Assembly (NCBI RefSeq): GCF_963668385.1
Contig: NZ_OY764327.1
Span: forward strand, 4,436,501 to 4,500,500
Length of the DNA: 64,000 nt
Direction: 5' to 3'
Origin: an uncultured Carboxylicivirga sp.
Lineage (GTDB): Bacteria; Bacteroidota; Bacteroidia; Bacteroidales; Marinilabiliaceae
Shown in pieces: positions 1 to 64,000 of the stretch. Below the pieces are notes generated by a model. It was not told the origin of the DNA and did no database searches. It was given only the letters and a program-made list of their open reading frames with translations. Every line of letters starts with the position of its first letter. The first letter of the stretch is position 1. The position numbers and the translations under genes were made by a program.

Positions 1-2021
1 AAACGGCTGAAAATTCATATGAACGGCTGAATATCAGAGGAAACTTTGATCATGAAGTAAATAACTGGTTAAAAACAGGTATGAATATTAATGTAAGTAA
101 TGGTACCAAATACATTGCAAGTAATGGTGCCTGGTTCAATGCTTATCATGCTGTACCAATCCTTCCTAAATACGACATGGAAAACTACGATGAATTGACA
201 GCCAATAATATTTCAAATGCCAGTATGTATTCAAGTGCTCAGCTATTAGGTTACAGAGGAGCTCAGAATCCATTTTTAGAACTTGACTACAGAACAAACA
301 GACAGAATATCAGAAAAGTATTGACTGGTATCTATACCGATATTTCAATCATCCCTAATAAGTTAAACCTAAAAACTACCTATAGTTTATATATGATGGA
401 TTTAAAAAGCCGCAATGTAGGTTTACCTTATTACGTAACCAATGATACTAACCTGGAATTATCAAGTATTGATTCGTATAAATCTACCGATACAAATCAG
501 TTTATCGATAATGTACTTACCTATAATGATAGTTTTGGCGGTCATAACGTAAGTGCGATGCTTGGTACTTCCTATCGTGATGAATGGTATGATTATTTGC
601 AAGGATACGCTGAAGATATTCCTGTGAATGAGAATTCTTGGTATATTGGACAATCACAGTCCGAAACCTCAAAAACGGTTAACGACAATGCTGAGCGAAT
701 CTACGGAATCTCCTATTTTGGTCGTATATCCTACAATTTCCAAAATAAATACCTGGCATATTTCACCCTTCGTAGAGAAGGAACTTCTAAGTATCAGGAA
801 AAATGGGGTACATTTCCTGCCTTTGGTTTGGGTTGGGTTTTATCTGAAGAAGCATTTATGGATGGTGTGTCCTTCGTCGACTACTTAAAATTACGCGGTG
901 GTTGGGGACGTTTAGGTAACGATAAAATTGCCCGTCAGGATGGTGCAAACACTACTAATCCAATCTATTTGGCCATTGATGATAGTCAGGTGGATGGAAC
1001 AACCACAACCAGTACTTTTGGATACTTAGGATGGGAAACAGTTACAGGAACAAACCTTGGATTAAATGCCACCCTATTTGGTAATCAATTAAATATTGAA
1101 GCAGATTATTATGTAAGAGATACAGAGAATGCTGCAATTCCTGTAAGTCTTAAACTTCAATCGGGAAGTATTTTACGTAATGTAGGAGTGATTCGCAATT
1201 CGGGTTTAGAAATGGCAATCAATTGGAATGGAAAGATAACCAATGATTTGAAATATAACGTGGGATTCAATTTTGCTACTCTGAAAAACGAAGTGCGAGA
1301 CTTATATGGACAGGAATACCTGAACAGTGGTTCGGCAGAATTCCGTCAAAGATCACAGATTGGCGAGCCATTATTATCGTTTTATGGTTATGAAGTAGGC
1401 GGAGTTTATCAAAATCAAACTGATATAGATAATGACCCGATAGCCGTTGATAATGGATTGGTTCCTGGTGATTTAAAATATGTTGATCAGGATGGAAACA
1501 ACGTCATTGATGATGATGATAAAGTATTCTTGGGCTCTTACTTCCCGGATCTGACTTATGGAGGTGTGATAGGTTTGAGCTATAAAAATCTCGATTTTTC
1601 GATGAATATAATGGGGCAAAGGGGAAACAAAATACTAAACAGAAAAAGAGGAGAAATCATTTGGACAAACGATACAAATATCGATGCTGAATTAGCTAAT
1701 AACCTGTGGAACGGTGATGGTACTTCAAACAAGTATCCTTCGGCTTCTGGTTTACGTCGTGGATGGAATCAAAACTTTAGTGATTATTTAGTAGAAGACG
1801 GGTCATTCTTCCGCATTCAGAATGTGAGATTGGCTTATCATCTGAAAGGTTCCTCACTAATTGGTCCGGGAATGCCTGATGCTATCGTATTTGTAACAGC
1901 CGAACGACCATTGACCATGTTTTCATACAATGGATTTAATCCTGAAGTTCCTGATGGAATCGATCGACAGTTTTACCCAATTCCATCGGTTTATACCATT
2001 GGTTTAAATCTTAAATTCTAA
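1..2021 (+). CDS. SusC-family TonB-dependent outer-membrane transporter, C-terminal part (5' end outside window)
   Basis: The reading frame is open from the first bases (codons begin at base 3) to a stop at 2021, so this is the last ~672 residues of a protein that normally has about 1000. The visible part is beta-barrel: alternating aromatic/polar strands, a FPAFGLGWVLSEE-type block, a GDLKYVDQDG-type loop and a terminal strand ending in LKF, all typical of SusC barrels. SusC imports oligosaccharides across the outer membrane with energy from TonB, with SusD as its lid. The SusD gene follows after 8 bp, which fixes the assignment. The plug domain and signal peptide are missing only because the window cuts the gene. 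Confidence 0.96.
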   Translation, partial: TAENSYERLNIRGNFDHEVNNWLKTGMNINVSNGTKYIASNGAWFNAYHAVPILPKYDMENYDELTANNISNASMYSSAQLLGYRGAQNPFLELDYRTNRQNIRKVLTGIYTDISIIPNKLNLKTTYSLYMMDLKSRNVGLPYYVTNDTNLELSSIDSYKSTDTNQFIDNVLTYNDSFGGHNVSAMLGTSYRDEWYDYLQGYAEDIPVNENSWYIGQSQSETSKTVNDNAERIYGISYFGRISYNFQNKYLAYFTLRREGTSKYQEKWGTFPAFGLGWVLSEEAFMDGVSFVDYLKLRGGWGRLGNDKIARQDGANTTNPIYLAIDDSQVDGTTTTSTFGYLGWETVTGTNLGLNATLFGNQLNIEADYYVRDTENAAIPVSLKLQSGSILRNVGVIRNSGLEMAINWNGKITNDLKYNVGFNFATLKNEVRDLYGQEYLNSGSAEFRQRSQIGEPLLSFYGYEVGGVYQNQTDIDNDPIAVDNGLVPGDLKYVDQDGNNVIDDDDKVFLGSYFPDLTYGGVIGLSYKNLDFSMNIMGQRGNKILNRKRGEIIWTNDTNIDAELANNLWNGDGTSNKYPSASGLRRGWNQNFSDYLVEDGSFFRIQNVRLAYHLKGSSLIGPGMPDAIVFVTAERPLTMFSYNGFNPEVPDGIDRQFYPIPSVYTIGLNLKF

Positions 2022-2029
2022 AATCTACC

Positions 2030-3562
2030 ATGATGAAAGTAAATAAGATATATAAATATTTTGCACCTTTTGTGTTAGGTGTAATACTATTAACATCATT
2101 TTACGCTTGTGAAGATAAACTGAATGAGCCATTTGAAGATGAGGCTTTTACCAGTGATGTTGATTACACTGTTGGCGATAATATGATTCTACCAGTACTA
2201 GGTGCCTACTACGGATTATACTCCCGTTCGTGGGAAGAACCATTAACTCTGGGAATTAGAGGTGATGATGTAAATGCAGCCGGAGATCAGGTTCCAATGC
2301 AGGAGCAGGATGAGTTCAAATATCAGGCAAGCCACTGGAATCCAAATTCAGTTTGGCAATTGCATTATAACGATATCATCAATGTATTTACAGCCATGGA
2401 AGAGATTGAAAAATATCGACCTGCAGCAGCTAATGATGATTTGGCTGATCAGTACATTGCTGAGTGTAAAGTTATCAGAGCATACTTGTACCTGAATATT
2501 GCACGCACTTTCGGAGGTTGCATTGTAATTGATGAGTTAAGTAATATTCAGTCAACACCTGTTAGTAGTTTGAATGAAGTGATGCAATATATTGTTGATC
2601 AAATGGATGAAGCAATACCTGATTTACCTCGAATTCATCCTAACAAGCGTAGTGATATAAAAGGTGGAATGACTGCCTATACAGCTTACGCACTTAAAGC
2701 TTTGGCTTTGCAAGAGATGAAGGATTATCAGGGAGTGGTTGATGCAACTTCTGAGATTATTAATTCGGGTGAATACGAATTATCGGATGATTATTACCAT
2801 CTGTTTAAATTAGCTGGTAAGCTTGATGATGAAAATATACTTGAGTTTCAATATTCTGATTTTAATCAAGGTGAAGGAGATCGTTTTTCATTTTTATTTG
2901 CTCCATTTGGTATGAGTGGATGGACGCCTGCTGTAACAGGTGCCGGTGGTGGATGGGGTTTTTATGAACCAACCTTGAAATTCATCGAGTTTATGCTTGA
3001 TAGAGGCGAAACCGTTCGACTTGAAACCAGTGTTGTTTTTACTCCTGCAGGGATGTCTGAAGTAGCAGCAGATTATGGTTCTATTCCTGAATGGATCACT
3101 AATACCAATCGCGAAGGAGATATTTTTAATGATAATGCTCGAATGAACTTTGCAAGCGGTAAGCATATTCAGCCATCAACAGAGTTACTTGAAGGACGCA
3201 CTGAATTAGGTAGTAATAAGAATTTTATTGTGATTCGTTATGCCGAAATGCTTTTGATGTATGCCGAAGCACTAACACGTGGTGCCAATACATCATTGTC
3301 GCTAACTGCTGATGATGCTGTGAATTTAGTACGTCATAGAGCTGGTTTGGGTAATTTGTCAGGTGTGAATACAAAGGATGTGTTAGATGAGAAATTTGCC
3401 GAATTAGGAATGGAGTGGGGAATTCGTTATTACGATATGATTCGTACCGAAAGTGTTGATGAATTAACTCACGAAGGTAAAACCTTTACTATGGATAAAG
3501 CTTATTTACCATTCCCTGCTGATCAGGTTGCAGAATTACCACAATTGGGAGACGGAATCTAA
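2030..3562 (+). CDS. SusD/RagB family surface glycan-binding lipoprotein
   Basis: 510 residues with an SPII signal (lipobox ending FYAC, Cys about 27), so it is anchored in the outer membrane. Late motifs RYAEMLLMYAEAL and WGIRYYDMIRT are the usual SusD C-terminal signatures, and the central part is helical as in the TPR-like SusD core. It should cap the upstream SusC and present glycan to it. Two adjacent ATGs (2030 and 2033) are possible starts. It lies 8 bp after SusC and 3 bp before the next lipoprotein gene, so the three are co-transcribed. Family assignment is firm; the ligand is inferred from the enzymes downstream. Confidence 0.96.
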   Translation: MMKVNKIYKYFAPFVLGVILLTSFYACEDKLNEPFEDEAFTSDVDYTVGDNMILPVLGAYYGLYSRSWEEPLTLGIRGDDVNAAGDQVPMQEQDEFKYQASHWNPNSVWQLHYNDIINVFTAMEEIEKYRPAAANDDLADQYIAECKVIRAYLYLNIARTFGGCIVIDELSNIQSTPVSSLNEVMQYIVDQMDEAIPDLPRIHPNKRSDIKGGMTAYTAYALKALALQEMKDYQGVVDATSEIINSGEYELSDDYYHLFKLAGKLDDENILEFQYSDFNQGEGDRFSFLFAPFGMSGWTPAVTGAGGGWGFYEPTLKFIEFMLDRGETVRLETSVVFTPAGMSEVAADYGSIPEWITNTNREGDIFNDNARMNFASGKHIQPSTELLEGRTELGSNKNFIVIRYAEMLLMYAEALTRGANTSLSLTADDAVNLVRHRAGLGNLSGVNTKDVLDEKFAELGMEWGIRYYDMIRTESVDELTHEGKTFTMDKAYLPFPADQVAELPQLGDGI

Positions 3563-3565
3563 AAA

Positions 3566-5317
3566 ATGACTAACATGAAGACATATAGCAAATTATTGAT
3601 TCTTGCATTAATCCTTTTGTTTGTTAATGCTTGTAAAGATGGTTTTATTGATGATATATCAAAGGTGGATCCCGGTTCAGATGAATCGGCTCCGGAAGTA
3701 ACTGTAAATTTTCCACCTGAAGGATACGAACTACAGACCAATGAAGCAACTGCTGCCATTACCATTGATTTTGAAGTGAAAGATGATATTGAAATACAGT
3801 CGGTTGTTTTAAAAATAAACGGAACTGAGATCAATACTTATTCAGAGTTTAAAGATTATCGTGTTTTTACCGAAGAATTTGAATATGATAATGTAACAAC
3901 CGGAAGTCATGTGCTTTCTGTTGAAGCAACCGATTTAGAAGGACAAAAAACAACTGTTGATGTCAATTTTGCAAAAGCTCCTCCATATGTATCAGAATAT
4001 GATGGAGAGGTTTTCTACATGCCTTTTAATAATGAGTTTCGCGAAATGAATTCTCTTGAATTGGCAACATCTAAAGGATTACCAGATTTTACTGATGGAA
4101 TTCAGGGAGGTACGGCATATCAGGGAGCTGCTGATTCTTATTTAACATTCCCAGCTTCGGTACTTAATGGAGCAACAGAGATGAGTGCCAGTTTTTGGTT
4201 GAAGATTGATAATAGCATGGATCGGGCAGGAATTTTATCAGTAACACCTCCATCGGATGATAGTAACGACAGAACCAAAGGGTTCCGCTTTTTCCGTGAG
4301 GCCAGTGGTGATATGCAACGTTTCAAATTAAATGCAGGTACTGGTTCAACCGATTTATGGTTTGATGGAGGAGATGCTGCAGATGTAACCCCTAACACCG
4401 GAGAATGGACTCACTTAGCATTCACTTTGTCTGGTACCGAAGGAGTGGTTTATGTCAATGGTCAAGTAGTAAGTCAAGGCTCGTTTGATGGAATTGACTG
4501 GACCGATTGTGATGTAATCTCAATCATGTCGGGTGCACCTAATTGGACTGGATGGAATCATCTTTCTGATGGTAGTGCTATGGATGAATTACGCTTATTT
4601 AATAAGGCTCTTTCTCAGGACGAAATCCAAACTATAATGTTGAAGGAACAAGCTACATTTTATATGGATTTTGATGGTGATTATAAAGATGTGTTAACCG
4701 GGGCTGAAGGTACTGTAATTGGAGCACCTTCTTTCGATTATGGTAATGGTGTATATGGAGATGCATATGTAGGGGCCGCAAATTCGTATCTCACATTCTC
4801 AACTGCAGATATTGATGTACAAGCTTCGGAATTCAGTGCCAGTTTTTGGTTGAATATTAATGCAAGCGCCGACAGAGCAGGTATACTAACTATGGGACCA
4901 GAAGATGCAGCTAATCCGGATGCTCAGAATGACAGAACAAGTGGATTCCGCTTCTTCCGGGAAGCGAGTGGCGATATGCAACGTTTTAAACTAAATGCAG
5001 GTAACGGTACTGCCGATTCGTGGTTCGACGGAGGTACAGCAGCGGATGTAGACCCAACAACAGGAAATTGGGTTCATATGGCTTTTGCAATAAGTGAAAC
5101 AGAAGCTCGTGTTTATATTGATGGAGTTGAAGTTAGTCAGGGTGCCTTCGATGGTATTGATTGGACTGGTTGTGATCTTTTATCAATCATGTCAGGTGCT
5201 CCTCGCTTTAGCGGATGGAATCATCTATCTGATGAAAGTATGATGGATGAATTACGCTTGTATAACAAAGCTTTGTCAGCCGAAGAGGTAGCGTTGTTAC
5301 GCGCCGATGGTTTATAA
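3566..5317 (+). CDS. Surface lipoprotein with Ig-like domain and two tandem LamG/concanavalin domains (probable glycan-binding protein)
   Basis: 583 residues with a lipobox ending VNAC (Cys 23; an internal ATG at 3575 would give a shorter signal). Residues ~38-135 look like an Ig/FN3-type beta domain (PPEGYELQTNEA start). Two homologous LamG-like domains follow at ~147-355 and ~361-583. They share blocks such as GFRFFREASGDMQRFKLNAG, FDGIDWT and GWNHLSD, and each ends in MDELRL(F/Y)NKALS. LamG folds bind carbohydrate or hydrolyse it; no catalytic signature is evident, so a surface glycan-binding protein of the SusCD complex is the best call. The position right after SusD fits this. Confidence 0.85.
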   Translation: MTNMKTYSKLLILALILLFVNACKDGFIDDISKVDPGSDESAPEVTVNFPPEGYELQTNEATAAITIDFEVKDDIEIQSVVLKINGTEINTYSEFKDYRVFTEEFEYDNVTTGSHVLSVEATDLEGQKTTVDVNFAKAPPYVSEYDGEVFYMPFNNEFREMNSLELATSKGLPDFTDGIQGGTAYQGAADSYLTFPASVLNGATEMSASFWLKIDNSMDRAGILSVTPPSDDSNDRTKGFRFFREASGDMQRFKLNAGTGSTDLWFDGGDAADVTPNTGEWTHLAFTLSGTEGVVYVNGQVVSQGSFDGIDWTDCDVISIMSGAPNWTGWNHLSDGSAMDELRLFNKALSQDEIQTIMLKEQATFYMDFDGDYKDVLTGAEGTVIGAPSFDYGNGVYGDAYVGAANSYLTFSTADIDVQASEFSASFWLNINASADRAGILTMGPEDAANPDAQNDRTSGFRFFREASGDMQRFKLNAGNGTADSWFDGGTAADVDPTTGNWVHMAFAISETEARVYIDGVEVSQGAFDGIDWTGCDLLSIMSGAPRFSGWNHLSDESMMDELRLYNKALSAEEVALLRADGL

Positions 5318-5338
5318 TAAATATTGATGAACACCAAT

Positions 5339-5370
5339 AATGCCCTGTTATCTATGGGTAATGGGGCATT
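5339..5370 (+). promoter_or_regulatory. Intercistronic hairpin between binding-protein and enzyme genes
   Basis: A 12-bp stem (two G-T pairs) closes an 8-base loop in the 98-bp gap between the LamG lipoprotein and the first GH144 gene. There is no T-run after it (GTAAAATC follows), so it is unlikely to be a strong terminator. It may protect or process the mRNA so that susCD-type genes and enzyme genes accumulate differently, which is an inference. Confidence 0.5.
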
Positions 5371-5415
5371 GTAAAATCGTATTCTCTTAAAATACTTCCC
5401 AATAAAAAGTTATTC

Positions 5416-7380
5416 ATGAGATATCTGCTACTATTATTGTTATCCTTTGTGTGGTTCTCTTGTAAAGATGCATCAGATCCAGATACCCCTAAAGAGAATT
5501 TGGACATAAGCTATGTCTACATTGGCGATAGCGAAATAACGCTTACTGGTACAAATGTAAACGTGCCATTTGATGAAGACATAGAAATACGTTTCGACAA
5601 ATCGATTAACACCTCTTCTGCCGAAGAAAGCATCTTATTATTGGATGAAAACAATCAGGAGATTGGTTTAACCTTTAGCTATTTTAATTCCAATCAACTG
5701 GCCAAAATAAGTCATAACAAATTGGATCAAAACAGTTCGTATCATTTAATAATTAGTGATGGAATAAAGGGAGCCAGTGATGAGTCTTTTGAAGGAGTTG
5801 AATATACATTTACAACACTAACCAGCCCGTTGACACTAGAAAACATCATTATTGATGGAGTTGAAGTAAATCCGTCTAACCGATTAATGGATGTACACCG
5901 AAATACAACCATCGTGTTTCAATTCGATACACCTGTTGATGTAGATGATATTAGCGATTATTCAACATTTTCATCAAGTGGGGGCGGCATAGATTATACA
6001 TTAACACAAACCACTGCGAATATCATTTCTTTTGAGGTTAACAATGAACTAGATGGATATAAGAAATACAATTTTTCAATTTTATCATCCATAGAAAACA
6101 GGATTGGACAACCATTTGACGGACTAAGCCTCGACTTTTATACAGAAGTGGATCCCACTCCTAAATTTCCCGAAATAAGTGATGAAGCACTTTTGACTTT
6201 AGTTCAGGAACAAACATTTAAGTATTTCTGGGATTTTGCTCATCCAACCTCAGGTTTAATGCGTGAAAGGAATACCTCTGCCAATTTGGTCACCATTGGA
6301 GGTTCTGGTTTTGGAGTGATGGCAATTTTAGTTGGAATTGAACGAGGTTTCATAACACGAAAACAAGGAGTTGAGCGATTGGAGAAGATCGTTAATTTCC
6401 TTGCAGCAGCCGATCGTTGGCATGGAGTATGGCCTCATTGGATGGATGGTGATACCGGTGAAACCCTTCCTTTTAGCTCTGATGATGATGGAGGTGACAT
6501 TGTTGAAACGGCTTTTATGATTCAAGGCTTGTTAGCTGTTAAACAATATCTGGATAGTAGCAATTCTGCCGAGAAGGCAATAATTGATACCATTATATCT
6601 TTATGGGAGGAGGTTGAGTGGGATTGGTATACGCAAGGAGATAATTCAATTACCTGGCATTGGTCGCCAAATTATGCTTTTGATAAAAACATGAAAATCA
6701 GAGGGTGGAATGAAGCGTTAATTGTCTATGTATTGGCAGCATCATCTCCAACTCATTCTATTACAAAACAAGTTTACGACGAAGGATGGGCAAGAAGTGG
6801 AAACATCATAAATGGCGATACTTTTTATGATATTACTCTTCCTCTTGGAAACCAGGAATATTGTGGACCACTGTTCTTTGCTCATTATTCATTTTTAGGG
6901 CTCGATCCTAGGAATCTTTCCGATCAATATGCCAATTATTGGGAACAAAACAAGGCACATGCGTTAATTAATCAGAGTTATTGTATTGATAATCCGAGAC
7001 GTTATGTTGGGTATAACTCGAATTGTTGGGGCTTAACGGCTAGTGATAATCAGGATGGTTATTCTGCACATTCGCCCACAAACGATTTGGGTGTAATAAC
7101 TCCAACTGCCGCTTTGTCTTCTTTTCCATATACACCAACAGAATCGATGGCTGCCTTAAAGCATTTCTATTACACATTGGGTGATAAATTATGGGGTGAA
7201 TATGGTTTTTACGATGCTTTCAATATTACTGAACAATGGACAGCCGATTCATACTTGGCAATTGATCAGGGGCCTATAATTGTGATGATAGAAAATTACA
7301 GAACTGCTTTGCTATGGGATTTATTTATGAAGGACACAGATGTGCAAGCGGGTTTAAATAAGCTGGGTTTTAGTCATTAA
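5416..7380 (+). CDS. GH144-type (glycoamylase-domain) beta-1,2-glucanase lipoprotein with two N-terminal Ig-like domains
   Basis: 654 residues; lipobox ends WFSC (Cys 16). Residues ~25-130 and ~132-235 look like two Big_5-type Ig-like domains (FDEDIEIRFDKSIN; TTIVFQFDTPVDV). The C-terminal ~400 residues are an (alpha/alpha)6 domain of the glycoamylase Pfam family: FGVMAILVGIERGF, WPHWMDGDTG, DDGGDIVETAFMIQGLL, WHWSPNY and IDQGPIIVMIENYR. Characterised members are GH144 endo-beta-1,2-glucanases, and the following GH3 gene is the classical partner. It should sit on the cell surface or face the periplasm and cut the polymer. Substrate is inferred from family and context. Confidence 0.87.
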   Translation: MRYLLLLLLSFVWFSCKDASDPDTPKENLDISYVYIGDSEITLTGTNVNVPFDEDIEIRFDKSINTSSAEESILLLDENNQEIGLTFSYFNSNQLAKISHNKLDQNSSYHLIISDGIKGASDESFEGVEYTFTTLTSPLTLENIIIDGVEVNPSNRLMDVHRNTTIVFQFDTPVDVDDISDYSTFSSSGGGIDYTLTQTTANIISFEVNNELDGYKKYNFSILSSIENRIGQPFDGLSLDFYTEVDPTPKFPEISDEALLTLVQEQTFKYFWDFAHPTSGLMRERNTSANLVTIGGSGFGVMAILVGIERGFITRKQGVERLEKIVNFLAAADRWHGVWPHWMDGDTGETLPFSSDDDGGDIVETAFMIQGLLAVKQYLDSSNSAEKAIIDTIISLWEEVEWDWYTQGDNSITWHWSPNYAFDKNMKIRGWNEALIVYVLAASSPTHSITKQVYDEGWARSGNIINGDTFYDITLPLGNQEYCGPLFFAHYSFLGLDPRNLSDQYANYWEQNKAHALINQSYCIDNPRRYVGYNSNCWGLTASDNQDGYSAHSPTNDLGVITPTAALSSFPYTPTESMAALKHFYYTLGDKLWGEYGFYDAFNITEQWTADSYLAIDQGPIIVMIENYRTALLWDLFMKDTDVQAGLNKLGFSH

Positions 7381-7415
7381 AAGTGATTAGCTGAAATCGA
7401 CAAAAAATAATTAAG

Positions 7416-8792
7416 ATGAAAAATAGAGGTTACGTTAAGATTTTAAATATAACCTTATATCTGATACTCATTTTTGCTTTTGCAAAGTGTGGAATGCCTA
7501 AAAAACAATCGGATTTGGGGAGTAATAGCAAGCAATGGACAGATGATGTCTTGCTTGATACAGTGCAATACCAAACCTTTCAGTATTTCTGGCATGGGGC
7601 TGAGCCTCATTCTGGGATGGCCCGCGAACGAATACACATGGATGATATATATCCACAAAATGATCAAAACATAGTCACTTTAGGCGGTTCTGGTTTTGGT
7701 GTAATGGCTATATTAGTAGGTGTTGAAAGAGGTTTTATCACCCGAAAGGAAGCTCTAAGTCGATATCAACAAATTGTGGCATTTTTAAAAGATGCAGATC
7801 GGTTTCATGGAGCCTGGCCACATTGGTTAGACGGAAAAACAGGTAGGGTCTCGCCTTTTGGTACAAAGGACGATGGTGGAGATTTGGTTGAAACAGCCTT
7901 CATGATTGAGGGATTACTAACTGTGGCTGAATATTTCAAAGAGGGAAATGAGGCTGAACAAAAACTGGTTGCCGATATTAATCAACTTTGGAATGATGTT
8001 GAATGGAATTGGTACACAAAAGGAGGAGAGAATGTGCTCTATTGGCATTGGTCGCCTAATTATGGCTGGGAAATGAATTTTCCGGTAGGTGGTTATAACG
8101 AGTGCCTGATTATGTATGTTTTGGCAGCATCGTCACCAACACATCCTATCCATCCGGAAGTTTACCATAAGGGATGGACGGTGAATGGAGCCATTACCAA
8201 TGACACTGTATATTATGGATTACCTACAGTATTAAATTATTACGAACATAGCGATGATCCAATCGGTCCATTGTTTTGGGCTCATTATTCGTATTTGGGA
8301 CTAAATCCTTACGGATTAAAAGATAAATATGCCGATTATTGGACATTGGTGTCTAATCATGCAAAAATTCATTATAAATATTGTGTTGATAATCCTAAAG
8401 GATTTAAAGGCTATGGGCCGGATCAATGGGGCTTAACATCAAGCTACTCGATCAATGGCTATGCTGGTCATCACCCTGGCAAATCTGATTTGGGTGTTAT
8501 TTCACCAACAGCCGCTTTAAGTTCTTTCCCTTATACACCAATGGAATCCATGCAGTTTTTGCGTTATCTCTATATGGAGGCCGACTCCTTAGTTGGACCT
8601 TACGGACCTTACGATGCTTACAGTCAATCATCAGATTGGTATTTACCTCGTTATTTAGCTATTGATCAAGGTCCAATTCCGGTTATGATTGAGAATTATC
8701 GGAGTGGTTTGCTATGGAAACTTTTTATGAGAAATGAGGATGTTCAACAGGGATTAAATCAACTTGGTTTTACAATTGATTCAAGTAATTAA
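7416..8792 (+). CDS. Second GH144-type glycoside hydrolase lipoprotein
   Basis: 458 residues; the signal ends FAFAKC (Cys 25). The catalytic domain aligns along its length with the C-terminal domain of the preceding gene (FGVMAILVGVERGFITRKEA, WPHWLDG, DDGGDLVETAFMIEGLL, WHWSPNYGW, IDQGPIPVMIENYR), so the two are paralogues, but this one lacks Ig-like domains. The pair may split endo- and exo-type activity, or surface and periplasmic work, as tandem GH144 genes often do. It lies 35 bp after the first copy; the next gene starts 10 bp later. Confidence 0.87.
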   Translation: MKNRGYVKILNITLYLILIFAFAKCGMPKKQSDLGSNSKQWTDDVLLDTVQYQTFQYFWHGAEPHSGMARERIHMDDIYPQNDQNIVTLGGSGFGVMAILVGVERGFITRKEALSRYQQIVAFLKDADRFHGAWPHWLDGKTGRVSPFGTKDDGGDLVETAFMIEGLLTVAEYFKEGNEAEQKLVADINQLWNDVEWNWYTKGGENVLYWHWSPNYGWEMNFPVGGYNECLIMYVLAASSPTHPIHPEVYHKGWTVNGAITNDTVYYGLPTVLNYYEHSDDPIGPLFWAHYSYLGLNPYGLKDKYADYWTLVSNHAKIHYKYCVDNPKGFKGYGPDQWGLTSSYSINGYAGHHPGKSDLGVISPTAALSSFPYTPMESMQFLRYLYMEADSLVGPYGPYDAYSQSSDWYLPRYLAIDQGPIPVMIENYRSGLLWKLFMRNEDVQQGLNQLGFTIDSSN

Positions 8793-8802
8793 ACTAATTG
8801 TC

Positions 8803-11118
8803 ATGAAATATAATCTGATTTGGATAGTATCAGTAATAAGTATGCTTTCGTCTTGCTCAACGGACAAACAGCAATCGACTAAATGGAAAAGTTATAGTGG
8901 TGATGCTGTTATTGAGCACAAAGTAGATTCGGTTCTTAGCTTGATGACTCTTGATGAGAAGATAGGGCAAATGAATCAATATTCAGGAAATTTTGCCGCC
9001 ACTGGTGAAGTGAGTGATAATAAATCGGGCGAGTATCTCAAAAAAGGGATGATTGGAAGTACATTTAATGTATTTGGTGCCGATCACTTGCGTATGTTAC
9101 AGGAGCAAAATCTAAAGCATTCGAGACTTAAAATTCCTATGTTATTTGCTGCTGATGTTATTCATGGATTAGAAACCACTTTCCCTATTCCATTGGCAGA
9201 AGCTTGCTCCTGGAATATGGATTTAATGGAAAAAACCGCAAGAGTTGCAGCCGAAGAAGCAACAGCAATGGGCGTATCCTGGAATTTTGCCCCAATGGTT
9301 GATATAGCGCGCGATCCTCGCTGGGGGCGAGTTATGGAAGGGGCAGGAGAAGATGTTTATTACGGAAGCATGGTTGCTAAGGCAAGAGTGCGCGGTTTTC
9401 AGGGAATAAGTAATTATAAGGATTTGGCAAAAAACAATACCATGATGGCTTGTGCTAAGCATTTTGTGGCTTACGGTGCAACTCAGGCGGGTCGCGATTA
9501 TAATACGGTTGATATATCAGACAGAACCCTTCACGAAACTTATTTCCCCCCGTTTAAAGCTACTGTTGATGAGGGTGTCGCTTCTTTTATGACTGCCTTT
9601 AATGATTTAAACGGTGTGCCTTGCACTGCCAATAAATACATCTTTACTGATATATTAAGGGATTCATGGGGATTTGGAGGAATGGTTGTTACTGATTATA
9701 CAGCCATTATGGAATTAATGGATCATGGAATTGCCAAAGACCTAAAAGAAGGTGCTAAGTTAAGTCTTGATGCCGGTATTGATATGGATATGATTAGTGA
9801 GGCTTTTGTAACTCATCTTAAAGATTTAGTCAATGAAGGAGCAGTAAGTGAACAACAAATTGATGTAGCTGTATCGCGTATATTGGAGATGAAGTTTTTA
9901 TTGGGATTGTTCGATGATCCCTATCGATATTTCGATACCCAAAGACAAAACGAAGTATTGAATAATCCTGAGCATCAGAAATTAGCTTTAAACGCTGCAC
10001 AACAATCCATTGTATTGCTTAAAAATAGGAACAATATCTTGCCGCTACTAAAGTCAGGAGGCAAAAAAGTTGCCGTTATAGGACCTTTCGTTGATGAACG
10101 TGAAAGCTTAAATGGCGAATGGGCTATTAAAGGTGATCGTTCTAAATCTATTACTTTGCGTGAAGGCTTAGATAGAAAATATTCAAATACTAACATAAAA
10201 CTTAGCTATGCAAAGGGCACAACACTACCATTGATTGACAGAGCTACCGCACATGTTTCAACAGTTAATATACCGGATAAAAAAGGCTTTGGCGAAGCTT
10301 TAAAAATAGCATCGCAAAGTGATGTTATAATAGCGGCTATGGGTGAGAATTACCATTGGTCCGGAGAAGCAGCTAGTAGAACAGACATAACCTTACCTGG
10401 CAATCAACGAGAATTATTAAAAGAATTAACGAAAACCGGTAAACCAATCATTCTGGTTTTATTTAATGGTCGTCCTTTGGACTTATCGTGGGAAGATGCA
10501 AATGTAGATGCTATTGTAGAGGCATGGTATCCGGGTTTGATGGCAGGCAATGCTGTGGCTAATGTTATTTCTGGGGATTATAATCCTTCAGCAAAAATCG
10601 TGATGACATTTCCACGTAATGTTGGACAGGTACCTATTTTTTACAATAGCAAACGCACAGGACGTCCTTTTAATCCTCAGAGACCTTCTGATTATCGATC
10701 ATCGTATATTGATGTTGAAAATACTCCTTTGTACCCATTCGGATATGGCTTAAGTTATTCCAGCTTTGAATATTCAACACCAATAATTAGTTCACCTATT
10801 CTGAAAAAAGGAGGTAGTATTACAGCCTCGGTTGAAGTAAGTAATACAGGAGAATATGATGGAAAAGAAGTGGTTCAGCTCTATATTCATGATAAGGCAG
10901 CTTCGGTTACTCGTCCTGTTAAAGAGCTGAAAGGATTTACAAAAATACATTTAAAGAAAGGTGAAACGCAAAAGATTGAGTTTACAATAGACGAAGAATT
11001 GCTTAGCTTTTACAATAAAGACATGAGTTGGGGGAGTGAAGCAGGAGAATTTGATGTTTGGATTGCTTCCAATTCTTCTGATGAATCCAATCATATGACA
11101 TTTACTTTAAAAGAATAG
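8803..11118 (+). CDS. GH3 beta-glucosidase (lipoprotein)
   Basis: The ATG at 8803 gives 771 residues and an SPII signal (LSSC, Cys 18); an earlier ATG in the same frame at 8764 lies inside the previous gene and would bury the signal. Domain order is the GH3 TIM barrel (~30-370), alpha/beta sandwich (~400-640) and FN3-like C-terminus. CAKHFVAYG is the conserved substrate-binding block. D298 in VVTDY is the expected nucleophile and E522 in HWSGEAASR the expected acid/base, followed by the LPGNQ block. Next to GH144 genes it most likely removes glucose from sophoro-oligosaccharides in the periplasm. Confidence 0.93.
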   Translation: MKYNLIWIVSVISMLSSCSTDKQQSTKWKSYSGDAVIEHKVDSVLSLMTLDEKIGQMNQYSGNFAATGEVSDNKSGEYLKKGMIGSTFNVFGADHLRMLQEQNLKHSRLKIPMLFAADVIHGLETTFPIPLAEACSWNMDLMEKTARVAAEEATAMGVSWNFAPMVDIARDPRWGRVMEGAGEDVYYGSMVAKARVRGFQGISNYKDLAKNNTMMACAKHFVAYGATQAGRDYNTVDISDRTLHETYFPPFKATVDEGVASFMTAFNDLNGVPCTANKYIFTDILRDSWGFGGMVVTDYTAIMELMDHGIAKDLKEGAKLSLDAGIDMDMISEAFVTHLKDLVNEGAVSEQQIDVAVSRILEMKFLLGLFDDPYRYFDTQRQNEVLNNPEHQKLALNAAQQSIVLLKNRNNILPLLKSGGKKVAVIGPFVDERESLNGEWAIKGDRSKSITLREGLDRKYSNTNIKLSYAKGTTLPLIDRATAHVSTVNIPDKKGFGEALKIASQSDVIIAAMGENYHWSGEAASRTDITLPGNQRELLKELTKTGKPIILVLFNGRPLDLSWEDANVDAIVEAWYPGLMAGNAVANVISGDYNPSAKIVMTFPRNVGQVPIFYNSKRTGRPFNPQRPSDYRSSYIDVENTPLYPFGYGLSYSSFEYSTPIISSPILKKGGSITASVEVSNTGEYDGKEVVQLYIHDKAASVTRPVKELKGFTKIHLKKGETQKIEFTIDEELLSFYNKDMSWGSEAGEFDVWIASNSSDESNHMTFTLKE

Positions 11119-11126
11119 TTGATAGT

Positions 11127-12932
11127 ATGAAGATATTACGATCAATTTCAGTTGTACTACTGTTGTTAGTTAATATTAATACTCAAGCGCAAGAAATTGT
11201 TCACCAAACCTATTGTAATCCTTTGGACATAGATTATACCTATATGGTTTATAATTCGAGCAGGAATATTTCCTATCGTTCAGGGGCAGATCCGGCTGTT
11301 GTAGAGTTTAGAGGTGAGTATTATATGTTTGTTACCCGATCGTTTGGATATTGGCATTCAACAGATTTAGTTCATTGGAATTTTATAAAGCCTGTTCAAT
11401 GGTATTTTGAGGGGTGTAATGCTCCATCCGCATTTAATTACAAAGATTCGCTTTTGTACTTTGCAGGTGATCCTGCCGGTTATGGAAGTATAATTTATAC
11501 CGATAATCCCAAAGAGGGTAAATGGACTCCAGTGGCTTCTATTTCAGATAATATTCAGGATTCGGAGTTATTTATTGATGACGATGGTAGTACATATTTA
11601 TACTGGGGATCATCCAATGTGTATCCAATCAAGGTTAAAGAATTAAATAAGGATGATCGCATGCTGGAAACCGGAGTAAAACTAGATTTGATTAATCTGG
11701 ATGAAGAAAAGCATGGATGGGAGCGTTTCGGTGAGAATAACTTTCATCCAACCATTAAAGAAGGATATATGGAAGGTGCATCCATGACCAAATACAACGG
11801 TAAATACTATTTACAATATGCAGCTCCTGGAACTCAGTTCAATGTTTATGCCGATGGCGTTTACATTAGCGACTCACCAACAGGACCATTTACTTATATG
11901 AAGAGTAATCCTATGAGTTTTAAACCAGGAGGTTTTACCAATGGAGCAGGACATGGTATAACAGTAAAACAAACAAACGGGCAATACTGGCATTTTGCAA
12001 CGATGGCACTGGCATCAAATTCTCATTGGGAGCGCAGACTTTGTATGTTTCCGGTTAATTTTGATGATGAGGGTTTAATGCATTCCAATACTTATTTTGG
12101 TGATTATCCTCGATATGCTGCCAATCATCCTACAAAAGCAGGTCAGCATTGCGGTTGGATGTTGTTATCATTTAAGGGAAAAACAACCGTTTCGTCTTCT
12201 CTGAAGCAGGTTAAAAAGAGCACATCAACCGATAACGATTACGATATTGTTGAAATGCCGCTTATGAGAAACCAGAAGGATGAGATTGTTTCGGATTTAC
12301 TAACTGACGAAAGTCCTAAATCGTTTTGGGTCGCTAAGGCAAATGATGATAAACAATGGGTGAAGATTGAGATGCTTAAACCCGGGAAGGTCTATGCTAT
12401 TCAATTAAATTTTCATGATTATGAATCGGGAATTTATACAAGAACAGAAGGGTTAAGACATCAATTTACCATCGAAGCATCAACCGATGGTAGGAATTGG
12501 CAGACTATTATTGATAGAAGCAATAGCTACAAAGATTCACCTAATGCTTATCTTGTTCTTAATTCGCCAATTGAAGCCAAGTACATTCGTTACAATAATA
12601 TAAAAGTTCCGGGTAATAATCTGGCATTATCAGAGATACGTATTTTTGGTTTGGGATACGGTAAGACGCCCTCAAAAGTCAAAGGATTTATGATTGAGCG
12701 TCAGGCCGACCGACGAGATGTTGCTCTATCATGGCAAGCTGTTAAAGGAGCACAAGGTTATAATATCAGATGGGGAATTTCACCAGATAAATTATATCAA
12801 TCGTGGCTAATTTATGATTCAAATGAACATTTTATGAGATGTTTGGATCGCGATACTCCATATTATTTTTCCATAGAAGCATTCAACGAAAATGGGATAT
12901 CTGAAAAATCAGCCATTATTGAAGTGCTGTAG
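11127..12932 (+). CDS. GH43-like five-bladed propeller enzyme with C-terminal discoidin (F5/8 C) and FN3 domains
   Basis: 601 residues with a signal peptide ending TQAQ. The N-terminal half shows the three GH43-type acidic residues: D55 (SGADPAV), D145 (IQDSELFIDDDG) and E215 (MEGASMTKYNGKYYL). After ~residue 345 comes a discoidin/CBM32-like domain (WVKIEML, FTIEASTDGRNWQTI, KYIRY) and a FN3 module (ALSWQAVKGAQGYNI). GH43 enzymes act on arabinose, xylose or galactose links, so it may trim side groups. This is unusual beside beta-1,2-glucanases and the real substrate is open. It starts 8 bp after the GH3 gene. Confidence 0.82.
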   Translation: MKILRSISVVLLLLVNINTQAQEIVHQTYCNPLDIDYTYMVYNSSRNISYRSGADPAVVEFRGEYYMFVTRSFGYWHSTDLVHWNFIKPVQWYFEGCNAPSAFNYKDSLLYFAGDPAGYGSIIYTDNPKEGKWTPVASISDNIQDSELFIDDDGSTYLYWGSSNVYPIKVKELNKDDRMLETGVKLDLINLDEEKHGWERFGENNFHPTIKEGYMEGASMTKYNGKYYLQYAAPGTQFNVYADGVYISDSPTGPFTYMKSNPMSFKPGGFTNGAGHGITVKQTNGQYWHFATMALASNSHWERRLCMFPVNFDDEGLMHSNTYFGDYPRYAANHPTKAGQHCGWMLLSFKGKTTVSSSLKQVKKSTSTDNDYDIVEMPLMRNQKDEIVSDLLTDESPKSFWVAKANDDKQWVKIEMLKPGKVYAIQLNFHDYESGIYTRTEGLRHQFTIEASTDGRNWQTIIDRSNSYKDSPNAYLVLNSPIEAKYIRYNNIKVPGNNLALSEIRIFGLGYGKTPSKVKGFMIERQADRRDVALSWQAVKGAQGYNIRWGISPDKLYQSWLIYDSNEHFMRCLDRDTPYYFSIEAFNENGISEKSAIIEVL

Positions 12933-12976
12933 AAGATCGATAGGCATATAGATTAATAGAATATTTAGATAATATA

Positions 12977-13012
12977 CTATAGTCCATAGCTATAAGTATC
13001 TATGGTTTATAG
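12977..13012 (+). promoter_or_regulatory. Stem-loop in the gap before the esterase gene
   Basis: CTATA/TATAG and CCATAG/CTATGG pair around a 10-base loop with a small internal mismatch. It sits in the 121-bp gap between the GH43-like and esterase genes. No T-run follows, so it may be an RNA-processing or weak pausing structure rather than a terminator. Confidence 0.4.
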
Positions 13013-13053
13013 AAAGAAAAGTTATGATTCAACTCGAAAAATAGATTTATTCA

Positions 13054-13830
13054 ATGCGACTACTTACATTATTTCTCACTGCATTTTTCATTTATTTCAA
13101 TGTTCAGGCACAAGATAACTATGAATTTAAGAGTTTTGTGAAAGGTACAGATACTTTACAATACCGAATTCTTTATCCAGAAAATATGAAACCGGGTCAG
13201 AAATATCCGATGATACTATTTATGCATGGAGCTGGTGAAAGAGGTAGTGATAATCAAAAGCAATTGACGCATGGAGGTGAGTTGTTTTTGCAGGAAAAAA
13301 TTAGAAAAAAATATCCGGCTATTGTTGTTTTTCCGCAATGCCCCGATGGAATTATGTGGACCAATCGCAAGAAACATCAGAATGAACAAGGAGAATGGAT
13401 TTTTGAATTTCCGGTTGATATAGCAGCACCATGGCCAGCTCTAATGGTTGATCAATTAATTGATAGCATAACACAAAGCGGGCTGGTTGATAAAAGCAGA
13501 GTTTATATTATAGGTATATCCATGGGAGCGATTGGAACGTTAGAATTTCTGTATCGATATACTAATAAATATGCTGCAGCTGTTGTTATTTGCGGAGGTC
13601 ATAATGCTGAATTAGCAGCTGTCTATGAGAGTAAACCTATCTGGTTTTTCCATGGAGGAAAGGACAATGTAGTACCTAATCATTATTCAAAAGAGGTGTT
13701 TGATAAGGTTCAGCCATTTAATAAAAGAACAAAATACACCTTATATCCCGAGGCTAATCATAATAGTTGGGATCAGGCTTTAGCAGAACCCAACTTGCTT
13801 AAATGGTTATTTAAAAATAAATTGGATTAA
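13054..13830 (+). CDS. Secreted alpha/beta-hydrolase, PHB-depolymerase/CE1-like esterase
   Basis: 258 residues with signal peptide ending VQAQ. The nucleophile elbow is GISMG (S156), the oxyanion-side motif is FMHGAGERG (~57-64), and the acid and base are probably in HGGKDNVVP and ANHNSWD near the C-terminus. This arrangement matches predicted phospholipase/carboxylesterase or feruloyl-esterase-like proteins common in Bacteroidota glycan loci. It closes the polysaccharide locus and is followed by a terminator, so it probably removes ester groups from the glycan. Exact ester unknown. Confidence 0.8.
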   Translation: MRLLTLFLTAFFIYFNVQAQDNYEFKSFVKGTDTLQYRILYPENMKPGQKYPMILFMHGAGERGSDNQKQLTHGGELFLQEKIRKKYPAIVVFPQCPDGIMWTNRKKHQNEQGEWIFEFPVDIAAPWPALMVDQLIDSITQSGLVDKSRVYIIGISMGAIGTLEFLYRYTNKYAAAVVICGGHNAELAAVYESKPIWFFHGGKDNVVPNHYSKEVFDKVQPFNKRTKYTLYPEANHNSWDQALAEPNLLKWLFKNKLD

Positions 13831-13862
13831 GCGGAATAATTAGATTGAATGAGTACAATCAT

Positions 13863-13894
13863 AAGCCGGAGCTGTTTTAGCACCGGCTTTTTCG
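13863..13894 (+). terminator. Terminator closing the polysaccharide locus
   Basis: AAGCCGG pairs with CCGGCTT (13883-13889), with inner AGC/GCA-type pairing, followed by TTTTCG. It lies between the esterase stop (13830) and the convergent azoreductase-like gene ending at 13908; an A-rich tract to its right could also serve the minus strand. Confidence 0.8.
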
Positions 13895-13907
13895 TCGAAA
13901 AAAAAAG

Positions 13908-14519
13908 TTAAATATTCCACTTATTGACCATATTACTGATGGCCTCATTAGCTCTGTTTAATTGAAGATCCAAAAGACTTTCATTACCAGTAGCCGCATG
14001 AATTAGTTCATAATCTTTAATTCCCATAAAATCTAATTCGATTTTTAAAATGGTTTTTAGATTATCCATAAAACCATATTCGCCTTTGTAGCTACCCATG
14101 CTGGTGTATAGAGCTGCAAACTTTTTGTCGCTCATCAAGCCAATTTGTTTACCATCTTCGTATTTAAATACTCTGCCATTTTGCATAATGTTATCAAAAT
14201 ACATTTTTACAATACCTGGTAACGAGAAATTATGCATTGGAGTTGCTAAAACTACCAAATCGGCATCAATGAACTGTTCTGTAAAAATATCCATCGATTT
14301 AATAGCATTGGCAAGCTCATTTGGAAGTTGTTCTCCTCCATAGTTGCGCTTTTTATATGCTTTCATGGTTATCTCATCGAAATATTTTGGAGGAGTTTCA
14401 ATTAAGTCGATTTCTGATAAATTATGACCAGAGCCTAAACTTTGTTTGAAATGATTAAGTAATTTAAGTGTTTTTGAACTTTCACCTGAAGGCAGGTATT
14501 TAACGATTAAAATTTTCAT
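13908..14519 (-). CDS. FMN-dependent NADH-azoreductase / flavodoxin-fold oxidoreductase (AzoR-like)
   Basis: 203 residues without signal peptide. The N-terminal ILIVKYLPSGESSKT loop binds FMN phosphate, VVLATPMHNFSLPGIVKMYFD (~86-106) is the AzoR/AcpD active-site block, and YTSMGSYKGEYG follows as the second flavin loop. AzoR enzymes reduce quinones and azo compounds with NADH in the cytoplasm. The gene is monocistronic-looking, with a hairpin and the YceI gene upstream. Confidence 0.82.
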   Translation of the reverse strand: MKILIVKYLPSGESSKTLKLLNHFKQSLGSGHNLSEIDLIETPPKYFDEITMKAYKKRNYGGEQLPNELANAIKSMDIFTEQFIDADLVVLATPMHNFSLPGIVKMYFDNIMQNGRVFKYEDGKQIGLMSDKKFAALYTSMGSYKGEYGFMDNLKTILKIELDFMGIKDYELIHAATGNESLLDLQLNRANEAISNMVNKWNI

Positions 14520-14554
14520 TTATTCAGTTTTGTAAGGTTGTTATCATTAAAAAA

Positions 14555-14579
14555 AGAAATGCAGATATACTGCATTTCT
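14555..14579 (-). terminator. Terminator downstream of the YceI-family gene
   Basis: A 10-bp perfect stem (AGAAATGCAG/CTGCATTTCT) with a 5-base loop is followed on the minus strand by a run of seven T. It lies just after the YceI stop codon at 14592. Confidence 0.85.
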
Positions 14580-14591
14580 ATCTATTGTTTT

Positions 14592-15158
14592 TTAGATTGC
14601 TAATTCGATATCAAGAATGAAAATATCATCAATTGCCTTATCTCCAAGGTTATCAAAGAATGAACCAGAACCATAGCGTACATCAAATTTCGATCGATCT
14701 ACTTCAATTTGGGCAGTGTATGCACTTCCTTTCTTCAATACATCGAAGCTAATATCCTGAGTTTTTCCTTTAATTGTAATGGTGCCATTTACTGTGGCCT
14801 TATCACCCGATAATTCGGTTACTTTATTAATCACAAATTCTGAAGTTGGATAATTAGCCACACCAAAAAAGTCATCGGATTTTAAGTGGCCAACTAATTT
14901 GGCATTGTATCCTTCATCTTCCAAATCGGTGTTTGTAATTGAATTCATATCTATTACTATTTTACCACCTGTTAATTTGCCATTTTTCAGGTTTAAGTAT
15001 CCATCTTTAATTTGGATTTCTCCGGTATGTGATCCACCAATTTTTTTACCTGTCCATACTACTTTTGAATCAACTGATTTAATTTCTTGTTTTTGAGCAA
15101 ATGTTGAAACACTAACCGTTAACAATAAGGCTGCTAAAGCTAATTTGATTGTTTTCAT
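14592..15158 (-). CDS. YceI-family periplasmic lipid-binding protein
   Basis: 188 residues with signal peptide MKTIKLALAALLLT...STFAQ. The pattern SVDSKVVWTGKKIGGSHTGEI, then VIDMNSI, LKSDDFFGVANYPTSEF and VNGTITIKGKTQDI is the YceI lipocalin-like fold that binds isoprenoid or polyprenyl lipids. The exact role is unknown; YceI proteins are linked to stress and membrane redox lipids. It is followed by a terminator and preceded by the SnoaL-like gene 25 bp upstream, so the two may share a transcript. Confidence 0.9.
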   Translation of the reverse strand: MKTIKLALAALLLTVSVSTFAQKQEIKSVDSKVVWTGKKIGGSHTGEIQIKDGYLNLKNGKLTGGKIVIDMNSITNTDLEDEGYNAKLVGHLKSDDFFGVANYPTSEFVINKVTELSGDKATVNGTITIKGKTQDISFDVLKKGSAYTAQIEVDRSKFDVRYGSGSFFDNLGDKAIDDIFILDIELAI

Positions 15159-15183
15159 GACTTAACTAATTTATTTATTTTTA

Positions 15184-15564
15184 TTAATTTTCGTTTGTAA
15201 AATATTCTTCGCTGATAATTTCCCCATCAGAATTCCAGTGTTGTATAACCTTTACCTGCAATGATTGATGACCATACGTTTCGTGTGTAAAATCAATGTC
15301 CCATACAACAGCAGATTTATCTTCGCAAATGATTACATTGCTGATGGCTGTATTTTTGTAATCAATTAAACCAAGAACAAATTCTTCCTGCCTTTTGCGA
15401 CAATTGTCTTTACCTTCAATACATTTGTTTTGATTTTCATGCATGATAACTTCTTCAGCATAAAACTTCTCAAACGCTTGTAAAATCAGGCGATCTTCTA
15501 TCATTGCTGTTAGGAATTTTATCCTTTCGGTCAGCGTCATATTTTTTAGATCAAGTTTTTGCAT
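15184..15564 (-). CDS. SnoaL/NTF2-like domain protein
   Basis: 126 residues, cytoplasmic. MIEDRLILQAFEKFYAEEVIMHENQNKCIEGKD is a typical start of the NTF2-like cone fold, and the C-terminal VKVIQHWNSDGEIISEEYFTNE completes it. Such proteins are ligand-binding or small-molecule-modifying; no specific function can be given. An intergenic region with paired direct repeats lies upstream (15621-15658), between this gene and the Crp/Fnr regulator. Confidence 0.75.
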   Translation of the reverse strand: MQKLDLKNMTLTERIKFLTAMIEDRLILQAFEKFYAEEVIMHENQNKCIEGKDNCRKRQEEFVLGLIDYKNTAISNVIICEDKSAVVWDIDFTHETYGHQSLQVKVIQHWNSDGEIISEEYFTNEN

Positions 15565-15577
15565 CGTTCTTTTGATT

Positions 15578-15658
15578 ATTAATTACAATGCAAATTTATG
15601 GTGAGTTCACACCAAAGCACTTGACCTATGTTAAGAAATGAAATTGATCTATGGTAAG
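15578..15658 (-). promoter_or_regulatory. Promoter and candidate regulator-binding repeats upstream of the SnoaL-like/YceI genes
   Basis: On the minus strand a TAAATTTG box (matching TAnnTTTG) lies about 30 bp upstream of the SnoaL-like start. Farther up are a GTGA-AC-TCAC dyad and two near-identical 15-mers, TTGACCTATGTTAAG (15621-15635) and TTGATCTATGGTAAG (15644-15658), 23 bp apart, two helical turns. They are plausible sites for the adjacent Crp/Fnr-type regulator; this is an inference. Confidence 0.45.
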
Positions 15659-15693
15659 ATCAGTGTATGTGGTATATTTAAAGTGATTTAAAC

Positions 15694-16278
15694 TTATTTA
15701 TTGCGGCGTATTCGACTTAAGCTTTCGGGCGTAATACCTAAATAGGATGCTATATAAACAAGTGGTACCCTCTGAAACATTTCCGGATGTTCCTTCATCA
15801 TTTCGGCATAACGTTCTGTTGCAGGATTCCACATGGTAGCATTTAATCGCTTTAGTGAATTAACATAGGCTTTTTGAAAGAGTATTCGAAAATACCTTTC
15901 TAATGAGGGAACTTCAGTATATAAACTATTCAATCTATCTCTCGATATTCTAAGCATCTGTGTATCCTCCAATGCTTCAATGTAATAATAAGATGGTTTT
16001 TTACTGAAAAAACTCTCAAGATCACTGATCCAGTTATTATCCATCCGGATCTGAAAAATATGCTCAACACCTTTTTCATCAACATGATAAGAACGTAAGC
16101 AGCCTTTGGTAATAAAATAAAGATAATCGCAGGTATCTCCAGCAACCAGAATATCTTTCTTCTTTTTTATTGATACGGTTTCAAATGCAGATAAAATAAC
16201 ATCTTCATCTTGCTCAGTAATATTTGTCCATTTCGACAAATAATACAAAAGTTTATGATCTGGGCGTGTGTTTTCCAT
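15694..16278 (-). CDS. Crp/Fnr-family transcriptional regulator
   Basis: 194 residues. Residues ~25-115 form a cyclic-nucleotide-binding-type beta-roll (KKKDILVAGDTCDYLYFITKGCLRSY), followed by the long dimer helix and a short C-terminal winged helix with recognition segment YIASYLGITPESLSRIRR. No FNR cysteine cluster is seen. A TACATTTG promoter-like box ends 5 bp before the ATG. It is encoded upstream of the SnoaL-like and YceI genes on the same strand and may control them through the repeats between. Confidence 0.88.
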   Translation of the reverse strand: MENTRPDHKLLYYLSKWTNITEQDEDVILSAFETVSIKKKKDILVAGDTCDYLYFITKGCLRSYHVDEKGVEHIFQIRMDNNWISDLESFFSKKPSYYYIEALEDTQMLRISRDRLNSLYTEVPSLERYFRILFQKAYVNSLKRLNATMWNPATERYAEMMKEHPEMFQRVPLVYIASYLGITPESLSRIRRNK

Positions 16279-16405
16279 GGTTTCAAATGTACAAATATCA
16301 TGACAAGTTAACGCCGTTAGTGTTTAATTTCCATCTTCTTTTTTTAACACATATTACAGGCTAATCCAATTAAAATTCTAATTTTATAATTGTAAAATAA
16401 TTAAT

Positions 16406-17710
16406 ATGAAAAACATACTTTCACTTATCGTTTTAATAAACTGCGTGTTGTGTTTTGGGCAAAATTCACCTGCCCCAATTAATTTGATAGATATTATTTT
16501 ATCTCCATCTCATGCCGATTGGAATTATAAGGTAGGAGAGGATGCAGAAGTTGGGGTTACAGTTTTGAAGTATGGAGTGAGATTAAAAAATGTAGAAATT
16601 AGTTATAAATATGGTCCAGAATTACTTACTGCTGAAAAAAAAAGGAAACATACTTTAAAAACGGGAGACGATAAAATAAATATAGGAACACTTGATTCTC
16701 CAGGTTTTAAGCAACTAATGGTAGAATGTACAATAGATGGAACAACATATAAAAATCAAGTTAATCTTGGATTTTCGGTTAATGAAATTAAGACAAAACA
16801 AGTTCTGCCTGCTGATTTTATTAGTTTTTGGAAAGAAAATATAGAAAAAGCTCGACAAACAGAGTATAATGCTGAATTAACATATTTAGATGATTATAGC
16901 ACTGAGAAGGTCGATGTTTACTTATTGTGCTTAAACGGAGGTCTTAATAAGAAAAAAGTGTACGGCTATTTATGTAAACCCAAAAAAGAAGGTAAATATC
17001 CGGTTCTATTTGCGCCTCCGGGAGCGGGAGTGAAGCCAATTACTCCATATATTGGGTTTGCTGAACAAGGTTATATTAGTTTAAGTATCGAAATACATGG
17101 TATTACACCCCTGTTGAATAAAGCTACTTACAAACAAATTAGTTCGGCTTTTGGTGATTACATGTTTAAGGGTTTAGATAGTAAAGAAGACTATTATTAT
17201 AAAGGAGTTTACTTGGCATGTGTCAGGTGTATCGATTATTTGTGTAGTTTGTCAGATTTTGATGGGAAAAATGTGTTTGTAACAGGGGGAAGTCAAGGTG
17301 GGGGATTAGCCATTGTTACTGCCGCTTTAAATGACAAGGTAACGGCTCTTGTATCATTTTATCCGGCCCTATGCGATTTATCGGGATATGCAAAAGGTAG
17401 AGCTGGCGGTTGGCCTCATATGTTTAAGAATGACAATAATATTAGTAGTAACCGTTTACATACCACTGCATATTACGATGTTGTTAATTTTGCACGTATG
17501 TTAAAAGTACCCGGATTTTATTCGTGGGGATATAATGATCGCACTTGTTGCCCAACATCGGTTTACTCGGCATATAATGCTATTTCAGCGCCCAAAGAAA
17601 AACATATTACGCCTATATCAGGTCATTGGCGTTTTGAAGAAACCAATCAGAAATCGCTTGAATTTCTGAAAAGTCAGATTAAGGAGCCTAAACGAGTCTT
17701 GTTTGATTAG
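16406..17710 (+). CDS. CE7-type acetylxylan esterase / cephalosporin-C deacetylase-like hydrolase
   Basis: 434 residues with a signal peptide ending FGQ. An N-terminal beta domain (~25-125) precedes the alpha/beta-hydrolase domain. FAPPGAG is the oxyanion region, GGSQGGG (S296) the nucleophile elbow, the acid is in GYNDRTCCPT and the base in ISGHWRFEE. CE7 enzymes remove acetyl groups from xylo-oligosaccharides and similar sugars. It stands outside the polysaccharide locus and has no obvious operon partner. Confidence 0.87.
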   Translation: MKNILSLIVLINCVLCFGQNSPAPINLIDIILSPSHADWNYKVGEDAEVGVTVLKYGVRLKNVEISYKYGPELLTAEKKRKHTLKTGDDKINIGTLDSPGFKQLMVECTIDGTTYKNQVNLGFSVNEIKTKQVLPADFISFWKENIEKARQTEYNAELTYLDDYSTEKVDVYLLCLNGGLNKKKVYGYLCKPKKEGKYPVLFAPPGAGVKPITPYIGFAEQGYISLSIEIHGITPLLNKATYKQISSAFGDYMFKGLDSKEDYYYKGVYLACVRCIDYLCSLSDFDGKNVFVTGGSQGGGLAIVTAALNDKVTALVSFYPALCDLSGYAKGRAGGWPHMFKNDNNISSNRLHTTAYYDVVNFARMLKVPGFYSWGYNDRTCCPTSVYSAYNAISAPKEKHITPISGHWRFEETNQKSLEFLKSQIKEPKRVLFD

Positions 17711-17749
17711 TTATAAAAGAACAAATGCAAATTTTTCTATTTTTGCGCA

Positions 17750-18058
17750 ATGAATATTGATGCACAAAATGCATTGGATCATCTACGAAGCACAGTACAA
17801 GCATTAGATCCATATGCAGATATATATGTACTATTGGCAGATAACTATGGATATAATCAAGAAATTGAAGTTTATATATTAACTCCAAAATTTGTTGACT
17901 ATGCACTTGAGCAACAGTATGTCAATGCTCGTTATGAAGCTGAGAAAAGTTCGGGACAAAACATTAATATGTTTTTGTACAATAAATCAGACTGGCATCA
18001 AGATCATATCGAAACTCCTTTATACGAAAAAGTGCATAATGAAGGCGTTTTACTCTAG
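17750..18058 (+). CDS. Small protein resembling a nucleotidyltransferase (MNT-type) fold, catalytic motifs not visible
   Basis: 102 residues. The layout (helix, ADIYVLLAD strand, EIEVYILTP strand, long helix, NINMFLYNKSDWHQDHIETPLYEKVHNEGVLL end) resembles the small minimal nucleotidyltransferases, whose C-terminus reads similar to SPLYxxVxxEGxxL. However, the GSxxxG and DxD metal residues expected after the first strand are replaced by LADNYGYNQEIEV. It may be an inactive relative. A TATTTTTG box ends 4 bp before the ATG, implying a very short leader. Function unknown. Confidence 0.6.
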   Translation: MNIDAQNALDHLRSTVQALDPYADIYVLLADNYGYNQEIEVYILTPKFVDYALEQQYVNARYEAEKSSGQNINMFLYNKSDWHQDHIETPLYEKVHNEGVLL

Positions 18059-18061
18059 ATT

Positions 18062-18427
18062 TTATACTATTGAATTTTGTATGGTTTTAAAAATTTCATC
18101 AAGGTTAAAAGGTTTTTTCAGGTATGCGCAAATTAAACCTGATTGAAGTGCTTGATTAATATCCTCATTCACCTCATAACCAGAAACAATATAGTAGTAT
18201 TTTTCTTTGTAATATTCTTTTGCTTTACTAATAAATTCAATGCCATTCATTTCTGGCATTTTCATGTCACTAAATACTATTTGTATTTCAGGTTTCTGTT
18301 TTAGTATTAGTAAAGCTTCATTACCAGAAGAAGCTGTTTCTACAGGATATCTACGGCCAATTAACTTTTTAAAAAGCAATAGATTCATAGGTTCATCATC
18401 AACGTATAAAACTTTATTATCACTCAT
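18062..18427 (-). CDS. Single-domain response regulator (receiver only)
   Basis: 121 residues, one receiver domain: YVDDEP acidic pair, phospho-acceptor Asp in VFSDMKMPEMNG, Ser in IVSGYEV at the usual Thr/Ser place, and Lys in YLKKPF. No output domain. It begins 12 bp after the histidine kinase gene, so it is the likely cognate partner, acting as a stand-alone phospho-signal or phosphate relay. Confidence 0.93.
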   Translation of the reverse strand: MSDNKVLYVDDEPMNLLLFKKLIGRRYPVETASSGNEALLILKQKPEIQIVFSDMKMPEMNGIEFISKAKEYYKEKYYYIVSGYEVNEDINQALQSGLICAYLKKPFNLDEIFKTIQNSIV

Positions 18428-18439
18428 AGTTGTGTAATC

Positions 18440-20473
18440 TTAATTCAAAGGTAAATAAATTTCAACTTTTGTCCATTTACCTGTTTGTGAATCAATCTTA
18501 ATAGTGCCGTTATGTTCTTTTATAATATTGTAACTAATTGATAAGCCCAAACCAGTTCCTTCTCCAGGACTTTTAGTGGTAAAAAATGGATCAAATACAT
18601 TATTGAGTATGTCTTTGGGAATTCCTTTACCATTATCAGATATTTCTAATTGAATATTGTTCTTATTAACTTTTGTGATTATCTCTATTTGGCCATTGTG
18701 AGGATTGACAGCCTGTATAGAATTATTAATAATATTGAGTAATACTTGGTGTAATTGACCTTCGTTGGCTTTAATTAGAGGTAAATCGTCCTGAAGTCTT
18801 TTCTTAATTATTGTTTGTTTATTTATTTTGCTTTTTAGCATTATTAAACAATTATCAATGATGTTATTAATTTGACATAGAGCTTTTTCACTATCATTTC
18901 TTCTCGAATAATGGTTAAGACTCGATACAATATCACTGGTTCGTATAATGCCTTCTTCAATAGCATCCAAAAAAGTTTTCGCTTCATCAAAATTACTTCC
19001 TGGATTTTCTTCTAAATATTGTCTGATGGCTAAACTTCCTCCATGAATAAAATTCAATGGGTTGTTTATTTCATGAGCAATGCCTGCAGATAAAAAACCT
19101 AATGAAGCCATTTTTTCTGATTGAATGAGTTGCTGTTGCGTATTGTGCAAGTTATTTAAGGTATACACTAAATGCTTTTTTTGCTCATTAAGTAGTTTGT
19201 TGGCATTATTGAGTTCTTCGTTGCGTTTATTTAACTCCAGTGTCCTATCTTTTACTAATAATTCTAAATTATCTCTATGCTGAGCTAATTCTTCCTGAAT
19301 GGCTTTTCGGTCGGTAATATCAATAAATGTATTTAGTACTAAGTCCGATTGATTATAATGAAAGCGTATGCACGAGTATAAGAATACCATCCTTTGTTTA
19401 TCTCTGTCATATAAGGTAATTTCAAAATTATTGACTTTACCATTTTTTTTCATCAAATCTTCAATTAAAGCATCTTCACTCTCCTTAATTTTTAAACCTA
19501 ATTCCATAGGAGTTTTGCCAATAACCTCTTCTTCTGTTACCTTAAATACTTTACAAAATGATTCGTTGATAATACGATGATGTAAATTATTATTTGTAAC
19601 ACTAATCGGATAAGGAGCTAAATTCAAGAGGGTTTGAAACAGATGTTCACTTTTTTTCAATGCATCTTCCGCTTCTTTTAATTCTGTTATGTCCATAATA
19701 GTACCCATAATAGCCGGTCTGTCTTTGTATTGCATAACAGATCCTAACACTTGGACATAAACAATTGACTTGTCTTTTCTTAAACCTTTAAACTCATATT
19801 TTAAAACAGGAGTTTCTCGGGTAATACGCTTTTTAATATTGTTTCTTACTAAATTTTTATCATCATCGTGAATTAATTCGGGAGGATCTATATTATCAAT
19901 AATCTCATCGGATGTGTAGCCAAAAATATCACAAAAATGATCGTTTGCATATTTAAACTTTCCATCTTGCATTAAGTAAACTCCGACTAATGAATTTTCG
20001 ATGAGATTTTTGTATTTAATAGCATTCTCTTTTAATTCATCTTCAATGGCTATTTGTTTAGTTATATCTATTAATATTCCGGCTACAGCATGTTTCCCTT
20101 CATAACTAATTAAGTTTCCATAAACTTTAACATGAGCTAAGGAGCCATCCTTTTTAATTATTCTAAATCTACCGTCGGATGTTTTTAAGCTGCCCGACAT
20201 TCTTTTTTGTACATATGTTTTAAGGTTCTTGATATCTGAAGGAACAATAATATCCAAGGTTTCCATTTTACCAACTGTTTCTTCAAGAGAATATCCTGTA
20301 ATAATGGACCAACCTTTACTAACATACTTAAACTGATTATCCTGTACTATATATACCCCTATGAGGGGGTTTTCTGTAATGCTTCTAAACAGATCGCTGT
20401 ATTGAATGGTATTTTTATTAAAACAATCCAATACTGCTTTTAATTTCTTATTAAAAGACTTAAAGTTGTTCAT
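18440..20473 (-). CDS. Soluble multi-PAS sensor histidine kinase
   Basis: 677 residues with no membrane segment. Three PAS domains occur at about 20-145, 148-270 and 273-390 (each with the GYSLEE/GYTSDE-like helix and an [12 protein letters not shown] linker), then a coiled coil (~395-455) of [18 protein letters not shown] type. The phospho-accepting His is in [10 protein letters not shown]. The ATPase domain has [10 protein letters not shown] (N box), DNGKGIP (G1), FDPFFTTK (F box) and GTGLGLSIS (G2). Paired with the receiver gene directly downstream. PAS ligands cannot be read from sequence. Confidence 0.94.
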
Positions 20474-20612
20474 TTAAATTTGATGAAATTATCCCTCGTT
20501 CTCTAGTATTTCCTAATATTACAATTATAACAGCTAATTATCAATACAATCGTAACGTGAAAAATATTTTTTTTGCGGATACAATGTTTTTTTAGATAAA
20601 ACTCCGAAATAT

Positions 20613-20644
20613 AAAGAGGGAATGCTAAATAACATTCCCTCTTT
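20613..20644 (-). terminator. Hairpin terminator after ndk
   Basis: A perfect 12-bp stem (AAAGAGGGAATG/CATTCCCTCTTT) with an 8-base loop lies 25 bp past the ndk stop. The T-run on the minus strand is interrupted (TATATTTC). Confidence 0.7.
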
Positions 20645-20668
20645 ATTAAGATTCTTTTGATTTCTTAA

Positions 20669-21100
20669 TTATGGATGACGTTCCAATAATTCTTTCTTAC
20701 TAAAGAAAAAGGTAGCTTCACGTTCGGCACTTTCATCACTGTCTGAACCATGTATTGCATTCATAGATTTACTAATAGCAAACATTTTACGAATGGTTCC
20801 ATCTGCGGCTTCACTGGGATCAGTACTGCCAATTATTTTACGAAAATCAGCTACTGCATTGTCTTTTAGTAGTATAGCGGCTACTATTGGCCCTGAAGAC
20901 ATAAATTCAACTAATTCGCCAAAGAATGGACGATCTTTGTGCTCAGCATAAAAATCTTTAGCATCATCCTGAGTTAATTTTACCGATTTAATTGCTGCGA
21001 TACGAAAGCCTGCTTTCTCAATCATGTCTAATATAGCACCAATATGTCGGTGTTTTACAGCTCCAGGCTTGATCATTGTCAGTGTTTTTGTTCCTGCCAT
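20669..21100 (-). CDS. ndk: Nucleoside diphosphate kinase
   Basis: 143 residues, the usual length. It balances NTP pools by transferring phosphate through a phosphohistidine. H117 in the signature MNAIHGSDS is that residue; [13 protein letters not shown] near the N-terminus and [12 protein letters not shown] in the nucleotide-binding region are conserved. The region [18 protein letters not shown] is the Kpn-loop neighbourhood. Divergent from the DHH phosphoesterase gene, with a 96-bp gap between them. Confidence 0.97.
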
Positions 21101-21147
21101 GTGCGTTGGATTTAAAAGTACGGTTAAACTATAGATTTAGGTTTTAC

Positions 21148-21175
21148 TTGAATCACTTCAATTATTCTATCTTTG
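21148..21175 (+). promoter_or_regulatory. Bacteroidota-type promoter for the DHH phosphoesterase operon
   Basis: TTG at 21148-21150, a 17-bp spacer, and TATCTTTG at 21168-21175 match the -33/-7 pattern of the primary Bacteroidota sigma factor. The start codon is 22 bp past the -7 box. Confidence 0.65.
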
Positions 21176-21196
21176 TAATTCTCTAAGATAAAATAA

Positions 21197-22225
21197 ATGA
21201 TGAATATTAGTGATCAATCACAAGTAGATTTTTTTAAAAACTACATAAATAATAGCCAAAAAATTGTAATTGTACCTCATAATAACCCAGATGGAGATGC
21301 TTTAGGTGCTTCGTTGGGTTTATTTAATACTCTTAAATCGATGGGTAAAGAGGTGCATGTAATATCACCAAACGAATTTCCGGATTTCCTAAATTGGATG
21401 CATGGTGTAAGTGAAGTAATAAATTTTGATAAGCAACAAACAGAAGCAACTCAATATATTAATGATTCGGAATTGGTTATTTTTCTCGATTTTAATGCAT
21501 TATCACGGATTAATTTGATGCAGCAAATATTTGAAAAGGATGAGACACCTCGCGTAATGATTGATCATCATCCTTTTCCGGAAGAGGGAACAGCTAATGT
21601 GCAGATAAGTGTTCCTGAAGCTTCATCAACATGTGAGTTATTGTTTCATGTATTATCATTAAGTGGGTTAAAATCACACATTACCAACGAAGCCGCTGAG
21701 TGTATATATGCTGGTATAATGACAGATACAGGAGGCTTAAATTATAATTCAAATCGTCCTCAAACATATCACATCGTAGCTGAATTGCTTGAAATGGGTA
21801 TTAACAAAGAATACATTCACCAAGTTTTGTTTCACAGTAATTCATTTGATCGAATGCGCTTATTAGGGCATGCTTTAGGAGTAAAGATGCAACGATTACC
21901 TGAGCAAAAGGCAGCGTATATAGATTTAAGCAAAGATGACTTACAACGCTTTAATTATAAGCCGGGAGATACGGAAGGTTTCGTTAATCAGGCATTATGG
22001 ATAGAAGGAGTGCAGGTTTCTGCGATGTTTACTGAAAAAAATAATCTGGTTAAAATATCATTCCGATCAAGAAATGGCTTTCCAGCAAATGCTTTTAGCG
22101 AAAAATATTTTGGTGGAGGAGGGCATTTTAATGCTGCCGGTGGTGAGTCGAAGTTGTCTTTGGAAGAAACAGTAAAGCGTTTTAAAATTGTTTTAAAAGA
22201 ATTTTGTGACGAAAATGGATTTTAG
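21197..22225 (+). CDS. DHH/DHHA1 phosphoesterase, NrnA-like (oligoribonuclease / pAp phosphatase)
   Basis: 342 residues. PHNNPDGDALGAS (27-39) is the DHH-family metal motif I, LDFN motif II and MIDHH (D123-H125) motif III; the DHHA1 domain ends in the GGGGHFNAAGG motif near residue 310. Members hydrolyse short oligoribonucleotides and 3'-phosphoadenosine 5'-phosphate in the cytoplasm. Two ATGs in a row offer starts at 21197 or 21200. The next gene overlaps its end by 11 bp. Confidence 0.92.
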   Translation: MMNISDQSQVDFFKNYINNSQKIVIVPHNNPDGDALGASLGLFNTLKSMGKEVHVISPNEFPDFLNWMHGVSEVINFDKQQTEATQYINDSELVIFLDFNALSRINLMQQIFEKDETPRVMIDHHPFPEEGTANVQISVPEASSTCELLFHVLSLSGLKSHITNEAAECIYAGIMTDTGGLNYNSNRPQTYHIVAELLEMGINKEYIHQVLFHSNSFDRMRLLGHALGVKMQRLPEQKAAYIDLSKDDLQRFNYKPGDTEGFVNQALWIEGVQVSAMFTEKNNLVKISFRSRNGFPANAFSEKYFGGGGHFNAAGGESKLSLEETVKRFKIVLKEFCDENGF

Positions 22226-22754
22226 TTTTTTAAATCGAATTACAATTACAGGAATAGTGTTACTTGGTCTTTCTTTTTCATCGTGTAATAATGGTAAGAA
22301 AGAAAAAAAAGTTGTGGTAACAAGAGAAATGCTCATCGAGCATAATCGAAAACTGCTTAACCTTGAAGCAGAAGTGATCAAAAAATACTTAGATGAAAAC
22401 AATATTCAAATGCAACAAACTTCAACCGGTTTGTGGTATAGAATAATTAGTGATTCTGTAGGTCCTATGATAACAGAAAATCAGATGGTATTTCTCGATT
22501 ATCAGGTTTCTTTATTGGATGGAACCATATGTTATTCAGCTAAAAAAGATGGATTATGGAAGATTATTGTAGGAAAAACTGAAATTGAAACCGCTGTTCA
22601 CGAGGCCTGTTTATTGGCCAGTGTTGGAGATAGTATTCAGTTTATTGCTCCACCACATTTAGCCTACGGAGTGGCTGGTGATGGAAATAGAGTGCCTAGT
22701 CAAAGTATCTTATTATACAATGTAAAGGTGTTAAAAGTAGATAAATTGCCATAG
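22215..22754 (+). CDS. FKBP-type peptidyl-prolyl isomerase lipoprotein
   Basis: The ATG at 22215 gives 179 residues; a longer GTG start at 22206 also exists. Lipobox ends SFSSC. After a charged linker helix, the FKBP domain shows VFLDYQVSLLDGTICYSA, AVHEACLLASVGDSIQFIAPPHLAYGVAGDGNRVP and LLYNVKVLKV. It is similar in plan to GldI-type lipoprotein isomerases of Bacteroidota, but no gliding genes are nearby. It folds proteins in the periplasm or outer membrane. The 11-bp overlap with nrnA suggests translational coupling. Confidence 0.85.
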   Translation: MDFSFLNRITITGIVLLGLSFSSCNNGKKEKKVVVTREMLIEHNRKLLNLEAEVIKKYLDENNIQMQQTSTGLWYRIISDSVGPMITENQMVFLDYQVSLLDGTICYSAKKDGLWKIIVGKTEIETAVHEACLLASVGDSIQFIAPPHLAYGVAGDGNRVPSQSILLYNVKVLKVDKLP

Positions 22755-22846
22755 AGCGATATCAACATATTTAATGTTTGAAGATTCTATAAAAATAGCT
22801 TTCTTTGTCATCCGGTTACCTTAGCCTTTTAAAACGAAAAGTAAAA

Positions 22847-23461
22847 ATGAATAGATCAAAACGAAATAAATTAATTAACAATTTCATCCTAGCTTCTTTT
22901 ATCCTTGGACTAGTTACAATGGTTAGTTGTGAAACATATGACTATGTAAGTCCTCAAGAATATATTGATCGAGAAATGAAATTGCTAGATGATTTTTATA
23001 CTGCTACAATTGATACTGTAGATAATGTTGAGCGTAGTTGGATTGAAAAATCGACCGCCGAAGCCGTTGACACAGTTGACAACCGTAATGGTTCAGGAAT
23101 GTTGCTATTTCATACTAAAATTGGAGAAGGAGATTCAGTTAAATTATATAAGCGTGTAGGTTATCGATATATTGAATATCAAATTTTAACTTATAAAGAT
23201 TCGGTGACTAATGAAGAAATTCCAGGTATGTATCTTTATGCAAGTAATGAGTATGCAGAAGCTCCGGTAAGCTATACCACTTTTCCGAAGAGCGATGCTA
23301 CATCAGCTTATAATACAAAAATCCCTCAAGGAGTAAACGAAGCAATATTAAATATGAGATATGGAGGTGAGTGTAGGGTTGTAATTCCATCATCTATTAA
23401 TAGTAATTCGAGTTACATAACTACTATTTTTGATTTACGAGTCACCTATCTCGAAAACTAA
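22847..23461 (+). CDS. DUF4827-like / FKBP-like lipoprotein
   Basis: The start at 22847 gives 204 residues and an SPII signal (MVSC); an in-frame ATG at 22805 would add 14 residues ahead of it. It reads SPQEYIDREMKLLDDFYTATIDTVDNV, then a region with GYRYIEYQILTYKDSVTNEEIPGMYLYASNEY and PQGVNEAILNMRYGGECRVVIPSSI, which resembles a divergent FKBP fold. No catalytic assignment can be made. It lies downstream of the FKBP lipoprotein and ends at a terminator. Confidence 0.7.
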   Translation: MNRSKRNKLINNFILASFILGLVTMVSCETYDYVSPQEYIDREMKLLDDFYTATIDTVDNVERSWIEKSTAEAVDTVDNRNGSGMLLFHTKIGEGDSVKLYKRVGYRYIEYQILTYKDSVTNEEIPGMYLYASNEYAEAPVSYTTFPKSDATSAYNTKIPQGVNEAILNMRYGGECRVVIPSSINSNSSYITTIFDLRVTYLEN

Positions 23462-23471
23462 AAATATTTTA

Positions 23472-23498
23472 AAGACTGCTTAGGCAGTCTTTTTTTTT
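23472..23498 (+). terminator. Rho-independent terminator
   Basis: AGACTGC pairs with GCAGTCT around TTAG and is followed by a long T-run. It closes the nrnA/FKBP gene group. Confidence 0.9.
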
Positions 23499-23575
23499 GC
23501 ATAAAAAGCAACCATGTCAAATAATCTTCATCTATCAGTTGTAAATAATAACAATAAATATCAAAAAGAATAAAA

Positions 23576-24244
23576 ATGAAGTTGAAGAACCTGATGTATA
23601 TTGCGTCTTTCGTGTTGGTAGTGATTCTATCCTCTTGTATGAAAGATATTGATTCTACTCCTTACACTTATAATAATTTATGTATTACATCATTGCATGA
23701 CGATTACTATTTATTTACTTCAGATTTTGGTGAAGTATATGCCTCAAAAAGTTTACCTGCCGATTACGATTTTGAAGTAGACAAAAGGGTTATGCTGTCT
23801 TTTTCAACCTACACAGAGAGTACTGAAGGAGATTATGATTATCTGGTATTACCTTCATCTATTATTGATATATCAACGTCTGATATTATTTATATTAATG
23901 AAGAAAATAAAGATACTTTAGGAAACGATGGAGTAATAATTAAAGGATTATATGCAAAAGGCAATTATCTTAATGTTGACTTTGCTTTTGGAGCTTCTGG
24001 TGCTAAATCTCATTATTTCAATACCAGTTTCGATTCTGAATTACAAACATCGAATGATACGGTAACTTTAACATTTCACCACAAAGATAATGACGATGTA
24101 TGGTTGCAATCGTATTCGGGCTTTATGAGTTTTGATTTACGAAGTTTGGGAGAAGATCAACCCATACGTCCGTATGTTCTAACCATTATTAGTACAAAAA
24201 CTACTGGCGCTGAATCTAAAACCAGTATTAAGGTAGAAGAATAA
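23576..24244 (+). CDS. NigD-like lipoprotein
   Basis: 222 residues; lipobox ends ILSSC. The short N-terminal beta domain (YLFTSDFGEVYASKSLPADYDFEVDKRVMLSF) and the C-terminal beta-sandwich (YLNVDFAFGASGAKSHYFN ... TLTFHHKDNDDVW) match the two-domain NigD-like layout of Bacteroidales. Function of these surface or periplasmic lipoproteins is not established. It stands alone between two terminators. Confidence 0.72.
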   Translation: MKLKNLMYIASFVLVVILSSCMKDIDSTPYTYNNLCITSLHDDYYLFTSDFGEVYASKSLPADYDFEVDKRVMLSFSTYTESTEGDYDYLVLPSSIIDISTSDIIYINEENKDTLGNDGVIIKGLYAKGNYLNVDFAFGASGAKSHYFNTSFDSELQTSNDTVTLTFHHKDNDDVWLQSYSGFMSFDLRSLGEDQPIRPYVLTIISTKTTGAESKTSIKVEE

Positions 24245-24267
24245 AATTTATTCTAAAGATTGAAGTA

Positions 24268-24298
24268 GGTAGGTATTTAATGTATCTACCTTTTTTTT
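24268..24298 (+). terminator. Rho-independent terminator after the NigD-like gene
   Basis: GGTAGGTA/TATCTACC (8 bp, one G-T) with a short loop, followed by eight T. Confidence 0.88.
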
Positions 24299-24634
24299 AT
24301 TATGTATTACGAATGCGTAAGTTTAATGAATAAATACTTATCATTCGCAAACGATGACTAGTTATCAATGTTGAATATCAATTAGATAATACATTTCTAA
24401 CTAGCGTACTTAAATAAGTTGGAGTTTCATAATCGGGTAAAATTAATGTAGCTGACAATGGTATTTATTAACAATTGTGCTTATTTAGACTCATTATAAT
24501 AAGAGATTAAAAATCATTTTGGTATTTTTCGACGTTTGAATACAAGCATTTTAATTTAAAGTTAACGTTAGTGTCTGTTTTGAGAGAGAGGACACGGTAA
24601 ATTAATAACCTTTATAAGTATTAAAAAAACTATT
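24299..24634. other. Gene-free stretch upstream of the sugar transporter operon
   Basis: AT-rich, no open frame worth calling. It holds an imperfect inverted repeat (CGAATG at 24310-24315, CATTCG at 24342-24347, with inner AAGT/ACTT) and a weak TTTTG...GACGTTTG promoter-like pair near 24518-24538. Probably the 5' control region of the transporter/glucokinase genes. Confidence 0.4.
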
Positions 24635-25918
24635 ATGGATCAGCGTAAGAATTATGCTTTGCCAATAGTAATGATGATTTTACTTTTTGGTATGATATCA
24701 TTTGTTACAAATTTGGCTGCCCCAATGGGTATTGTGGTAAAATCACAATTTCAGGCTTCTAACTTTTTAGGGATGTTAGGGAATTTTGCAAATTTCCTTG
24801 CATATCTTTTTATGGGTATTCCCGCCGGAAAATTATTAGAAAAAATTGGCTGCAAAAAAACTGCATTAATTGGAATTGTAGTAGGATTTGTAGGTGTGGC
24901 AATACAATATATGTCTGGTATTGCCGAAAGTTTTATTGTATACCTATTAGGAGCTTTTATTGCAGGTTTCTCAATGTGTATATTAAATGTGGTAGTTAAT
25001 CCAATGCTTAACACTCTTGGTGGAGGCGGTAAAAAAGGAAATCAACTGTTACAGGTAGGTGCAACATTTAACTCATTAATGGGTACTTCAGTTCCGTTAT
25101 TCGTTGGTGTGTTAGTAGGAGAAGTTACTAAAAATACTGCTATTAAAGATGTAAACCCTGTGATGTTTACAGCTATGGGTATTTTTGCTTTGGTAGGAAT
25201 TGTACTTTCATTTGTAAATATTCCAGAACCCCACATGAATACTGGTGAAGAAGTTCAAGAGAAATCACAATACAGCGCTTGGTCATTCCGCCATTTTATT
25301 CTAGGTGCCATTGGTATTGGTGTATATGTAGGTGTTGAAGTAGGTGTTCCAGGAACATTAAACTTCTTTTTGGCCGATGCCAATGCAGGAGGATTAGATG
25401 CTGCAACAGCAGGTACAGTTGTGGCTACTTATTGGTTGTTAATGTTAGTTGGTCGTTTTGTTGGAGCTTCCATTGGAGCATATATATCTAGTAAAACTAT
25501 GCTGATTACAGCTTCAGCTATTGGTATGTTCTTAGCTTTTATGGCTATAGTTTCGCCAATTGCCTCAACAGTATCTATTCCGGTATTTCAAAGTTCAGCT
25601 ACAGGATTATCATTTGGCATGGCTAATGTACCAATTAGTGCCATGTACCTTGTGTTAATTGGATTGTGTACTTCAGTAATGTGGGGTGGTATATTTAATT
25701 TAGCTGTTGAAGGTTTAGGTAAATTTACAGCTTCGGCTTCTGGTATTTTTATGACAATGGTTGTGGGGGGAGGAATCCTTCCATTGGTTCAAAATGCAGT
25801 TGCTGATAGTTTAGGATATATGACATCGTATTGGGTTCCCTTCTTAGGATTGGCATACTTGTTATACTATTCGTTAATTGGAAGTAAAAATGTAAATACA
25901 GATATCCCTGTAGAATAA
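24635..25918 (+). CDS. Sugar MFS transporter (FucP/GluP-type, glucose/galactose-like)
   Basis: 427 residues, 12 hydrophobic segments, no signal peptide. GIPAGKLLEKIGCKKTALIG is the MFS loop 2-3 motif and NVVVNPMLNTLGG with LLQVGATFNSLMGTSVPLF is typical of the FucP/glucose-galactose branch. It brings a hexose across the inner membrane by proton symport. The glucokinase gene follows 32 bp downstream in the same direction, so glucose is the likely cargo. A small internal weak segment does not change the call. Confidence 0.9.
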   Translation: MDQRKNYALPIVMMILLFGMISFVTNLAAPMGIVVKSQFQASNFLGMLGNFANFLAYLFMGIPAGKLLEKIGCKKTALIGIVVGFVGVAIQYMSGIAESFIVYLLGAFIAGFSMCILNVVVNPMLNTLGGGGKKGNQLLQVGATFNSLMGTSVPLFVGVLVGEVTKNTAIKDVNPVMFTAMGIFALVGIVLSFVNIPEPHMNTGEEVQEKSQYSAWSFRHFILGAIGIGVYVGVEVGVPGTLNFFLADANAGGLDAATAGTVVATYWLLMLVGRFVGASIGAYISSKTMLITASAIGMFLAFMAIVSPIASTVSIPVFQSSATGLSFGMANVPISAMYLVLIGLCTSVMWGGIFNLAVEGLGKFTASASGIFMTMVVGGGILPLVQNAVADSLGYMTSYWVPFLGLAYLLYYSLIGSKNVNTDIPVE

Positions 25919-25950
25919 TCAATTTAAATCAAGCATAAAACTATAATACA

Positions 25951-26925
25951 ATGAAACAAGTATCTGTAGGTGTAGATATAGGTGGAACAAACTCAGCCAT
26001 TGGAGTTGTTGACGAAAATGGTAAAGTATTGGCAAAAGATAATATCAAAACACCAGATCATGGTGATATTAAGCAATATATTGAAGATTTGTCCGGTGCA
26101 ATCCGCAAATTAATTAATAGTGCTAAGGCTATTAACGAAAATATTGAAGTATTAGGTATTGGTATTGGTGCTCCTAATGGGAATTACTATAACGGTACTA
26201 TTGAGTATGCGCCTAATTTATCATTCGAGGGTATTGTGCCTTTGGTTGATTTATTAAAAACGCGATTTGAAGACTTAAAAGCAGTTGCGTTAACCAATGA
26301 TGCCAATGCTGCTGCTATAGGCGAGATGATTTATGGCGGGGCAAAAGATATGAAAAACTTCGTGATGTTTACCTTGGGTACTGGAGTAGGTTCAGGCCTA
26401 GTAGTAAACGGAGACTTAGTATATGGTGCTGATGGATTCGCTGGTGAATGTGGCCACACAACATTAATTGCAGGAGGAAGACTATGTGGATGTGGTGCTT
26501 TAGGACACTTAGAAGCTTATTGCTCGGCTCCAGGTATGAAACGTACTGCTTTTGAATTGCTGGCTAAATATAATGCCGCAGATAGTTTGTTGGCTGATAA
26601 ATCATTCAAAGAGTTAAATTCTAAAATGATTTATGATGCAGCTGTACAAGGTGATAAAGTTGCAAGTGAAGTTTTTGAACTGACCGGTCATTACTTAGGA
26701 CAAGGAATTGCTGATACGGTTCATCACTTAAGTCCTGAAGCTGTATTCTTATTTGGAGGGCCAACTGCAGCGGGGGATTTGATCTTTAAACCAACTATTA
26801 AAAGTATGGAAGATCATTTATTACCAATTTTTAAGAATAAAATTAAAATTTTACCATCTGAATTAGATGCTGGTGATGCTGCAATTGTAGGTGCCAGTGC
26901 ATTGGTATGGAAGGAATTAGAGTAG
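25951..26925 (+). CDS. ROK-family glucokinase
   Basis: 324 residues, cytoplasmic. VGVDIGGTNSAIG is the phosphate-binding motif, TNDANAAAIGE holds the catalytic Asp, FTLGTGVGSG follows, and the ROK zinc/signature region reads GECGHT...CGCGALGHLEAY. It phosphorylates glucose with ATP. Together with the MFS transporter it forms an uptake-and-activation pair. A perfect terminator follows 23 bp later. Confidence 0.93.
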   Translation: MKQVSVGVDIGGTNSAIGVVDENGKVLAKDNIKTPDHGDIKQYIEDLSGAIRKLINSAKAINENIEVLGIGIGAPNGNYYNGTIEYAPNLSFEGIVPLVDLLKTRFEDLKAVALTNDANAAAIGEMIYGGAKDMKNFVMFTLGTGVGSGLVVNGDLVYGADGFAGECGHTTLIAGGRLCGCGALGHLEAYCSAPGMKRTAFELLAKYNAADSLLADKSFKELNSKMIYDAAVQGDKVASEVFELTGHYLGQGIADTVHHLSPEAVFLFGGPTAAGDLIFKPTIKSMEDHLLPIFKNKIKILPSELDAGDAAIVGASALVWKELE

Positions 26926-26948
26926 GTTTACTGACCTTAATAGATAAA

Positions 26949-26978
26949 AACTCTGCTAGAATTAGCAGAGTTTTTTTT
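26949..26978 (+). terminator. Rho-independent terminator after glucokinase
   Basis: Perfect 10-bp stem AACTCTGCTA/TAGCAGAGTT with a 4-base loop and an eight-T tail. Confidence 0.95.
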
Positions 26979-27049
26979 GTTTCTTAATATTGAGGAAACA
27001 AAAATTAACTACTTTTGAACCGTCAAAACGCATTTACACAACATAATTA

Positions 27050-27616
27050 ATGAGTAAGAAGGTAGAAATATACCAAGGAGCAATGGAACTTTTTGTAGCA
27101 AAAGGATTCACGGCTTCGGTTAATGAGTTAATTGAACGAATTGGTATAGCAAAAGGTACCCTTTATCATCACATTTCAGGTAAAGATCAGCTAATTGTAG
27201 ATATTTATAAGCAATTAATGTTCGAAATAGAAGAAAAATGTGTGGACTCATCTACTTCAGAAAATGCAAAGGAAGATTCTAAAAGAATTTTCAGTAAGAT
27301 AGTCAAATGGTTTATCAGCAATCCAACCAAGTTTTATTATATAAATATTTTTGAAACTAGTCCTTATATTAAGGTTCATTTTGGAAGGGTGGAGGATACA
27401 TTAGAAGGGCCTCGGAAAAATATTATGCAGAAAGTTAACATGGGTGTTCTTAAAGGCTATAAGACAGATATGATTGCCTATTTTGATTTCGCATTTACCC
27501 GAGCAATGGCTAATTATTTTCTATCGCTACCTAAGCCTCTCAAAAGCTTTAAAGAAGAGTTTGACGAGGCTTTTGATTTATATTGGGATGGAGTTGCACG
27601 AAAGCAAAAGAATTAA
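27050..27616 (+). CDS. TetR/AcrR-family transcriptional regulator
   Basis: 188 residues. The N-terminal HTH is FVAKGFTASVNELIERIGIAKGTLYHHISGKDQLI, the usual TetR pattern. The C-terminal ligand domain is family-specific and its ligand unknown. Located upstream of, and facing, the large TonB receptor gene; an AACCGA-n4-TCGGTT palindrome of the TetR-operator kind lies in the gap (27737-27752), so it may repress that gene. Confidence 0.9.
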   Translation: MSKKVEIYQGAMELFVAKGFTASVNELIERIGIAKGTLYHHISGKDQLIVDIYKQLMFEIEEKCVDSSTSENAKEDSKRIFSKIVKWFISNPTKFYYINIFETSPYIKVHFGRVEDTLEGPRKNIMQKVNMGVLKGYKTDMIAYFDFAFTRAMANYFLSLPKPLKSFKEEFDEAFDLYWDGVARKQKN

Positions 27617-27736
27617 GAGTGATAATTGTAAAGAGCCATATTTCTCATTTGTTGATAAATATGGCTTAATTGTTAATTTCTTTTAAAATACTAGCTGGAT
27701 ATTTAAATTTAATTAACACAATTTTAACATTAAGAA

Positions 27737-27752
27737 AACCGACCATTCGGTT
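27737..27752 (+). promoter_or_regulatory. Candidate TetR operator upstream of the Oar-like TonB receptor
   Basis: AACCGACCATTCGGTT: 6-bp perfect inverted repeat (AACCGA/TCGGTT) with 4-bp spacer, the type of palindrome used by many TetR/AcrR proteins. It sits 121 bp past the TetR gene stop and 138 bp before the receptor ATG. Binding is inferred, not shown. Confidence 0.5.
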
Positions 27753-27889
27753 CAAGACTTAACCTTTGCAGCATAAATTGATTAAATCCAATGTTAACTT
27801 GTAATTAATTGAATTACAAGCTTTTTAAGTATTTTATAAAAATAAATAATACACGTTTAATTAATTTAATGACTAATTATTAATCTATC

Positions 27890-30800
27890 ATGAAAAAAGT
27901 ATCTAGATTATTTGCATCTATGATTATGCTCTCGGCATTCTTCATTTTGCAAACAACTGCTCAGGTAACTACCTCCAGTATGGGAGGACGTGTTACCGAT
28001 GCACAAGGAGCCGTTATTGGTGCAACGGTAATTGCTACACACACACCTTCCGGAACAACTTATGGTACAGTAACTAATGTAGAAGGACGCTTTAACCTTA
28101 ACGGTATGCGTGTAGGAGGTCCTTATACTGTGCAGGTATCATTTATTGGATATGGTGACTATACAAAAAACAATATCACATTAAGTTTAGGTGAGAACTA
28201 TGTAATGAATGTTGAGCTTTCAGACGAAACAACATCATTGGATGAAATTATGGTGACAGCAACTCGTACAAAATTTTCTACTGAGAAAACAGGTGCTGCA
28301 ACCAATATTTCAAACGACCAGATAGTTAATTTGCCAACAGTAAGTCGTAATGTTACAGATCTTACTCGTCTTTCACCATACGGAGGTAATGGTATGAGCT
28401 TCGCTGGTGCTGATGGTCGTACAGCCAACTTTACAGTAGATGGTGCTAACTTTAATAATAACTTTGGTTTGAGCGATGCTCTTCCTGGTGGAGGTAATCC
28501 AATATCTATTGAAGCTATTGATGAATTACAAGTTGTGATTGCACCTTATGATGTTCGTCAAACCAACTTTATTGGCGGTGGTGTAAACGCAATTACTAAA
28601 TCTGGAACAAATACTTTTAAAGGAAGTGCCTATGTTTTTCATAGAAATGAAAACATGCGTGGTGATGCTGTAAATGGACAACAAATTGCAGGAGCTCGTG
28701 AAAAAGATCGCAACACTACTTATGGTATGACGTTTGGCGGTCCAATCATCAAAAATAAGTTATTTGTATTTATTAATGCCGAAAAATCAGAAACTCCTAC
28801 TGTTGCTAATAGATGGAGAGCTTCAGAAGATGGTGTTAAAGATCCTGATAATTATATTTCACGCACAACAGTAGATGATCTTCAAAGAGTATCCGATTTT
28901 GTAAAAAGCGAATATGGATATAATACTGGTTCATATACCAATTTTCCTGCAGACGAAAGTAATGTTAAATTGTTAGGTCGTATCGATTGGAATATTACTA
29001 ACAAACATCGTTTAGCTTTACGTTATAACTATACTAAAAACACTTCATGGAGATCTCCAAATGCCAGCTCAATGGATGGAGGTACTCGTATGTCAGAGGC
29101 CCGTATGTCTCAAGAATCAATGTCATATGCTAACTCTATGTATTCGATGGACAATCTTGTTCACTCGTTCTCTTTTGATTTAAACAGTCGCTTGTCAGAT
29201 AATTTATCAAACCAGTTTTTGGCAACATACTCAAAATTGGATGATGTTCGTGGTACTGATTCTGATCCATTTCCTTTCATCGATATTTTGAAAGACGATC
29301 AAGCATACCTTTCTTTAGGTTACGAATTGTTTACTTGGAATAATGGTGTTCATAACGATGTTGTGAATATTAAAGATGAAATCACTTATTATTTAGGTAA
29401 CCATAAAATATTTGGTGGTGTTGCCTACGAATATAAAATGGCTGATAATGCTTATATGCGTAATGGTACAGGTTATTATCGTTATTCAAGCCTTGATGAT
29501 TTCTTAACAGGTGCTGCTCCTGAAATTGTAAACTTAACTTATGGTTACAACGGAGAAAGTGACCCTGCAGCTCGCGTAAGAAGTAGTAAATTTGGAGTTT
29601 ATGCTCAGGATGATTGGAGCGTTAATGATAAATTAAAAGTTTCAGTTGGATTACGCCTTGATGCTTTAGTATACAACAACGATGATTTAATGACAAATCA
29701 GGCAATCAAAGATATTGATTATTCTGGTCGTAGTATTGATACAGGTAAATGGCCTGAAGCAAATCTTATTTTCTCTCCTCGTGTAGGTTTTGTTTGGGAT
29801 ACCTTTGGTGATAAAAGTTTAAAAGTACGTGGTGGTACTGGTATTTTTGCGGGTAACCTTCCTCTTGTATTCTTTACTAATATGCCTACTAACGGAGGTA
29901 TGGTACAATACCAAGCACAGATTAATGCAAGAAATGCTGCAAACAATGGATTCTCTATGGATGAATTTGCTAGAGGTTTAGTAACTGATGCTAATGGAAA
30001 TGCTACTATTTCTGCACTTTATAATAAATTAGCAGCTTTAGGTTATCCTACAACTATTTCACCTTCAGAAGGAACAAGACCTTCTTCAATTGCTGGTGTA
30101 TCTTCAGATTTCAAAATGCCACAAGTTTGGAAATCGTCAGTTGCTGTTGACTATGCGTTCCATACATCGTTCCCATTATCTGCTACCGTAGAAGGAATTT
30201 TCAACAAAACAATTAATGGTGTTACAATTTCTGACTGGAGTATCCCTAATGTAGGAGGTTTTGCTCGTTTCAATGGTGTTGACAATCGTCCTATTTATCC
30301 AGCAGGATATCGTACCGATACTAAAGCATTTGTTTTAGAAAATACTAGTGAAGGTTATGGTTGGTCTGCCAACGTAACAGTTAATGCTCAACCTGCGAAA
30401 TGGATCAGCTTAATGGCAGCATATACACATACTGTTGCAAAAGACCTTACTGGTATGCCTGGTTCAAACCCTGAGTCAGCATTTACATATGTTCCTACTG
30501 TTGAAGGACCTAATAATATTAAACTACACAATTCTCAATATACTACTCCTGATCGTCTTGTAGCATCACTTACAGCTCATGATAAAAGTGGTAACCACTA
30601 TAGCCTTATTTATGAAGGATGGCGCGGTGGTGCTAACTACTCTTATATGACAGTTAATGATATAAATGGTGATGGTTATAATTACGATGCAATTTATATT
30701 CCAACTGATGCTGAAGTAGAAAATGGTGATTTCCGATTTGTTTCTCAAGATGATCAAACTCGTTTTATGGACTATGTACATGCTACCGATTATCTGAATG

Positions 30801-31162
30801 ATAATCAGGGTGAGTATGCTGAAGCATATAGTTTATATTCACCATGGGTAAACCGAGTAGACTTTGGTTATAAACATGACTTCGCATTTAATGTGCGTAA
30901 TAGCAAGCATAAATTACAACTTAGCCTTGATGTTAAAAATGTAATGAACTTGTTTAACTCAGAATGGGGTGTGGCTAAATATTTGAATCCAGAAATTGGT
31001 TCAGAAGCTCGTATCCTAAAATACGAAGGTGTTGATGCTGATGGAGTTGCTACATTTTCTACACCTGCTTCAATTAATGGTAATACTAAAACATTTACTT
31101 CAGGATATTCATTGGGTCAATGTTGGTATGCATCAATTGGTATCAAATATATTTTCAACTAA
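27890..31162 (+). CDS. Oar-like TonB-dependent receptor with N-terminal carboxypeptidase-regulatory-like domain
   Basis: 1090 residues; signal peptide ends TTAQ. Residues ~28-115 form a CarboxypepD_reg-like beta domain (GGRVTDAQGAVIGATV, NLNGMRVGGPYTVQVSFIGY). The plug follows (TRTKFSTEKTGAATNISNDQI, RTANFTVDGANFNNNFGL), then a very large barrel with FGVYAQDDWSVNDKLKVSVGLRLD. The terminal strand ends WYASIGIKYIFN. These Oar/OmpA-like receptors are distinct from SusC and do not pair with SusD; their substrates are mostly unknown. The next gene, a BACON/OB lipoprotein, starts 19 bp later, so they form an operon. Confidence 0.9.
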   Translation: MKKVSRLFASMIMLSAFFILQTTAQVTTSSMGGRVTDAQGAVIGATVIATHTPSGTTYGTVTNVEGRFNLNGMRVGGPYTVQVSFIGYGDYTKNNITLSLGENYVMNVELSDETTSLDEIMVTATRTKFSTEKTGAATNISNDQIVNLPTVSRNVTDLTRLSPYGGNGMSFAGADGRTANFTVDGANFNNNFGLSDALPGGGNPISIEAIDELQVVIAPYDVRQTNFIGGGVNAITKSGTNTFKGSAYVFHRNENMRGDAVNGQQIAGAREKDRNTTYGMTFGGPIIKNKLFVFINAEKSETPTVANRWRASEDGVKDPDNYISRTTVDDLQRVSDFVKSEYGYNTGSYTNFPADESNVKLLGRIDWNITNKHRLALRYNYTKNTSWRSPNASSMDGGTRMSEARMSQESMSYANSMYSMDNLVHSFSFDLNSRLSDNLSNQFLATYSKLDDVRGTDSDPFPFIDILKDDQAYLSLGYELFTWNNGVHNDVVNIKDEITYYLGNHKIFGGVAYEYKMADNAYMRNGTGYYRYSSLDDFLTGAAPEIVNLTYGYNGESDPAARVRSSKFGVYAQDDWSVNDKLKVSVGLRLDALVYNNDDLMTNQAIKDIDYSGRSIDTGKWPEANLIFSPRVGFVWDTFGDKSLKVRGGTGIFAGNLPLVFFTNMPTNGGMVQYQAQINARNAANNGFSMDEFARGLVTDANGNATISALYNKLAALGYPTTISPSEGTRPSSIAGVSSDFKMPQVWKSSVAVDYAFHTSFPLSATVEGIFNKTINGVTISDWSIPNVGGFARFNGVDNRPIYPAGYRTDTKAFVLENTSEGYGWSANVTVNAQPAKWISLMAAYTHTVAKDLTGMPGSNPESAFTYVPTVEGPNNIKLHNSQYTTPDRLVASLTAHDKSGNHYSLIYEGWRGGANYSYMTVNDINGDGYNYDAIYIPTDAEVENGDFRFVSQDDQTRFMDYVHATDYLNDNQGEYAEAYSLYSPWVNRVDFGYKHDFAFNVRNSKHKLQLSLDVKNVMNLFNSEWGVAKYLNPEIGSEARILKYEGVDADGVATFSTPASINGNTKTFTSGYSLGQCWYASIGIKYIFN

Positions 31163-31181
31163 TTTAAAGGTATAGATCATT

Positions 31182-32699
31182 ATGAAATTAAAATATTTAT
31201 TCCCAATATTCTTCACTGTACTTGCTTTTATGACAAGTTGTGAAGATGACGATACAATATCTCAACTGGATGGAATTCAGGTATCGAAGTCGTATGTATC
31301 TCTTCCGGTAGATGGTGGTGAATCGGAGATTACTTTAACAACTAATGATAGCTGGACATTAGCGAAAGTTACCACTGAAAAAGATCAGGTTGAATGGTTG
31401 AATATTTCTTCGACTTCAGGCGATGCTGGTGAAACAAAACTTACATTCTCGGCTGAATCAACATTAGATGGTCGTACTGCCGAAGTTCTTGTGTATTGTA
31501 CTGATAGTACAGAAACTCAAAGAATTAATATTATTCAAGGTTTAGCTCAGGTTTCAGAAGCGACTGTTGCAGAAGCTCTAGCTGCACCTGATGGTAAAAC
31601 ACTTCGTTTAACCGGAGTTTGTACTAACATTACCAATACTCTTTATGGTAACTGGTATTTGTCTGACGGAAAAGATGAAATTTACATCTATGGTACTCTT
31701 GATGAAAAAGGTGGTACAAAGAATTTTGAGAGTCTTGGACTTGAAGTTGGAGATGAAGTAACTATTGAAGGACCTAGAGGTTCTTATAAAGGAGACCCTC
31801 AAATGGTTAATGTAATGGTTGTGCAAATTAACAAATCATTAGTTAAAGTTGATTCGGTAGAAAATGATATACTTCCTGCTGAAGGTGGTGAATTTATTGC
31901 ATATCTTACTTGTAAAGGAGAAGGTGTTTCTGTCGAAATTCCTGATGATGCAAAATCATGGTTGTCAATTTCATCTATTGAATCAGAAGGAACAAACTCT
32001 GTAGTGACTTTCAAAGCTGCAGCTAATGAAGGAGACGATCGTGAAACGACTCTTACATTCCGTACTAAAGAGGGAGACAAAGAATACTCTTCGCAAACAT
32101 CTCTTATCCAAAATGGATATAAGGAGGTTAGCATAGCAGAATTTCTTGATGCAGAAGTTGGCAGTACAAAATATCGTTTATCTGGTTTGATTTCTAAGAT
32201 AGACGATGCTACTTCAGGTAAATTATACTTGAAAGATTTTTCTGGGGAAACATATGTTTATAAAATTCCGGATTTTGCCTCTAAAAATCTTAAAGAAGGT
32301 GATTATATCGTTATTGTTGGAACACGTTCAGAATATAAAGGTACACCACAAGTAAGTGGAGCTGTTTTAGAAAGTTCTATTTCTGTAACAGCTACTACTA
32401 TTGCAGATGTACTAACTAAAGAGGATGATAGTAATGTTTACTATATGGTTACAGGTGTGATCTCATCAATTGAGGATGAGAATTCTGGTAAACTTTATCT
32501 ACAAGATGGTGATGATGAGATTTATGTATATTACTGTTCCCCATTTTATGGTGCAACAGGGGATGATAGAAATGGTATGGTAGCTAAGTATGGTCTTAAA
32601 GTGGGCGATACACTTACCGTAATTGGAACAAAAGGTTCTTATGGCGATTTAATTGAGCTTAAGTATAATTTCTATTACAGCCATGTAAGTGCTGAGTAA
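31182..32699 (+). CDS. Surface lipoprotein with BACON and OB-fold (DUF5689-like) domains
   Basis: 505 residues; lipobox ends MTSC. A BACON domain (LPVDGGESEITLTTNDSWT ... WLNISSTSGDAGE) at ~37-115 is followed by an OB-like domain (~127-215: LRLTGVCTNI, YLSDGKDEIYIYG, VGDEVTIEGPRGSYKG), a second BACON-like domain (~222-305) and two more OB-like domains (~313-400 and ~403-505). OB-like modules in such lipoproteins suggest nucleic-acid or ligand binding. With the Oar-like receptor upstream and a phosphodiesterase downstream, a scavenging complex is possible; that is inference. Confidence 0.8.
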   Translation: MKLKYLFPIFFTVLAFMTSCEDDDTISQLDGIQVSKSYVSLPVDGGESEITLTTNDSWTLAKVTTEKDQVEWLNISSTSGDAGETKLTFSAESTLDGRTAEVLVYCTDSTETQRINIIQGLAQVSEATVAEALAAPDGKTLRLTGVCTNITNTLYGNWYLSDGKDEIYIYGTLDEKGGTKNFESLGLEVGDEVTIEGPRGSYKGDPQMVNVMVVQINKSLVKVDSVENDILPAEGGEFIAYLTCKGEGVSVEIPDDAKSWLSISSIESEGTNSVVTFKAAANEGDDRETTLTFRTKEGDKEYSSQTSLIQNGYKEVSIAEFLDAEVGSTKYRLSGLISKIDDATSGKLYLKDFSGETYVYKIPDFASKNLKEGDYIVIVGTRSEYKGTPQVSGAVLESSISVTATTIADVLTKEDDSNVYYMVTGVISSIEDENSGKLYLQDGDDEIYVYYCSPFYGATGDDRNGMVAKYGLKVGDTLTVIGTKGSYGDLIELKYNFYYSHVSAE

Positions 32700-32721
32700 A
32701 AAATAGTATTGCGATATATAG

Positions 32722-32752
32722 AAAGCTGCCTTTTTTAGGGCAGCTTTTTTTA
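32722..32752 (+). terminator. Rho-independent terminator
   Basis: AAAGCTGCC/GGCAGCTTT (9 bp) with T-tail; separates the receptor/lipoprotein operon from the phosphodiesterase gene. Confidence 0.92.
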
Positions 32753-32783
32753 TATCTATAATACAGATAATTATTTTTGCATT

Positions 32784-34001
32784 ATGAACGTAATTAGAAT
32801 TTGCATTTTTATTAGTTGCTTAAGTTATTTGTTAATAGGATGTAAGGGTGGTAGCACTAAAGTGAAAAATACACCTTATTTAATTGTTATTTCACTTGAT
32901 GGATTTCGATGGGATTATCAGGATTTGTATGATACTCCATTTTTAGATTCAATTGAAAAAATAGGAGTGAAGGCAGTATCTCTGCAACCATCATTCCCCA
33001 GCAAAACATTTCCAAATCATTACACAATTGCAACCGGTTTATATCCTGATCATCATGGATTAGTATCTAATTCATTTTATTCAGTAAAGCATAAAGATTT
33101 CTACAAGGTGCGCGATCGATCAAAAGTACAAGATGGTTCGTATTATGGAGGTGAACCAATTTGGGTAACTGCCGAAAAGAATGGAATTAAATCAGCTAGT
33201 TATTTTTGGGTTGGATCAGAAGCTGATGTGAAAGGAGTAAGGCCTTCGATCTGGAAACAATATGATTCAAAAATAGGTTATTCTGCTCGTATTGATTCTA
33301 TGGTGTCATGGTTGCAACTTCCATATAAACAACGACCACATTTGTGTATGTTGTATTTTGATGAACCAGATGGAGTTGGGCATCATTATGGACCCAATTC
33401 TGATTCTACTAAAAACAAAGTTCATCAACTGGATTCCTATTTGTCTGATATTGTAAATAAAATCAATGTTTTAGATATAAAAGATTCTATAAACTTGATA
33501 ATTTTATCTGATCATGGAATGGGAGAAATTACTAACGAAAAGAAAATTGCATTGGATCAATTGATTGATACATCTCAGATTAATTATGTTTTAGGTGGCA
33601 ATCCGTTTTATTTAATCGATGTAAAGCCTATACATATCCAAGAGGTTAATTATGAATTAAATAGGACAGAGGGGCTTACAGCTTGGCAGAAAGAAGAAGT
33701 TCCGAAATACTTACACTATGGAACACACGAAAATATTTCATCTCTGGTAGTTGTGGCTGATAGTGCATATAGTATAGTTACAGATTCTTCTGATGTAGCT
33801 ATTGGAGGAACACACGGTTATGATCCAACTAATAAAGATATGCATGGTATATTTTATGCGATGGGTCCTGCATTTAAAAATGGTTATTCTGCAAAAACCT
33901 TTGAGAATATCCAAATATATGAGTTGATGTGCTATATTTTAAATATGAAACCGGCAGACAATGATGGGGATTTTAAAGTGACGAAAGATCTATTGAATTA
34001 A
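32784..34001 (+). CDS. Ectonucleotide pyrophosphatase/phosphodiesterase-like lipoprotein (alkaline phosphatase superfamily)
   Basis: 405 residues; lipobox ends LIGC. VISLDGFRWDY gives the first metal ligand, PSFPSKTFPNHYTIATGLYPDHHG carries the nucleophilic Thr (in KTFPNHY), YFDEPDGVGHHYGP and LSDHGMGE give further metal ligands, and GGTHGYDPTNKDMHGIF completes the NPP-type site. NPPs cleave nucleotide phosphodiester or pyrophosphate bonds, here outside the cytoplasm. A TATTTTTG box ends only 4 bp before the ATG, implying a very short leader. Terminators flank the gene, so it is its own unit. Confidence 0.88.
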   Translation: MNVIRICIFISCLSYLLIGCKGGSTKVKNTPYLIVISLDGFRWDYQDLYDTPFLDSIEKIGVKAVSLQPSFPSKTFPNHYTIATGLYPDHHGLVSNSFYSVKHKDFYKVRDRSKVQDGSYYGGEPIWVTAEKNGIKSASYFWVGSEADVKGVRPSIWKQYDSKIGYSARIDSMVSWLQLPYKQRPHLCMLYFDEPDGVGHHYGPNSDSTKNKVHQLDSYLSDIVNKINVLDIKDSINLIILSDHGMGEITNEKKIALDQLIDTSQINYVLGGNPFYLIDVKPIHIQEVNYELNRTEGLTAWQKEEVPKYLHYGTHENISSLVVVADSAYSIVTDSSDVAIGGTHGYDPTNKDMHGIFYAMGPAFKNGYSAKTFENIQIYELMCYILNMKPADNDGDFKVTKDLLN

Positions 34002-34018
34002 TAATGTAAATTTCATAA

Positions 34019-34055
34019 AAAAGCCGCAGTCCAAAATAAACTGCGGCTTTTATTT
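34019..34055 (+). terminator. Bidirectional terminator between the phosphodiesterase and clpC
   Basis: AAGCCGCAGT/ACTGCGGCTT (10 bp) with a 9-base loop, flanked by A-rich and T-rich tracts on both sides, between convergent genes. Confidence 0.9.
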
Positions 34056-34070
34056 TACCTGATATTAGAA

Positions 34071-36584
34071 TTAGTTTTCTTCTTTTTCCTTTTTCAGTTG
34101 AATGATTTCGGTCACTATTTTTTCTTCTTTGGTATCATAATCAACCTTAATAATATCTCCTTCCGATACTGATGCCTGAATAATTACTTCAGCCATTTCG
34201 TCTTCAAGATACTTTTGAATGGCTCGTTTTAGAGGACGTGCACCGTATTGAACATCGTAGCCTTTAGTTACAATAAAATCTTTGGCTTCATTAGTTAATT
34301 CCAATTTGTAACCTAAGGATTCAACACGACTGTACAGACCTTTTAATTCAATGTCAATAATTTTATGTATATCCTCTTTACTTAGGTTATTAAACGTGAT
34401 CACATCATCAATGCGATTGATAAATTCAGGTGCAAAAGCTTTTTTCAATGCTTTTCCGATAACTCCTTTCGCATGATCAGAATCTGTTTGTTTACCACCT
34501 GGAGTAAAACCAACTCCTCGTCCGAAATCTTTCAACTCGCGCGATCCAATATTGGAAGTCATAATGATAATAGTATTCTTGAAGTCAACCTTACGCCCCA
34601 AACTATCAGTTAATCTACCTTCGTCCATTACTTGTAAAAGTAGGTTGAACACATCTGGGTGAGCTTTTTCAATCTCATCCAAAAGAACAACAGCATAAGG
34701 ACGTCGACGTACTTTTTCTGTTAATTGACCACCTTCTTCGTAGCCAACATATCCCGGAGGAGCTCCAACCAAGCGTGATACAGAGAATTTTTCCATATAT
34801 TCACTCATATCAATACGAATCAGCGCATCTGTTGTATCAAATAAATATTTGGCCAACACCTTAGCTAAGTGTGTTTTTCCGACACCTGTAGGACCTAAGA
34901 AAACAAATGAGCCTATAGGACGGTTAGGATCTTTTAAACCAGCACGATTTCGTTGGATAGCCTTCACAATTTTTACAATTGCGTCATCCTGACCAATAAC
35001 ACTACCGTTAAGTTCTTTGCCCATTTTTAATAAACGGAATCCTTCGGCTTGCGCTACTCGTTGAACAGGTATACCTGTCATCATGGCAACAACTTCGGCA
35101 ACCTTCTCTTCGTCAACAATTTCGCGATGTTGCATCAGCTCTTCTTCCCATTTATCTTTAGCCTCTTCAAGCTCGTCTTGTAGACTCTTTTCCTTATCAC
35201 GGAAACTGGCAGCTAGTTCAAAATTCTGAGCTTTAACGGCTTTGATTTTGTTATCTTTTATCTCTTCAATTTGTTCCTCAATCTTTAAAATGGTTTCGGG
35301 AACAACAATATTCGAAATATGAACTCTAGATCCAGCTTCATCTAATGCATCAATTGCTTTATCTGGCAAATGGCGATCAGAAATGTAACGCTCAGTTAAT
35401 TTAACACAAGCTTCAATGGCTTCAGGTTGATAAATAACATTGTGGTGATCTTCGTACTTTTCTTTGATATTATTAAGAATTTCAACCGTTTCGTCAATGC
35501 TAGTAGGTTCAACCATTACTTTTTGGAACCGACGTTCTAAAGCTCCATCTTTTTCTATATGTTGACGATATTCGTCTAAAGTTGTCGCACCAATACATTG
35601 AATCTCTCCGCGAGCGAGTGCTGGTTTGAGCATATTAGCAGCATCTAACGAACCAGTAGCTCCTCCAGCTCCAACAATGGTATGTATTTCATCTATAAAT
35701 AGAATAACGTTTGGATTGCGACTCAATTCATTTAATATCGCTTTCATGCGTTCTTCAAACTGTCCTCTATACTTAGTTCCTGCAACAATGGAAGCTAAAT
35801 CTAATGTAACAACGCGTTTGTCAAACAAAACACGCGACACTTTTTTCTCGTTTATTCTTAGGGCTAAACCTTCGGCAATGGCAGATTTACCAACACCAGG
35901 TTCTCCAATTAAAATAGGGTTATTCTTTTTTCTACGGCTCAAAATCTGAGCTAAGCGTTCTATTTCTTTTTCGCGTCCAACAATAGGGTCTAGACGTCCT
36001 TCTTCAGCAGCTTTTGTAATATCAATTCCAAAATTATCTAACACAGGTGTGTCAGAGTTGCTTTTTGAAGTAGATTTTGAGGCTTCACTTCCTGATCCAG
36101 AGCCGGAAAAAGAGCTCTCCTGATCATCGTCTTCCGGATAATCAGCTTTAGCTTGTGGTTTTTGGTTTTCCAGCATTTCTTTAATTTTTTGATAGTGAAT
36201 ATTTTCTTCAGCCATAATTTCCCAAATTACACTGCTCTTTTCTTTTAAAAGAGCGATTAATAAATGTCCAGTGTTAATTTTATCGCTTTTTAGCGCCCTG
36301 GCTTCTAGATGAACTAATTTCAGCACTCTCTCAGTTGATTTTAGCAAAGGTAAATGATCGGTTTGAATAGGATCTTCGCCCATCAAATGCTTCTCAATAC
36401 CTTTTCTAATTCGTGTGGTATCAGCATTAAGCTCTTCTAAAAGTTCAATGGCAACGCCTTGACCTTCACGAAGTATACCCAACATAAGATGCTCAGGCGA
36501 AATAAAATGGTTTCCCAATCTTTCAGCCTCTTCTTTACTATATGCGATTACGTCTTTAATACGTGGCGAAAAGTTTAAGTCCAT
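34071..36584 (-). CDS. clpC: ClpC-type AAA+ ATPase (Clp protease ATP-binding subunit)
   Basis: 837 residues. Two Clp_N repeats (start FSPRIKDVIAYSKEEAERLGNHFISPEHLMLGIL), first AAA+ module with GEPGVGKSA and VILFIDEIHTIVGAGG, a UVR-containing middle region (EEIKDNKIKAVKAQNFELAASFRDKE), second AAA+ module with GPTGVGKTH and AVVLLDEIEKAHPDVFNLLL, and the C-terminal D2-small domain. It unfolds proteins for ClpP or with adaptors. No clpP nearby. A Ser/Gly-rich linker (~155-175) separates the N domain, slightly longer than in Bacillus ClpC. Confidence 0.95.
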   Translation of the reverse strand: MDLNFSPRIKDVIAYSKEEAERLGNHFISPEHLMLGILREGQGVAIELLEELNADTTRIRKGIEKHLMGEDPIQTDHLPLLKSTERVLKLVHLEARALKSDKINTGHLLIALLKEKSSVIWEIMAEENIHYQKIKEMLENQKPQAKADYPEDDDQESSFSGSGSGSEASKSTSKSNSDTPVLDNFGIDITKAAEEGRLDPIVGREKEIERLAQILSRRKKNNPILIGEPGVGKSAIAEGLALRINEKKVSRVLFDKRVVTLDLASIVAGTKYRGQFEERMKAILNELSRNPNVILFIDEIHTIVGAGGATGSLDAANMLKPALARGEIQCIGATTLDEYRQHIEKDGALERRFQKVMVEPTSIDETVEILNNIKEKYEDHHNVIYQPEAIEACVKLTERYISDRHLPDKAIDALDEAGSRVHISNIVVPETILKIEEQIEEIKDNKIKAVKAQNFELAASFRDKEKSLQDELEEAKDKWEEELMQHREIVDEEKVAEVVAMMTGIPVQRVAQAEGFRLLKMGKELNGSVIGQDDAIVKIVKAIQRNRAGLKDPNRPIGSFVFLGPTGVGKTHLAKVLAKYLFDTTDALIRIDMSEYMEKFSVSRLVGAPPGYVGYEEGGQLTEKVRRRPYAVVLLDEIEKAHPDVFNLLLQVMDEGRLTDSLGRKVDFKNTIIIMTSNIGSRELKDFGRGVGFTPGGKQTDSDHAKGVIGKALKKAFAPEFINRIDDVITFNNLSKEDIHKIIDIELKGLYSRVESLGYKLELTNEAKDFIVTKGYDVQYGARPLKRAIQKYLEDEMAEVIIQASVSEGDIIKVDYDTKEEKIVTEIIQLKKEKEEN

Positions 36585-36710
36585 ATATTGTTTAAGTATT
36601 ATCTGTTCTTAATAACAACCTATACGCAGTGTTGTTTACATTGAAGAATTGAATTTACACATTTCTATTTAATGATCAAAAATAACATAAATCATTTAAA
36701 GCTCCTATAC

Positions 36711-36943
36711 TAATGCGAATCAACAGTTGAACCCACTTTGGAGTTCCTATATAATATGTTCATATTCCACGGGTTCCACCCGCGGCTATTCATATTAAAT
36801 CCCTTCAGGATTTGAAAATGTCCGAAAGACATTAACAATAATAGCCTCGTGCGGAGCGCGGGGTGACTATTTGACTAATGATACAACCCCGAAATAGGGT
36901 TGAACTATTATATAAAAACAATTTGAACAATTGATTCGCATTA
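36711..36943. repeat. REP/MITE-like hairpin-rich element with 13-bp perfect terminal inverted repeats
   Basis: TAATGCGAATCAA at 36711-36723 is matched exactly by its inverse TTGATTCGCATTA at 36931-36943. A second inner pair is GTTGAACCC (36726-36734) and GGGTTGAAC (36897-36905). Inside lie a row of hairpins: CGGGT-TCC-ACCCG, AATCC-CTTCA-GGATT, AATGTC-CGAAA-GACATT, CCTCGTGC-GGA-GCGCGGGG and AACCC-CGAAATA-GGGTT. No protein frame. This looks like a non-autonomous repeat element between clpC and gyrA. Confidence 0.75.
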
Positions 36944-37016
36944 CTAATCAATTGTTAGTAAAATGTAGGTTTTTTAGTTTTTTGGTCTTGATAAAAAAAC
37001 TTAAATTAGTCCGTTC

Positions 37017-37044
37017 AAAAAATGGCCCTAAAAAGCCATTTTTT
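37017..37044 (+). terminator. Terminator-like hairpin in the gyrA leader
   Basis: AAAAAATGGC pairs with GCCATTTTTT (10 bp, 8-base loop) and its 3' arm is itself a T-run, so in the + direction it has the form of an intrinsic terminator, 33 bp before the gyrA ATG. It could be an attenuator, or end read-through transcription from upstream; which of these is unresolved. Confidence 0.6.
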
Positions 37045-37077
37045 AATGTCGAAGTCTATTAAAAAAGTTAATTATAA

Positions 37078-39615
37078 ATGACTGAAGGAGAAAGAATAAT
37101 AAAAATAAACATTGAGGAAGAGATGAAATCGGCCTACATTGATTATTCAATGTCGGTGATTGTTTCTCGTGCTCTGCCTGATGTTCGCGATGGTATGAAA
37201 CCCGTTCATCGTCGTGTTTTATTTGGAATGAGCGAACTTGGTGTTGCCTCAAACAAACCTTATAAAAAGTCTGCCAGAATTGTGGGAGAGGTGCTTGGTA
37301 AGTTTCACCCTCATGGCGATTCATCGGTTTATTTTGCAATGGTACGTATGGCTCAGGAATGGTCTTTACGATACCCTTTGGTTGACGGACAAGGAAACTT
37401 TGGATCTGTTGATGGTGACAGTCCTGCCGCAATGCGTTATACCGAGGCTCGCTTAAATCGTTTGGCTGAAGAAATGTTGGTTGATATTGAAAAAAACACT
37501 GTTGATTTTCAATTGAACTTTGATGATACCATTAAGGAACCAACTGTTTTACCAACCCGTATTCCTAACCTTTTGGTAAACGGAGCATCAGGTATTGCTG
37601 TAGGTATGGCAACAAATATGCCTCCTCATAATTTAACCGATACAATTAAAGCAACAATAGCCTATATTAATAATAATGATATAGAAATTGATGAATTAAT
37701 TGATATTATAAAAGCTCCTGATTTCCCTACTGGAGGTACTATTTATGGTTATCAAGGAGTTAAAGATGCATATCATACAGGTAAAGGGCGTATTGTTATT
37801 CGTGCTAAATCCGAGATTGAAACCGAGAGTAATGGACGTGATAAAATAATTATCACCGAAATACCATATATGGTTAACAAGGCAGAGCTAATTATGAAAA
37901 TTGCTGATCTTGTTAATGATAAAAAAATTGAAGGTATCTCAAATGTTAACGATGAGTCTGACCGTCAAGGAATGCGCATTGTTATCGATCTAAAAAAAGA
38001 TGCAATAGCAAATGTGGTATTAAACCACTTATATAAGTATACCGCACTTCAATCTTCGTTTGGTGTAAATAATATCGCATTGGTTAATGGACGTCCTCAA
38101 TTATTAAATTTAAAAGGACTAATTCAGGCTTTTGTTGAGCATCGTCATGATGTAGTTACTCGTCGTACGCAATATTTATTAGATCAAGCCGAAAAACGAG
38201 CTCACATTCTTGAAGGATTAATTATTGCCAGCGATAATATTGACGAAGTAATCAAAATTATTCGTGCAGCTCAAACTCCAGATGAAGCTCGTGAGAACTT
38301 AATTGCAAGATTTGAGTTAACCGATATTCAAGCTCGAGCAATTGTTGAGATGCGTTTGCGTCAGTTAACAGGTCTTGAACAAGATAAGTTAAGAGCTGAA
38401 TATGAGGAGTTGATGAAAGAAATTGCTCATTTGAAAGAAATTCTTGAGAATTATCAAATGAGAATGGATATTATTAAAGAAGAATTAGAAGAAGTAGTGG
38501 CGAAGTATGGTGATGATCGTCGCACTGAAATAGTATATAGTTCTGAAGAATTCAATCCTGAAGATTTCTATGCCGATGACGAAATGATTATTACTATTTC
38601 GCATTTGGGATACATTAAACGTACTCCATTGGCTGAATTTAAAACTCAACATAGAGGAGGAGTGGGTTCTAAAGGTTCAACCACACGTGACGAAGATTTT
38701 ATTGAATATATTTACCCTGCTTCGATGCACAATACCATGATGTTCTTTACCAAAAAAGGTAGATGCTTCTGGTTGAAAGTGTATGAGATTCCTGAAGGAA
38801 CAAAAGCATCGAAAGGTAGAGCTATTCAAAACCTATTAAATATTGATCCGGATGATAAAGTAAAAGCTTTTATTAAAGTGATGAAATTGAATGATGAAGA
38901 GTATGTAAACTCTCATTATATCATCATGGGTACTAAAAAAGGTATCGTCAAAAAGTCTTTGCTGAAAGATTATTCTCGTCCGCGTATTAATGGTGTTAAT
39001 GCAATTACCATTAAAGAAAATGACGAATTATTACAAGCCAGATTAACATCAGGAACTACTGAAATATTAATGGCATCTCGCTCCGGTAGAGCTATTCGAT
39101 TTAACGAAACTCAGGTAAGATGTATTGGACGTACAGGAGCCGGAGTACGTGGAATAACACTGGGCTCGGAGAGTGACGAGGTAGTTGGCATGATATGTGT
39201 TGAAGATATGGAAACAGAGGATATCCTGGTTGTTTCTGAAAAAGGTTTTGGAAAACGTTCCAAAACTGAAGAATACCGAGTAACTAACCGTGGTGGAAAA
39301 GGTGTGAAAGCCATGAAAATTACGGAAAAAACGGGAGAACTTATTACCATTAAAAACGTAACAGACGAAAATGATTTGATGATTATCAATCGTTCAGGTA
39401 TTGCAATTCGTTTGTCGGTTAAAGGAATGAGAGTTACCGGAAGAGCTACTCAAGGTGTACGCTTAATAAATCTATCTAAAAAGCAGGACGAAATAGCATC
39501 TGTAGCTAAAGTAAATGCTGAAGAATTAGAAGATGCCAAAATGGAAGATGTAGATAATATCGAAGGAGAAACTCCTGATGTTGATACTACAGAAAACCAA
39601 GAGGCAAACGAATAA
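37078..39615 (+). CDS. gyrA: DNA gyrase subunit A
   Basis: 845 residues. Breaks and rejoins DNA during negative supercoiling as an A2B2 complex with GyrB. The catalytic Tyr is Y121 ([10 protein letters not shown]). The quinolone region reads [18 protein letters not shown]82 and S83 stand at E. coli Ser83 and Ala84, and F86 at E. coli Asp87. The C-terminal beta-pinwheel has the repeated units ([44 protein letters not shown]), and the tail is acidic. The GyrA-box is less clear, so a ParC-type assignment is possible but length and tail fit GyrA. Confidence 0.93.
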
Positions 39616-39662
39616 AGAAAATTACAATTACTATTATAGACAATAAACTAAAACTTTTTGAA

Positions 39663-40820
39663 ATGAAAAAAGTCGCGCTATTAACATTGTTAGTATTAGG
39701 TATGACTTCTGCTTTTGCTCAGAAGGGAAAAGTAGCTGCAGCAAGTCAGTTTCTAACAACAAATAATCTAGATAAGGCTAAAGAAGCAATAGATCTAGCA
39801 TTACAGCACGAAAAATCAATCGATTGGCCAAAAACTTATATTGTAGCAGCTAAAGTTTATACTGAGCAATATAAGTCTAGTAAAGATATCGAGGATATGA
39901 AAAAAGCCTTTGGCTTCTACCAAAAAGCTATTGAATTAGACCAAAAAGGTGATGCTAAAGGAAAAGGTATTGGTAAATTCGAAAAAGAAATAAAATTAGC
40001 CTTAACTATGTTTAAGCCTGATTTGACTAATGCAGGTATTGATGGTTTTAACACTGAAAATTTCGAAGCTGCATTATTTTCTTTTGAAAGTGTACTAAAA
40101 GTAGGTCAACTTCCAATTATGGAAGAAACTGCAGTTGATACAGCTATTGTATACAACTGTGCTTTAGCAGCTTATAATGCTAAAGATTGGGCCAAGTCAG
40201 AAAAGTATTTTGATCAGGCTATTGATTTAAAATATGGTGGTGGTGATGCTGTATTATTATTAAATCAAGTTTTTCAAACAACTGGTGATTCATTAAAAAT
40301 TGGTGAAAATCTTAAAAAAGGTTTTGAGACTTATCCTGAAGATGATCGTATCTTAACAAATTTGATTCAATTTTATCTTGATAGCCAACAAAATGAAGAG
40401 GCTTTAGAGTATTTGAATAAAGCAATCGCAGGTGATCCTAATAATGCAGTTTTCTATTATGCACGAGGTGTTTTATACGAAAAAATCGATCAGGAAAAAG
40501 CTATTGCTGATTACAATAAGTGTTTAGAGATTGATCCAAGTAACTTTAATTCATTGTATAACTTAGGTGTTGTTTATTATAATAAAGGTGTTGAGCAACA
40601 AAATGTTGCGAATGATAAAACAACTACCAAAGAATTTAATGCAGCAATGGAAATAGCTAACGGTTACTGGAAGCAAGCGTTACCATACATGGAAAAAGCT
40701 CTTGAAGTAAGACCTGACGAAGCAGCTGTATTAGAAACGTTAAAAGGTTTATATTACCGTTTCGAAGATATGGATAAATACAATGAAGTTAAAGCTAAAT
40801 TAGAAGCTTTAGGACAATAG
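39663..40820 (+). CDS. Secreted tetratricopeptide-repeat protein
   Basis: 385 residues; signal peptide ends AFAQ. TPR helices repeat through the chain (AIDLALQHEKSIDWPKTYIVAAKVY; ALEYLNKAIAGDPNNAVFYYARGVLYEK; AIADYNKCLEIDPSNFNSLYNLGVVYYNKG; YMEKALEVRPDEAAVLETLKGLYYR). It is a periplasmic protein-protein scaffold of unknown partner. It follows gyrA by 47 bp and may be co-transcribed, ending at the terminator at 40847. Confidence 0.85.
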   Translation: MKKVALLTLLVLGMTSAFAQKGKVAAASQFLTTNNLDKAKEAIDLALQHEKSIDWPKTYIVAAKVYTEQYKSSKDIEDMKKAFGFYQKAIELDQKGDAKGKGIGKFEKEIKLALTMFKPDLTNAGIDGFNTENFEAALFSFESVLKVGQLPIMEETAVDTAIVYNCALAAYNAKDWAKSEKYFDQAIDLKYGGGDAVLLLNQVFQTTGDSLKIGENLKKGFETYPEDDRILTNLIQFYLDSQQNEEALEYLNKAIAGDPNNAVFYYARGVLYEKIDQEKAIADYNKCLEIDPSNFNSLYNLGVVYYNKGVEQQNVANDKTTTKEFNAAMEIANGYWKQALPYMEKALEVRPDEAAVLETLKGLYYRFEDMDKYNEVKAKLEALGQ

Positions 40821-40846
40821 TACTCAATGATATTGATAGAATATAA

Positions 40847-40876
40847 AAGCCAGACTTAAACGTCTGGCTTTTTTTG
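40847..40876 (+). terminator. Rho-independent terminator after the TPR gene
   Basis: AAGCCAGAC/GTCTGGCTT (9 bp) with 6-base loop and seven-T tail. Confidence 0.93.
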
Positions 40877-40999
40877 TATTAAATTAGTTATAATACTATT
40901 GCTTTATTATACTTATTCCTGTAACACCAATACTAATTACAAATACTTCTAAATTCATATTAGCAGTCAGTTATATAAGTATGAAATTTCAACACATGT

Positions 41000-41027
41000 A
41001 AATAACATAATATCAAAGATTAGACAT
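41000..41027 (-). repeat. Left dif-like attachment site
   Basis: On the minus strand it reads XerC-type half ATGTCTAATCT, centre TTGATA, and XerD-type half TTATGTTATTT. The last differs from the E. coli dif XerD half (TTATGTTAAAT) at only two of 11 places. Centre and XerD half recur exactly at 47763. One of the two sites includes the resident chromosomal dif half; which one cannot be told here. Confidence 0.7.
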
Positions 41028-41057
41028 TTTTCTATCTACAAGCCCCATTTATCAACG

Positions 41058-41081
41058 TTCCAATCTTTACAAGAGTTGGAA
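41058..41081. promoter_or_regulatory. Isolated hairpin inside the prophage left end
   Basis: TTCCAATCTT and AGAGTTGGAA pair at nine of ten places around TACA. There is no T-run on either side, so it is not a terminator. In an ssDNA phage such an intergenic hairpin may serve as replication origin or packaging signal; inference only. Confidence 0.35.
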
Positions 41082-41171
41082 TGAAAAGCAGATGAACACT
41101 AATCTTAAACAATCTATTTAGATCAATTATAAATTAAATTGTTATAATATAACTTCATCTTAATAACACAA

Positions 41172-41209
41172 AAAAAAAAGGAGGTTGCACCGTTGTACAA
41201 TCTCCTTTT
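41172..41209 (-). terminator. Prophage operon terminator
   Basis: GGAGGTTG/CAATCTCC (one G-T) with 10-base loop; on the minus strand it is followed by at least nine T. It ends the phage transcript after the lipoprotein gene. Confidence 0.92.
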
Positions 41210-41270
41210 AAGTCGAAAAATTTATTAATCTTAATGTCCTTATAGAACAAATAAATATAACATTTTTCCT

Positions 41271-41756
41271 TTAATATCTTTGAGCTCGCCAACATACCAT
41301 AACACCATCAAACAATGCACTATCAGGATCGCCATCTTCATAGTTTACAAACTCTTCAAACAGAATGAATCCTAAATCAGTATTAGAATTATTAGGGGTC
41401 ACCTGTTTAACAATTATACCATTAAATTTAAAATTTAATTTACCCGAACCAGCCCAATCTTTTAAATGTCCTAAGCGACACATGTATAAAACACCGTCTT
41501 CTTTAGCACGTTGAGTAACATCGCTCATTTCTATTACTTCAGTTTCAACAGAAACACGATCACTATTTAAAAAATCCATAGCGATATCCTTAAACTCATT
41601 CTTATCTAAGGTTGAAAATTCTAATTGCATATCTTCACTTTTTTTTGGTTTTAAATATTCTTTTGTACAGCCATTCAAGCCCAGCCCAAACGACACGAAC
41701 AACAACAACAACAAGCAGATTTTTAAATTCTGCAATGGCTTGAATAATTGTTTCAT
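41271..41756 (-). CDS. Prophage lipoprotein, last gene of the phage operon
   Basis: 161 residues from the ATG at 41756 (a GTG lies one codon upstream). SPII signal with lipobox LGLNGC, Cys 30; the mature part begins TKEYLKPKKSED. Nothing beyond the signal is recognised; the region VLYMCRLGHLKDWAGSGKLNFKFNGIIV and an acidic FEEFVNYEDGDPDSALFDG stretch are notable. Position just before the operon terminator, and overlap with a small membrane protein frame, suggest a role in lysis or in changing the lysogen surface (superinfection exclusion). Function unknown. Confidence 0.75.
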   Translation of the reverse strand: MKQLFKPLQNLKICLLLLLFVSFGLGLNGCTKEYLKPKKSEDMQLEFSTLDKNEFKDIAMDFLNSDRVSVETEVIEMSDVTQRAKEDGVLYMCRLGHLKDWAGSGKLNFKFNGIIVKQVTPNNSNTDLGFILFEEFVNYEDGDPDSALFDGVMVCWRAQRY

Positions 41757-41802
41757 CACTTATTTTGCTTATTATTGTGACATATCCGAGCCACTCGGAC
41801 AT
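41635..41802 (-). CDS. Small membrane protein overlapping the lipoprotein gene
   Basis: 55 residues from the ATG at 41802: MSEWLGYVTIISKISDETII, then a hydrophobic LLVVVVVRVVWAGLEWLYKRIF segment and a KTKKK tail. 122 bp overlap the lipoprotein gene in another frame, where the lipoprotein signal is coded, so hydrophobicity may partly be a by-product. Overlapping membrane-peptide/lipoprotein pairs recall spanin or holin arrangements, but the order of segments is not typical. The start codon lies in a hairpin (41785-41799). Confidence 0.4.
   Translation of the reverse strand: MSEWLGYVTIISKISDETIIQAIAEFKNLLVVVVVRVVWAGLEWLYKRIFKTKKK
41785..41799. promoter_or_regulatory. Perfect short hairpin between opposing prophage frames
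   Basis: TCCGAG-CCA-CTCGGA, six GC-rich pairs and a three-base loop in AT-rich DNA. It covers the first codons of the 55-residue frame and lies upstream of the small + strand frame at 41837. It could tune translation or serve in replication. Confidence 0.4.
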
Positions 41803-41836
41803 AAACACAAATGTTTTACTTATTAATAATCTTAAC

Positions 41837-41995
41837 ATGTTACTATCAATTTTACTACAAACCCAAACCATAGAAGGAACTGAAATAGGTTTAATAAGAA
41901 CATTTTTAATCCTTAGTGTAATTCCTTTATTTATTGGTTTTAGATTAGGTATTCGTTATATGAAATGGAAATCAAAACGTGATATTAAGTCCTGA
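41837..41995 (+). CDS. Possible small single-pass membrane protein on the opposite strand of the prophage
   Basis: 52 residues from the ATG at 41837. A polar start (LLQTQTIEGTEIGL) is followed by one transmembrane segment (FLILSVIPLFIGFRLGI) and a basic tail (RYMKWKSKRDIKS), a sensible positive-inside protein. It fills a gap with no minus-strand gene and overlaps the annexin-like gene end by 24 bp. A longer start at 41765 is unlikely. It would be the only + strand gene of the phage; existence is uncertain. Confidence 0.4.
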   Translation: MLLSILLQTQTIEGTEIGLIRTFLILSVIPLFIGFRLGIRYMKWKSKRDIKS

Positions 41996-42373
41996 CTTAT
42001 TCCATATATTTCTCATTTTTATAAGGTCTTTACCGCTTAATTCTTTAGAAAACCAACCAAATAAATCCAGTGAATTCATAGCAAATGAAGCACCACCAAA
42101 AGCATAGGACTTATTCCCAAAAGCTTTATAGACCTTAACAAGTTCAAAACCATCTAAATTATCCAAAGCATTAAACATCGCTTTTTCATCAGTTCCCCAG
42201 TTTTGCATAGACGAATACAAAATATCACTAATAGATTTATACACATCTACATCACTAAAACCGCTTATTTTGGTTATCCATTTCTTAAATGGAACAAAAA
42301 ACAGCAATGGGAGCAAAAGCACCCACCACCATTTTTTTATCAATTGATTAAATGTTTTTCCACGCTTCCTCAT
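41972..42373 (-). CDS. Prophage membrane protein with annexin-like repeat
   Basis: 133 residues from the ATG at 42373 (another at 42382). One transmembrane segment near the N-terminus (WWWVLLLPLLFFVPF) is followed by a domain with SSMQNWGTDEKAMFNALDNL, ELVKVYKAFG and DLFGWFSKELSGKDLIKMRNI. This order, with GTDE then a helix set ending in a (K/S)ELSG motif, is close to one eukaryotic annexin repeat (GLGTDE ... SELTG). Annexin repeats bind membranes, often with calcium. In this phage it may be a capsid-membrane linking protein. Start overlaps the preceding lytic gene. Confidence 0.7.
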   Translation of the reverse strand: MRKRGKTFNQLIKKWWWVLLLPLLFFVPFKKWITKISGFSDVDVYKSISDILYSSMQNWGTDEKAMFNALDNLDGFELVKVYKAFGNKSYAFGGASFAMNSLDLFGWFSKELSGKDLIKMRNIWNKSGLNITF

Positions 42374-42866
42374 ACAGCTCATAGTCTAAATCAAATTGAC
42401 TTTCAATCTTACACATAGCTTTTGCAATGGAATAAATTACATCTTTTTGCCACTCAAAAACAGCTTCACGAGGTATGCCCGTTTTCCCAGCTACATAATC
42501 AATGTAATCTTCCGTATTATTTTCCGTCTCAGGAGCCCAAACAGATATTAACTTTTCAATTGTTTGATTACCACGATTAAACCAAGTTCGCATATTACGA
42601 AGCCCAGCACGTAAACCCCACATCATTGAATCGAATTCCTCAAACTCTGGATCTAAATCTTTAGAGCTTTCATGTTTCCAATCAATATTGGTTTGACGTA
42701 GGTTTAAAGGATTATTATTTTTCACACCTCTTGTCTGATCACTACCAAAGTTTGGCGTAACCTCTTGTACTTTCTTTCTTCTTACAACTGCCATAATAAT
42801 AAATGGTATAGCGCAAAGGATGATTATTGCAATCACCCAAAGCAAGATTTTATTAATCTTTTTCAT
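42348..42866 (-). CDS. Membrane-anchored phage peptidoglycan lytic protein
   Basis: 172 residues from the ATG at 42866, which overlaps the end of the small gene before it; an ATG at 42905 would add 13 unlikely residues. One N-terminal transmembrane segment (ILLWVIAIIILCAIPFIIMAV). The domain GVKNNNPLNLRQTNIDW, FDSMMWGLRAGLRNM and LISVWAPETENNTEDYIDYVA is the well-known phage structural-protein/lytic-transglycosylase-like family (NNPxNxR, APxxEN). Such enzymes open the cell wall at infection. The membrane anchor recalls PRD1-type virion-membrane lysins. Confidence 0.82.
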   Translation of the reverse strand: MKKINKILLWVIAIIILCAIPFIIMAVVRRKKVQEVTPNFGSDQTRGVKNNNPLNLRQTNIDWKHESSKDLDPEFEEFDSMMWGLRAGLRNMRTWFNRGNQTIEKLISVWAPETENNTEDYIDYVAGKTGIPREAVFEWQKDVIYSIAKAMCKIESQFDLDYELYEEAWKNI

Positions 42867-42990
42867 TGGTATTCTCGTTTGCTTCAAGAACCGCTTTTGC
42901 CGCATCTATAGCAGCATCAATTGCGCGAACTATCTTTGTAATTACCTTGATTTTATCAAGAACATTGACAACATTTTTTAGCCACTTCAT
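42853..42990 (-). CDS. Small prophage protein of 45 residues
   Basis: Too short for usual ORF calling, but it sits exactly between a stop (42992) and the next start (42866) with a 14-bp overlap, as expected of a packed phage operon. MKWLKNVVNVLDKIKVITK then an alanine-rich amphipathic helix and an acidic end. It may be a minor virion or membrane-associated peptide. Function unknown. Confidence 0.55.
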   Translation of the reverse strand: MKWLKNVVNVLDKIKVITKIVRAIDAAIDAAKAVLEANENTNEKD

Positions 42991-42991
42991 A

Positions 42992-43423
42992 CTAACGACG
43001 TTTTAAATAAGTTCCAAAATAACCACCGTTAGCCGCGTTCGGATTGGCAACCATTGTTAAAGCTGGAATAGTCAACTTTTTAGTAGTAGGATTAAAAAAT
43101 CCTGTATGCCAAACCTCTTGAATACCCATAGTAATTTTAACCATCCAAAGTTCAGTGTTACCACCGTTAGGATGTTTAATTTTACTTTTCGTCTTATGCG
43201 GTGAAGCAATGAAAGACATAAAACCTTTACGGCTTTTATTCCATCCTGTCATAACTTCAGCACCGTTTTTTGCATTTGGATTGTATTTACAACCCGATTT
43301 TTTGCGAGGCCTTGAGTTATGATATTGTGGTCTAAAATTATTAGCCACGTATGATTGACCGTTATACGGTTGAGGATATCCAAATCCATTTGGAAACCCA
43401 TTATATTGATATGGTTGTGCCAT
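42992..43423 (-). CDS. Prophage Tyr/Asn/Gly-rich basic protein
   Basis: 143 residues. The first ~45 are low complexity, rich in Tyr, Asn, Gln, Gly and Pro, followed by a basic RPRKKSGCKYNPNAKNG stretch and a compact region (GFMSFIASPHKTKSKIKHPN ... ELWMVKITMGI ... TKKLTIPALTMVANPNAANGGYF). Basic patches and high pI suggest nucleic-acid contact, for instance a genome-binding virion protein. No family recognised. Tight between neighbours (2 bp and 1 bp). Confidence 0.65.
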   Translation of the reverse strand: MAQPYQYNGFPNGFGYPQPYNGQSYVANNFRPQYHNSRPRKKSGCKYNPNAKNGAEVMTGWNKSRKGFMSFIASPHKTKSKIKHPNGGNTELWMVKITMGIQEVWHTGFFNPTTKKLTIPALTMVANPNAANGGYFGTYLKRR

Positions 43424-43425
43424 GA

Positions 43426-44040
43426 TTAGCGTCTTCTTTTTCTACGGTTTGACTTAGGTTTAAAAATCACATATAGTGCATACAACGCACCAAGAGGAAG
43501 AACCACAAAAAGCAAAATCTTTTTCCAGTCACGTTGCAACCATGCAACGAACTTTGACCAGTATGCCTTAACTTTATCCATAAAGTTACTTTTAGCAACA
43601 TTGCCCGAATCACTGCTTTTACTGGAAGCCTTAAAGCTCATTGTTTGAAATGACGGAGCACTTAAAGCTTGTTTAGCCGTACCCGTTGTACTGACAGGTT
43701 TTTCGCTAATACCCTCGGCAGCAGCTTTAACACCTGTTACAACTTGGTCTAACATTGCTTCACTTGGTTCAATACCATTCTTTTTCAATGTGGTAACAAC
43801 TTTGTCAACTTTTACTACACCATCAGAAACAACTTTAGAAACCATCTCTCCAGCTTTTGTCTTACCAATAGCCTTTGTTAATGCAGCAACACCAGCGCCA
43901 GCAATCGGACCAGCTACAGCAGTAGCCGCAAGACTTAAAACCGTTTTACCCACACCAGTTGAAGCAACTTTCCCAGCAAATCGGCCAACACCTTTAGCGG
44001 CTTTACCTATTGCTTTTCCTATTTTTTTAAAGAATCCCAT
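43426..44040 (-). CDS. Prophage Gly/Ala/Lys-rich protein with C-terminal membrane anchor
   Basis: 204 residues. The N-terminal ~70 residues are amphipathic and glycine/alanine/lysine-rich (FFKKIGKAIGKAAKGVGRFA; AGPIAGAGVAALTKAIG), like membrane-active minor capsid peptides. A helical middle and Ser-rich linker follow, then one transmembrane segment (~174-193, ILLFVVLPLGALYALYVIF) and an Arg/Lys tail. It lies right after the candidate capsid gene and has a strong Shine-Dalgarno. It may sit in an internal virion membrane. No family assigned. Confidence 0.68.
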   Translation of the reverse strand: MGFFKKIGKAIGKAAKGVGRFAGKVASTGVGKTVLSLAATAVAGPIAGAGVAALTKAIGKTKAGEMVSKVVSDGVVKVDKVVTTLKKNGIEPSEAMLDQVVTGVKAAAEGISEKPVSTTGTAKQALSAPSFQTMSFKASSKSSDSGNVAKSNFMDKVKAYWSKFVAWLQRDWKKILLFVVLPLGALYALYVIFKPKSNRRKRRR

Positions 44041-44051
44041 TTGTAAACTCC

Positions 44052-44057
44052 TTTCTA
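44052..44057 (-). promoter_or_regulatory. Strong Shine-Dalgarno for the 204-residue phage protein
   Basis: Minus strand reads GAAAGGAGTTTACAAATG. Strong Shine-Dalgarno sites are unusual in Bacteroidota genes, so this points to high late expression or a foreign gene. Confidence 0.6.
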
Positions 44058-44077
44058 ATTTATAATAAATCAGGCTT

Positions 44078-44785
44078 TTAGGCCTGATCTATAAAGATTA
44101 ATTCATATGAGTTACCGGCCGTTTTTTCAATCTTCACGGTTTCAACATCAGCAATAGCAACTAAAGCCAGTGTTTTATAACCATAAAAAGCAAGTTCACC
44201 AGCTCCGGTATCTTGCACGGCACACAAATCATTTTCCTTCTCCATTTTTGCCATTAATTCAGCAGGAGTATAGGTTACAGATTGACCGTTAGTTTTGATT
44301 AACTCAACTTTTACAAGGTCGGTAAGTGGAAAAGCAGCAAGTTCTTTGTCAACTACACCATACTCTTTTAAAGTCTCATCACTATTGATTGTGATAGGAT
44401 GATAAACGATAACACGCTCAACTATCTCACCGTCTTCCATTCCATACACCTCATAAGATTTCGCAGAATCCAGAGAAGAAAGATCAATCTCTAAATATCG
44501 TTGATCTGATAAAGCGGCAGCGCCGTCCATACCAATCGCAATAATACCACGACTACCCGTGTTTTTGTCAATGAATAATCCCTCACCCTGAGAAGCTACT
44601 TCGAAAAGTTTTTCAACCAACATACGGGGCGAAACCTGTTCATGAGTTCCTTTAGTACCTGACACACGAGAAATTTCCACCTTTTCACCATTCCAATTAC
44701 CATTTTTAGTAATCAAAACCTCTGATACTGGTTTGTAAATTCTGACTTTGCGGTCTTGTCTACCGCTAATTGTTTCAATTTTCAT
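44078..44785 (-). CDS. Candidate prophage major capsid protein with internal duplication
   Basis: 235 residues, rich in beta strands, no signal or membrane segment. Residues 20-118 and 157-233 look like two copies of one domain. VSEVLITKNG matches LVKVELIKTNG, SPRMLVEKL matches TPAELMAKM, and GLFIDKNTGSRGIIAI...SYEVYGMED matches DLCAVQDTGAGELAFY...SYELIFID. A tandem beta-domain fits a double jelly-roll capsid protein, although it is shorter than PM2 P2 (about 269). Position (first gene after the regulatory terminator) also fits. The jelly-roll fold itself is inference. Confidence 0.6.
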   Translation of the reverse strand: MKIETISGRQDRKVRIYKPVSEVLITKNGNWNGEKVEISRVSGTKGTHEQVSPRMLVEKLFEVASQGEGLFIDKNTGSRGIIAIGMDGAAALSDQRYLEIDLSSLDSAKSYEVYGMEDGEIVERVIVYHPITINSDETLKEYGVVDKELAAFPLTDLVKVELIKTNGQSVTYTPAELMAKMEKENDLCAVQDTGAGELAFYGYKTLALVAIADVETVKIEKTAGNSYELIFIDQA

Positions 44786-44786
44786 T

Positions 44787-44851
44787 AGTCGATCTTTTAA
44801 TTTTTAATTTGAAATCGACTTCAAAAAAAAAGCACCCAAAGAGGGCGCTTT
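44787..44851 (-). terminator. Terminator and dyad between early and late prophage genes
   Basis: On the minus strand, AAGCGCCC/GGGTGCTT (44830-44850) plus a nine-T run terminates after the HTH gene. Below it, a 7-bp inverted repeat (AGTCGAT 44787-44793, ATCGACT 44814-44820, 20 bp apart) sits just before the capsid start codon, a possible operator or 5' leader stem. Confidence 0.65.
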
Positions 44852-44888
44852 TACATAACTTTACTTTACTTTCTATTTTTATCGTTTT

Positions 44889-45092
44889 TTAGACGTTTTT
44901 AGGGCTTTTCATTAAATCAATTGCATATTTACATTCTTGAACTGTTAAGCCCTCATATTTAGCTAAATGATTAATTAAAATACGTCCTTTTCGTTTTATA
45001 TTTAAATAATTCTTAATTTCTGTAATACGGTGAGAAGCCGTAGGAGTGGAGCACCCATAAAAATCTGCTATATCTTGTCTTGTAAGTTCCAT
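44889..45092 (-). CDS. Small prophage HTH DNA-binding protein
   Basis: 67 residues. ELTRQDIADFYGCSTPTASHRITEIKNYLNI is a helix-turn-helix with a recognition helix at TPTASHRIT; the second half has LINHLAKYEGLTVQECKYAIDLM. Similar size to excisionase or Cro-like control proteins. It lies between the replication genes and the early/late terminator, so it may control the late capsid promoter or the lysogeny choice. Confidence 0.68.
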   Translation of the reverse strand: MELTRQDIADFYGCSTPTASHRITEIKNYLNIKRKGRILINHLAKYEGLTVQECKYAIDLMKSPKNV

Positions 45093-45146
45093 ATTTTTAA
45101 TGATTTACACCCGAAAAGCGGCAAAGCACGCTTTTTCTAGCTTAGT

Positions 45147-45443
45147 TTATTGGTTTAGTTGATAGATTTTTGATGATAAATCGTTGATATATTGATCAAT
45201 TCCAGCATATAAAGAAAAATCAATCATATTACTTTCAAAATCTATTCGTGTAACTATTAGAGAATCAGTTTTTATCCAAAACGAACCGAAAAAGTAAAAG
45301 GACATATCCAATTTTAATTTATTTCTATTCCGTGAATCAGTATAATAACTCAAAGTGGCAGATTCAAAGTCTAAACCAGTCGCAGCTAAAAACCTTAATT
45401 TATTTTCATTAAAATCTATCTTATTTAAAAAGTGTGTTTTCAT
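45147..45443 (-). CDS. Prophage protein of unknown function following Rep
   Basis: 98 residues, mostly beta-type (FLNKIDFNENKLRFLAATGLDF; LKLDMSFYFFGSFWIKTDSLIVTRIDF). It overlaps the Rep stop by 4 bp (ATGA), so it is translationally coupled and may help replication. No family recognised. Confidence 0.62.
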   Translation of the reverse strand: MKTHFLNKIDFNENKLRFLAATGLDFESATLSYYTDSRNRNKLKLDMSFYFFGSFWIKTDSLIVTRIDFESNMIDFSLYAGIDQYINDLSSKIYQLNQ

Positions 45444-46576
45444 ATGTTTAGATTTAATTGTTGAAAGCCTGGCTTTATTATTTCTTCTTTTTCTGGTTGT
45501 GTTTCTACTTCAGTAATTTTATTTAATTGCTCATTTTCAAACGATTCAATATTTTTTTCACGTGTAAATATATCTTTACAATGTTGATCAAATTCAGTAG
45601 GAATTTTTTTGAATCCTTTATATCGTAGCTGATCAATAGGCACACCAAGTGAGATCACATTATCAGATTCAAATACTTTATTCTTTGTACTATACATTGA
45701 AATCATCTCAATAAATTCATCACTATATTCGTTTTCGTCTGGTATCTCAATTATTAGATTTTTCATTTTAGACACTGCCTGAGAAGAGAACCATATACGC
45801 CCATCTACAGCCAACATTGATTTATCCACATTCTTTGCTTTGTGTTCTTTACTCATGTACTTTGCTATATAAGCACCAACATTATTAACCTTTTTAAGAT
45901 TCTCAATATCTGTTGTATTAGGCTGCATCCAGTTAGTTAACTGACCATATCTAAAAGCCTTTTTTATACGAGAACGAAAAACTTTTTCACTCTCAAACTT
46001 TGGTTTAAACTCCTTTTTTCTTAATTCCCAATAGCCCGACCAATCCAAAGCAGACATTTTTTTATGATATTCATAAGTATAACCCAACTTATTACAAATA
46101 CGATTCCAGCGTTCTCTAATTTCTAAAGCAGGTATAAAACGATCTAGTAACAAATGAAAATGTAAATTACCGTTGAATTGTTTTTCTGCTTTCCAAATGA
46201 ATTTTTCAACATCATAAACGTTTCTTAATTCAGTTAACATTTGATTTAAAAGAACCTTTTTAATTTCCTTATCACTATGCACCTGTTCTGATGGCAAAGT
46301 CAGAGTAAGAAAGGTTACTTTGTTTTTATTCTTCCCATAATTAACTATAGCAGGGTCAACCGAGTATAAAAACCAATAAACCGCACGCTCCAGAGCAGTA
46401 GCACCTTTTTTAGATATAAAACCCTGTTCTTTGTTCGGGGCTTCTGGTTTCTTTCCTTTCAATGGGTGTGCATGACCTTCATAAGTCATGTAAGCAGTTA
46501 TGCGTGTGGGGGATATACTCAAACATGGATATTTAACCATGCCATTTGTAAGAATTATAGGAGATAAATCAATCAT
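45440..46576 (-). CDS. Rolling-circle replication initiator (HUH endonuclease, two-tyrosine type)
   Basis: 378 residues. Motif 1 is VTFLTLTLPS (~87-96), motif 2 (metal) is HFH in NLHFHLLLD (H139, H141), motif 3 is YIAKY (Y236, Y240) followed by MSKEH, the two-Tyr spacing of phiX174-type/superfamily I initiators. It nicks and religates the replicative form during rolling-circle replication. WNRICNKLGY and the C-terminal DELIE-type helices are phage-typical. This is the firmest phage gene. Confidence 0.9.
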   Translation of the reverse strand: MIDLSPIILTNGMVKYPCLSISPTRITAYMTYEGHAHPLKGKKPEAPNKEQGFISKKGATALERAVYWFLYSVDPAIVNYGKNKNKVTFLTLTLPSEQVHSDKEIKKVLLNQMLTELRNVYDVEKFIWKAEKQFNGNLHFHLLLDRFIPALEIRERWNRICNKLGYTYEYHKKMSALDWSGYWELRKKEFKPKFESEKVFRSRIKKAFRYGQLTNWMQPNTTDIENLKKVNNVGAYIAKYMSKEHKAKNVDKSMLAVDGRIWFSSQAVSKMKNLIIEIPDENEYSDEFIEMISMYSTKNKVFESDNVISLGVPIDQLRYKGFKKIPTEFDQHCKDIFTREKNIESFENEQLNKITEVETQPEKEEIIKPGFQQLNLNI

Positions 46577-46653
46577 TTTCTTTGTGTTATATGCTAATTT
46601 TTGACTTCTGGGAGTATTGACAAGCCAACCAAAAAGGGGTGTAAAACCCCTTT

Positions 46654-46890
46654 TTATTTTGCCAATGCGTAGTATTTTTCAGGATTTTTCAATTCTGTTC
46701 TAAGTGTTACAAATTGACCAGTATGACACATTAATTTTTCAAGATTTAAAAGCCTTTTTTCGTAGACAGGTATATTATTAATATCATTATCAAAATAGTA
46801 CGAATTCAATTTCGCTTTTACTGTTAATATCCTAAAATACAACTCCATTATATTTATCTTTTTCATACTCTTTACTCTTTTATTAGTCAT
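46654..46890 (-). CDS. Small prophage protein of unknown function
   Basis: 78 residues: a basic start, then a helical ELYFRILTVKAKLNSYYFDN and YEKRLLNLEKLMCHTGQFVTLRTEL. It overlaps the DUF3850-like gene by 8 bp, so it belongs to the early operon. No family recognised. Confidence 0.58.
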   Translation of the reverse strand: MTNKRVKSMKKINIMELYFRILTVKAKLNSYYFDNDINNIPVYEKRLLNLEKLMCHTGQFVTLRTELKNPEKYYALAK

Positions 46891-47125
46891 TTAACAAATC
46901 AATTGACAAAACACAATATCTATGAGACAACATCTCCGTATCTCTAAGAATGAATGTAACACGGACTTCAACAAATTGACCTGTATAACCTTCAATACCA
47001 AATTCCCTTAACATCAAGGTATCACCAACTTTATAACCACGATCATCATAACGAACTTCAAACTTTTTAACACCAAGCTTAACAGCTTGATAGTACATTG
47101 GATAAATTTTTAAATCATGAACCAT
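46883..47125 (-). CDS. DUF3850/ASCH-like prophage protein
   Basis: 80 residues. VHDLKIYPMYYQAVKLGVKKFEVRYDDRGYKVGDTLMLREFG...GYTGQ matches the DUF3850 pattern (HxLKxxPxYFxxVxxGxKxFExRxNDRxFxVGDxLxLxEY), a small PUA/ASCH-like fold thought to bind RNA and common in phages. It is 2 bp after the first early gene. Exact role unknown. Confidence 0.8.
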   Translation of the reverse strand: MVHDLKIYPMYYQAVKLGVKKFEVRYDDRGYKVGDTLMLREFGIEGYTGQFVEVRVTFILRDTEMLSHRYCVLSIDLLND

Positions 47126-47127
47126 AA

Positions 47128-47709
47128 TTAAACAACTTTAGACATTGATATATTGGTTATATCCATAAAACGGGCTCGATCTGTAGATCGAATTGCTTTC
47201 AATTGTTCAAATTCATTTAGACCACGTTCTATTAGATTTATTTCATTTTGATAATTAGTTAGCTCATATTTCAAAGCAGTTAAATTTTTTCTTTCCACTA
47301 ATACATTTAACTCATAACAGGCATTACGCAAGCTGTTTATACAATAATAAAAGGCAGAGAAAACAATATAATTACCATTTTGAGAGGGTGACATCCATAC
47401 AGACTTATTAAGAGAATCAGAAACACCAATGAATAATTCATTCAAATTTCTTTCTGCTTTAAATATTGGAGCTTGCTTACTATTAGCACTTGGAGAAAAG
47501 AGAAGATAATTTTGTCTATACGTTACAAATACATTTGTATAGACATGATTTATAAAGGCTAATTGTTCAGTAAGAAACTTTGAGGTTTTTCTTAGGAATG
47601 AAATAGCTTGCTTTTCTTGCTTAAACTCGAACTCAAAACCGTTTCCAAGTTTTACAAGATAATTCTCGTCAATTGTTTTACTATATGTCCGTAATTCAAT
47701 CTTTTTCAT
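47128..47709 (-). CDS. First early prophage gene, unknown function
   Basis: 193 residues from the ATG at 47709 (MKKIELRTYSK). Alternative starts at 47724 (ATG) and 47733 (TTG) would lie inside an inverted repeat. Contents: beta-rich N-terminal half, a helical C-terminal half (VLVERKNLTALKYELTNYQNEINLIERGLNEFEQLKAIRS) that looks coiled. No family recognised. First gene of the leftward operon. Confidence 0.6.
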   Translation of the reverse strand: MKKIELRTYSKTIDENYLVKLGNGFEFEFKQEKQAISFLRKTSKFLTEQLAFINHVYTNVFVTYRQNYLLFSPSANSKQAPIFKAERNLNELFIGVSDSLNKSVWMSPSQNGNYIVFSAFYYCINSLRNACYELNVLVERKNLTALKYELTNYQNEINLIERGLNEFEQLKAIRSTDRARFMDITNISMSKVV

Positions 47710-47710
47710 T

Positions 47711-47744
47711 CCTGTTAATTGCATTAATTGCAATTCGTAACAGG
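47711..47744 (-). promoter_or_regulatory. Inverted repeat at the head of the prophage early operon
   Basis: CCTGTTAATTGCA and its near-inverse TGCAATTCGTAACAGG (two-base bulge) face each other just before the first early gene and 19 bp from the right dif-like site. It is well placed for a repressor. Confidence 0.45.
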
Positions 47745-47762
47745 AGCAATTTTAATAAATAA

Positions 47763-47790
47763 AAATAACATAATATCAAATATAGGACAC
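47763..47790 (-). repeat. Right dif-like attachment site
   Basis: On the minus strand: XerC-type half GTGTCCTATAT, centre TTGATA, XerD-type half TTATGTTATTT. Eighteen bases are identical with the left site, and seven of 11 match in the XerC half. The change from identity to similarity at the central region fits Xer recombination. Confidence 0.7.
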
Positions 47791-47864
47791 GAACGCGTTA
47801 TTTAAATGAAAGAATCTAATTAGTTCATTTAACTTAACAATAACATATAATCTAAAAATTCGAC

Positions 47865-47958
47865 AAATTAAACAACTTATTAGTTGATATCGGTAAATTT
47901 CAATATTTAAGAAATTAAACAACTTATTAGTTGATATCGGTAAATTTCAATATTTAAG
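47865..47958. repeat. Perfect 47-bp tandem repeat, two copies
   Basis: 47865-47911 and 47912-47958 are identical. Each starts AAATTAAACAACTTATTAG and ends CAATATTTAAG. A third, diverged relative lies near 48119-48180 downstream of the intact serine hydrolase, and so the unit probably came from that gene's 3' flank. Confidence 0.92.
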
Positions 47959-47979
47959 AATAAGATATTTAGATACACT

Positions 47980-48048
47980 TTAAAAATCAACCATAGGTCG
48001 ATTTTTATTAGAAGTATGTGTATGACCTAACTCAAATAAGTTTAGATT
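47980..48048 (-). pseudogene. Remnant of a second serine-hydrolase gene tail
   Basis: Minus-strand codons read NLNLFELGHTHTSNKNRPMVDF and a stop, aligned without gaps to NQNLFELDHTWASNKKRPQVIY, the end of the intact gene at 48190 (15 of 22 identical). No upstream part of the copy is present. It is a leftover of a duplication, now next to the prophage. Confidence 0.75.
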
Positions 48049-48189
48049 GAGTATTTATTTTTGTTATTAATGGCTAAAACAATTTTAATATTTAACAATA
48101 ACTAATCCTTTTAGAATTCGATAAAATCAAGCAGCTTAATAGTTGTTGGTAATTTTTAATATTAAAGGATTAATGTTTTGAGGTATATT

Positions 48190-49518
48190 TTAATATATAA
48201 CCTGTGGACGTTTTTTATTAGAAGCCCAAGTATGATCTAACTCAAATAAGTTCTGATTAGGCCATTCTTTAATTTTAGAAATTCCTCGTTCCATAACACG
48301 CTTAATATCTGAAGCTAAAGCGGGACCTTTCCAGTTGCCGGTGTTAGATAGAAATACGTATGAAATTCCATCATCTCTACGAACTAATAAAGCCGATGTT
48401 CCTGCAAGTGTACCTGTACGTACCCATGAATTGGAAGTTATTCGTCTCCATCCTAATGGACTATATCCCAAATGACTTGGTGTAGTCATCGTTTTAATAC
48501 TTTTTGTATTTAACATATTGGGATAAGTATTGAATCCATCAACAGATAGCATTAGCTTCATCAAATCAGTAGATGAAGCAATCCAACCACCCGCAGCACC
48601 AAGTGTATGCATGTCGTTACCTCCATAAGTACGCAAAACTTGATCTCCATTTCCTGTATAATCATCAACATAAAATGTCTGTTCAGGCTCGTAATAAATA
48701 ACTTCTGATTCAGCTCTTTCATTACGATGACTTCCACCAAGTTGCATATCATATATACCTAATGGGTATAATACATTTGTTTGTATGAATTTTTCATAAT
48801 CAATACCAGAAGTTTTTTCAATTACCTGACCAAGAATCATAAAACCTAAATTTGAGTAATAAGATGATTCTCCTGGTGTAAAGTGAAGTCTTTTAGCAAG
48901 TACAAACCGAATTATATCTGATTCATTAATAGGTAGTTCTTTATGCAAATTATGAGCTATGGTTGTAGGCATAAACATTTGATCGCCCCAACGAGTTGTC
49001 CATCCACCACTGTGCTCTAATAAATGTCTTACAGAAATATCTTCTACTCTTTTATCTTTATAATGAAGATAAATAGAGTCATTTAAAATACCATTCGGAC
49101 CAAATACTTTATCATCTAAACTAATTTGACCTAATTCATGCAGTTTCATAATACCTATTGCGGTAATAAGCTTAGATACACTGGCAATTCTAAATAAATT
49201 ATATGGTTCTACCGCATCACGAGCTTCTTTGTCGGCATAACCAAATCCTTTGGCGTAAACTAATTCTCCGTTTTTAGCAATAGCAACGGAAGCACCAACA
49301 ATATGTTCGCGATGCATAAACCGATTTATTTGCTTTTCGATGTATGCAAAATCCTCATTATCAGAATAAAAGTTGTTAAGATGAAACGAAGTAGCTTTAT
49401 TTTTTGGGGGTGTGAAATCACTACCAAATGAGTCTGTCATTGGGTAAAAAATAGTAGCACTCCCCCATAAAAATGTTCCGACTACTACTGCTATGGATGT
49501 TTTCAGTAATAATCTCAT
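48190..49518 (-). CDS. Serine hydrolase of the beta-lactamase/PBP class C family
   Basis: 442 residues with an N-terminal signal anchor (~1-25). SxxK is S113-VS-K116 (IASVSKLITA), YxN is in YYSNLGF, and the third motif may be the RTGTLAGTSA region. The N-terminal acyl domain has HIVGASVAIAKNGELVYAKGFGYAD. Such enzymes act on D-Ala peptides, esters or beta-lactams outside the cytoplasm; resistance is not implied. Its tail is duplicated in truncated form beside the prophage. Confidence 0.88.
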   Translation of the reverse strand: MRLLLKTSIAVVVGTFLWGSATIFYPMTDSFGSDFTPPKNKATSFHLNNFYSDNEDFAYIEKQINRFMHREHIVGASVAIAKNGELVYAKGFGYADKEARDAVEPYNLFRIASVSKLITAIGIMKLHELGQISLDDKVFGPNGILNDSIYLHYKDKRVEDISVRHLLEHSGGWTTRWGDQMFMPTTIAHNLHKELPINESDIIRFVLAKRLHFTPGESSYYSNLGFMILGQVIEKTSGIDYEKFIQTNVLYPLGIYDMQLGGSHRNERAESEVIYYEPEQTFYVDDYTGNGDQVLRTYGGNDMHTLGAAGGWIASSTDLMKLMLSVDGFNTYPNMLNTKSIKTMTTPSHLGYSPLGWRRITSNSWVRTGTLAGTSALLVRRDDGISYVFLSNTGNWKGPALASDIKRVMERGISKIKEWPNQNLFELDHTWASNKKRPQVIY

Positions 49519-49606
49519 TTAAAATACAATTCTACACATTATTGCAAAAATAGTAGTTTTTGAACGTTTTGGAAAGAATTATACTTAAATTTACTTAACA
49601 TGCATC

Positions 49607-50188
49607 TTATTTGAATGGTTTAATACTACAACCAATTGCTTTTGTTGTAGTGTACTTTGGTGTCTTTCCTTGGTTTATTGCGTCAATAGCCATTTCAAGA
49701 TACTTGTCTTTTACTTTCTCAGGTTCTTGGTAATTGTCATCAATAGCACCAATATAAGCAATTTTAAATGCCTTGTCTTCATTCTTTAAAAGAAATACAT
49801 GAGGTGTTTTAGTTGCTCCATATTGTAGATATATTCCTTTATTATCAAGTAAATAAGGGAAGGCGTAGTTCTTTTCAACCATATGTGAATAGCCATCAAC
49901 TTCGTAAGCTACAGAATCATTAGGGTTTATGGCAATAACCGGGTAATTTAGTGGTTTATATTTCTTATTTAAATTAATTATACGTTGTTCGTATAATTTT
50001 GCATAAGGGCAATGATTACAAGTAAAGACTAGTATAACACCCTCTTGATTAGAAAAATCAGATAATGCAATTATATTCCCATCAGTATTTAGAAGTTGAA
50101 AATTCGGAGCTTTATCTCCTATCTTAACTTGAGCGTAAGATGTAAGGGTTAATGTAGATAGTAAAAGACTAACAAATAAAGATTTCAT
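49607..50188 (-). CDS. Secreted thioredoxin-fold (AhpC/TSA-like) protein
   Basis: 193 residues; signal peptide ends SYAQ. GDKAPNFQLLNTDGNIIALSDF is a peroxiredoxin/TlpA-type start and VFTCNHCPYAK (C57, C60) is the redox CxxC site. YGATKTPHVFLL is the cis-Pro loop. It is a thiol-disulfide or thioredoxin-family redox protein of the periplasm. It starts 4 bp after the TlpA-like gene, so they are co-expressed. Confidence 0.85.
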   Translation of the reverse strand: MKSLFVSLLLSTLTLTSYAQVKIGDKAPNFQLLNTDGNIIALSDFSNQEGVILVFTCNHCPYAKLYEQRIINLNKKYKPLNYPVIAINPNDSVAYEVDGYSHMVEKNYAFPYLLDNKGIYLQYGATKTPHVFLLKNEDKAFKIAYIGAIDDNYQEPEKVKDKYLEMAIDAINQGKTPKYTTTKAIGCSIKPFK

Positions 50189-50192
50189 AGTT

Positions 50193-50672
50193 TTATTGTT
50201 TAAGTGTTTCTATTAAATTGTTTAATTTACTTTGTGTTAATTCGCCTTCGTGAAAAATTTGGTCTTTTTTGTAGTATAATTTGGTAGCCGGAATAGCTCC
50301 TGACCAATTTGAGTCAATTTTATTAACCCAATTATTTGGATTTGATTCATTTAACCATACAACCTTTTCCTGAATGCTTTTGTTGGAGATAAATGGTTTT
50401 AACTTGCTTTCTATTTGAGTTTTAAAGTCGAGACTTACCAGAATAATTTTTAACGGTTGATTCTCTTTTGGAAAATACTCTGAATTAAAGATAGGTAGTT
50501 CTTCAACACACGGAGCGCACCATGTTGCCCAAAAGTTTACAATATATAACGTGTCGGAATTGTTATTGATAGAAGCAAGTAATTGTTCAGAATTTATACT
50601 TTCAATCTGTTGAGAGAATGATTGTTTGACAATGAATAAGAATAGAAATCCAATAAAAAAAGCTACTTTCAT
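50193..50672 (-). CDS. TlpA/ResA-like thiol-disulfide oxidoreductase
   Basis: 159 residues; signal peptide ends SFSQ. The site is NFWATWCAPCVEELP (C52, C55) and the cis-Pro loop is SGAIPATKLYY. It most likely reduces or oxidises disulfides of exported proteins. Upstream of the second thioredoxin-fold protein and 48 bp after the DUF4105 gene. Confidence 0.88.
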   Translation of the reverse strand: MKVAFFIGFLFLFIVKQSFSQQIESINSEQLLASINNNSDTLYIVNFWATWCAPCVEELPIFNSEYFPKENQPLKIILVSLDFKTQIESKLKPFISNKSIQEKVVWLNESNPNNWVNKIDSNWSGAIPATKLYYKKDQIFHEGELTQSKLNNLIETLKQ

Positions 50673-50720
50673 ATAGATGGTTTTATATGAAAACAGCTTT
50701 GCTATAAAAAGGTTTGTTAT

Positions 50721-51893
50721 CTACTTGTTAATGTAGTAATATAACGAAGTAAGTCGAACTAAAAGTAACAAAACCAATGGGAAAATCATTGCTGGAATGT
50801 GTTGAGGAATAAATACCCAACCAATAGTGAATAATAATATTCCTATAATAATAATCCCTATAATAATGCGTAATGCTTTAGTGCGAAATAGTTTCTTTGG
50901 TAATAGAGCTAGTAGTATGAATAATGGGTTGCTCCACAATATATTATAATTATCTCCGGTAACAGAATGACGAGTAAAAAACCATAAGAAAACGATTAAA
51001 ATAGCAACCAATCCTACAGCAAGAAACAATATTCTATTAACGGTCATAACAGGTTTTTTATGCCTTTTGATTTCCCATGTTGTAAGTACTAACCCAGCGC
51101 CAAATAGAATCCAGAATACAACAAGTGGAGTTAAGAAAATAGATTTAGAAGTTCCTTTCTCGAAATTAAGCAATTGTCGCGACTCTCTTATCAGGTTTCT
51201 ATCCTTCACTCCTTCATTACGAATTACGGCTTTTCCAAAGTAAATCATAAGATAATCAGGTAGAAACATTTGATTATACACATTTGCAATGTTATCAGTC
51301 CCTCTTCCCAAAATAATGTCTAAACCATCTTTGACCCAAGGTTTGTTTTTTTCATATTCATGAATAAAATATCGGAATGGTAAAGTTTGATTGGTTGTAT
51401 CGGTATAAGCAATTTCCCCATCTATATTTCGGTAAACAATATCCCGAATTCTGGTCGCACAATTATCAAAGAAAAAATCATACCGATAATACCTATGTTC
51501 AGGTTGAAGATTTACAATAATAGCATCAAAAAGAGCCTGTTTTTCGCTTTGATTTAAATTTAAATCCTGTTCCCAAATACTTCTTTCATCCCGAAAGTAA
51601 CTATTCATAAACCGTTTAAAAGTAGCATCTGAGAGAATATATTTTAGGTTACCATTTGCAAATTTTAAATAAAAATTAGGAGTATTAAAATCAAATGTTC
51701 CGTAGTTAAATACATGATCTATGCCATTACTTACATCTTTTACTCTTATGGCACTATGGCCATAAAGGGAGTACAATTCTTCACCCGGAGCACAGGTTAA
51801 AATAGATATGGTTGCATTTTCTGATAATTTTCTGGCTCCATATGATGGAGTCAATAATAATATGAAAGAGATTATAAGAAATAATCGTTGCAT
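50721..51893 (-). CDS. DUF4105 / Lnb-type membrane protein (probable lipoprotein N-acyltransferase family)
   Basis: 390 residues. Signal peptide, then a periplasmic Lnb_N/DUF4105 domain (~25-240) with LYSLYGHSAIRV (H46) and FFFDNCATRIRDIV (C145), residues expected in a His/Cys active site. Five hydrophobic helices fill the C-terminal third. Related Bacteroides proteins have been proposed to N-acylate lipoproteins in organisms without Lnt; I have not verified this by comparison. Neighbouring thioredoxin-fold proteins could keep the Cys reduced. Confidence 0.8.
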   Translation of the reverse strand: MQRLFLIISFILLLTPSYGARKLSENATISILTCAPGEELYSLYGHSAIRVKDVSNGIDHVFNYGTFDFNTPNFYLKFANGNLKYILSDATFKRFMNSYFRDERSIWEQDLNLNQSEKQALFDAIIVNLQPEHRYYRYDFFFDNCATRIRDIVYRNIDGEIAYTDTTNQTLPFRYFIHEYEKNKPWVKDGLDIILGRGTDNIANVYNQMFLPDYLMIYFGKAVIRNEGVKDRNLIRESRQLLNFEKGTSKSIFLTPLVVFWILFGAGLVLTTWEIKRHKKPVMTVNRILFLAVGLVAILIVFLWFFTRHSVTGDNYNILWSNPLFILLALLPKKLFRTKALRIIIGIIIIGILLFTIGWVFIPQHIPAMIFPLVLLLLVRLTSLYYYINK

Positions 51894-51978
51894 AGTCAGT
51901 TTTTTTGCCGAATATACTAAACAGAATTGTGTTTTAAGAAATATTGAAAAAAGATGTTTTTAGTAATGTTATAGTATA

Positions 51979-52006
51979 TTGTAATGATAGCAGTTTATTA
52001 TCTTTG
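51979..52006 (+). promoter_or_regulatory. Bacteroidota-type promoter
   Basis: TTG at 51979-51981, 17-bp spacer, TATCTTTG at 51999-52006; the next gene starts 19 bp later. Same architecture as the promoter at 21148. Confidence 0.65.
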
Positions 52007-52024
52007 TTTTAACGTCATACAAAA

Positions 52025-52561
52025 ATGAATTTATCACAACAAGATATAGAGGAACGTATTGCAGGTGAATGGTTTTCGGGGCAAATGAAAGACTTGGCAA
52101 AAGAATGGAGTATGTTTGACCAAATTATTCAGCAATTATGGCAGATAAATCGATCAGAAAATGAAAAAATGGCTTGGAGATCAGCCTATCTTATCGATTT
52201 AATACATGATGTTAACCCTTCAATAATCGAACCTTATTTGGAACAAATACTAACGAATGTTTGCAATGAAACTAACCAAAGTATTAAACGCCATTACTTG
52301 CGTATTTTATCGCAACATAACCTAAACGAAATGGTAAATGGTATTTTCGTTGATGTTTGTTTTAAATGGTTGGGTATGGATGAAACACCCATTGCTGTAA
52401 AAGCTCATTGTATGACAATACTTTATAATCTTTGTTCGGCATATCCGGAAATGATACCTGAATTAAGATTAGTATTGGAAAATCTTCTTCCATATGGTAG
52501 TAAAGGTGAAATTAATCGTGCAAAGAAAATCCTATTACAACTAGATAATACTTCACATTAA
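52025..52561 (+). CDS. HEAT/ARM-like helical adaptor protein
   Basis: 178 residues, all-helical. Repeats of the type ENEKMAWRSAYLIDLIHDVNPSII, SIKRHYLRILSQHNL and TPIAVKAHCMTILYNLCSAYPEMI look like HEAT-type helical pairs. It is likely a protein-binding scaffold. No enzymatic motif, no recognised family name. Downstream aminotransferase gene starts 70 bp later in the same direction. Confidence 0.7.
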   Translation: MNLSQQDIEERIAGEWFSGQMKDLAKEWSMFDQIIQQLWQINRSENEKMAWRSAYLIDLIHDVNPSIIEPYLEQILTNVCNETNQSIKRHYLRILSQHNLNEMVNGIFVDVCFKWLGMDETPIAVKAHCMTILYNLCSAYPEMIPELRLVLENLLPYGSKGEINRAKKILLQLDNTSH

Positions 52562-52631
52562 AATACTTTTACATTACGAAAACTGTTATTGATTTTTTTG
52601 TAACTTAAATTCCACATTTGATAAATATACC

Positions 52632-53465
52632 ATGCGCGAAGCCATCTCAGGCCAATATTTTTATATAAATAGCACTTTAAAGTCGATTAATTTTTTCAAT
52701 CGCGAATCGAATAAAGACAACGTGTGTGTTTACGAAGTTTTTAGAGTGGAAAGTACTGTACCTCTATTTATTGAAGATCATTTATTACGATTATTTAATA
52801 GTGCGAATACTATTGGTTTAGATTTATGGAAGACAACTTCTCAACTAAAGTTTATTATAAAAACACTCATACAAGCAAATAATTCTGAAGATGGAAATAT
52901 CAGGATTGAATTCAAGGTTAAGAGTAATAAAGAAAAAGAATTTCTTAGCTATTTTGTGCCGGCTCATTATCCAGATAAGACGCAATACGATGATGGAGTC
53001 TTAGCATGTTTTCAGGAAGCAGAAAGGGTGAATCCAACAGCAAAAATATTTAATGCTAAAGTTCGAGGACAAGCAAATTCTATTATTGAAAAGGAGCATG
53101 TTTATGAAACCTTATTGATTAATCATAATAACCAAATAACAGAAGGAAGCCGAAGTAATCTGTTTTTTATAAAAGATGGTATTTTCTATACTGCGCCTGA
53201 TGATATGGTGTTACCTGGTGTTATCCGAAAGAAAGTTATTGAGATTATTAACCAGAAAGGATGGCCAATTCAGTTTGAAGCTATAAATAAGAAAGATTTG
53301 TATTTAATCGAAGCTGCTTTTATTACAGGAACTTCTCCCCGTGTGTTACCTATAAAAAAGGCAGGAAACATTATTTTCAATGTTAATCATGTAAATATTA
53401 AAGATTTAATGCAAGAGTTAAATAATCTAATTTTTAACTATAAAATTAAATCAGAGATAAAATGA
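52632..53465 (+). CDS. Class IV aminotransferase-family PLP enzyme (IlvE/PabC-like)
   Basis: 277 residues. FNAKVRGQANSII carries the PLP Lys, LLINHNNQITEGSRSNLFFIKDGI is the class IV signature (EGSRSN), and LPGVIRKKVIEI follows. Fold IV members are branched-chain aminotransferases or aminodeoxychorismate lyases; sequence alone does not decide between them. It ends before a hairpin at 53475. Confidence 0.85.
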   Translation: MREAISGQYFYINSTLKSINFFNRESNKDNVCVYEVFRVESTVPLFIEDHLLRLFNSANTIGLDLWKTTSQLKFIIKTLIQANNSEDGNIRIEFKVKSNKEKEFLSYFVPAHYPDKTQYDDGVLACFQEAERVNPTAKIFNAKVRGQANSIIEKEHVYETLLINHNNQITEGSRSNLFFIKDGIFYTAPDDMVLPGVIRKKVIEIINQKGWPIQFEAINKKDLYLIEAAFITGTSPRVLPIKKAGNIIFNVNHVNIKDLMQELNNLIFNYKIKSEIK

Positions 53466-53474
53466 CATAAAAAA

Positions 53475-53506
53475 AGGAGGAAACTTCTTCCCTCCTAATA
53501 TTTTTC
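53475..53506. terminator. Terminator between aminotransferase and SGNH-hydrolase genes
   Basis: AGGAGG (53475-53480) pairs with CCTCCT (53491-53496), followed by ATATTTTTC; convergent genes. Confidence 0.7.
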
Positions 53507-53519
53507 TTTATGTCCTTAT

Positions 53520-54881
53520 TTAAGGAAATTCCACCGTTTTGTAATCATTAATATTAGCCAACGGAATTTGAGCTTTGTATTGTTTGTTAATGGCTTCAAT
53601 AAAGGTATTGGCAATAATTGCACATCCTCTCCCTGTTGTATGAATTCCGTCTAAAGAAAAGATTCCTCCGGTAACAAAAGTGGTAGAGTACTCATTACCA
53701 TCAATAAGTAATCCTTCACTATTTAGTTTATCCATCAATGTATGTAAATCAACAAAAGCTAAACCGTACTGTTCTGCAATGCTCTTGATTGTTACATTGT
53801 ATGCTGCTACAGCAGCGTTTAAATCACTTAATTCAGTTTCGTCCAATACGTATTCAGCACCTAAAGGAGAAATATATCCCCAACCCATTTCTGGATTAGA
53901 AATACCGCTTGAGGCCGAAAGAAGCACTTTTTCAGTTGCTTTCATTTGGCGAATTTTGGCTGGATGAGCATAATTTTCGTCTTCAATAACTAACGCATTA
54001 TAACCAGCAACAAACTCAATTCGGTCAAATCCATAGGTATCCGAAATTTGATTGTATTGTGAATAGGCTTGATTTAAAGCATCTGCAGTGGCTTGATCAA
54101 TTTCTACAACATTATAAGGTATATAACTAAAATAAGGAAGAGCCTCAATTCCAGGCACATTGGCAATGACTCCTTTTTTATCATTAGAAAATAATGATTG
54201 CGAAATTAATGTCATGTAGTCATCAAAAGAAGATGCAGGAGTGATCATATCTCCTTCGCCTCCAGCTAAAGCATAACCTAATACATCATTTCCTCCAATC
54301 CATAACGAAATGAAGGTAGCATTTGCTGCAACAGCATCATTAATAACAGATGATGATGTAGAACTCATAAATCGTGTGTAAAATGGATTGAAATTTCCGG
54401 CACCAGCAGCAGGATTACCGTATCCTGGTGCAAGTAAATGAAACGATTTAGCTCCCGGAACTCCAAAATTCTGATTTTCGGTATTGTACACTTGTTCTGC
54501 AAAAATAGCCATGTCTCCAACTGTTGGAACAGGCGATAAACTACCATTCACAACTTGCAATTGGTAGTATCCGTTATTCTGATCAGGACCTAATACTGTG
54601 GTTCCAACGCTACTGGTACTCTGAACCAATGGTTGGTTAAACTCAGTGCTTCCAACTGAAGCTAGCTGTTCTGATACAATGTATGCAAAACTTTCCTTTT
54701 GACCTTTTTGACCTAAGGCTCCATTTGTATATCCTGCTGTATATGAGTCACCAACGGCAATGAATTTACTAAAATTAGCATCGCCCGATGAGGGTATAAA
54801 AGAATCAACATTTGGTTCACATTGCCATAGTAATAAGGTTGATAGCAATAATGATGTGATGGATATATATTTTTTATTCAT
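53520..54881 (-). CDS. SGNH/GDSL-type esterase lipoprotein
   Basis: 453 residues; lipobox in LLLWQC. Block I is FIAVGDSYTAGYTNG (Ser), block III WIGGNDVLGYAL (Gly-Asn-Asp), and the catalytic Asp-His lie in LDGIHTTGRG. Such esterases hydrolyse lipids or acetylated sugars on the outer face. The preceding (upstream) gene is a FadL-type porin, 11 bp away, so lipid or fatty-acid uptake is the likely context. Confidence 0.88.
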   Translation of the reverse strand: MNKKYISITSLLLSTLLLWQCEPNVDSFIPSSGDANFSKFIAVGDSYTAGYTNGALGQKGQKESFAYIVSEQLASVGSTEFNQPLVQSTSSVGTTVLGPDQNNGYYQLQVVNGSLSPVPTVGDMAIFAEQVYNTENQNFGVPGAKSFHLLAPGYGNPAAGAGNFNPFYTRFMSSTSSSVINDAVAANATFISLWIGGNDVLGYALAGGEGDMITPASSFDDYMTLISQSLFSNDKKGVIANVPGIEALPYFSYIPYNVVEIDQATADALNQAYSQYNQISDTYGFDRIEFVAGYNALVIEDENYAHPAKIRQMKATEKVLLSASSGISNPEMGWGYISPLGAEYVLDETELSDLNAAVAAYNVTIKSIAEQYGLAFVDLHTLMDKLNSEGLLIDGNEYSTTFVTGGIFSLDGIHTTGRGCAIIANTFIEAINKQYKAQIPLANINDYKTVEFP

Positions 54882-54892
54882 TATTTAAATTT

Positions 54893-56113
54893 TTAAAATG
54901 AGTAGGTTAATCCAATACCAGGAATTACAGCATTAGAGTAATAAGTTCCGTAATAATCAGCCGGCGCATATCCGTCTTCGCGTTTCTGACCATGTATGTA
55001 TAACAACGATCCGTCAACAGCTAATTTTTCCGATACTTTCCATGTAAAACCCAAAGAAATACCAGTTTTGTTAGTTCCTGGAGTTTCAGGAGTTAATAAA
55101 TCTTCAGGAATTGGAGTAGTATCATAATAAATACCTGCACGAAGTTGCACTTTCTCATTTAAAGCATACTCGGCTCCCAAACGATAGATTAATGTATTTT
55201 CGTAATCTCTTTGATTATGAGAATCAGGTATTGTTTCGGCCTCGAAATCAAAGTTTAACGACTGATAAGCTGACCATCCAACATGCTGCAAATCAAAAGC
55301 CAATAGCAACTTATCGCTAGCTTTAAAACCTACTCCAAAAGTTAAATTGGCAGGCATTGGAAGTTCAGCACCAAAATTAGTATTTGGATATAAACCTGCA
55401 ACTGCGCCCGGAACAGTAAAAGTAGCATCACCACCTTCGACCTTCATCATTATTTCCGAACGATAATTTACTCCAAATGTCAAAGCATCAGTTGCCTTGT
55501 AAGTTATTCCGGCATTGTATCCGAAAGCCCAGGTGTTTCCAGACAAATTAACACCACCTTCAACTCCATTCTGGTCATATATAGGTAATGCCTGATTTAA
55601 ATCAACAGCACCATTACCAGCAATAAATCCAACTCCAATACCCAATTTATCAGTTATTTGATAGGCAATTGTTGGTTGAATAAAAATAGCCTGTAAAGAA
55701 ATATCCTGAATCAGATGACGTCCATCCCAATCATTTCCCCAACTTAATGAGTTTCCGTATGGAGTAGTAACAGATAAACCTACAGCTAATTGGTCTGTAA
55801 TTTTTGTGGCTCCATAAAAGTAAAAAGGTGTTCCAACTGGATTGTCTGTCCTTGCTTCATAAATTGAAGGAGATTGTTTTTGAAAAGTATTATTTGAAAA
55901 AATAGCACTCCCTCCTAACGAAAATTCATATTTATCATTTAAAAAACTTAAAGCTCCGGGATTAAAATGCATACTTGAGGCTCCCATCAGCAGCCCTGTC
56001 CCAGTGTGTCCCATACCTGTTTGACGATTACCTTGCAGATTTACCTGGTAACCTTCTGCTTGAGCATTTAAACAACTAATTGCAGCTATGGCCCAAATGA
56101 AGAATTTCTTCAT
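54893..56113 (-). CDS. FadL/OMPP1-type outer-membrane transporter
   Basis: 406 residues; signal peptide ends NAQA. GNRQTGMGHTGTGLLMGASSMHFNPGAL is the N-terminal hatch (GxGxxGxAxxxDAxxxxxNPA type) of the FadL family; the rest is beta-barrel, ending VIPGIGLTYSF. It moves long-chain fatty acids or aromatics across the outer membrane. It forms an operon with the SGNH esterase, which could release fatty acids. Confidence 0.92.
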   Translation of the reverse strand: MKKFFIWAIAAISCLNAQAEGYQVNLQGNRQTGMGHTGTGLLMGASSMHFNPGALSFLNDKYEFSLGGSAIFSNNTFQKQSPSIYEARTDNPVGTPFYFYGATKITDQLAVGLSVTTPYGNSLSWGNDWDGRHLIQDISLQAIFIQPTIAYQITDKLGIGVGFIAGNGAVDLNQALPIYDQNGVEGGVNLSGNTWAFGYNAGITYKATDALTFGVNYRSEIMMKVEGGDATFTVPGAVAGLYPNTNFGAELPMPANLTFGVGFKASDKLLLAFDLQHVGWSAYQSLNFDFEAETIPDSHNQRDYENTLIYRLGAEYALNEKVQLRAGIYYDTTPIPEDLLTPETPGTNKTGISLGFTWKVSEKLAVDGSLLYIHGQKREDGYAPADYYGTYYSNAVIPGIGLTYSF

Positions 56114-56286
56114 ATAAAAAGATTTTGATTTACTATAATATTTAAAATAACGGGCGAATATATATTAATTTTGATGGATACACAACTCGTATGTGTTTGA
56201 TATATAGAATTATAGACGTTTTGAATCCAAATACTTAATAGTCGAATATTCAAAACACAATGCAATGTATTTTGTTATTAAGGTGA

Positions 56287-56316
56287 TTGCTAAAACCAAC
56301 CATTTTTTTATCTTTA
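56287..56316 (+). promoter_or_regulatory. Candidate promoter for the DUF4301 gene
   Basis: TTG at 56287-56289, 19-bp spacer, TATCTTTA at 56309-56316, with the start codon 38 bp downstream. Confidence 0.45.
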
Positions 56317-56353
56317 AGAACAGTTTAATTAAATCTTAAAAAAATCTACATAC

Positions 56354-57859
56354 ATGCTCAGAGAAAAAGATTATAAACTTCTGGAATCCAAAAAAATATC
56401 AATAAATGTGATGCAGAAGCAAATCGAGTCCTTTAAAAAAGGCTTTCCATATGCTAAACTTGAAAAAGCTGCAACCATTAGTGATGGAATATTATCGGTA
56501 GGGCAAGAAAACGATATATATATTACAAAATTTCAAAATGAAATAAACAAGGGTTTAGCTATAGCAAAGTTTGTTCCTGCTTCCGGAGCTGCTACACGTA
56601 TGTTCAAAAGTCTTTTTGAATTTTTACAAGCATCTTCAAATGATCAGTCTCAATTAGTAAATAATGAACCATATGCTACTTTTATTAGGGAGAAAGATAA
56701 ATTTGCTTTTAGTGGAGAATTACCTAATACTAATGGTTCAACAGATGCTGAAACAGCAAAGAAAATTATTTCTCATATACTTCTTGATGATGGAATAGGC
56801 TATGGTTCGCTTCCTAAAGGTCTTTTAAAGTTTCATAAGGATAACGACCGGTCGGTAACTCCATTTGAAGAACATTTAAGAGAAGCAGCCGGATACGGTA
56901 AAACTAATGAGGGTATTGGAAATGTTCATTACACAGTAAGCCCCGAACATCACGAAAAATTTAATCAATTATTAAGCGAGGTAAAAAGTATTTATGAAGA
57001 TTTGTATGGAATAAAGTATCAGATAAGCTTTTCGTATCAAAAGCCAAGTACAGATACAATTGCTGCTACCCCTGATAATACACCATTTAGAGACGAAACT
57101 AATCAGTTAGTCTTCCGCCCGGGAGGTCATGGAGCTTTAATAGAAAATCTTAATGAGATGGATAGCACTTTGGTCTTTATTAAAAATATTGATAACGTTG
57201 TTCCTAAACATCTTCAGGATGATACTATTAAGTTTAAGAAAGTTTTAGCAGGTTTATTGCTTGATAAGAAGGATATCATATTTAATATTCTCTCAAAACT
57301 AGAAACTGATAATAAAATTGGTATAGAAGAAGCATTTTCTTTTATGAAATATGAACTGCAGATCGATATACCAGCTTCAATATTAGAAGGTGAATCTTCA
57401 AGTCAAATTCAATATATTATTGAGAAATTAAACCGCCCAATTCGGGTTTGCGGAATGGTTAAAAACGAAGGTGAGCCAGGTGGTGGTCCTTTCTGGGTGA
57501 AGCAAAGCGATGGTAGCATTAGTCTGCAAATAGTTGAAGGAGCTCAGATTGATCCTGAAGATGAAAAACAGCAAGAAATATTAAAGAGCAGTACGCACTT
57601 CAATCCGGTTGATTTGGTTTGTTATTTAAAGGACTACAAAGGCAATAAATTTGATTTAAAGGATTTTGTTGATCCTCAAACCGGATTTATTTCTGAAAAA
57701 ACATTGAATGGTAAACCTTTGAAGGCTCTTGAATTACCAGGATTGTGGAATGGAGCAATGGCAAATTGGATAACCTTTTTTGTAGAAGTGCCTATTACAA
57801 CTTTTAATCCGGTTAAAACAGTGATGGATCTTCTTCGTCCACAGCATCAACCTGCTTAA
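56354..57859 (+). CDS. DUF4301 family protein
   Basis: 501 residues, cytoplasmic. KFVPASGAATRMFKSLFEF is the DUF4301 hallmark, with KFHK, PFEEHLREAAGYG and FRPGGHGALIENLN. A P-x-SG-x-x-x-R-x-F loop and the FRPGGHGAL motif recall nucleotidyltransferase/sugar-phosphate enzymes, but activity is not known. Downstream is a terminator shared with folD. Confidence 0.85.
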   Translation: MLREKDYKLLESKKISINVMQKQIESFKKGFPYAKLEKAATISDGILSVGQENDIYITKFQNEINKGLAIAKFVPASGAATRMFKSLFEFLQASSNDQSQLVNNEPYATFIREKDKFAFSGELPNTNGSTDAETAKKIISHILLDDGIGYGSLPKGLLKFHKDNDRSVTPFEEHLREAAGYGKTNEGIGNVHYTVSPEHHEKFNQLLSEVKSIYEDLYGIKYQISFSYQKPSTDTIAATPDNTPFRDETNQLVFRPGGHGALIENLNEMDSTLVFIKNIDNVVPKHLQDDTIKFKKVLAGLLLDKKDIIFNILSKLETDNKIGIEEAFSFMKYELQIDIPASILEGESSSQIQYIIEKLNRPIRVCGMVKNEGEPGGGPFWVKQSDGSISLQIVEGAQIDPEDEKQQEILKSSTHFNPVDLVCYLKDYKGNKFDLKDFVDPQTGFISEKTLNGKPLKALELPGLWNGAMANWITFFVEVPITTFNPVKTVMDLLRPQHQPA

Positions 57860-57912
57860 TTCCAACTGATAGTTTATTAGATCGATAGAATTCTAGATTT
57901 ATATTCACAGAT

Positions 57913-57943
57913 AAGCCCCGAATCATAATGATTCAGGGCTTTA
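57913..57943. terminator. Bidirectional terminator between DUF4301 and folD
   Basis: AAGCCC/GGGCTT and GAATC/GATTC form one stem with a single mismatch, 5-base loop; T-rich to the right and A-rich to the left, between convergent genes. Confidence 0.85.
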
Positions 57944-57964
57944 TATTTTAAACAATCTAAATTC

Positions 57965-58846
57965 TTAAGAATAAATTTCTTTCTTAGCAGATTTTAATGT
58001 GTTAATAATCAATGATGTGATTGTCATTGGTCCAACTCCACCAGGAACAGGTGTAATAAATGAACATTTTGGAGCTACTTCGTCGAACAATACATCACCT
58101 TTTAAGCGCCAGCCTGATTTTGTTTCGGTTGAAGGAACGCGGGTAGTTCCCACATCAATAACAACAGCCCCTTCTTTCACCATTTCACCTTTTACAAAAC
58201 CCGGAGAACCAATTGCAGCAACAATAATATCAGCTTGCAGGCATAATTCTTTTAAATCTTTGGTGCGGCTATGAGCAACCGTTACTGTTGCATCACCAGG
58301 ATAGCCTTTTTGTGATAGTAAAACACTCATTGGACGACCAACAATATTACTTCGGCCAATCACTACTACATTTTTACCAGAAGTTTCAATTTCGTATCGT
58401 TTCAATAACTCCATAATTCCTTGTGGAGTTGCCGAAATAAATGCTGGCATTCCAATAGTCATACGACCCACATTTACCGGATGAAATCCATCAACATCCT
58501 TTCTAGGATCAATGGCTTCTGTAACTTTCTCTTCCGAAATATGTTTTGGTAACGGCAATTGTACAATAAAACCATCAATGTCATCGTCATTATTTAGTTC
58601 ATGCACTTTTGCCAATAATTCATCTTCAGTTACTTCTTCTTCGTAACGAATTAAACTCGAATTAAAACCTACTTCTTCGCAAGCTTTCATTTTACCAGCT
58701 ACATACGATTCACTTCCCCCGTCATGTCCAACTAAAATAGCTGCTAAATGCGGTTTTTTTACTCCTGAAGCAATTAGTTGTTTTACTTCTTCGGCTATTT
58801 CTTCGCGAATCTTTTTCGATGTTAATTTTCCATCTATTAACTGCAT
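57965..58846 (-). CDS. folD: Bifunctional methylenetetrahydrofolate dehydrogenase / cyclohydrolase
   Basis: 293 residues. [23 protein letters not shown] includes the conserved SxxYxxxKxKxxxxxG catalytic signature (Tyr and Lys), [12 protein letters not shown] the substrate loop, [16 protein letters not shown] the NADP-binding signature and TPVGGVGPMT-like [11 protein letters not shown] the C-terminal signature. It provides one-carbon units. It follows ffh on the minus strand after a terminator. Confidence 0.97.
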
Positions 58847-58877
58847 GACGTTAATTTTAGAGGTTTATAAAATAAAA

Positions 58878-58901
58878 AAAGAAGCACAATTGTGCTTCTT
58901 T
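58878..58901 (-). terminator. Terminator between ffh and folD
   Basis: A perfect 24-bp palindrome (AAAGAAGCACAA and its inverse) lying 15 bp past the ffh stop, with an A/T-rich side on the minus strand (TTTATTTT). Confidence 0.85.
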
Positions 58902-58916
58902 CAAATATCTTGTTAA

Positions 58917-60254
58917 TTATCGACGTCGTCCCATCGGCATTTTGCCCATCATCTTACCCATTTTATTTCCGGTGGTCATCATTTTCATCACCTTACGGGT
59001 ATCATCGAATTGTTTTATTAACCTGTTTACTTCCTGAATAGAAGTTCCTGATCCTGCAGCAATCCTCTTTTTACGACTTCCATCGATTACTCCGGGTTGT
59101 TCTCGTTCTAATGGAGTCATAGAACGAATAATTGCTTCAATACCTTTAAATGCATCGTCATCAATATCTACATTTTTAAGCATCTTACCCATTCCAGGAA
59201 TCATACCAGCTAAATCTTTAAGATTACCCATCTTCTTGATTTGCTGTATCTGATTTAAGAAATCGTCGAAGTTAAACTGGTTCTTAGCAATTTTCTTTTG
59301 AAGCTTACGAGCTTCTTCTTCATCAAATTGCTCCTGGGCACGTTCAACAAGTGAAACAATATCCCCCATGCCCAAAATACGGTCGGCCATACGGCTTGGG
59401 TGGAATACATCTAGTGCTTCCATTTTTTCGCCAGTACCAACGTATTTAATTGGCTTATCAACTACACTACGGATAGATAATGCAGCACCACCACGTGTAT
59501 CACCATCTAATTTGGTAAGAACAACGCCATCAAAATCTAATCGATCGTTAAATTCTTTGGCAGTATTTACCGCATCCTGACCGGTCATGGAGTCAACCAC
59601 AAAAAGAATCTCATCAGGAGTTGTCGCTTTCTTAACTGCAGCAATCTCGTTCATCATCTCCTCATCGATTGCCAAACGACCAGCTGTATCAATGATTACA
59701 ACATCATGACCTCCTTTTTTCGCTTCTTTAATACCGTCGGTAGCCAATTTAACCGGATCTTTACATCCTTCTTCAGTATAAACAGTAGCACCAATTTGTT
59801 CACCTAATACCTGCAACTGATTAATCGCAGCAGGACGATAAACGTCACCAGCTACCAATAAAGGGTTTTTACCTTTCTTGGTTTTTAATAGGTTAGACAG
59901 TTTACCGGTGAAAGTTGTTTTACCAGATCCTTGCAGACCTGCAATCAAGATAATAGCAGGATTACCTTTCAAGTTAATATCAACCTGATCGCCACCCATT
60001 AAAAGCGCCAATTCATCGTGAACCAGTTTAACCATCATCTCACCTGGCTTAACGGCAGAAAGCACGTTTTGGCCCATGGCTTTATCTTTAACGGTTTCGG
60101 TAAACTGTTTGGCGGTTTTATAGTTAACATCGGCATCTAATAATGCACGACGGATATCTTTTAATGTCTCTGCAATATTCAGTTCGGTGATTTTGCTTTC
60201 ACCTTTTAGAAGTTTAAACGACTTTTCAAGCCTTTCGCTAAGATTTTCAAACAT
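58917..60254 (-). CDS. ffh: Signal recognition particle protein Ffh
   Basis: 445 residues. N domain (1-85), GTPase G domain with GLQGSGKTTF (P-loop), DVYRPAAINQL, DTAGRLAID and TKLDGDTRGGAALS, and an M domain with FNFDDFLNQIQQIKKMGNL and a Met-rich KMMGKMPMG end. It binds signal sequences and 4.5S RNA and delivers ribosomes to FtsY. Monocistronic with terminator. Confidence 0.97.
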   Translation of the reverse strand: MFENLSERLEKSFKLLKGESKITELNIAETLKDIRRALLDADVNYKTAKQFTETVKDKAMGQNVLSAVKPGEMMVKLVHDELALLMGGDQVDINLKGNPAIILIAGLQGSGKTTFTGKLSNLLKTKKGKNPLLVAGDVYRPAAINQLQVLGEQIGATVYTEEGCKDPVKLATDGIKEAKKGGHDVVIIDTAGRLAIDEEMMNEIAAVKKATTPDEILFVVDSMTGQDAVNTAKEFNDRLDFDGVVLTKLDGDTRGGAALSIRSVVDKPIKYVGTGEKMEALDVFHPSRMADRILGMGDIVSLVERAQEQFDEEEARKLQKKIAKNQFNFDDFLNQIQQIKKMGNLKDLAGMIPGMGKMLKNVDIDDDAFKGIEAIIRSMTPLEREQPGVIDGSRKKRIAAGSGTSIQEVNRLIKQFDDTRKVMKMMTTGNKMGKMMGKMPMGRRR

Positions 60255-60319
60255 TCCTGTTAATCATTTAAATTGTGGTGCAAAATTAAAAATATTTGTT
60301 ACCCTTTAAAACAAAAAAA

Positions 60320-60362
60320 AGGCCTAAACACCTAAAATGATAAAATCTTAAGTATTAGGCCT
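60320..60362 (-). terminator. Terminator after the NAD(P)H oxidoreductase gene
   Basis: AGGCCTAA/TTAGGCCT (8 bp) with a long loop; on the minus strand eight T follow. Confidence 0.7.
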
Positions 60363-60414
60363 CGAAAAATTCACAAACTATTTGATATTAATTATGGTAT
60401 TGCATTCATTATCT

Positions 60415-61008
60415 TTAGGATACGGTTTTGTTGATGGGCTCAAAGGTTGAAAGAGCAATTTGTAAATGTTTTTCAATTTCTTCGTTTGATGCCGATGGAA
60501 TTTGAGGAAAAAACTCCTGATGCTTCACTTCCATACCACAAAACTCAAAAATCTCGCCACCTTGTATTTTTCTAAAAGCTTCAATTAATCCTTTTTCTTC
60601 GTATTCTTCAACAGTATTTCCCATAGACGTGTACAGATATACTTTTTTATTGGCCAATAAACCTTCTATTCCATTTTTACCTGCTTTATAAGCAAAGCCA
60701 TATGCCAGAATTTTATCTATATAACCTTTTAAAATGGCCGGAAAACCAGCCCACCAAAGAGGATATACAACACTTATAATGTCAGCATCTTTAACTAGTT
60801 GTTGTTCTTTTAAAATATATTCTTCTGTTTTACCGTTTTTCATTTTATCTAAATCTGAAGGCCATAAAACAGGATCGAATTCCATTTCGTATAAATCACG
60901 AATAGTTGCACTCCATCCTCGCCTTTCGCTTTCGGCTTTTAATGCATCTTTCAATTGAAAACTAAAGCTTCTTTTTGAAGGATGAGCATATATAATTAAA
61001 TGTTTCAT
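60415..61008 (-). CDS. NAD(P)H:quinone oxidoreductase-like flavodoxin-fold protein
   Basis: 197 residues. HLIIYAHPSKRSFS is the FMN-binding start of the NQO/KefF family, YPLWWAGFPAILKGYIDKI (~82-101) the second flavin loop, YTSMGNTVEEYEEKGL the third. These enzymes do two-electron quinone reduction or regulate Kef channels. No kef gene nearby. Confidence 0.87.
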   Translation of the reverse strand: MKHLIIYAHPSKRSFSFQLKDALKAESERRGWSATIRDLYEMEFDPVLWPSDLDKMKNGKTEEYILKEQQLVKDADIISVVYPLWWAGFPAILKGYIDKILAYGFAYKAGKNGIEGLLANKKVYLYTSMGNTVEEYEEKGLIEAFRKIQGGEIFEFCGMEVKHQEFFPQIPSASNEEIEKHLQIALSTFEPINKTVS

Positions 61009-61168
61009 TTATTATTCTATTTTGTAAATATGCAGCAGTTGAAATAAAATTTTCGTTTCAACAACAACTCTTCTTTGTAATCATTTATATAGTAGACCAC
61101 ACAAACGTTAAAATGTTCGATTATCAGAAGTTAAAAGAGATAAATATTTGTTGAACAATTGGATTTTA

Positions 61169-61288
61169 ATGGATTATAAGGCTTCAATAAATATTGAAGA
61201 TCAAGAAGTATACTAAAACCTTAATGAAAAAGATAAAGCTATTATCTTTGCAAGATGCCTTGGGTGGAACAAGGATGGTAAAATTTAA
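61169..61288 (+). pseudogene. Possible short relic frame with one in-frame stop
   Basis: The frame MDYKASINIEDQEVY, a TAA at 61214, then NLNEKDKAIIFARCLGWNKD GKI and a TAA. Both halves read protein-like in one frame, so it could be a gene relic, or a chance frame in the 295-bp gap before the helicase. A TATCTTTG box lies within it. Confidence 0.25.
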
Positions 61289-61303
61289 AAAGCAAAGATT
61301 TTT

Positions 61304-64000
61304 ATGGAGCAGTTGATAGCTGTAATTACTGAAAAAAGAAACATCGGGTTAACACTCATTCCTTTTTATGTCGAAACGGAAGATAACAATTATTTGTCGT
61401 TAGTTGAACAAGCCACAACAGAGCATATAACTGATAAACGTTATCCTTTTTCGTCTTCGCAAAAAGAAATGGTTAAACTTTTAAGTGCTATCAATGAGCA
61501 TAATATCTTCAAGCGTTTTTCGAAACAGAAAACGCAAAAGCTATTTTTCGATAAAATGGATGAAAAGTATGCCGAAGAACATATAAGACCTTATATAGAT
61601 AAAAAAATTGCCGAAGCTCTTGAGATTATTAGTTTGGATGATACGCCCGTCTATTATAAAAACCCAAAATACACTAGATTATACAAAGCCGACAGAATCA
61701 ATATAAGTCCTTTGTATGACGAAGCATTATTCTCGTTTACCTTGGATCATACAGGGTTGAAATACACATTAAAAATAAAGAAAGGCGATCAATACATAGG
61801 TTTAACAAATCGCGAAGTGTTGGAGTTAACCACCACTCCCGCAACTTTTTTAATCAATAATCAATTATATCGTTTTAATAATATAGATAGTAAAAAATTT
61901 AGACCATTTTTGCGAGTTAATCATGTATTGGTTCGTCCTCAGAGTGTTGAAACATACATGAATACATTTGTTCAAACCAGTATTCGCAATCACGATGTAG
62001 AAGCTATTGGCTTTGAAATAAGGGATAAAAAGGTTGATATGAGGCCTGTTCTGGTATTGGAAAAAGATTTATCGCATAATCCAATCTTAACTTTAAGGTT
62101 TCGATACGATCAAAAAGAATATCTGGCCGGAACCAAATCAGAGGTTTTTGTTGATTTACTTAAAAACAAAGGCCGTTATCAGTTTATCCGTTTTAAGCGA
62201 AACAAGGAAAAAGAATCAGTTGTTATTGAGTCGCTTAAAAGTATGGGATTGGTCAATGTTAGCGCGTCTCAATATCTTCCAAATGATATTTCTTCCTACT
62301 CCGAAGCTATGCTTAGTCGAATAGTTGAGTGGATCAATCATTATTATGGAGAAATTATCTCGAATAATATAATATTGGTTCAGAACGGTTTTGAAGAAAG
62401 TTATTATACCGGTAAAGTAAAATTAGAGGTAGCTTATGTTGATGATAATGATTGGTTTGATATAAATGCTGTAATTACAGTAGGAGAATTTAAAATACCA
62501 TTTCATAAAATACGTCAACATATTTTAAAAGGAAAACGCGAATATCATCTTCCTAATAAAGAGATTTTTGTGATACCAGAAGAATGGTTTGCTCGTTTCT
62601 CAGATCTAATGCATTTTGTTGAAGTGAAGGATGATAAGATGGTTTTGGGTAAAATGCATTTTAATTTGCTTGACAAGGATAAATTGACAGAAGTTTCGCC
62701 TGATTGGAAAAATAAAATCGGACAACTGATTAATGAAAGCAATGGTCGGATGTTAGATACTCCGGATGGACTTAATGCTCAGCTTCGCCAATATCAGCAA
62801 GAAGGTTTTACTTGGATGCAGCTATTAAGTAAAAACAATTTTGGTGGTATTTTGGCTGATGATATGGGTTTAGGTAAAACCATTCAAACAATATCTCTAT
62901 TATTAAATGAGTATAATCATTCGGAGCAAGAGGAAGATAAAGAAAATCCTGAAGAACAATTAGATTTGTTCAATGGCAATATTGTAGGTTTTAACAGAAG
63001 TAATCTTCCAGCATCGTTAATTGTGATGCCAACATCCTTGGTTCATAACTGGGCTAATGAAATCAAAAAATTTGCCCCTCAACTAAAGGTTTATTTATAT
63101 ACAGGTACAAATCGTGTTAAAACAAAAGAAATAGGTAAAATATTACGTCATTATCATGTGGTTTTGAGTAGTTATGGAGTGGTTCGCAACGATATTGATT
63201 ACTTGAGCAATTATAAGTTTCACTACGTAATTTTGGATGAAAGCCAGAATATTAAAAATCCTACATCTAAAATATATCAGGCTGTTTCAGCTTTGCAATC
63301 AACATATCGTTTAGTATTAACGGGTACTCCAATCGAAAATGCTTTGGTGGATCTTTGGGCTCAAATGAATTTTGTGAATAAAGGACTGCTGGGGAGCCTT
63401 AATTTCTTTAAAAACAATTTTGCCGGCCCCATAGAAAAAAAGCAAAATGAAGAAAAAGAGAAGAAATTACAACAACTGATTACGCCGTTTATTTTGCGCA
63501 GGACAAAGGAAATGGTAGCTAAAGAGCTCCCTCCTGTTACTGAACAAGTTTTACTATGCGATATGTCGGAAGATCAGCAAAAGTTTTATGATCGGGAAAA
63601 ATCAGGAATTCGAAATGAGCTATTGAAAGCAGTTGAAAAAACTGGCATTAATAAAAATGCTATTCTGGCTTTAAAAGCATTAACCAAATTACGCCAAATT
63701 GCTAATCACCCGGTATTGGTAGATGATAAATACAAAGGTAAATCAGGTAAGTATCAACAAATTTTTGAAAAATTAGATAGCATCATCACCGAAAAACATA
63801 AAGTACTGATATTCTCTTCTTTTGTTAAAGATTTAGAATTGATTGAGAAGGATTTAAAAGCTAAAAAGCTAAGGTATTCAAAATTAGTAGGATCTACCCT
63901 CGATCGAAATAAAGCGGTAGAAGAATTTACAAAAAATGAAGACTGTCGAATATTTTTGATCTCTTTGAAAGCTGGTGGTGTTGGATTAAATTTGGTGGAA
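61304..64000 (+). CDS. SNF2-family DEAD/DEAH helicase (3' end outside window)
   Basis: Open from the ATG at 61304 (in-frame stop at 61286) to the window end, at least 899 residues. The N-terminal ~480 residues are beta-rich and unassigned. The helicase has ADDMGLGKT (motif I), MPTSLVHNW (Ia), LSSYG, DESQ (motif II), LTGTPIEN (III), RRTK (IV) and begins the second RecA lobe (LIFSSFVKDLELI; LKAGGVGLNLVE). SNF2-type translocases remodel protein-DNA or RNA polymerase complexes (RapA/HepA or SWIM-helicase-like). A TATCTTTG box is 53 bp upstream of the ATG. Confidence 0.93.
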   Translation, partial: MEQLIAVITEKRNIGLTLIPFYVETEDNNYLSLVEQATTEHITDKRYPFSSSQKEMVKLLSAINEHNIFKRFSKQKTQKLFFDKMDEKYAEEHIRPYIDKKIAEALEIISLDDTPVYYKNPKYTRLYKADRINISPLYDEALFSFTLDHTGLKYTLKIKKGDQYIGLTNREVLELTTTPATFLINNQLYRFNNIDSKKFRPFLRVNHVLVRPQSVETYMNTFVQTSIRNHDVEAIGFEIRDKKVDMRPVLVLEKDLSHNPILTLRFRYDQKEYLAGTKSEVFVDLLKNKGRYQFIRFKRNKEKESVVIESLKSMGLVNVSASQYLPNDISSYSEAMLSRIVEWINHYYGEIISNNIILVQNGFEESYYTGKVKLEVAYVDDNDWFDINAVITVGEFKIPFHKIRQHILKGKREYHLPNKEIFVIPEEWFARFSDLMHFVEVKDDKMVLGKMHFNLLDKDKLTEVSPDWKNKIGQLINESNGRMLDTPDGLNAQLRQYQQEGFTWMQLLSKNNFGGILADDMGLGKTIQTISLLLNEYNHSEQEEDKENPEEQLDLFNGNIVGFNRSNLPASLIVMPTSLVHNWANEIKKFAPQLKVYLYTGTNRVKTKEIGKILRHYHVVLSSYGVVRNDIDYLSNYKFHYVILDESQNIKNPTSKIYQAVSALQSTYRLVLTGTPIENALVDLWAQMNFVNKGLLGSLNFFKNNFAGPIEKKQNEEKEKKLQQLITPFILRRTKEMVAKELPPVTEQVLLCDMSEDQQKFYDREKSGIRNELLKAVEKTGINKNAILALKALTKLRQIANHPVLVDDKYKGKSGKYQQIFEKLDSIITEKHKVLIFSSFVKDLELIEKDLKAKKLRYSKLVGSTLDRNKAVEEFTKNEDCRIFLISLKAGGVGLNLVE

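What the first reader, a model, noticed from the sequence alone, without database searches (positions are those of the whole stretch)
41000..47790. Integrase-less 6.76-kb prophage that looks like a small, tailless, membrane-containing ssDNA phage
Seen: dif-like 28-bp sites at both ends, one dense minus-strand operon, HUH initiator (HFH and YxxxY), candidate capsid protein with internal duplication, at least three proteins with a transmembrane segment, a wall-lytic domain, and no integrase, terminase, packaging ATPase, portal or tail gene. Known: FLiP-type (Finnlakeviridae) and some flavobacterial ssDNA phages of 6-9 kb are tailless; ssDNA phages can use host XerC/D. Inferred: this is a temperate relative, possibly a new lineage, because almost none of its proteins is recognisable.
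Basis: partly seen in the sequence, partly recalled or inferred. Interest (0 to 1): 0.88.

Follow-up and report, generated by a model that had tools for sequence, protein, structure and literature searches.

The report
Temperate membrane-type ssDNA phage at dif
A 6.76-kb stretch of a marine Bacteroidales chromosome looks like the dormant genome of a small, tailless, probably membrane-containing single-stranded-DNA phage that borrows the host's XerC/XerD system; the kind is known from Flavobacterium, but this branch lies in another bacterial order and has a different replication gene and no recognisable spike.

Summary
Two dif-type sites (41000-41027, 47763-47790), 6,763 bp apart, bound the element at the replication terminus, beside a TPR gene and gyrA. 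Nine of nine genus genomes without the capsid gene have one such site beside the same TPR gene; two show both flanks.

But the kind is published: PhiCjT23 is a temperate, lipid-containing ssDNA phage, and 57 putative dif-flanked prophages like it were reported in Flavobacterium in 2022.

New is the lineage: Carboxylicivirga/Labilibacter (6 of 71 family genomes) and two more genomes of the order. Its MCPs group apart from PhiCjT23's. Its HUH initiator is PF23343, not Rep_trans (PhiCjT23) or Phage_CRI (FLiP). No penton or spike homologue was found; in its place lie overlapping TM/lipoprotein genes and a small antisense TM gene. Activity, ssDNA and lipid are untested.

The parts
41000..41027 (+). 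attL, dif-type site: host XerD-side arm, central TATCAA, phage-type XerC-side arm
   Evidence: Repeat D4; its XerC-side arm differs from those of all 9 single host sites printed; arm names by likeness to E. coli dif (recalled)
41271..41759 (-). g15: 162-aa ORF, candidate lipoprotein (LNGC lipobox); its signal region overlaps g13 in another frame; C-terminal half variable
   Evidence: blastp in 5 of 5 relatives; lipobox-like Cys in 6 of 6 and +1 frame open in 6 of 6
41635..41871 (-). g13: 78-aa single-TM protein, Lys-rich C terminus
   Evidence: blastp in 5 of 5 relatives
41840..41995 (+). g14: small antisense TM ORF, the only one against the operon
   Evidence: blastp in 2 of 5 relatives; by eye, similar antisense TM ORFs at the same place in 2 more and in L100, none in L010
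41972..42367 (-). g12: 131-aa TM protein, GTDE (annexin-like) motif; PhiCjT23 gp12 position, possible phi18:4 gp9 relative
   Evidence: 5 of 5 relatives; hhalign 66% to phi18:4 gp9; only 3.5% to PhiCjT23 gp12
42348..42866 (-). g11: TM-anchored lytic transglycosylase of the T7 gp16 type, likely for entry
   Evidence: PHROG 873 3.1e-30; 38-39% to internal virion proteins of T7-like phages; hhalign 99.5% to PhiCjT23 gp10
42853..42990 (-). g10: 45-aa helical protein, PhiCjT23 gp09 position
   Evidence: blastp in 3 of 5 relatives; hhalign 45%
42992..43423 (-). g09: 143-aa probable virion protein with beta-barrel domain (residues 40-143)
   Evidence: hhalign 97.8% to PhiCjT23 gp07, 97.7% to phi18:4 gp6, a virion protein by MS/MS; AF2 pLDDT 70
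43426..44040 (-). g08: 204-aa basic protein, C-terminal TM; PhiCjT23 gp06 / phi18:4 gp5 relative
   Evidence: hhalign 89.7% over 31 columns and 73% over 32
44078..44785 (-). [quoted passage not shown]
44828..44852 (-). terminator-like hairpin between early genes and capsid operon
   Evidence: 10-bp stem plus T run (8 such sites in 40800-48200, 2.4 expected)
44889..45092 (-). g06: 67-aa HTH protein, PhiCjT23 gp04 relative
   Evidence: Pfam Crp 5.2e-5; hhalign 83% over 31 columns; 5 of 5 relatives
45147..45443 (-). g05: 98-aa protein of unknown function
   Evidence: blastp in 1 of 5 relatives
45440..46576 (-). g04: HUH rolling-circle initiator, PF23343 type
   Evidence: Pfam 3.3e-12; HxH and YxxKY invariant in 7 rows
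46654..46890 (-). g03: 78-aa protein, unknown
   Evidence: no relative among the loci compared
46883..47125 (-). g02: DUF3850 (ASCH-like) protein
   Evidence: Pfam 4.3e-24; blastp in 1 of 5 relatives
47128..47709 (-). g01: 193-aa first gene, conserved, unknown function
   Evidence: 60-69% identity in 5 of 5 relatives
47763..47790 (+). attR, dif-type site carrying the host's XerC-side arm
   Evidence: Over 26 nt identical to the single site of G008 and G011, 1-2 differences from the other 7

Best explanation
The element is a prophage of a temperate, tailless, icosahedral ssDNA phage with a double jelly-roll capsid, of the PhiCjT23 kind. Shown by sequence or model: the capsid protein, gene order, HUH initiator, lytic protein, dif junctions, empty sites, and host XerD and XerC-like genes. 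Inferred: the phage circle (6,763 nt) recombines at its dif-like attP with chromosomal dif through host XerC/XerD and leaves by the reverse reaction. The Rep protein then nicks the double-stranded circle and makes single strands by rolling circle. The capsid and TM proteins build a shell over a membrane vesicle around the DNA, without a packaging ATPase. The virion transglycosylase opens the wall on entry. The HTH protein and the hairpin ahead of the capsid operon are candidates for the lysis/lysogeny control.
For: MCP homology and fold. HTH-MCP-TM-143-small-lytic-TM order shared with PhiCjT23 and, less completely, phi18:4. Capsid-block genes look selected against change when compared with G007 (MCP dN 0.046, dS 1.4, near saturation). 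dif-type site at both ends, host arm at one end. One site in 9 of 9 genus genomes without a capsid match, TPR flank beside it in 9 of 9, both flanks in 2 of 9. GC-skew switch, gyrA neighbour. XerD over its cut-off, 351.5 vs 329.6 bits; the best XerC 309.8, under its 335.15. Literature: PhiCjT23 is a temperate, lipid-containing ssDNA phage, with dif-flanked prophages in Flavobacterium (PMC9719478, passages).
Against: No excision, particle, ssDNA or lipid was observed; PMC9719478 itself says that particle assembly from such prophages remains to be verified. No penton or spike homologue was found, so the prophage might not make infectious virions. The g15 ORF changes fast (dN 0.58). The MCP model is of middling confidence (pLDDT 66.5). 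No relative in IMG/VR viral contigs (uninformative by the control). G007's prophage has the opposite orientation and one atypical end. The empty-site genomes are draft assemblies; in G010 and G017 the site lies within 170 bases of a contig start.
Confidence: 0.92

Rival explanations
1. It is a decayed or domesticated prophage: capsid genes kept, vertex gene lost, no longer able to make infectious virions.
For: No homologue of PhiCjT23 gp13 or FLiP gp12/gp13. Fast-changing last gene.
Against: The core ORFs are unbroken, and the six family MCP matches hold no stop. Low dN/dS for capsid genes. All six prophages keep the same ten genes, so loss of the spike is not a private decay.
Confidence: 0.12
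2. It is a filamentous (Inoviridae-like) phage that uses XerC/D, as CTXphi does.
For: Rep matches an 'Inoviridae sp.' replication protein (25% identity, E 5e-8) and a G2P-type Pfam family. CTXphi-type phages use dif (stated in PMC9719478).
Against: No Zot-type assembly ATPase among the Pfam matches. The capsid protein is a 235-aa double jelly roll. A lytic enzyme is present.
Confidence: 0.01
3. It is a plasmid-like or satellite element that took a capsid gene and is packaged by a helper.
For: Small size; no identified vertex or lysis gene.
Against: The virion block (MCP, two TM proteins, 143-aa protein, lytic enzyme) is present and syntenic with autonomous phages of 6.5-7.6 kb. Only one MCP match in this genome, so no sign of a helper with this capsid.
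Confidence: 0.03

Closest known systems
Flavobacterium phage PhiCjT23 and PhiCjT23-like prophages (ON067806; PMC9719478)
   Same: Double jelly-roll MCP; order HTH-MCP-TM-gp07-gp09-lytic-TM; rolling-circle initiator; 6-8.4 kb; dif-flanked; temperate
   Different: Rep matches Rep_trans (weakly) rather than PF23343; gp13 spike has no counterpart found here; MCP only 21-24% identical; host order differs (recalled taxonomy; its near relative G394 is 'same class', not same order)
Cellulophaga phage phi18:4 (candidatus Obscuriviridae, with phi12:2, phi12a:1, phi48:1; PMC11946311)
   Same: 6.5 kb, one operon; relatives of MCP (gp4), TM (gp5), 143-aa (gp6) and, more weakly, 131-aa TM (gp9), all labelled virion proteins by MS/MS
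   Different: Rep_trans initiator, glucosaminidase instead of transglycosylase, gp10 in the place of a spike; isolated as free phage
Flavobacterium phage FLiP (Finnlakeviridae)
   Different: No MCP sequence match here; Phage_CRI initiator; separate penton and spike genes; 9.2 kb; said not to integrate (PMC13269007)
Corticovirus PM2
   Different: dsDNA genome (PMC7654751); nothing beyond the MCP fold was compared

Membership tests
PhiCjT23-like temperate ssDNA phages | PhiCjT23-type double jelly-roll MCP | tested here: met
   hhalign 98.9%, Foldseek top hit 7zzz_A
PhiCjT23-like temperate ssDNA phages | Replication initiator gene shortly before MCP; 6.0-8.4 kb | tested here: met
   Rep-g05-HTH-MCP; 6,763 bp
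PhiCjT23-like temperate ssDNA phages | 28-nt dif at both ends | tested here: met
PhiCjT23-like temperate ssDNA phages | Same initiator family (Rep_trans) | tested here: not met
   PF23343 here; PF02486 in PhiCjT23, E 2.9e-5 and below its curated cut-off
PhiCjT23-like temperate ssDNA phages | gp13 spike with small beta-barrel penton domain | tested here: inconclusive
   No blastp or hhalign match; a fold-level relative is not excluded. PMC9719478 mapped the spike domain in 8 prophages against 21 for the MCP, so it varies there too
PhiCjT23-like temperate ssDNA phages | Virion with internal membrane and circular ssDNA | not testable with these tools
   Needs particles
Finnlakeviridae (FLiP) | FLiP-type MCP related by sequence | tested here: not met
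   No blastp match to any FLiP ORF; FLiP gp08 not among the four best hhalign targets; only the fold agrees
Finnlakeviridae (FLiP) | Phage_CRI initiator | tested here: not met
Finnlakeviridae (FLiP) | Canonical penton gp12 | tested here: inconclusive
   hhalign 0.45% for trimmed g15; no FLiP gp12 match over 1% among the best targets of the other families
Inoviridae | Zot-type assembly ATPase | tested here: not met
   No such family in 14 of 15 proteins
Microviridae (dif-integrated gokushoviruses) | Single jelly-roll F-type capsid protein | tested here: not met
   No such Pfam match in 14 of 15 proteins; MCP is a double jelly roll

The most novel reading that the evidence does not exclude
The prophages of Carboxylicivirga, Labilibacter and other Bacteroidales are a family-level sister lineage of the PhiCjT23/Obscuriviridae group that swapped its rolling-circle initiator and builds its five-fold vertex from a protein unrelated to either known penton (FLiP's or PhiCjT23's). 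That would be a further vertex solution on the same minimal capsid. It may lyse cells, or exclude rivals, with an overlapping TM/lipoprotein gene pair.
Probability: 0.35. Interest if true: 0.6.

Novelty: new variant of a known kind. Interest (0 to 1): 0.42.

Why it matters
Kejzar et al. [quoted passage not shown] FLiP-like prophages in Sphingobacteriia were since reported (PMC13269007); the present set adds PhiCjT23-type prophages in yet another order. It shows that the capsid block stays together while the replication initiator changes. It also poses a clean structural question, what closes the five-fold vertices, in a group used to argue how ssDNA and dsDNA double-jelly-roll viruses are related. 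The lysogens are environmental bacteria.

Tried and rejected
Viral contigs (IMG/VR): five scans, with Rep, MCP, MCP alignment, Rep alignment and, as a control, PhiCjT23-type MCPs, found nothing. Since the control also found nothing, absence there is not evidence.

I first thought the lipoprotein signal of g15 might be an artefact of reading the g13 membrane segment out of frame, with translation starting at an internal Met after the g13 stop. The +1 frame is open in 6 of 6 and keeps the Cys in 6 of 6. Differences fall at g13 codon positions 1/2/3 as 166/113/157 over 15 pairs. That suits selection in both frames better than g13 alone, but the pairs are not independent and I made no statistical test; the closest pair alone (window-G007, 4/1/8) looks like g13 coding only. 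A penton role for the trimmed g15 found no support (hhalign under 0.5% against 8 targets).

Sequence-level duplication of the MCP: not found. PADLOC: no hits in 6 proteins, one of them from L013. Rfam: none at gathering threshold in 38000-50000. Sigma-70 scan: no excess (28 found, 35.4 expected), and not suited to Bacteroidota (recalled). NCBIfam named none of 10 element proteins over a cut-off. A motif filter for Xer proteins picked up one other recombinase and was replaced by ORF listing and NCBIfam.

Loci with a Rep match alone (L096-L099, L101, L102) carry none of the other gene families tested and were left out of the lineage; L098 and L099 are whole contigs of 5.3 and 4.7 kb, so absence there is weak. 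Three further genomes with weak g01 matches (G596, G600, G695) were not inspected.
Full report
WHAT IS THERE. The window lies at 4,436,501-4,500,500 of a single 6.27-Mb contig. Named relatives of the element are Marinilabiliaceae bacterium A049, Labilibacter marinus Y11, Carboxylicivirga mesophila, Carboxylicivirga sp. M1479 and an uncultured Carboxylicivirga. So the host is most likely a Carboxylicivirga; this is inferred from the company it keeps. The element is bounded by two dif-type sites 6,763 bp apart. I take 15 ORFs as genes, 14 on the minus strand.

SITE AND INTEGRATION. The site pattern (up to 2 mismatches) is found in 14 of 14 genus genomes, with no match to the backward control. 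Nine of those genomes had no capsid match and have one site each; the TPR flank lies beside it in 9 of 9 and both flanks in 2 of 9. In those two, the right-hand match starts about 400 bases beyond the site, at the beta-lactamase-fold gene. A TPR gene and gyrA lie on the left of the site in the window. GC skew is positive at 4.29 Mb and negative at 4.62 Mb and turns at the element inside the window (20 samples plus the window), which marks the terminus. In 5 of 6 prophages the TPR-side site has a variable XerC-side arm and the far site has the host's arm or nearly so (Labilibacter's is a base or two off). That is what one crossover in the central hexamer between dif and a phage site would leave. 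The sixth, G007, is inserted the other way round and has one atypical end. The host has 20 tyrosine recombinase matches, 19 over cut-off and none in the element; one is XerD over its cut-off, one a best-match XerC under its own.

OTHER VIRION GENES. Order and profiles match PhiCjT23: HTH 83% and TM protein 90% (31 columns each), 143-aa 98%, small protein 45%, lytic 99.5%; the 131-aa TM protein matches by place only (3.5%). With L043, L095 and L100 rows added for three of the families, the MCP (97.8%), 143-aa (97.7%), 204-aa (73%, 32 columns) and 131-aa (66%) proteins match phi18:4 gp4, gp6, gp5 and gp9, which its record lists as virion proteins by MS/MS. The HTH (16%) and lytic (under 3%) proteins do not match there. 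This supports, independently, that the first four are structural. The lytic protein is a T7 gp16-type transglycosylase with a TM anchor.

WHAT DIFFERS. The initiator is PF23343, against Rep_trans in PhiCjT23 and Phage_CRI in FLiP. PhiCjT23's spike has no match by blastp or hhalign. In its place lie g13 (TM), g15 (candidate lipoprotein whose signal region overlaps g13 in another frame) and the antisense TM ORF g14. A single-TM protein overlapped by a lipoprotein frame recalls Rz/Rz1 spanins, but g13's TM is C-terminal, so this is a loose analogy (recalled). Lysis or superinfection exclusion are guesses. L095 and L100 have short last genes without a lipobox.

LINEAGE. MCP relatives: 6 of 71 family genomes, own included, and, with a profile that contains PhiCjT23, 5 of 395 phylum-wide genomes, own included. 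Initiator search, order-wide: 9 of 393 genomes at E 1e-10, own included. Around Rep or g01 matches outside the family I inspected 13 loci of 12 genomes; two genomes (L095, L100) carry the capsid block with Rep and HTH. An MCP tree of 13 rows separates PhiCjT23, L041, L042 and L044 from the window group with L043, L095 and L100 (93/92, not starred; several long branches, so the deep order is unsure). The second side has this type of initiator in all nine: by Pfam in the window and L043, by similarity in the five family relatives and in L095 and L100. On the first side it is Rep_trans-like in PhiCjT23, L041 (75% identical to PhiCjT23 Rep) and weakly L044, while the L042 ORF tested gave no Pfam match. 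MCP is 93% identical between the window and G007, but Rep only 56%, so modules seem to be exchanged between these prophages.

LITERATURE. PhiCjT23 (PMC9719478: abstract, passages, section 'pentameric viral spike') is a temperate, lipid-containing ssDNA phage; 57 putative prophages of 6,021-8,407 bp were found in Flavobacterium, with a dif site reported at both ends. FLiP-like sequences in three Sphingobacteriia genomes were reported in 2026 (PMC13269007: passages and section 3.1). The FLiP group with M13-like initiators and Bacteroidetes contigs dates to 2018 (PMC5894146, passages). PMC7654751 was read whole. PMC11946311: passages and section 3.1. No paper in the library holds both 'Carboxylicivirga' and 'prophage', nor all of Marinilabili, ssDNA, prophage and capsid; a wider search listed five papers, PMC9719478 first (listing only for the others). 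Supplementary look-ups were capped at 0, so I cannot say whether the 57 published prophages include relatives outside Flavobacterium.

VERDICT. It is a new variant of a known kind: a dif-integrated, PhiCjT23-type double-jelly-roll ssDNA phage lineage of Bacteroidales with another initiator and an unidentified vertex. Lipid, ssDNA and induction are inferred from relatives, not shown.

Noticed in passing
L105 (KC821628.1) 1664-2389: Cellulophaga phage phi18:4 gp4, labelled only 'structural protein', is 36% identical to PhiCjT23 MCP and so is its likely double jelly-roll capsid protein. The record is filed under Microviridae, and PMC11946311 names gp08 the capsid protein although it also describes gp08 as the glucosaminidase.
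   Followed up: partly
L009 (G007) 3111-9718: This prophage is inserted at dif in the opposite orientation to the other five, with one atypical end site, although its capsid protein is 93% identical to the window's.
   Followed up: partly
L103 3318-10431: A compact operon with a g01-like first gene (5.8e-8), a 664-aa replication protein, a 302-aa protein that might be a capsid (no match found), a TM protein like g12 (3.1e-5) and an endolysin: perhaps another ssDNA phage lineage.
   Followed up: partly
L013 10844-11812, minus strand: G019's prophage carries an extra 322-aa ORF, membrane-anchored and coiled-coil-like by eye, between g15 and the end site; no Pfam or PADLOC match.
   Followed up: partly
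window 47834-48258: Direct repeats (47 nt tandem, 91 nt pair 210 bp apart) just outside attR, reaching the 3' end of a beta-lactamase-fold gene at 48190-49518.
   Followed up: no
window 46883-47125: A DUF3850 (ASCH-like) gene among the early phage genes; of the five relatives only the Labilibacter prophage has one by blastp.
   Followed up: no
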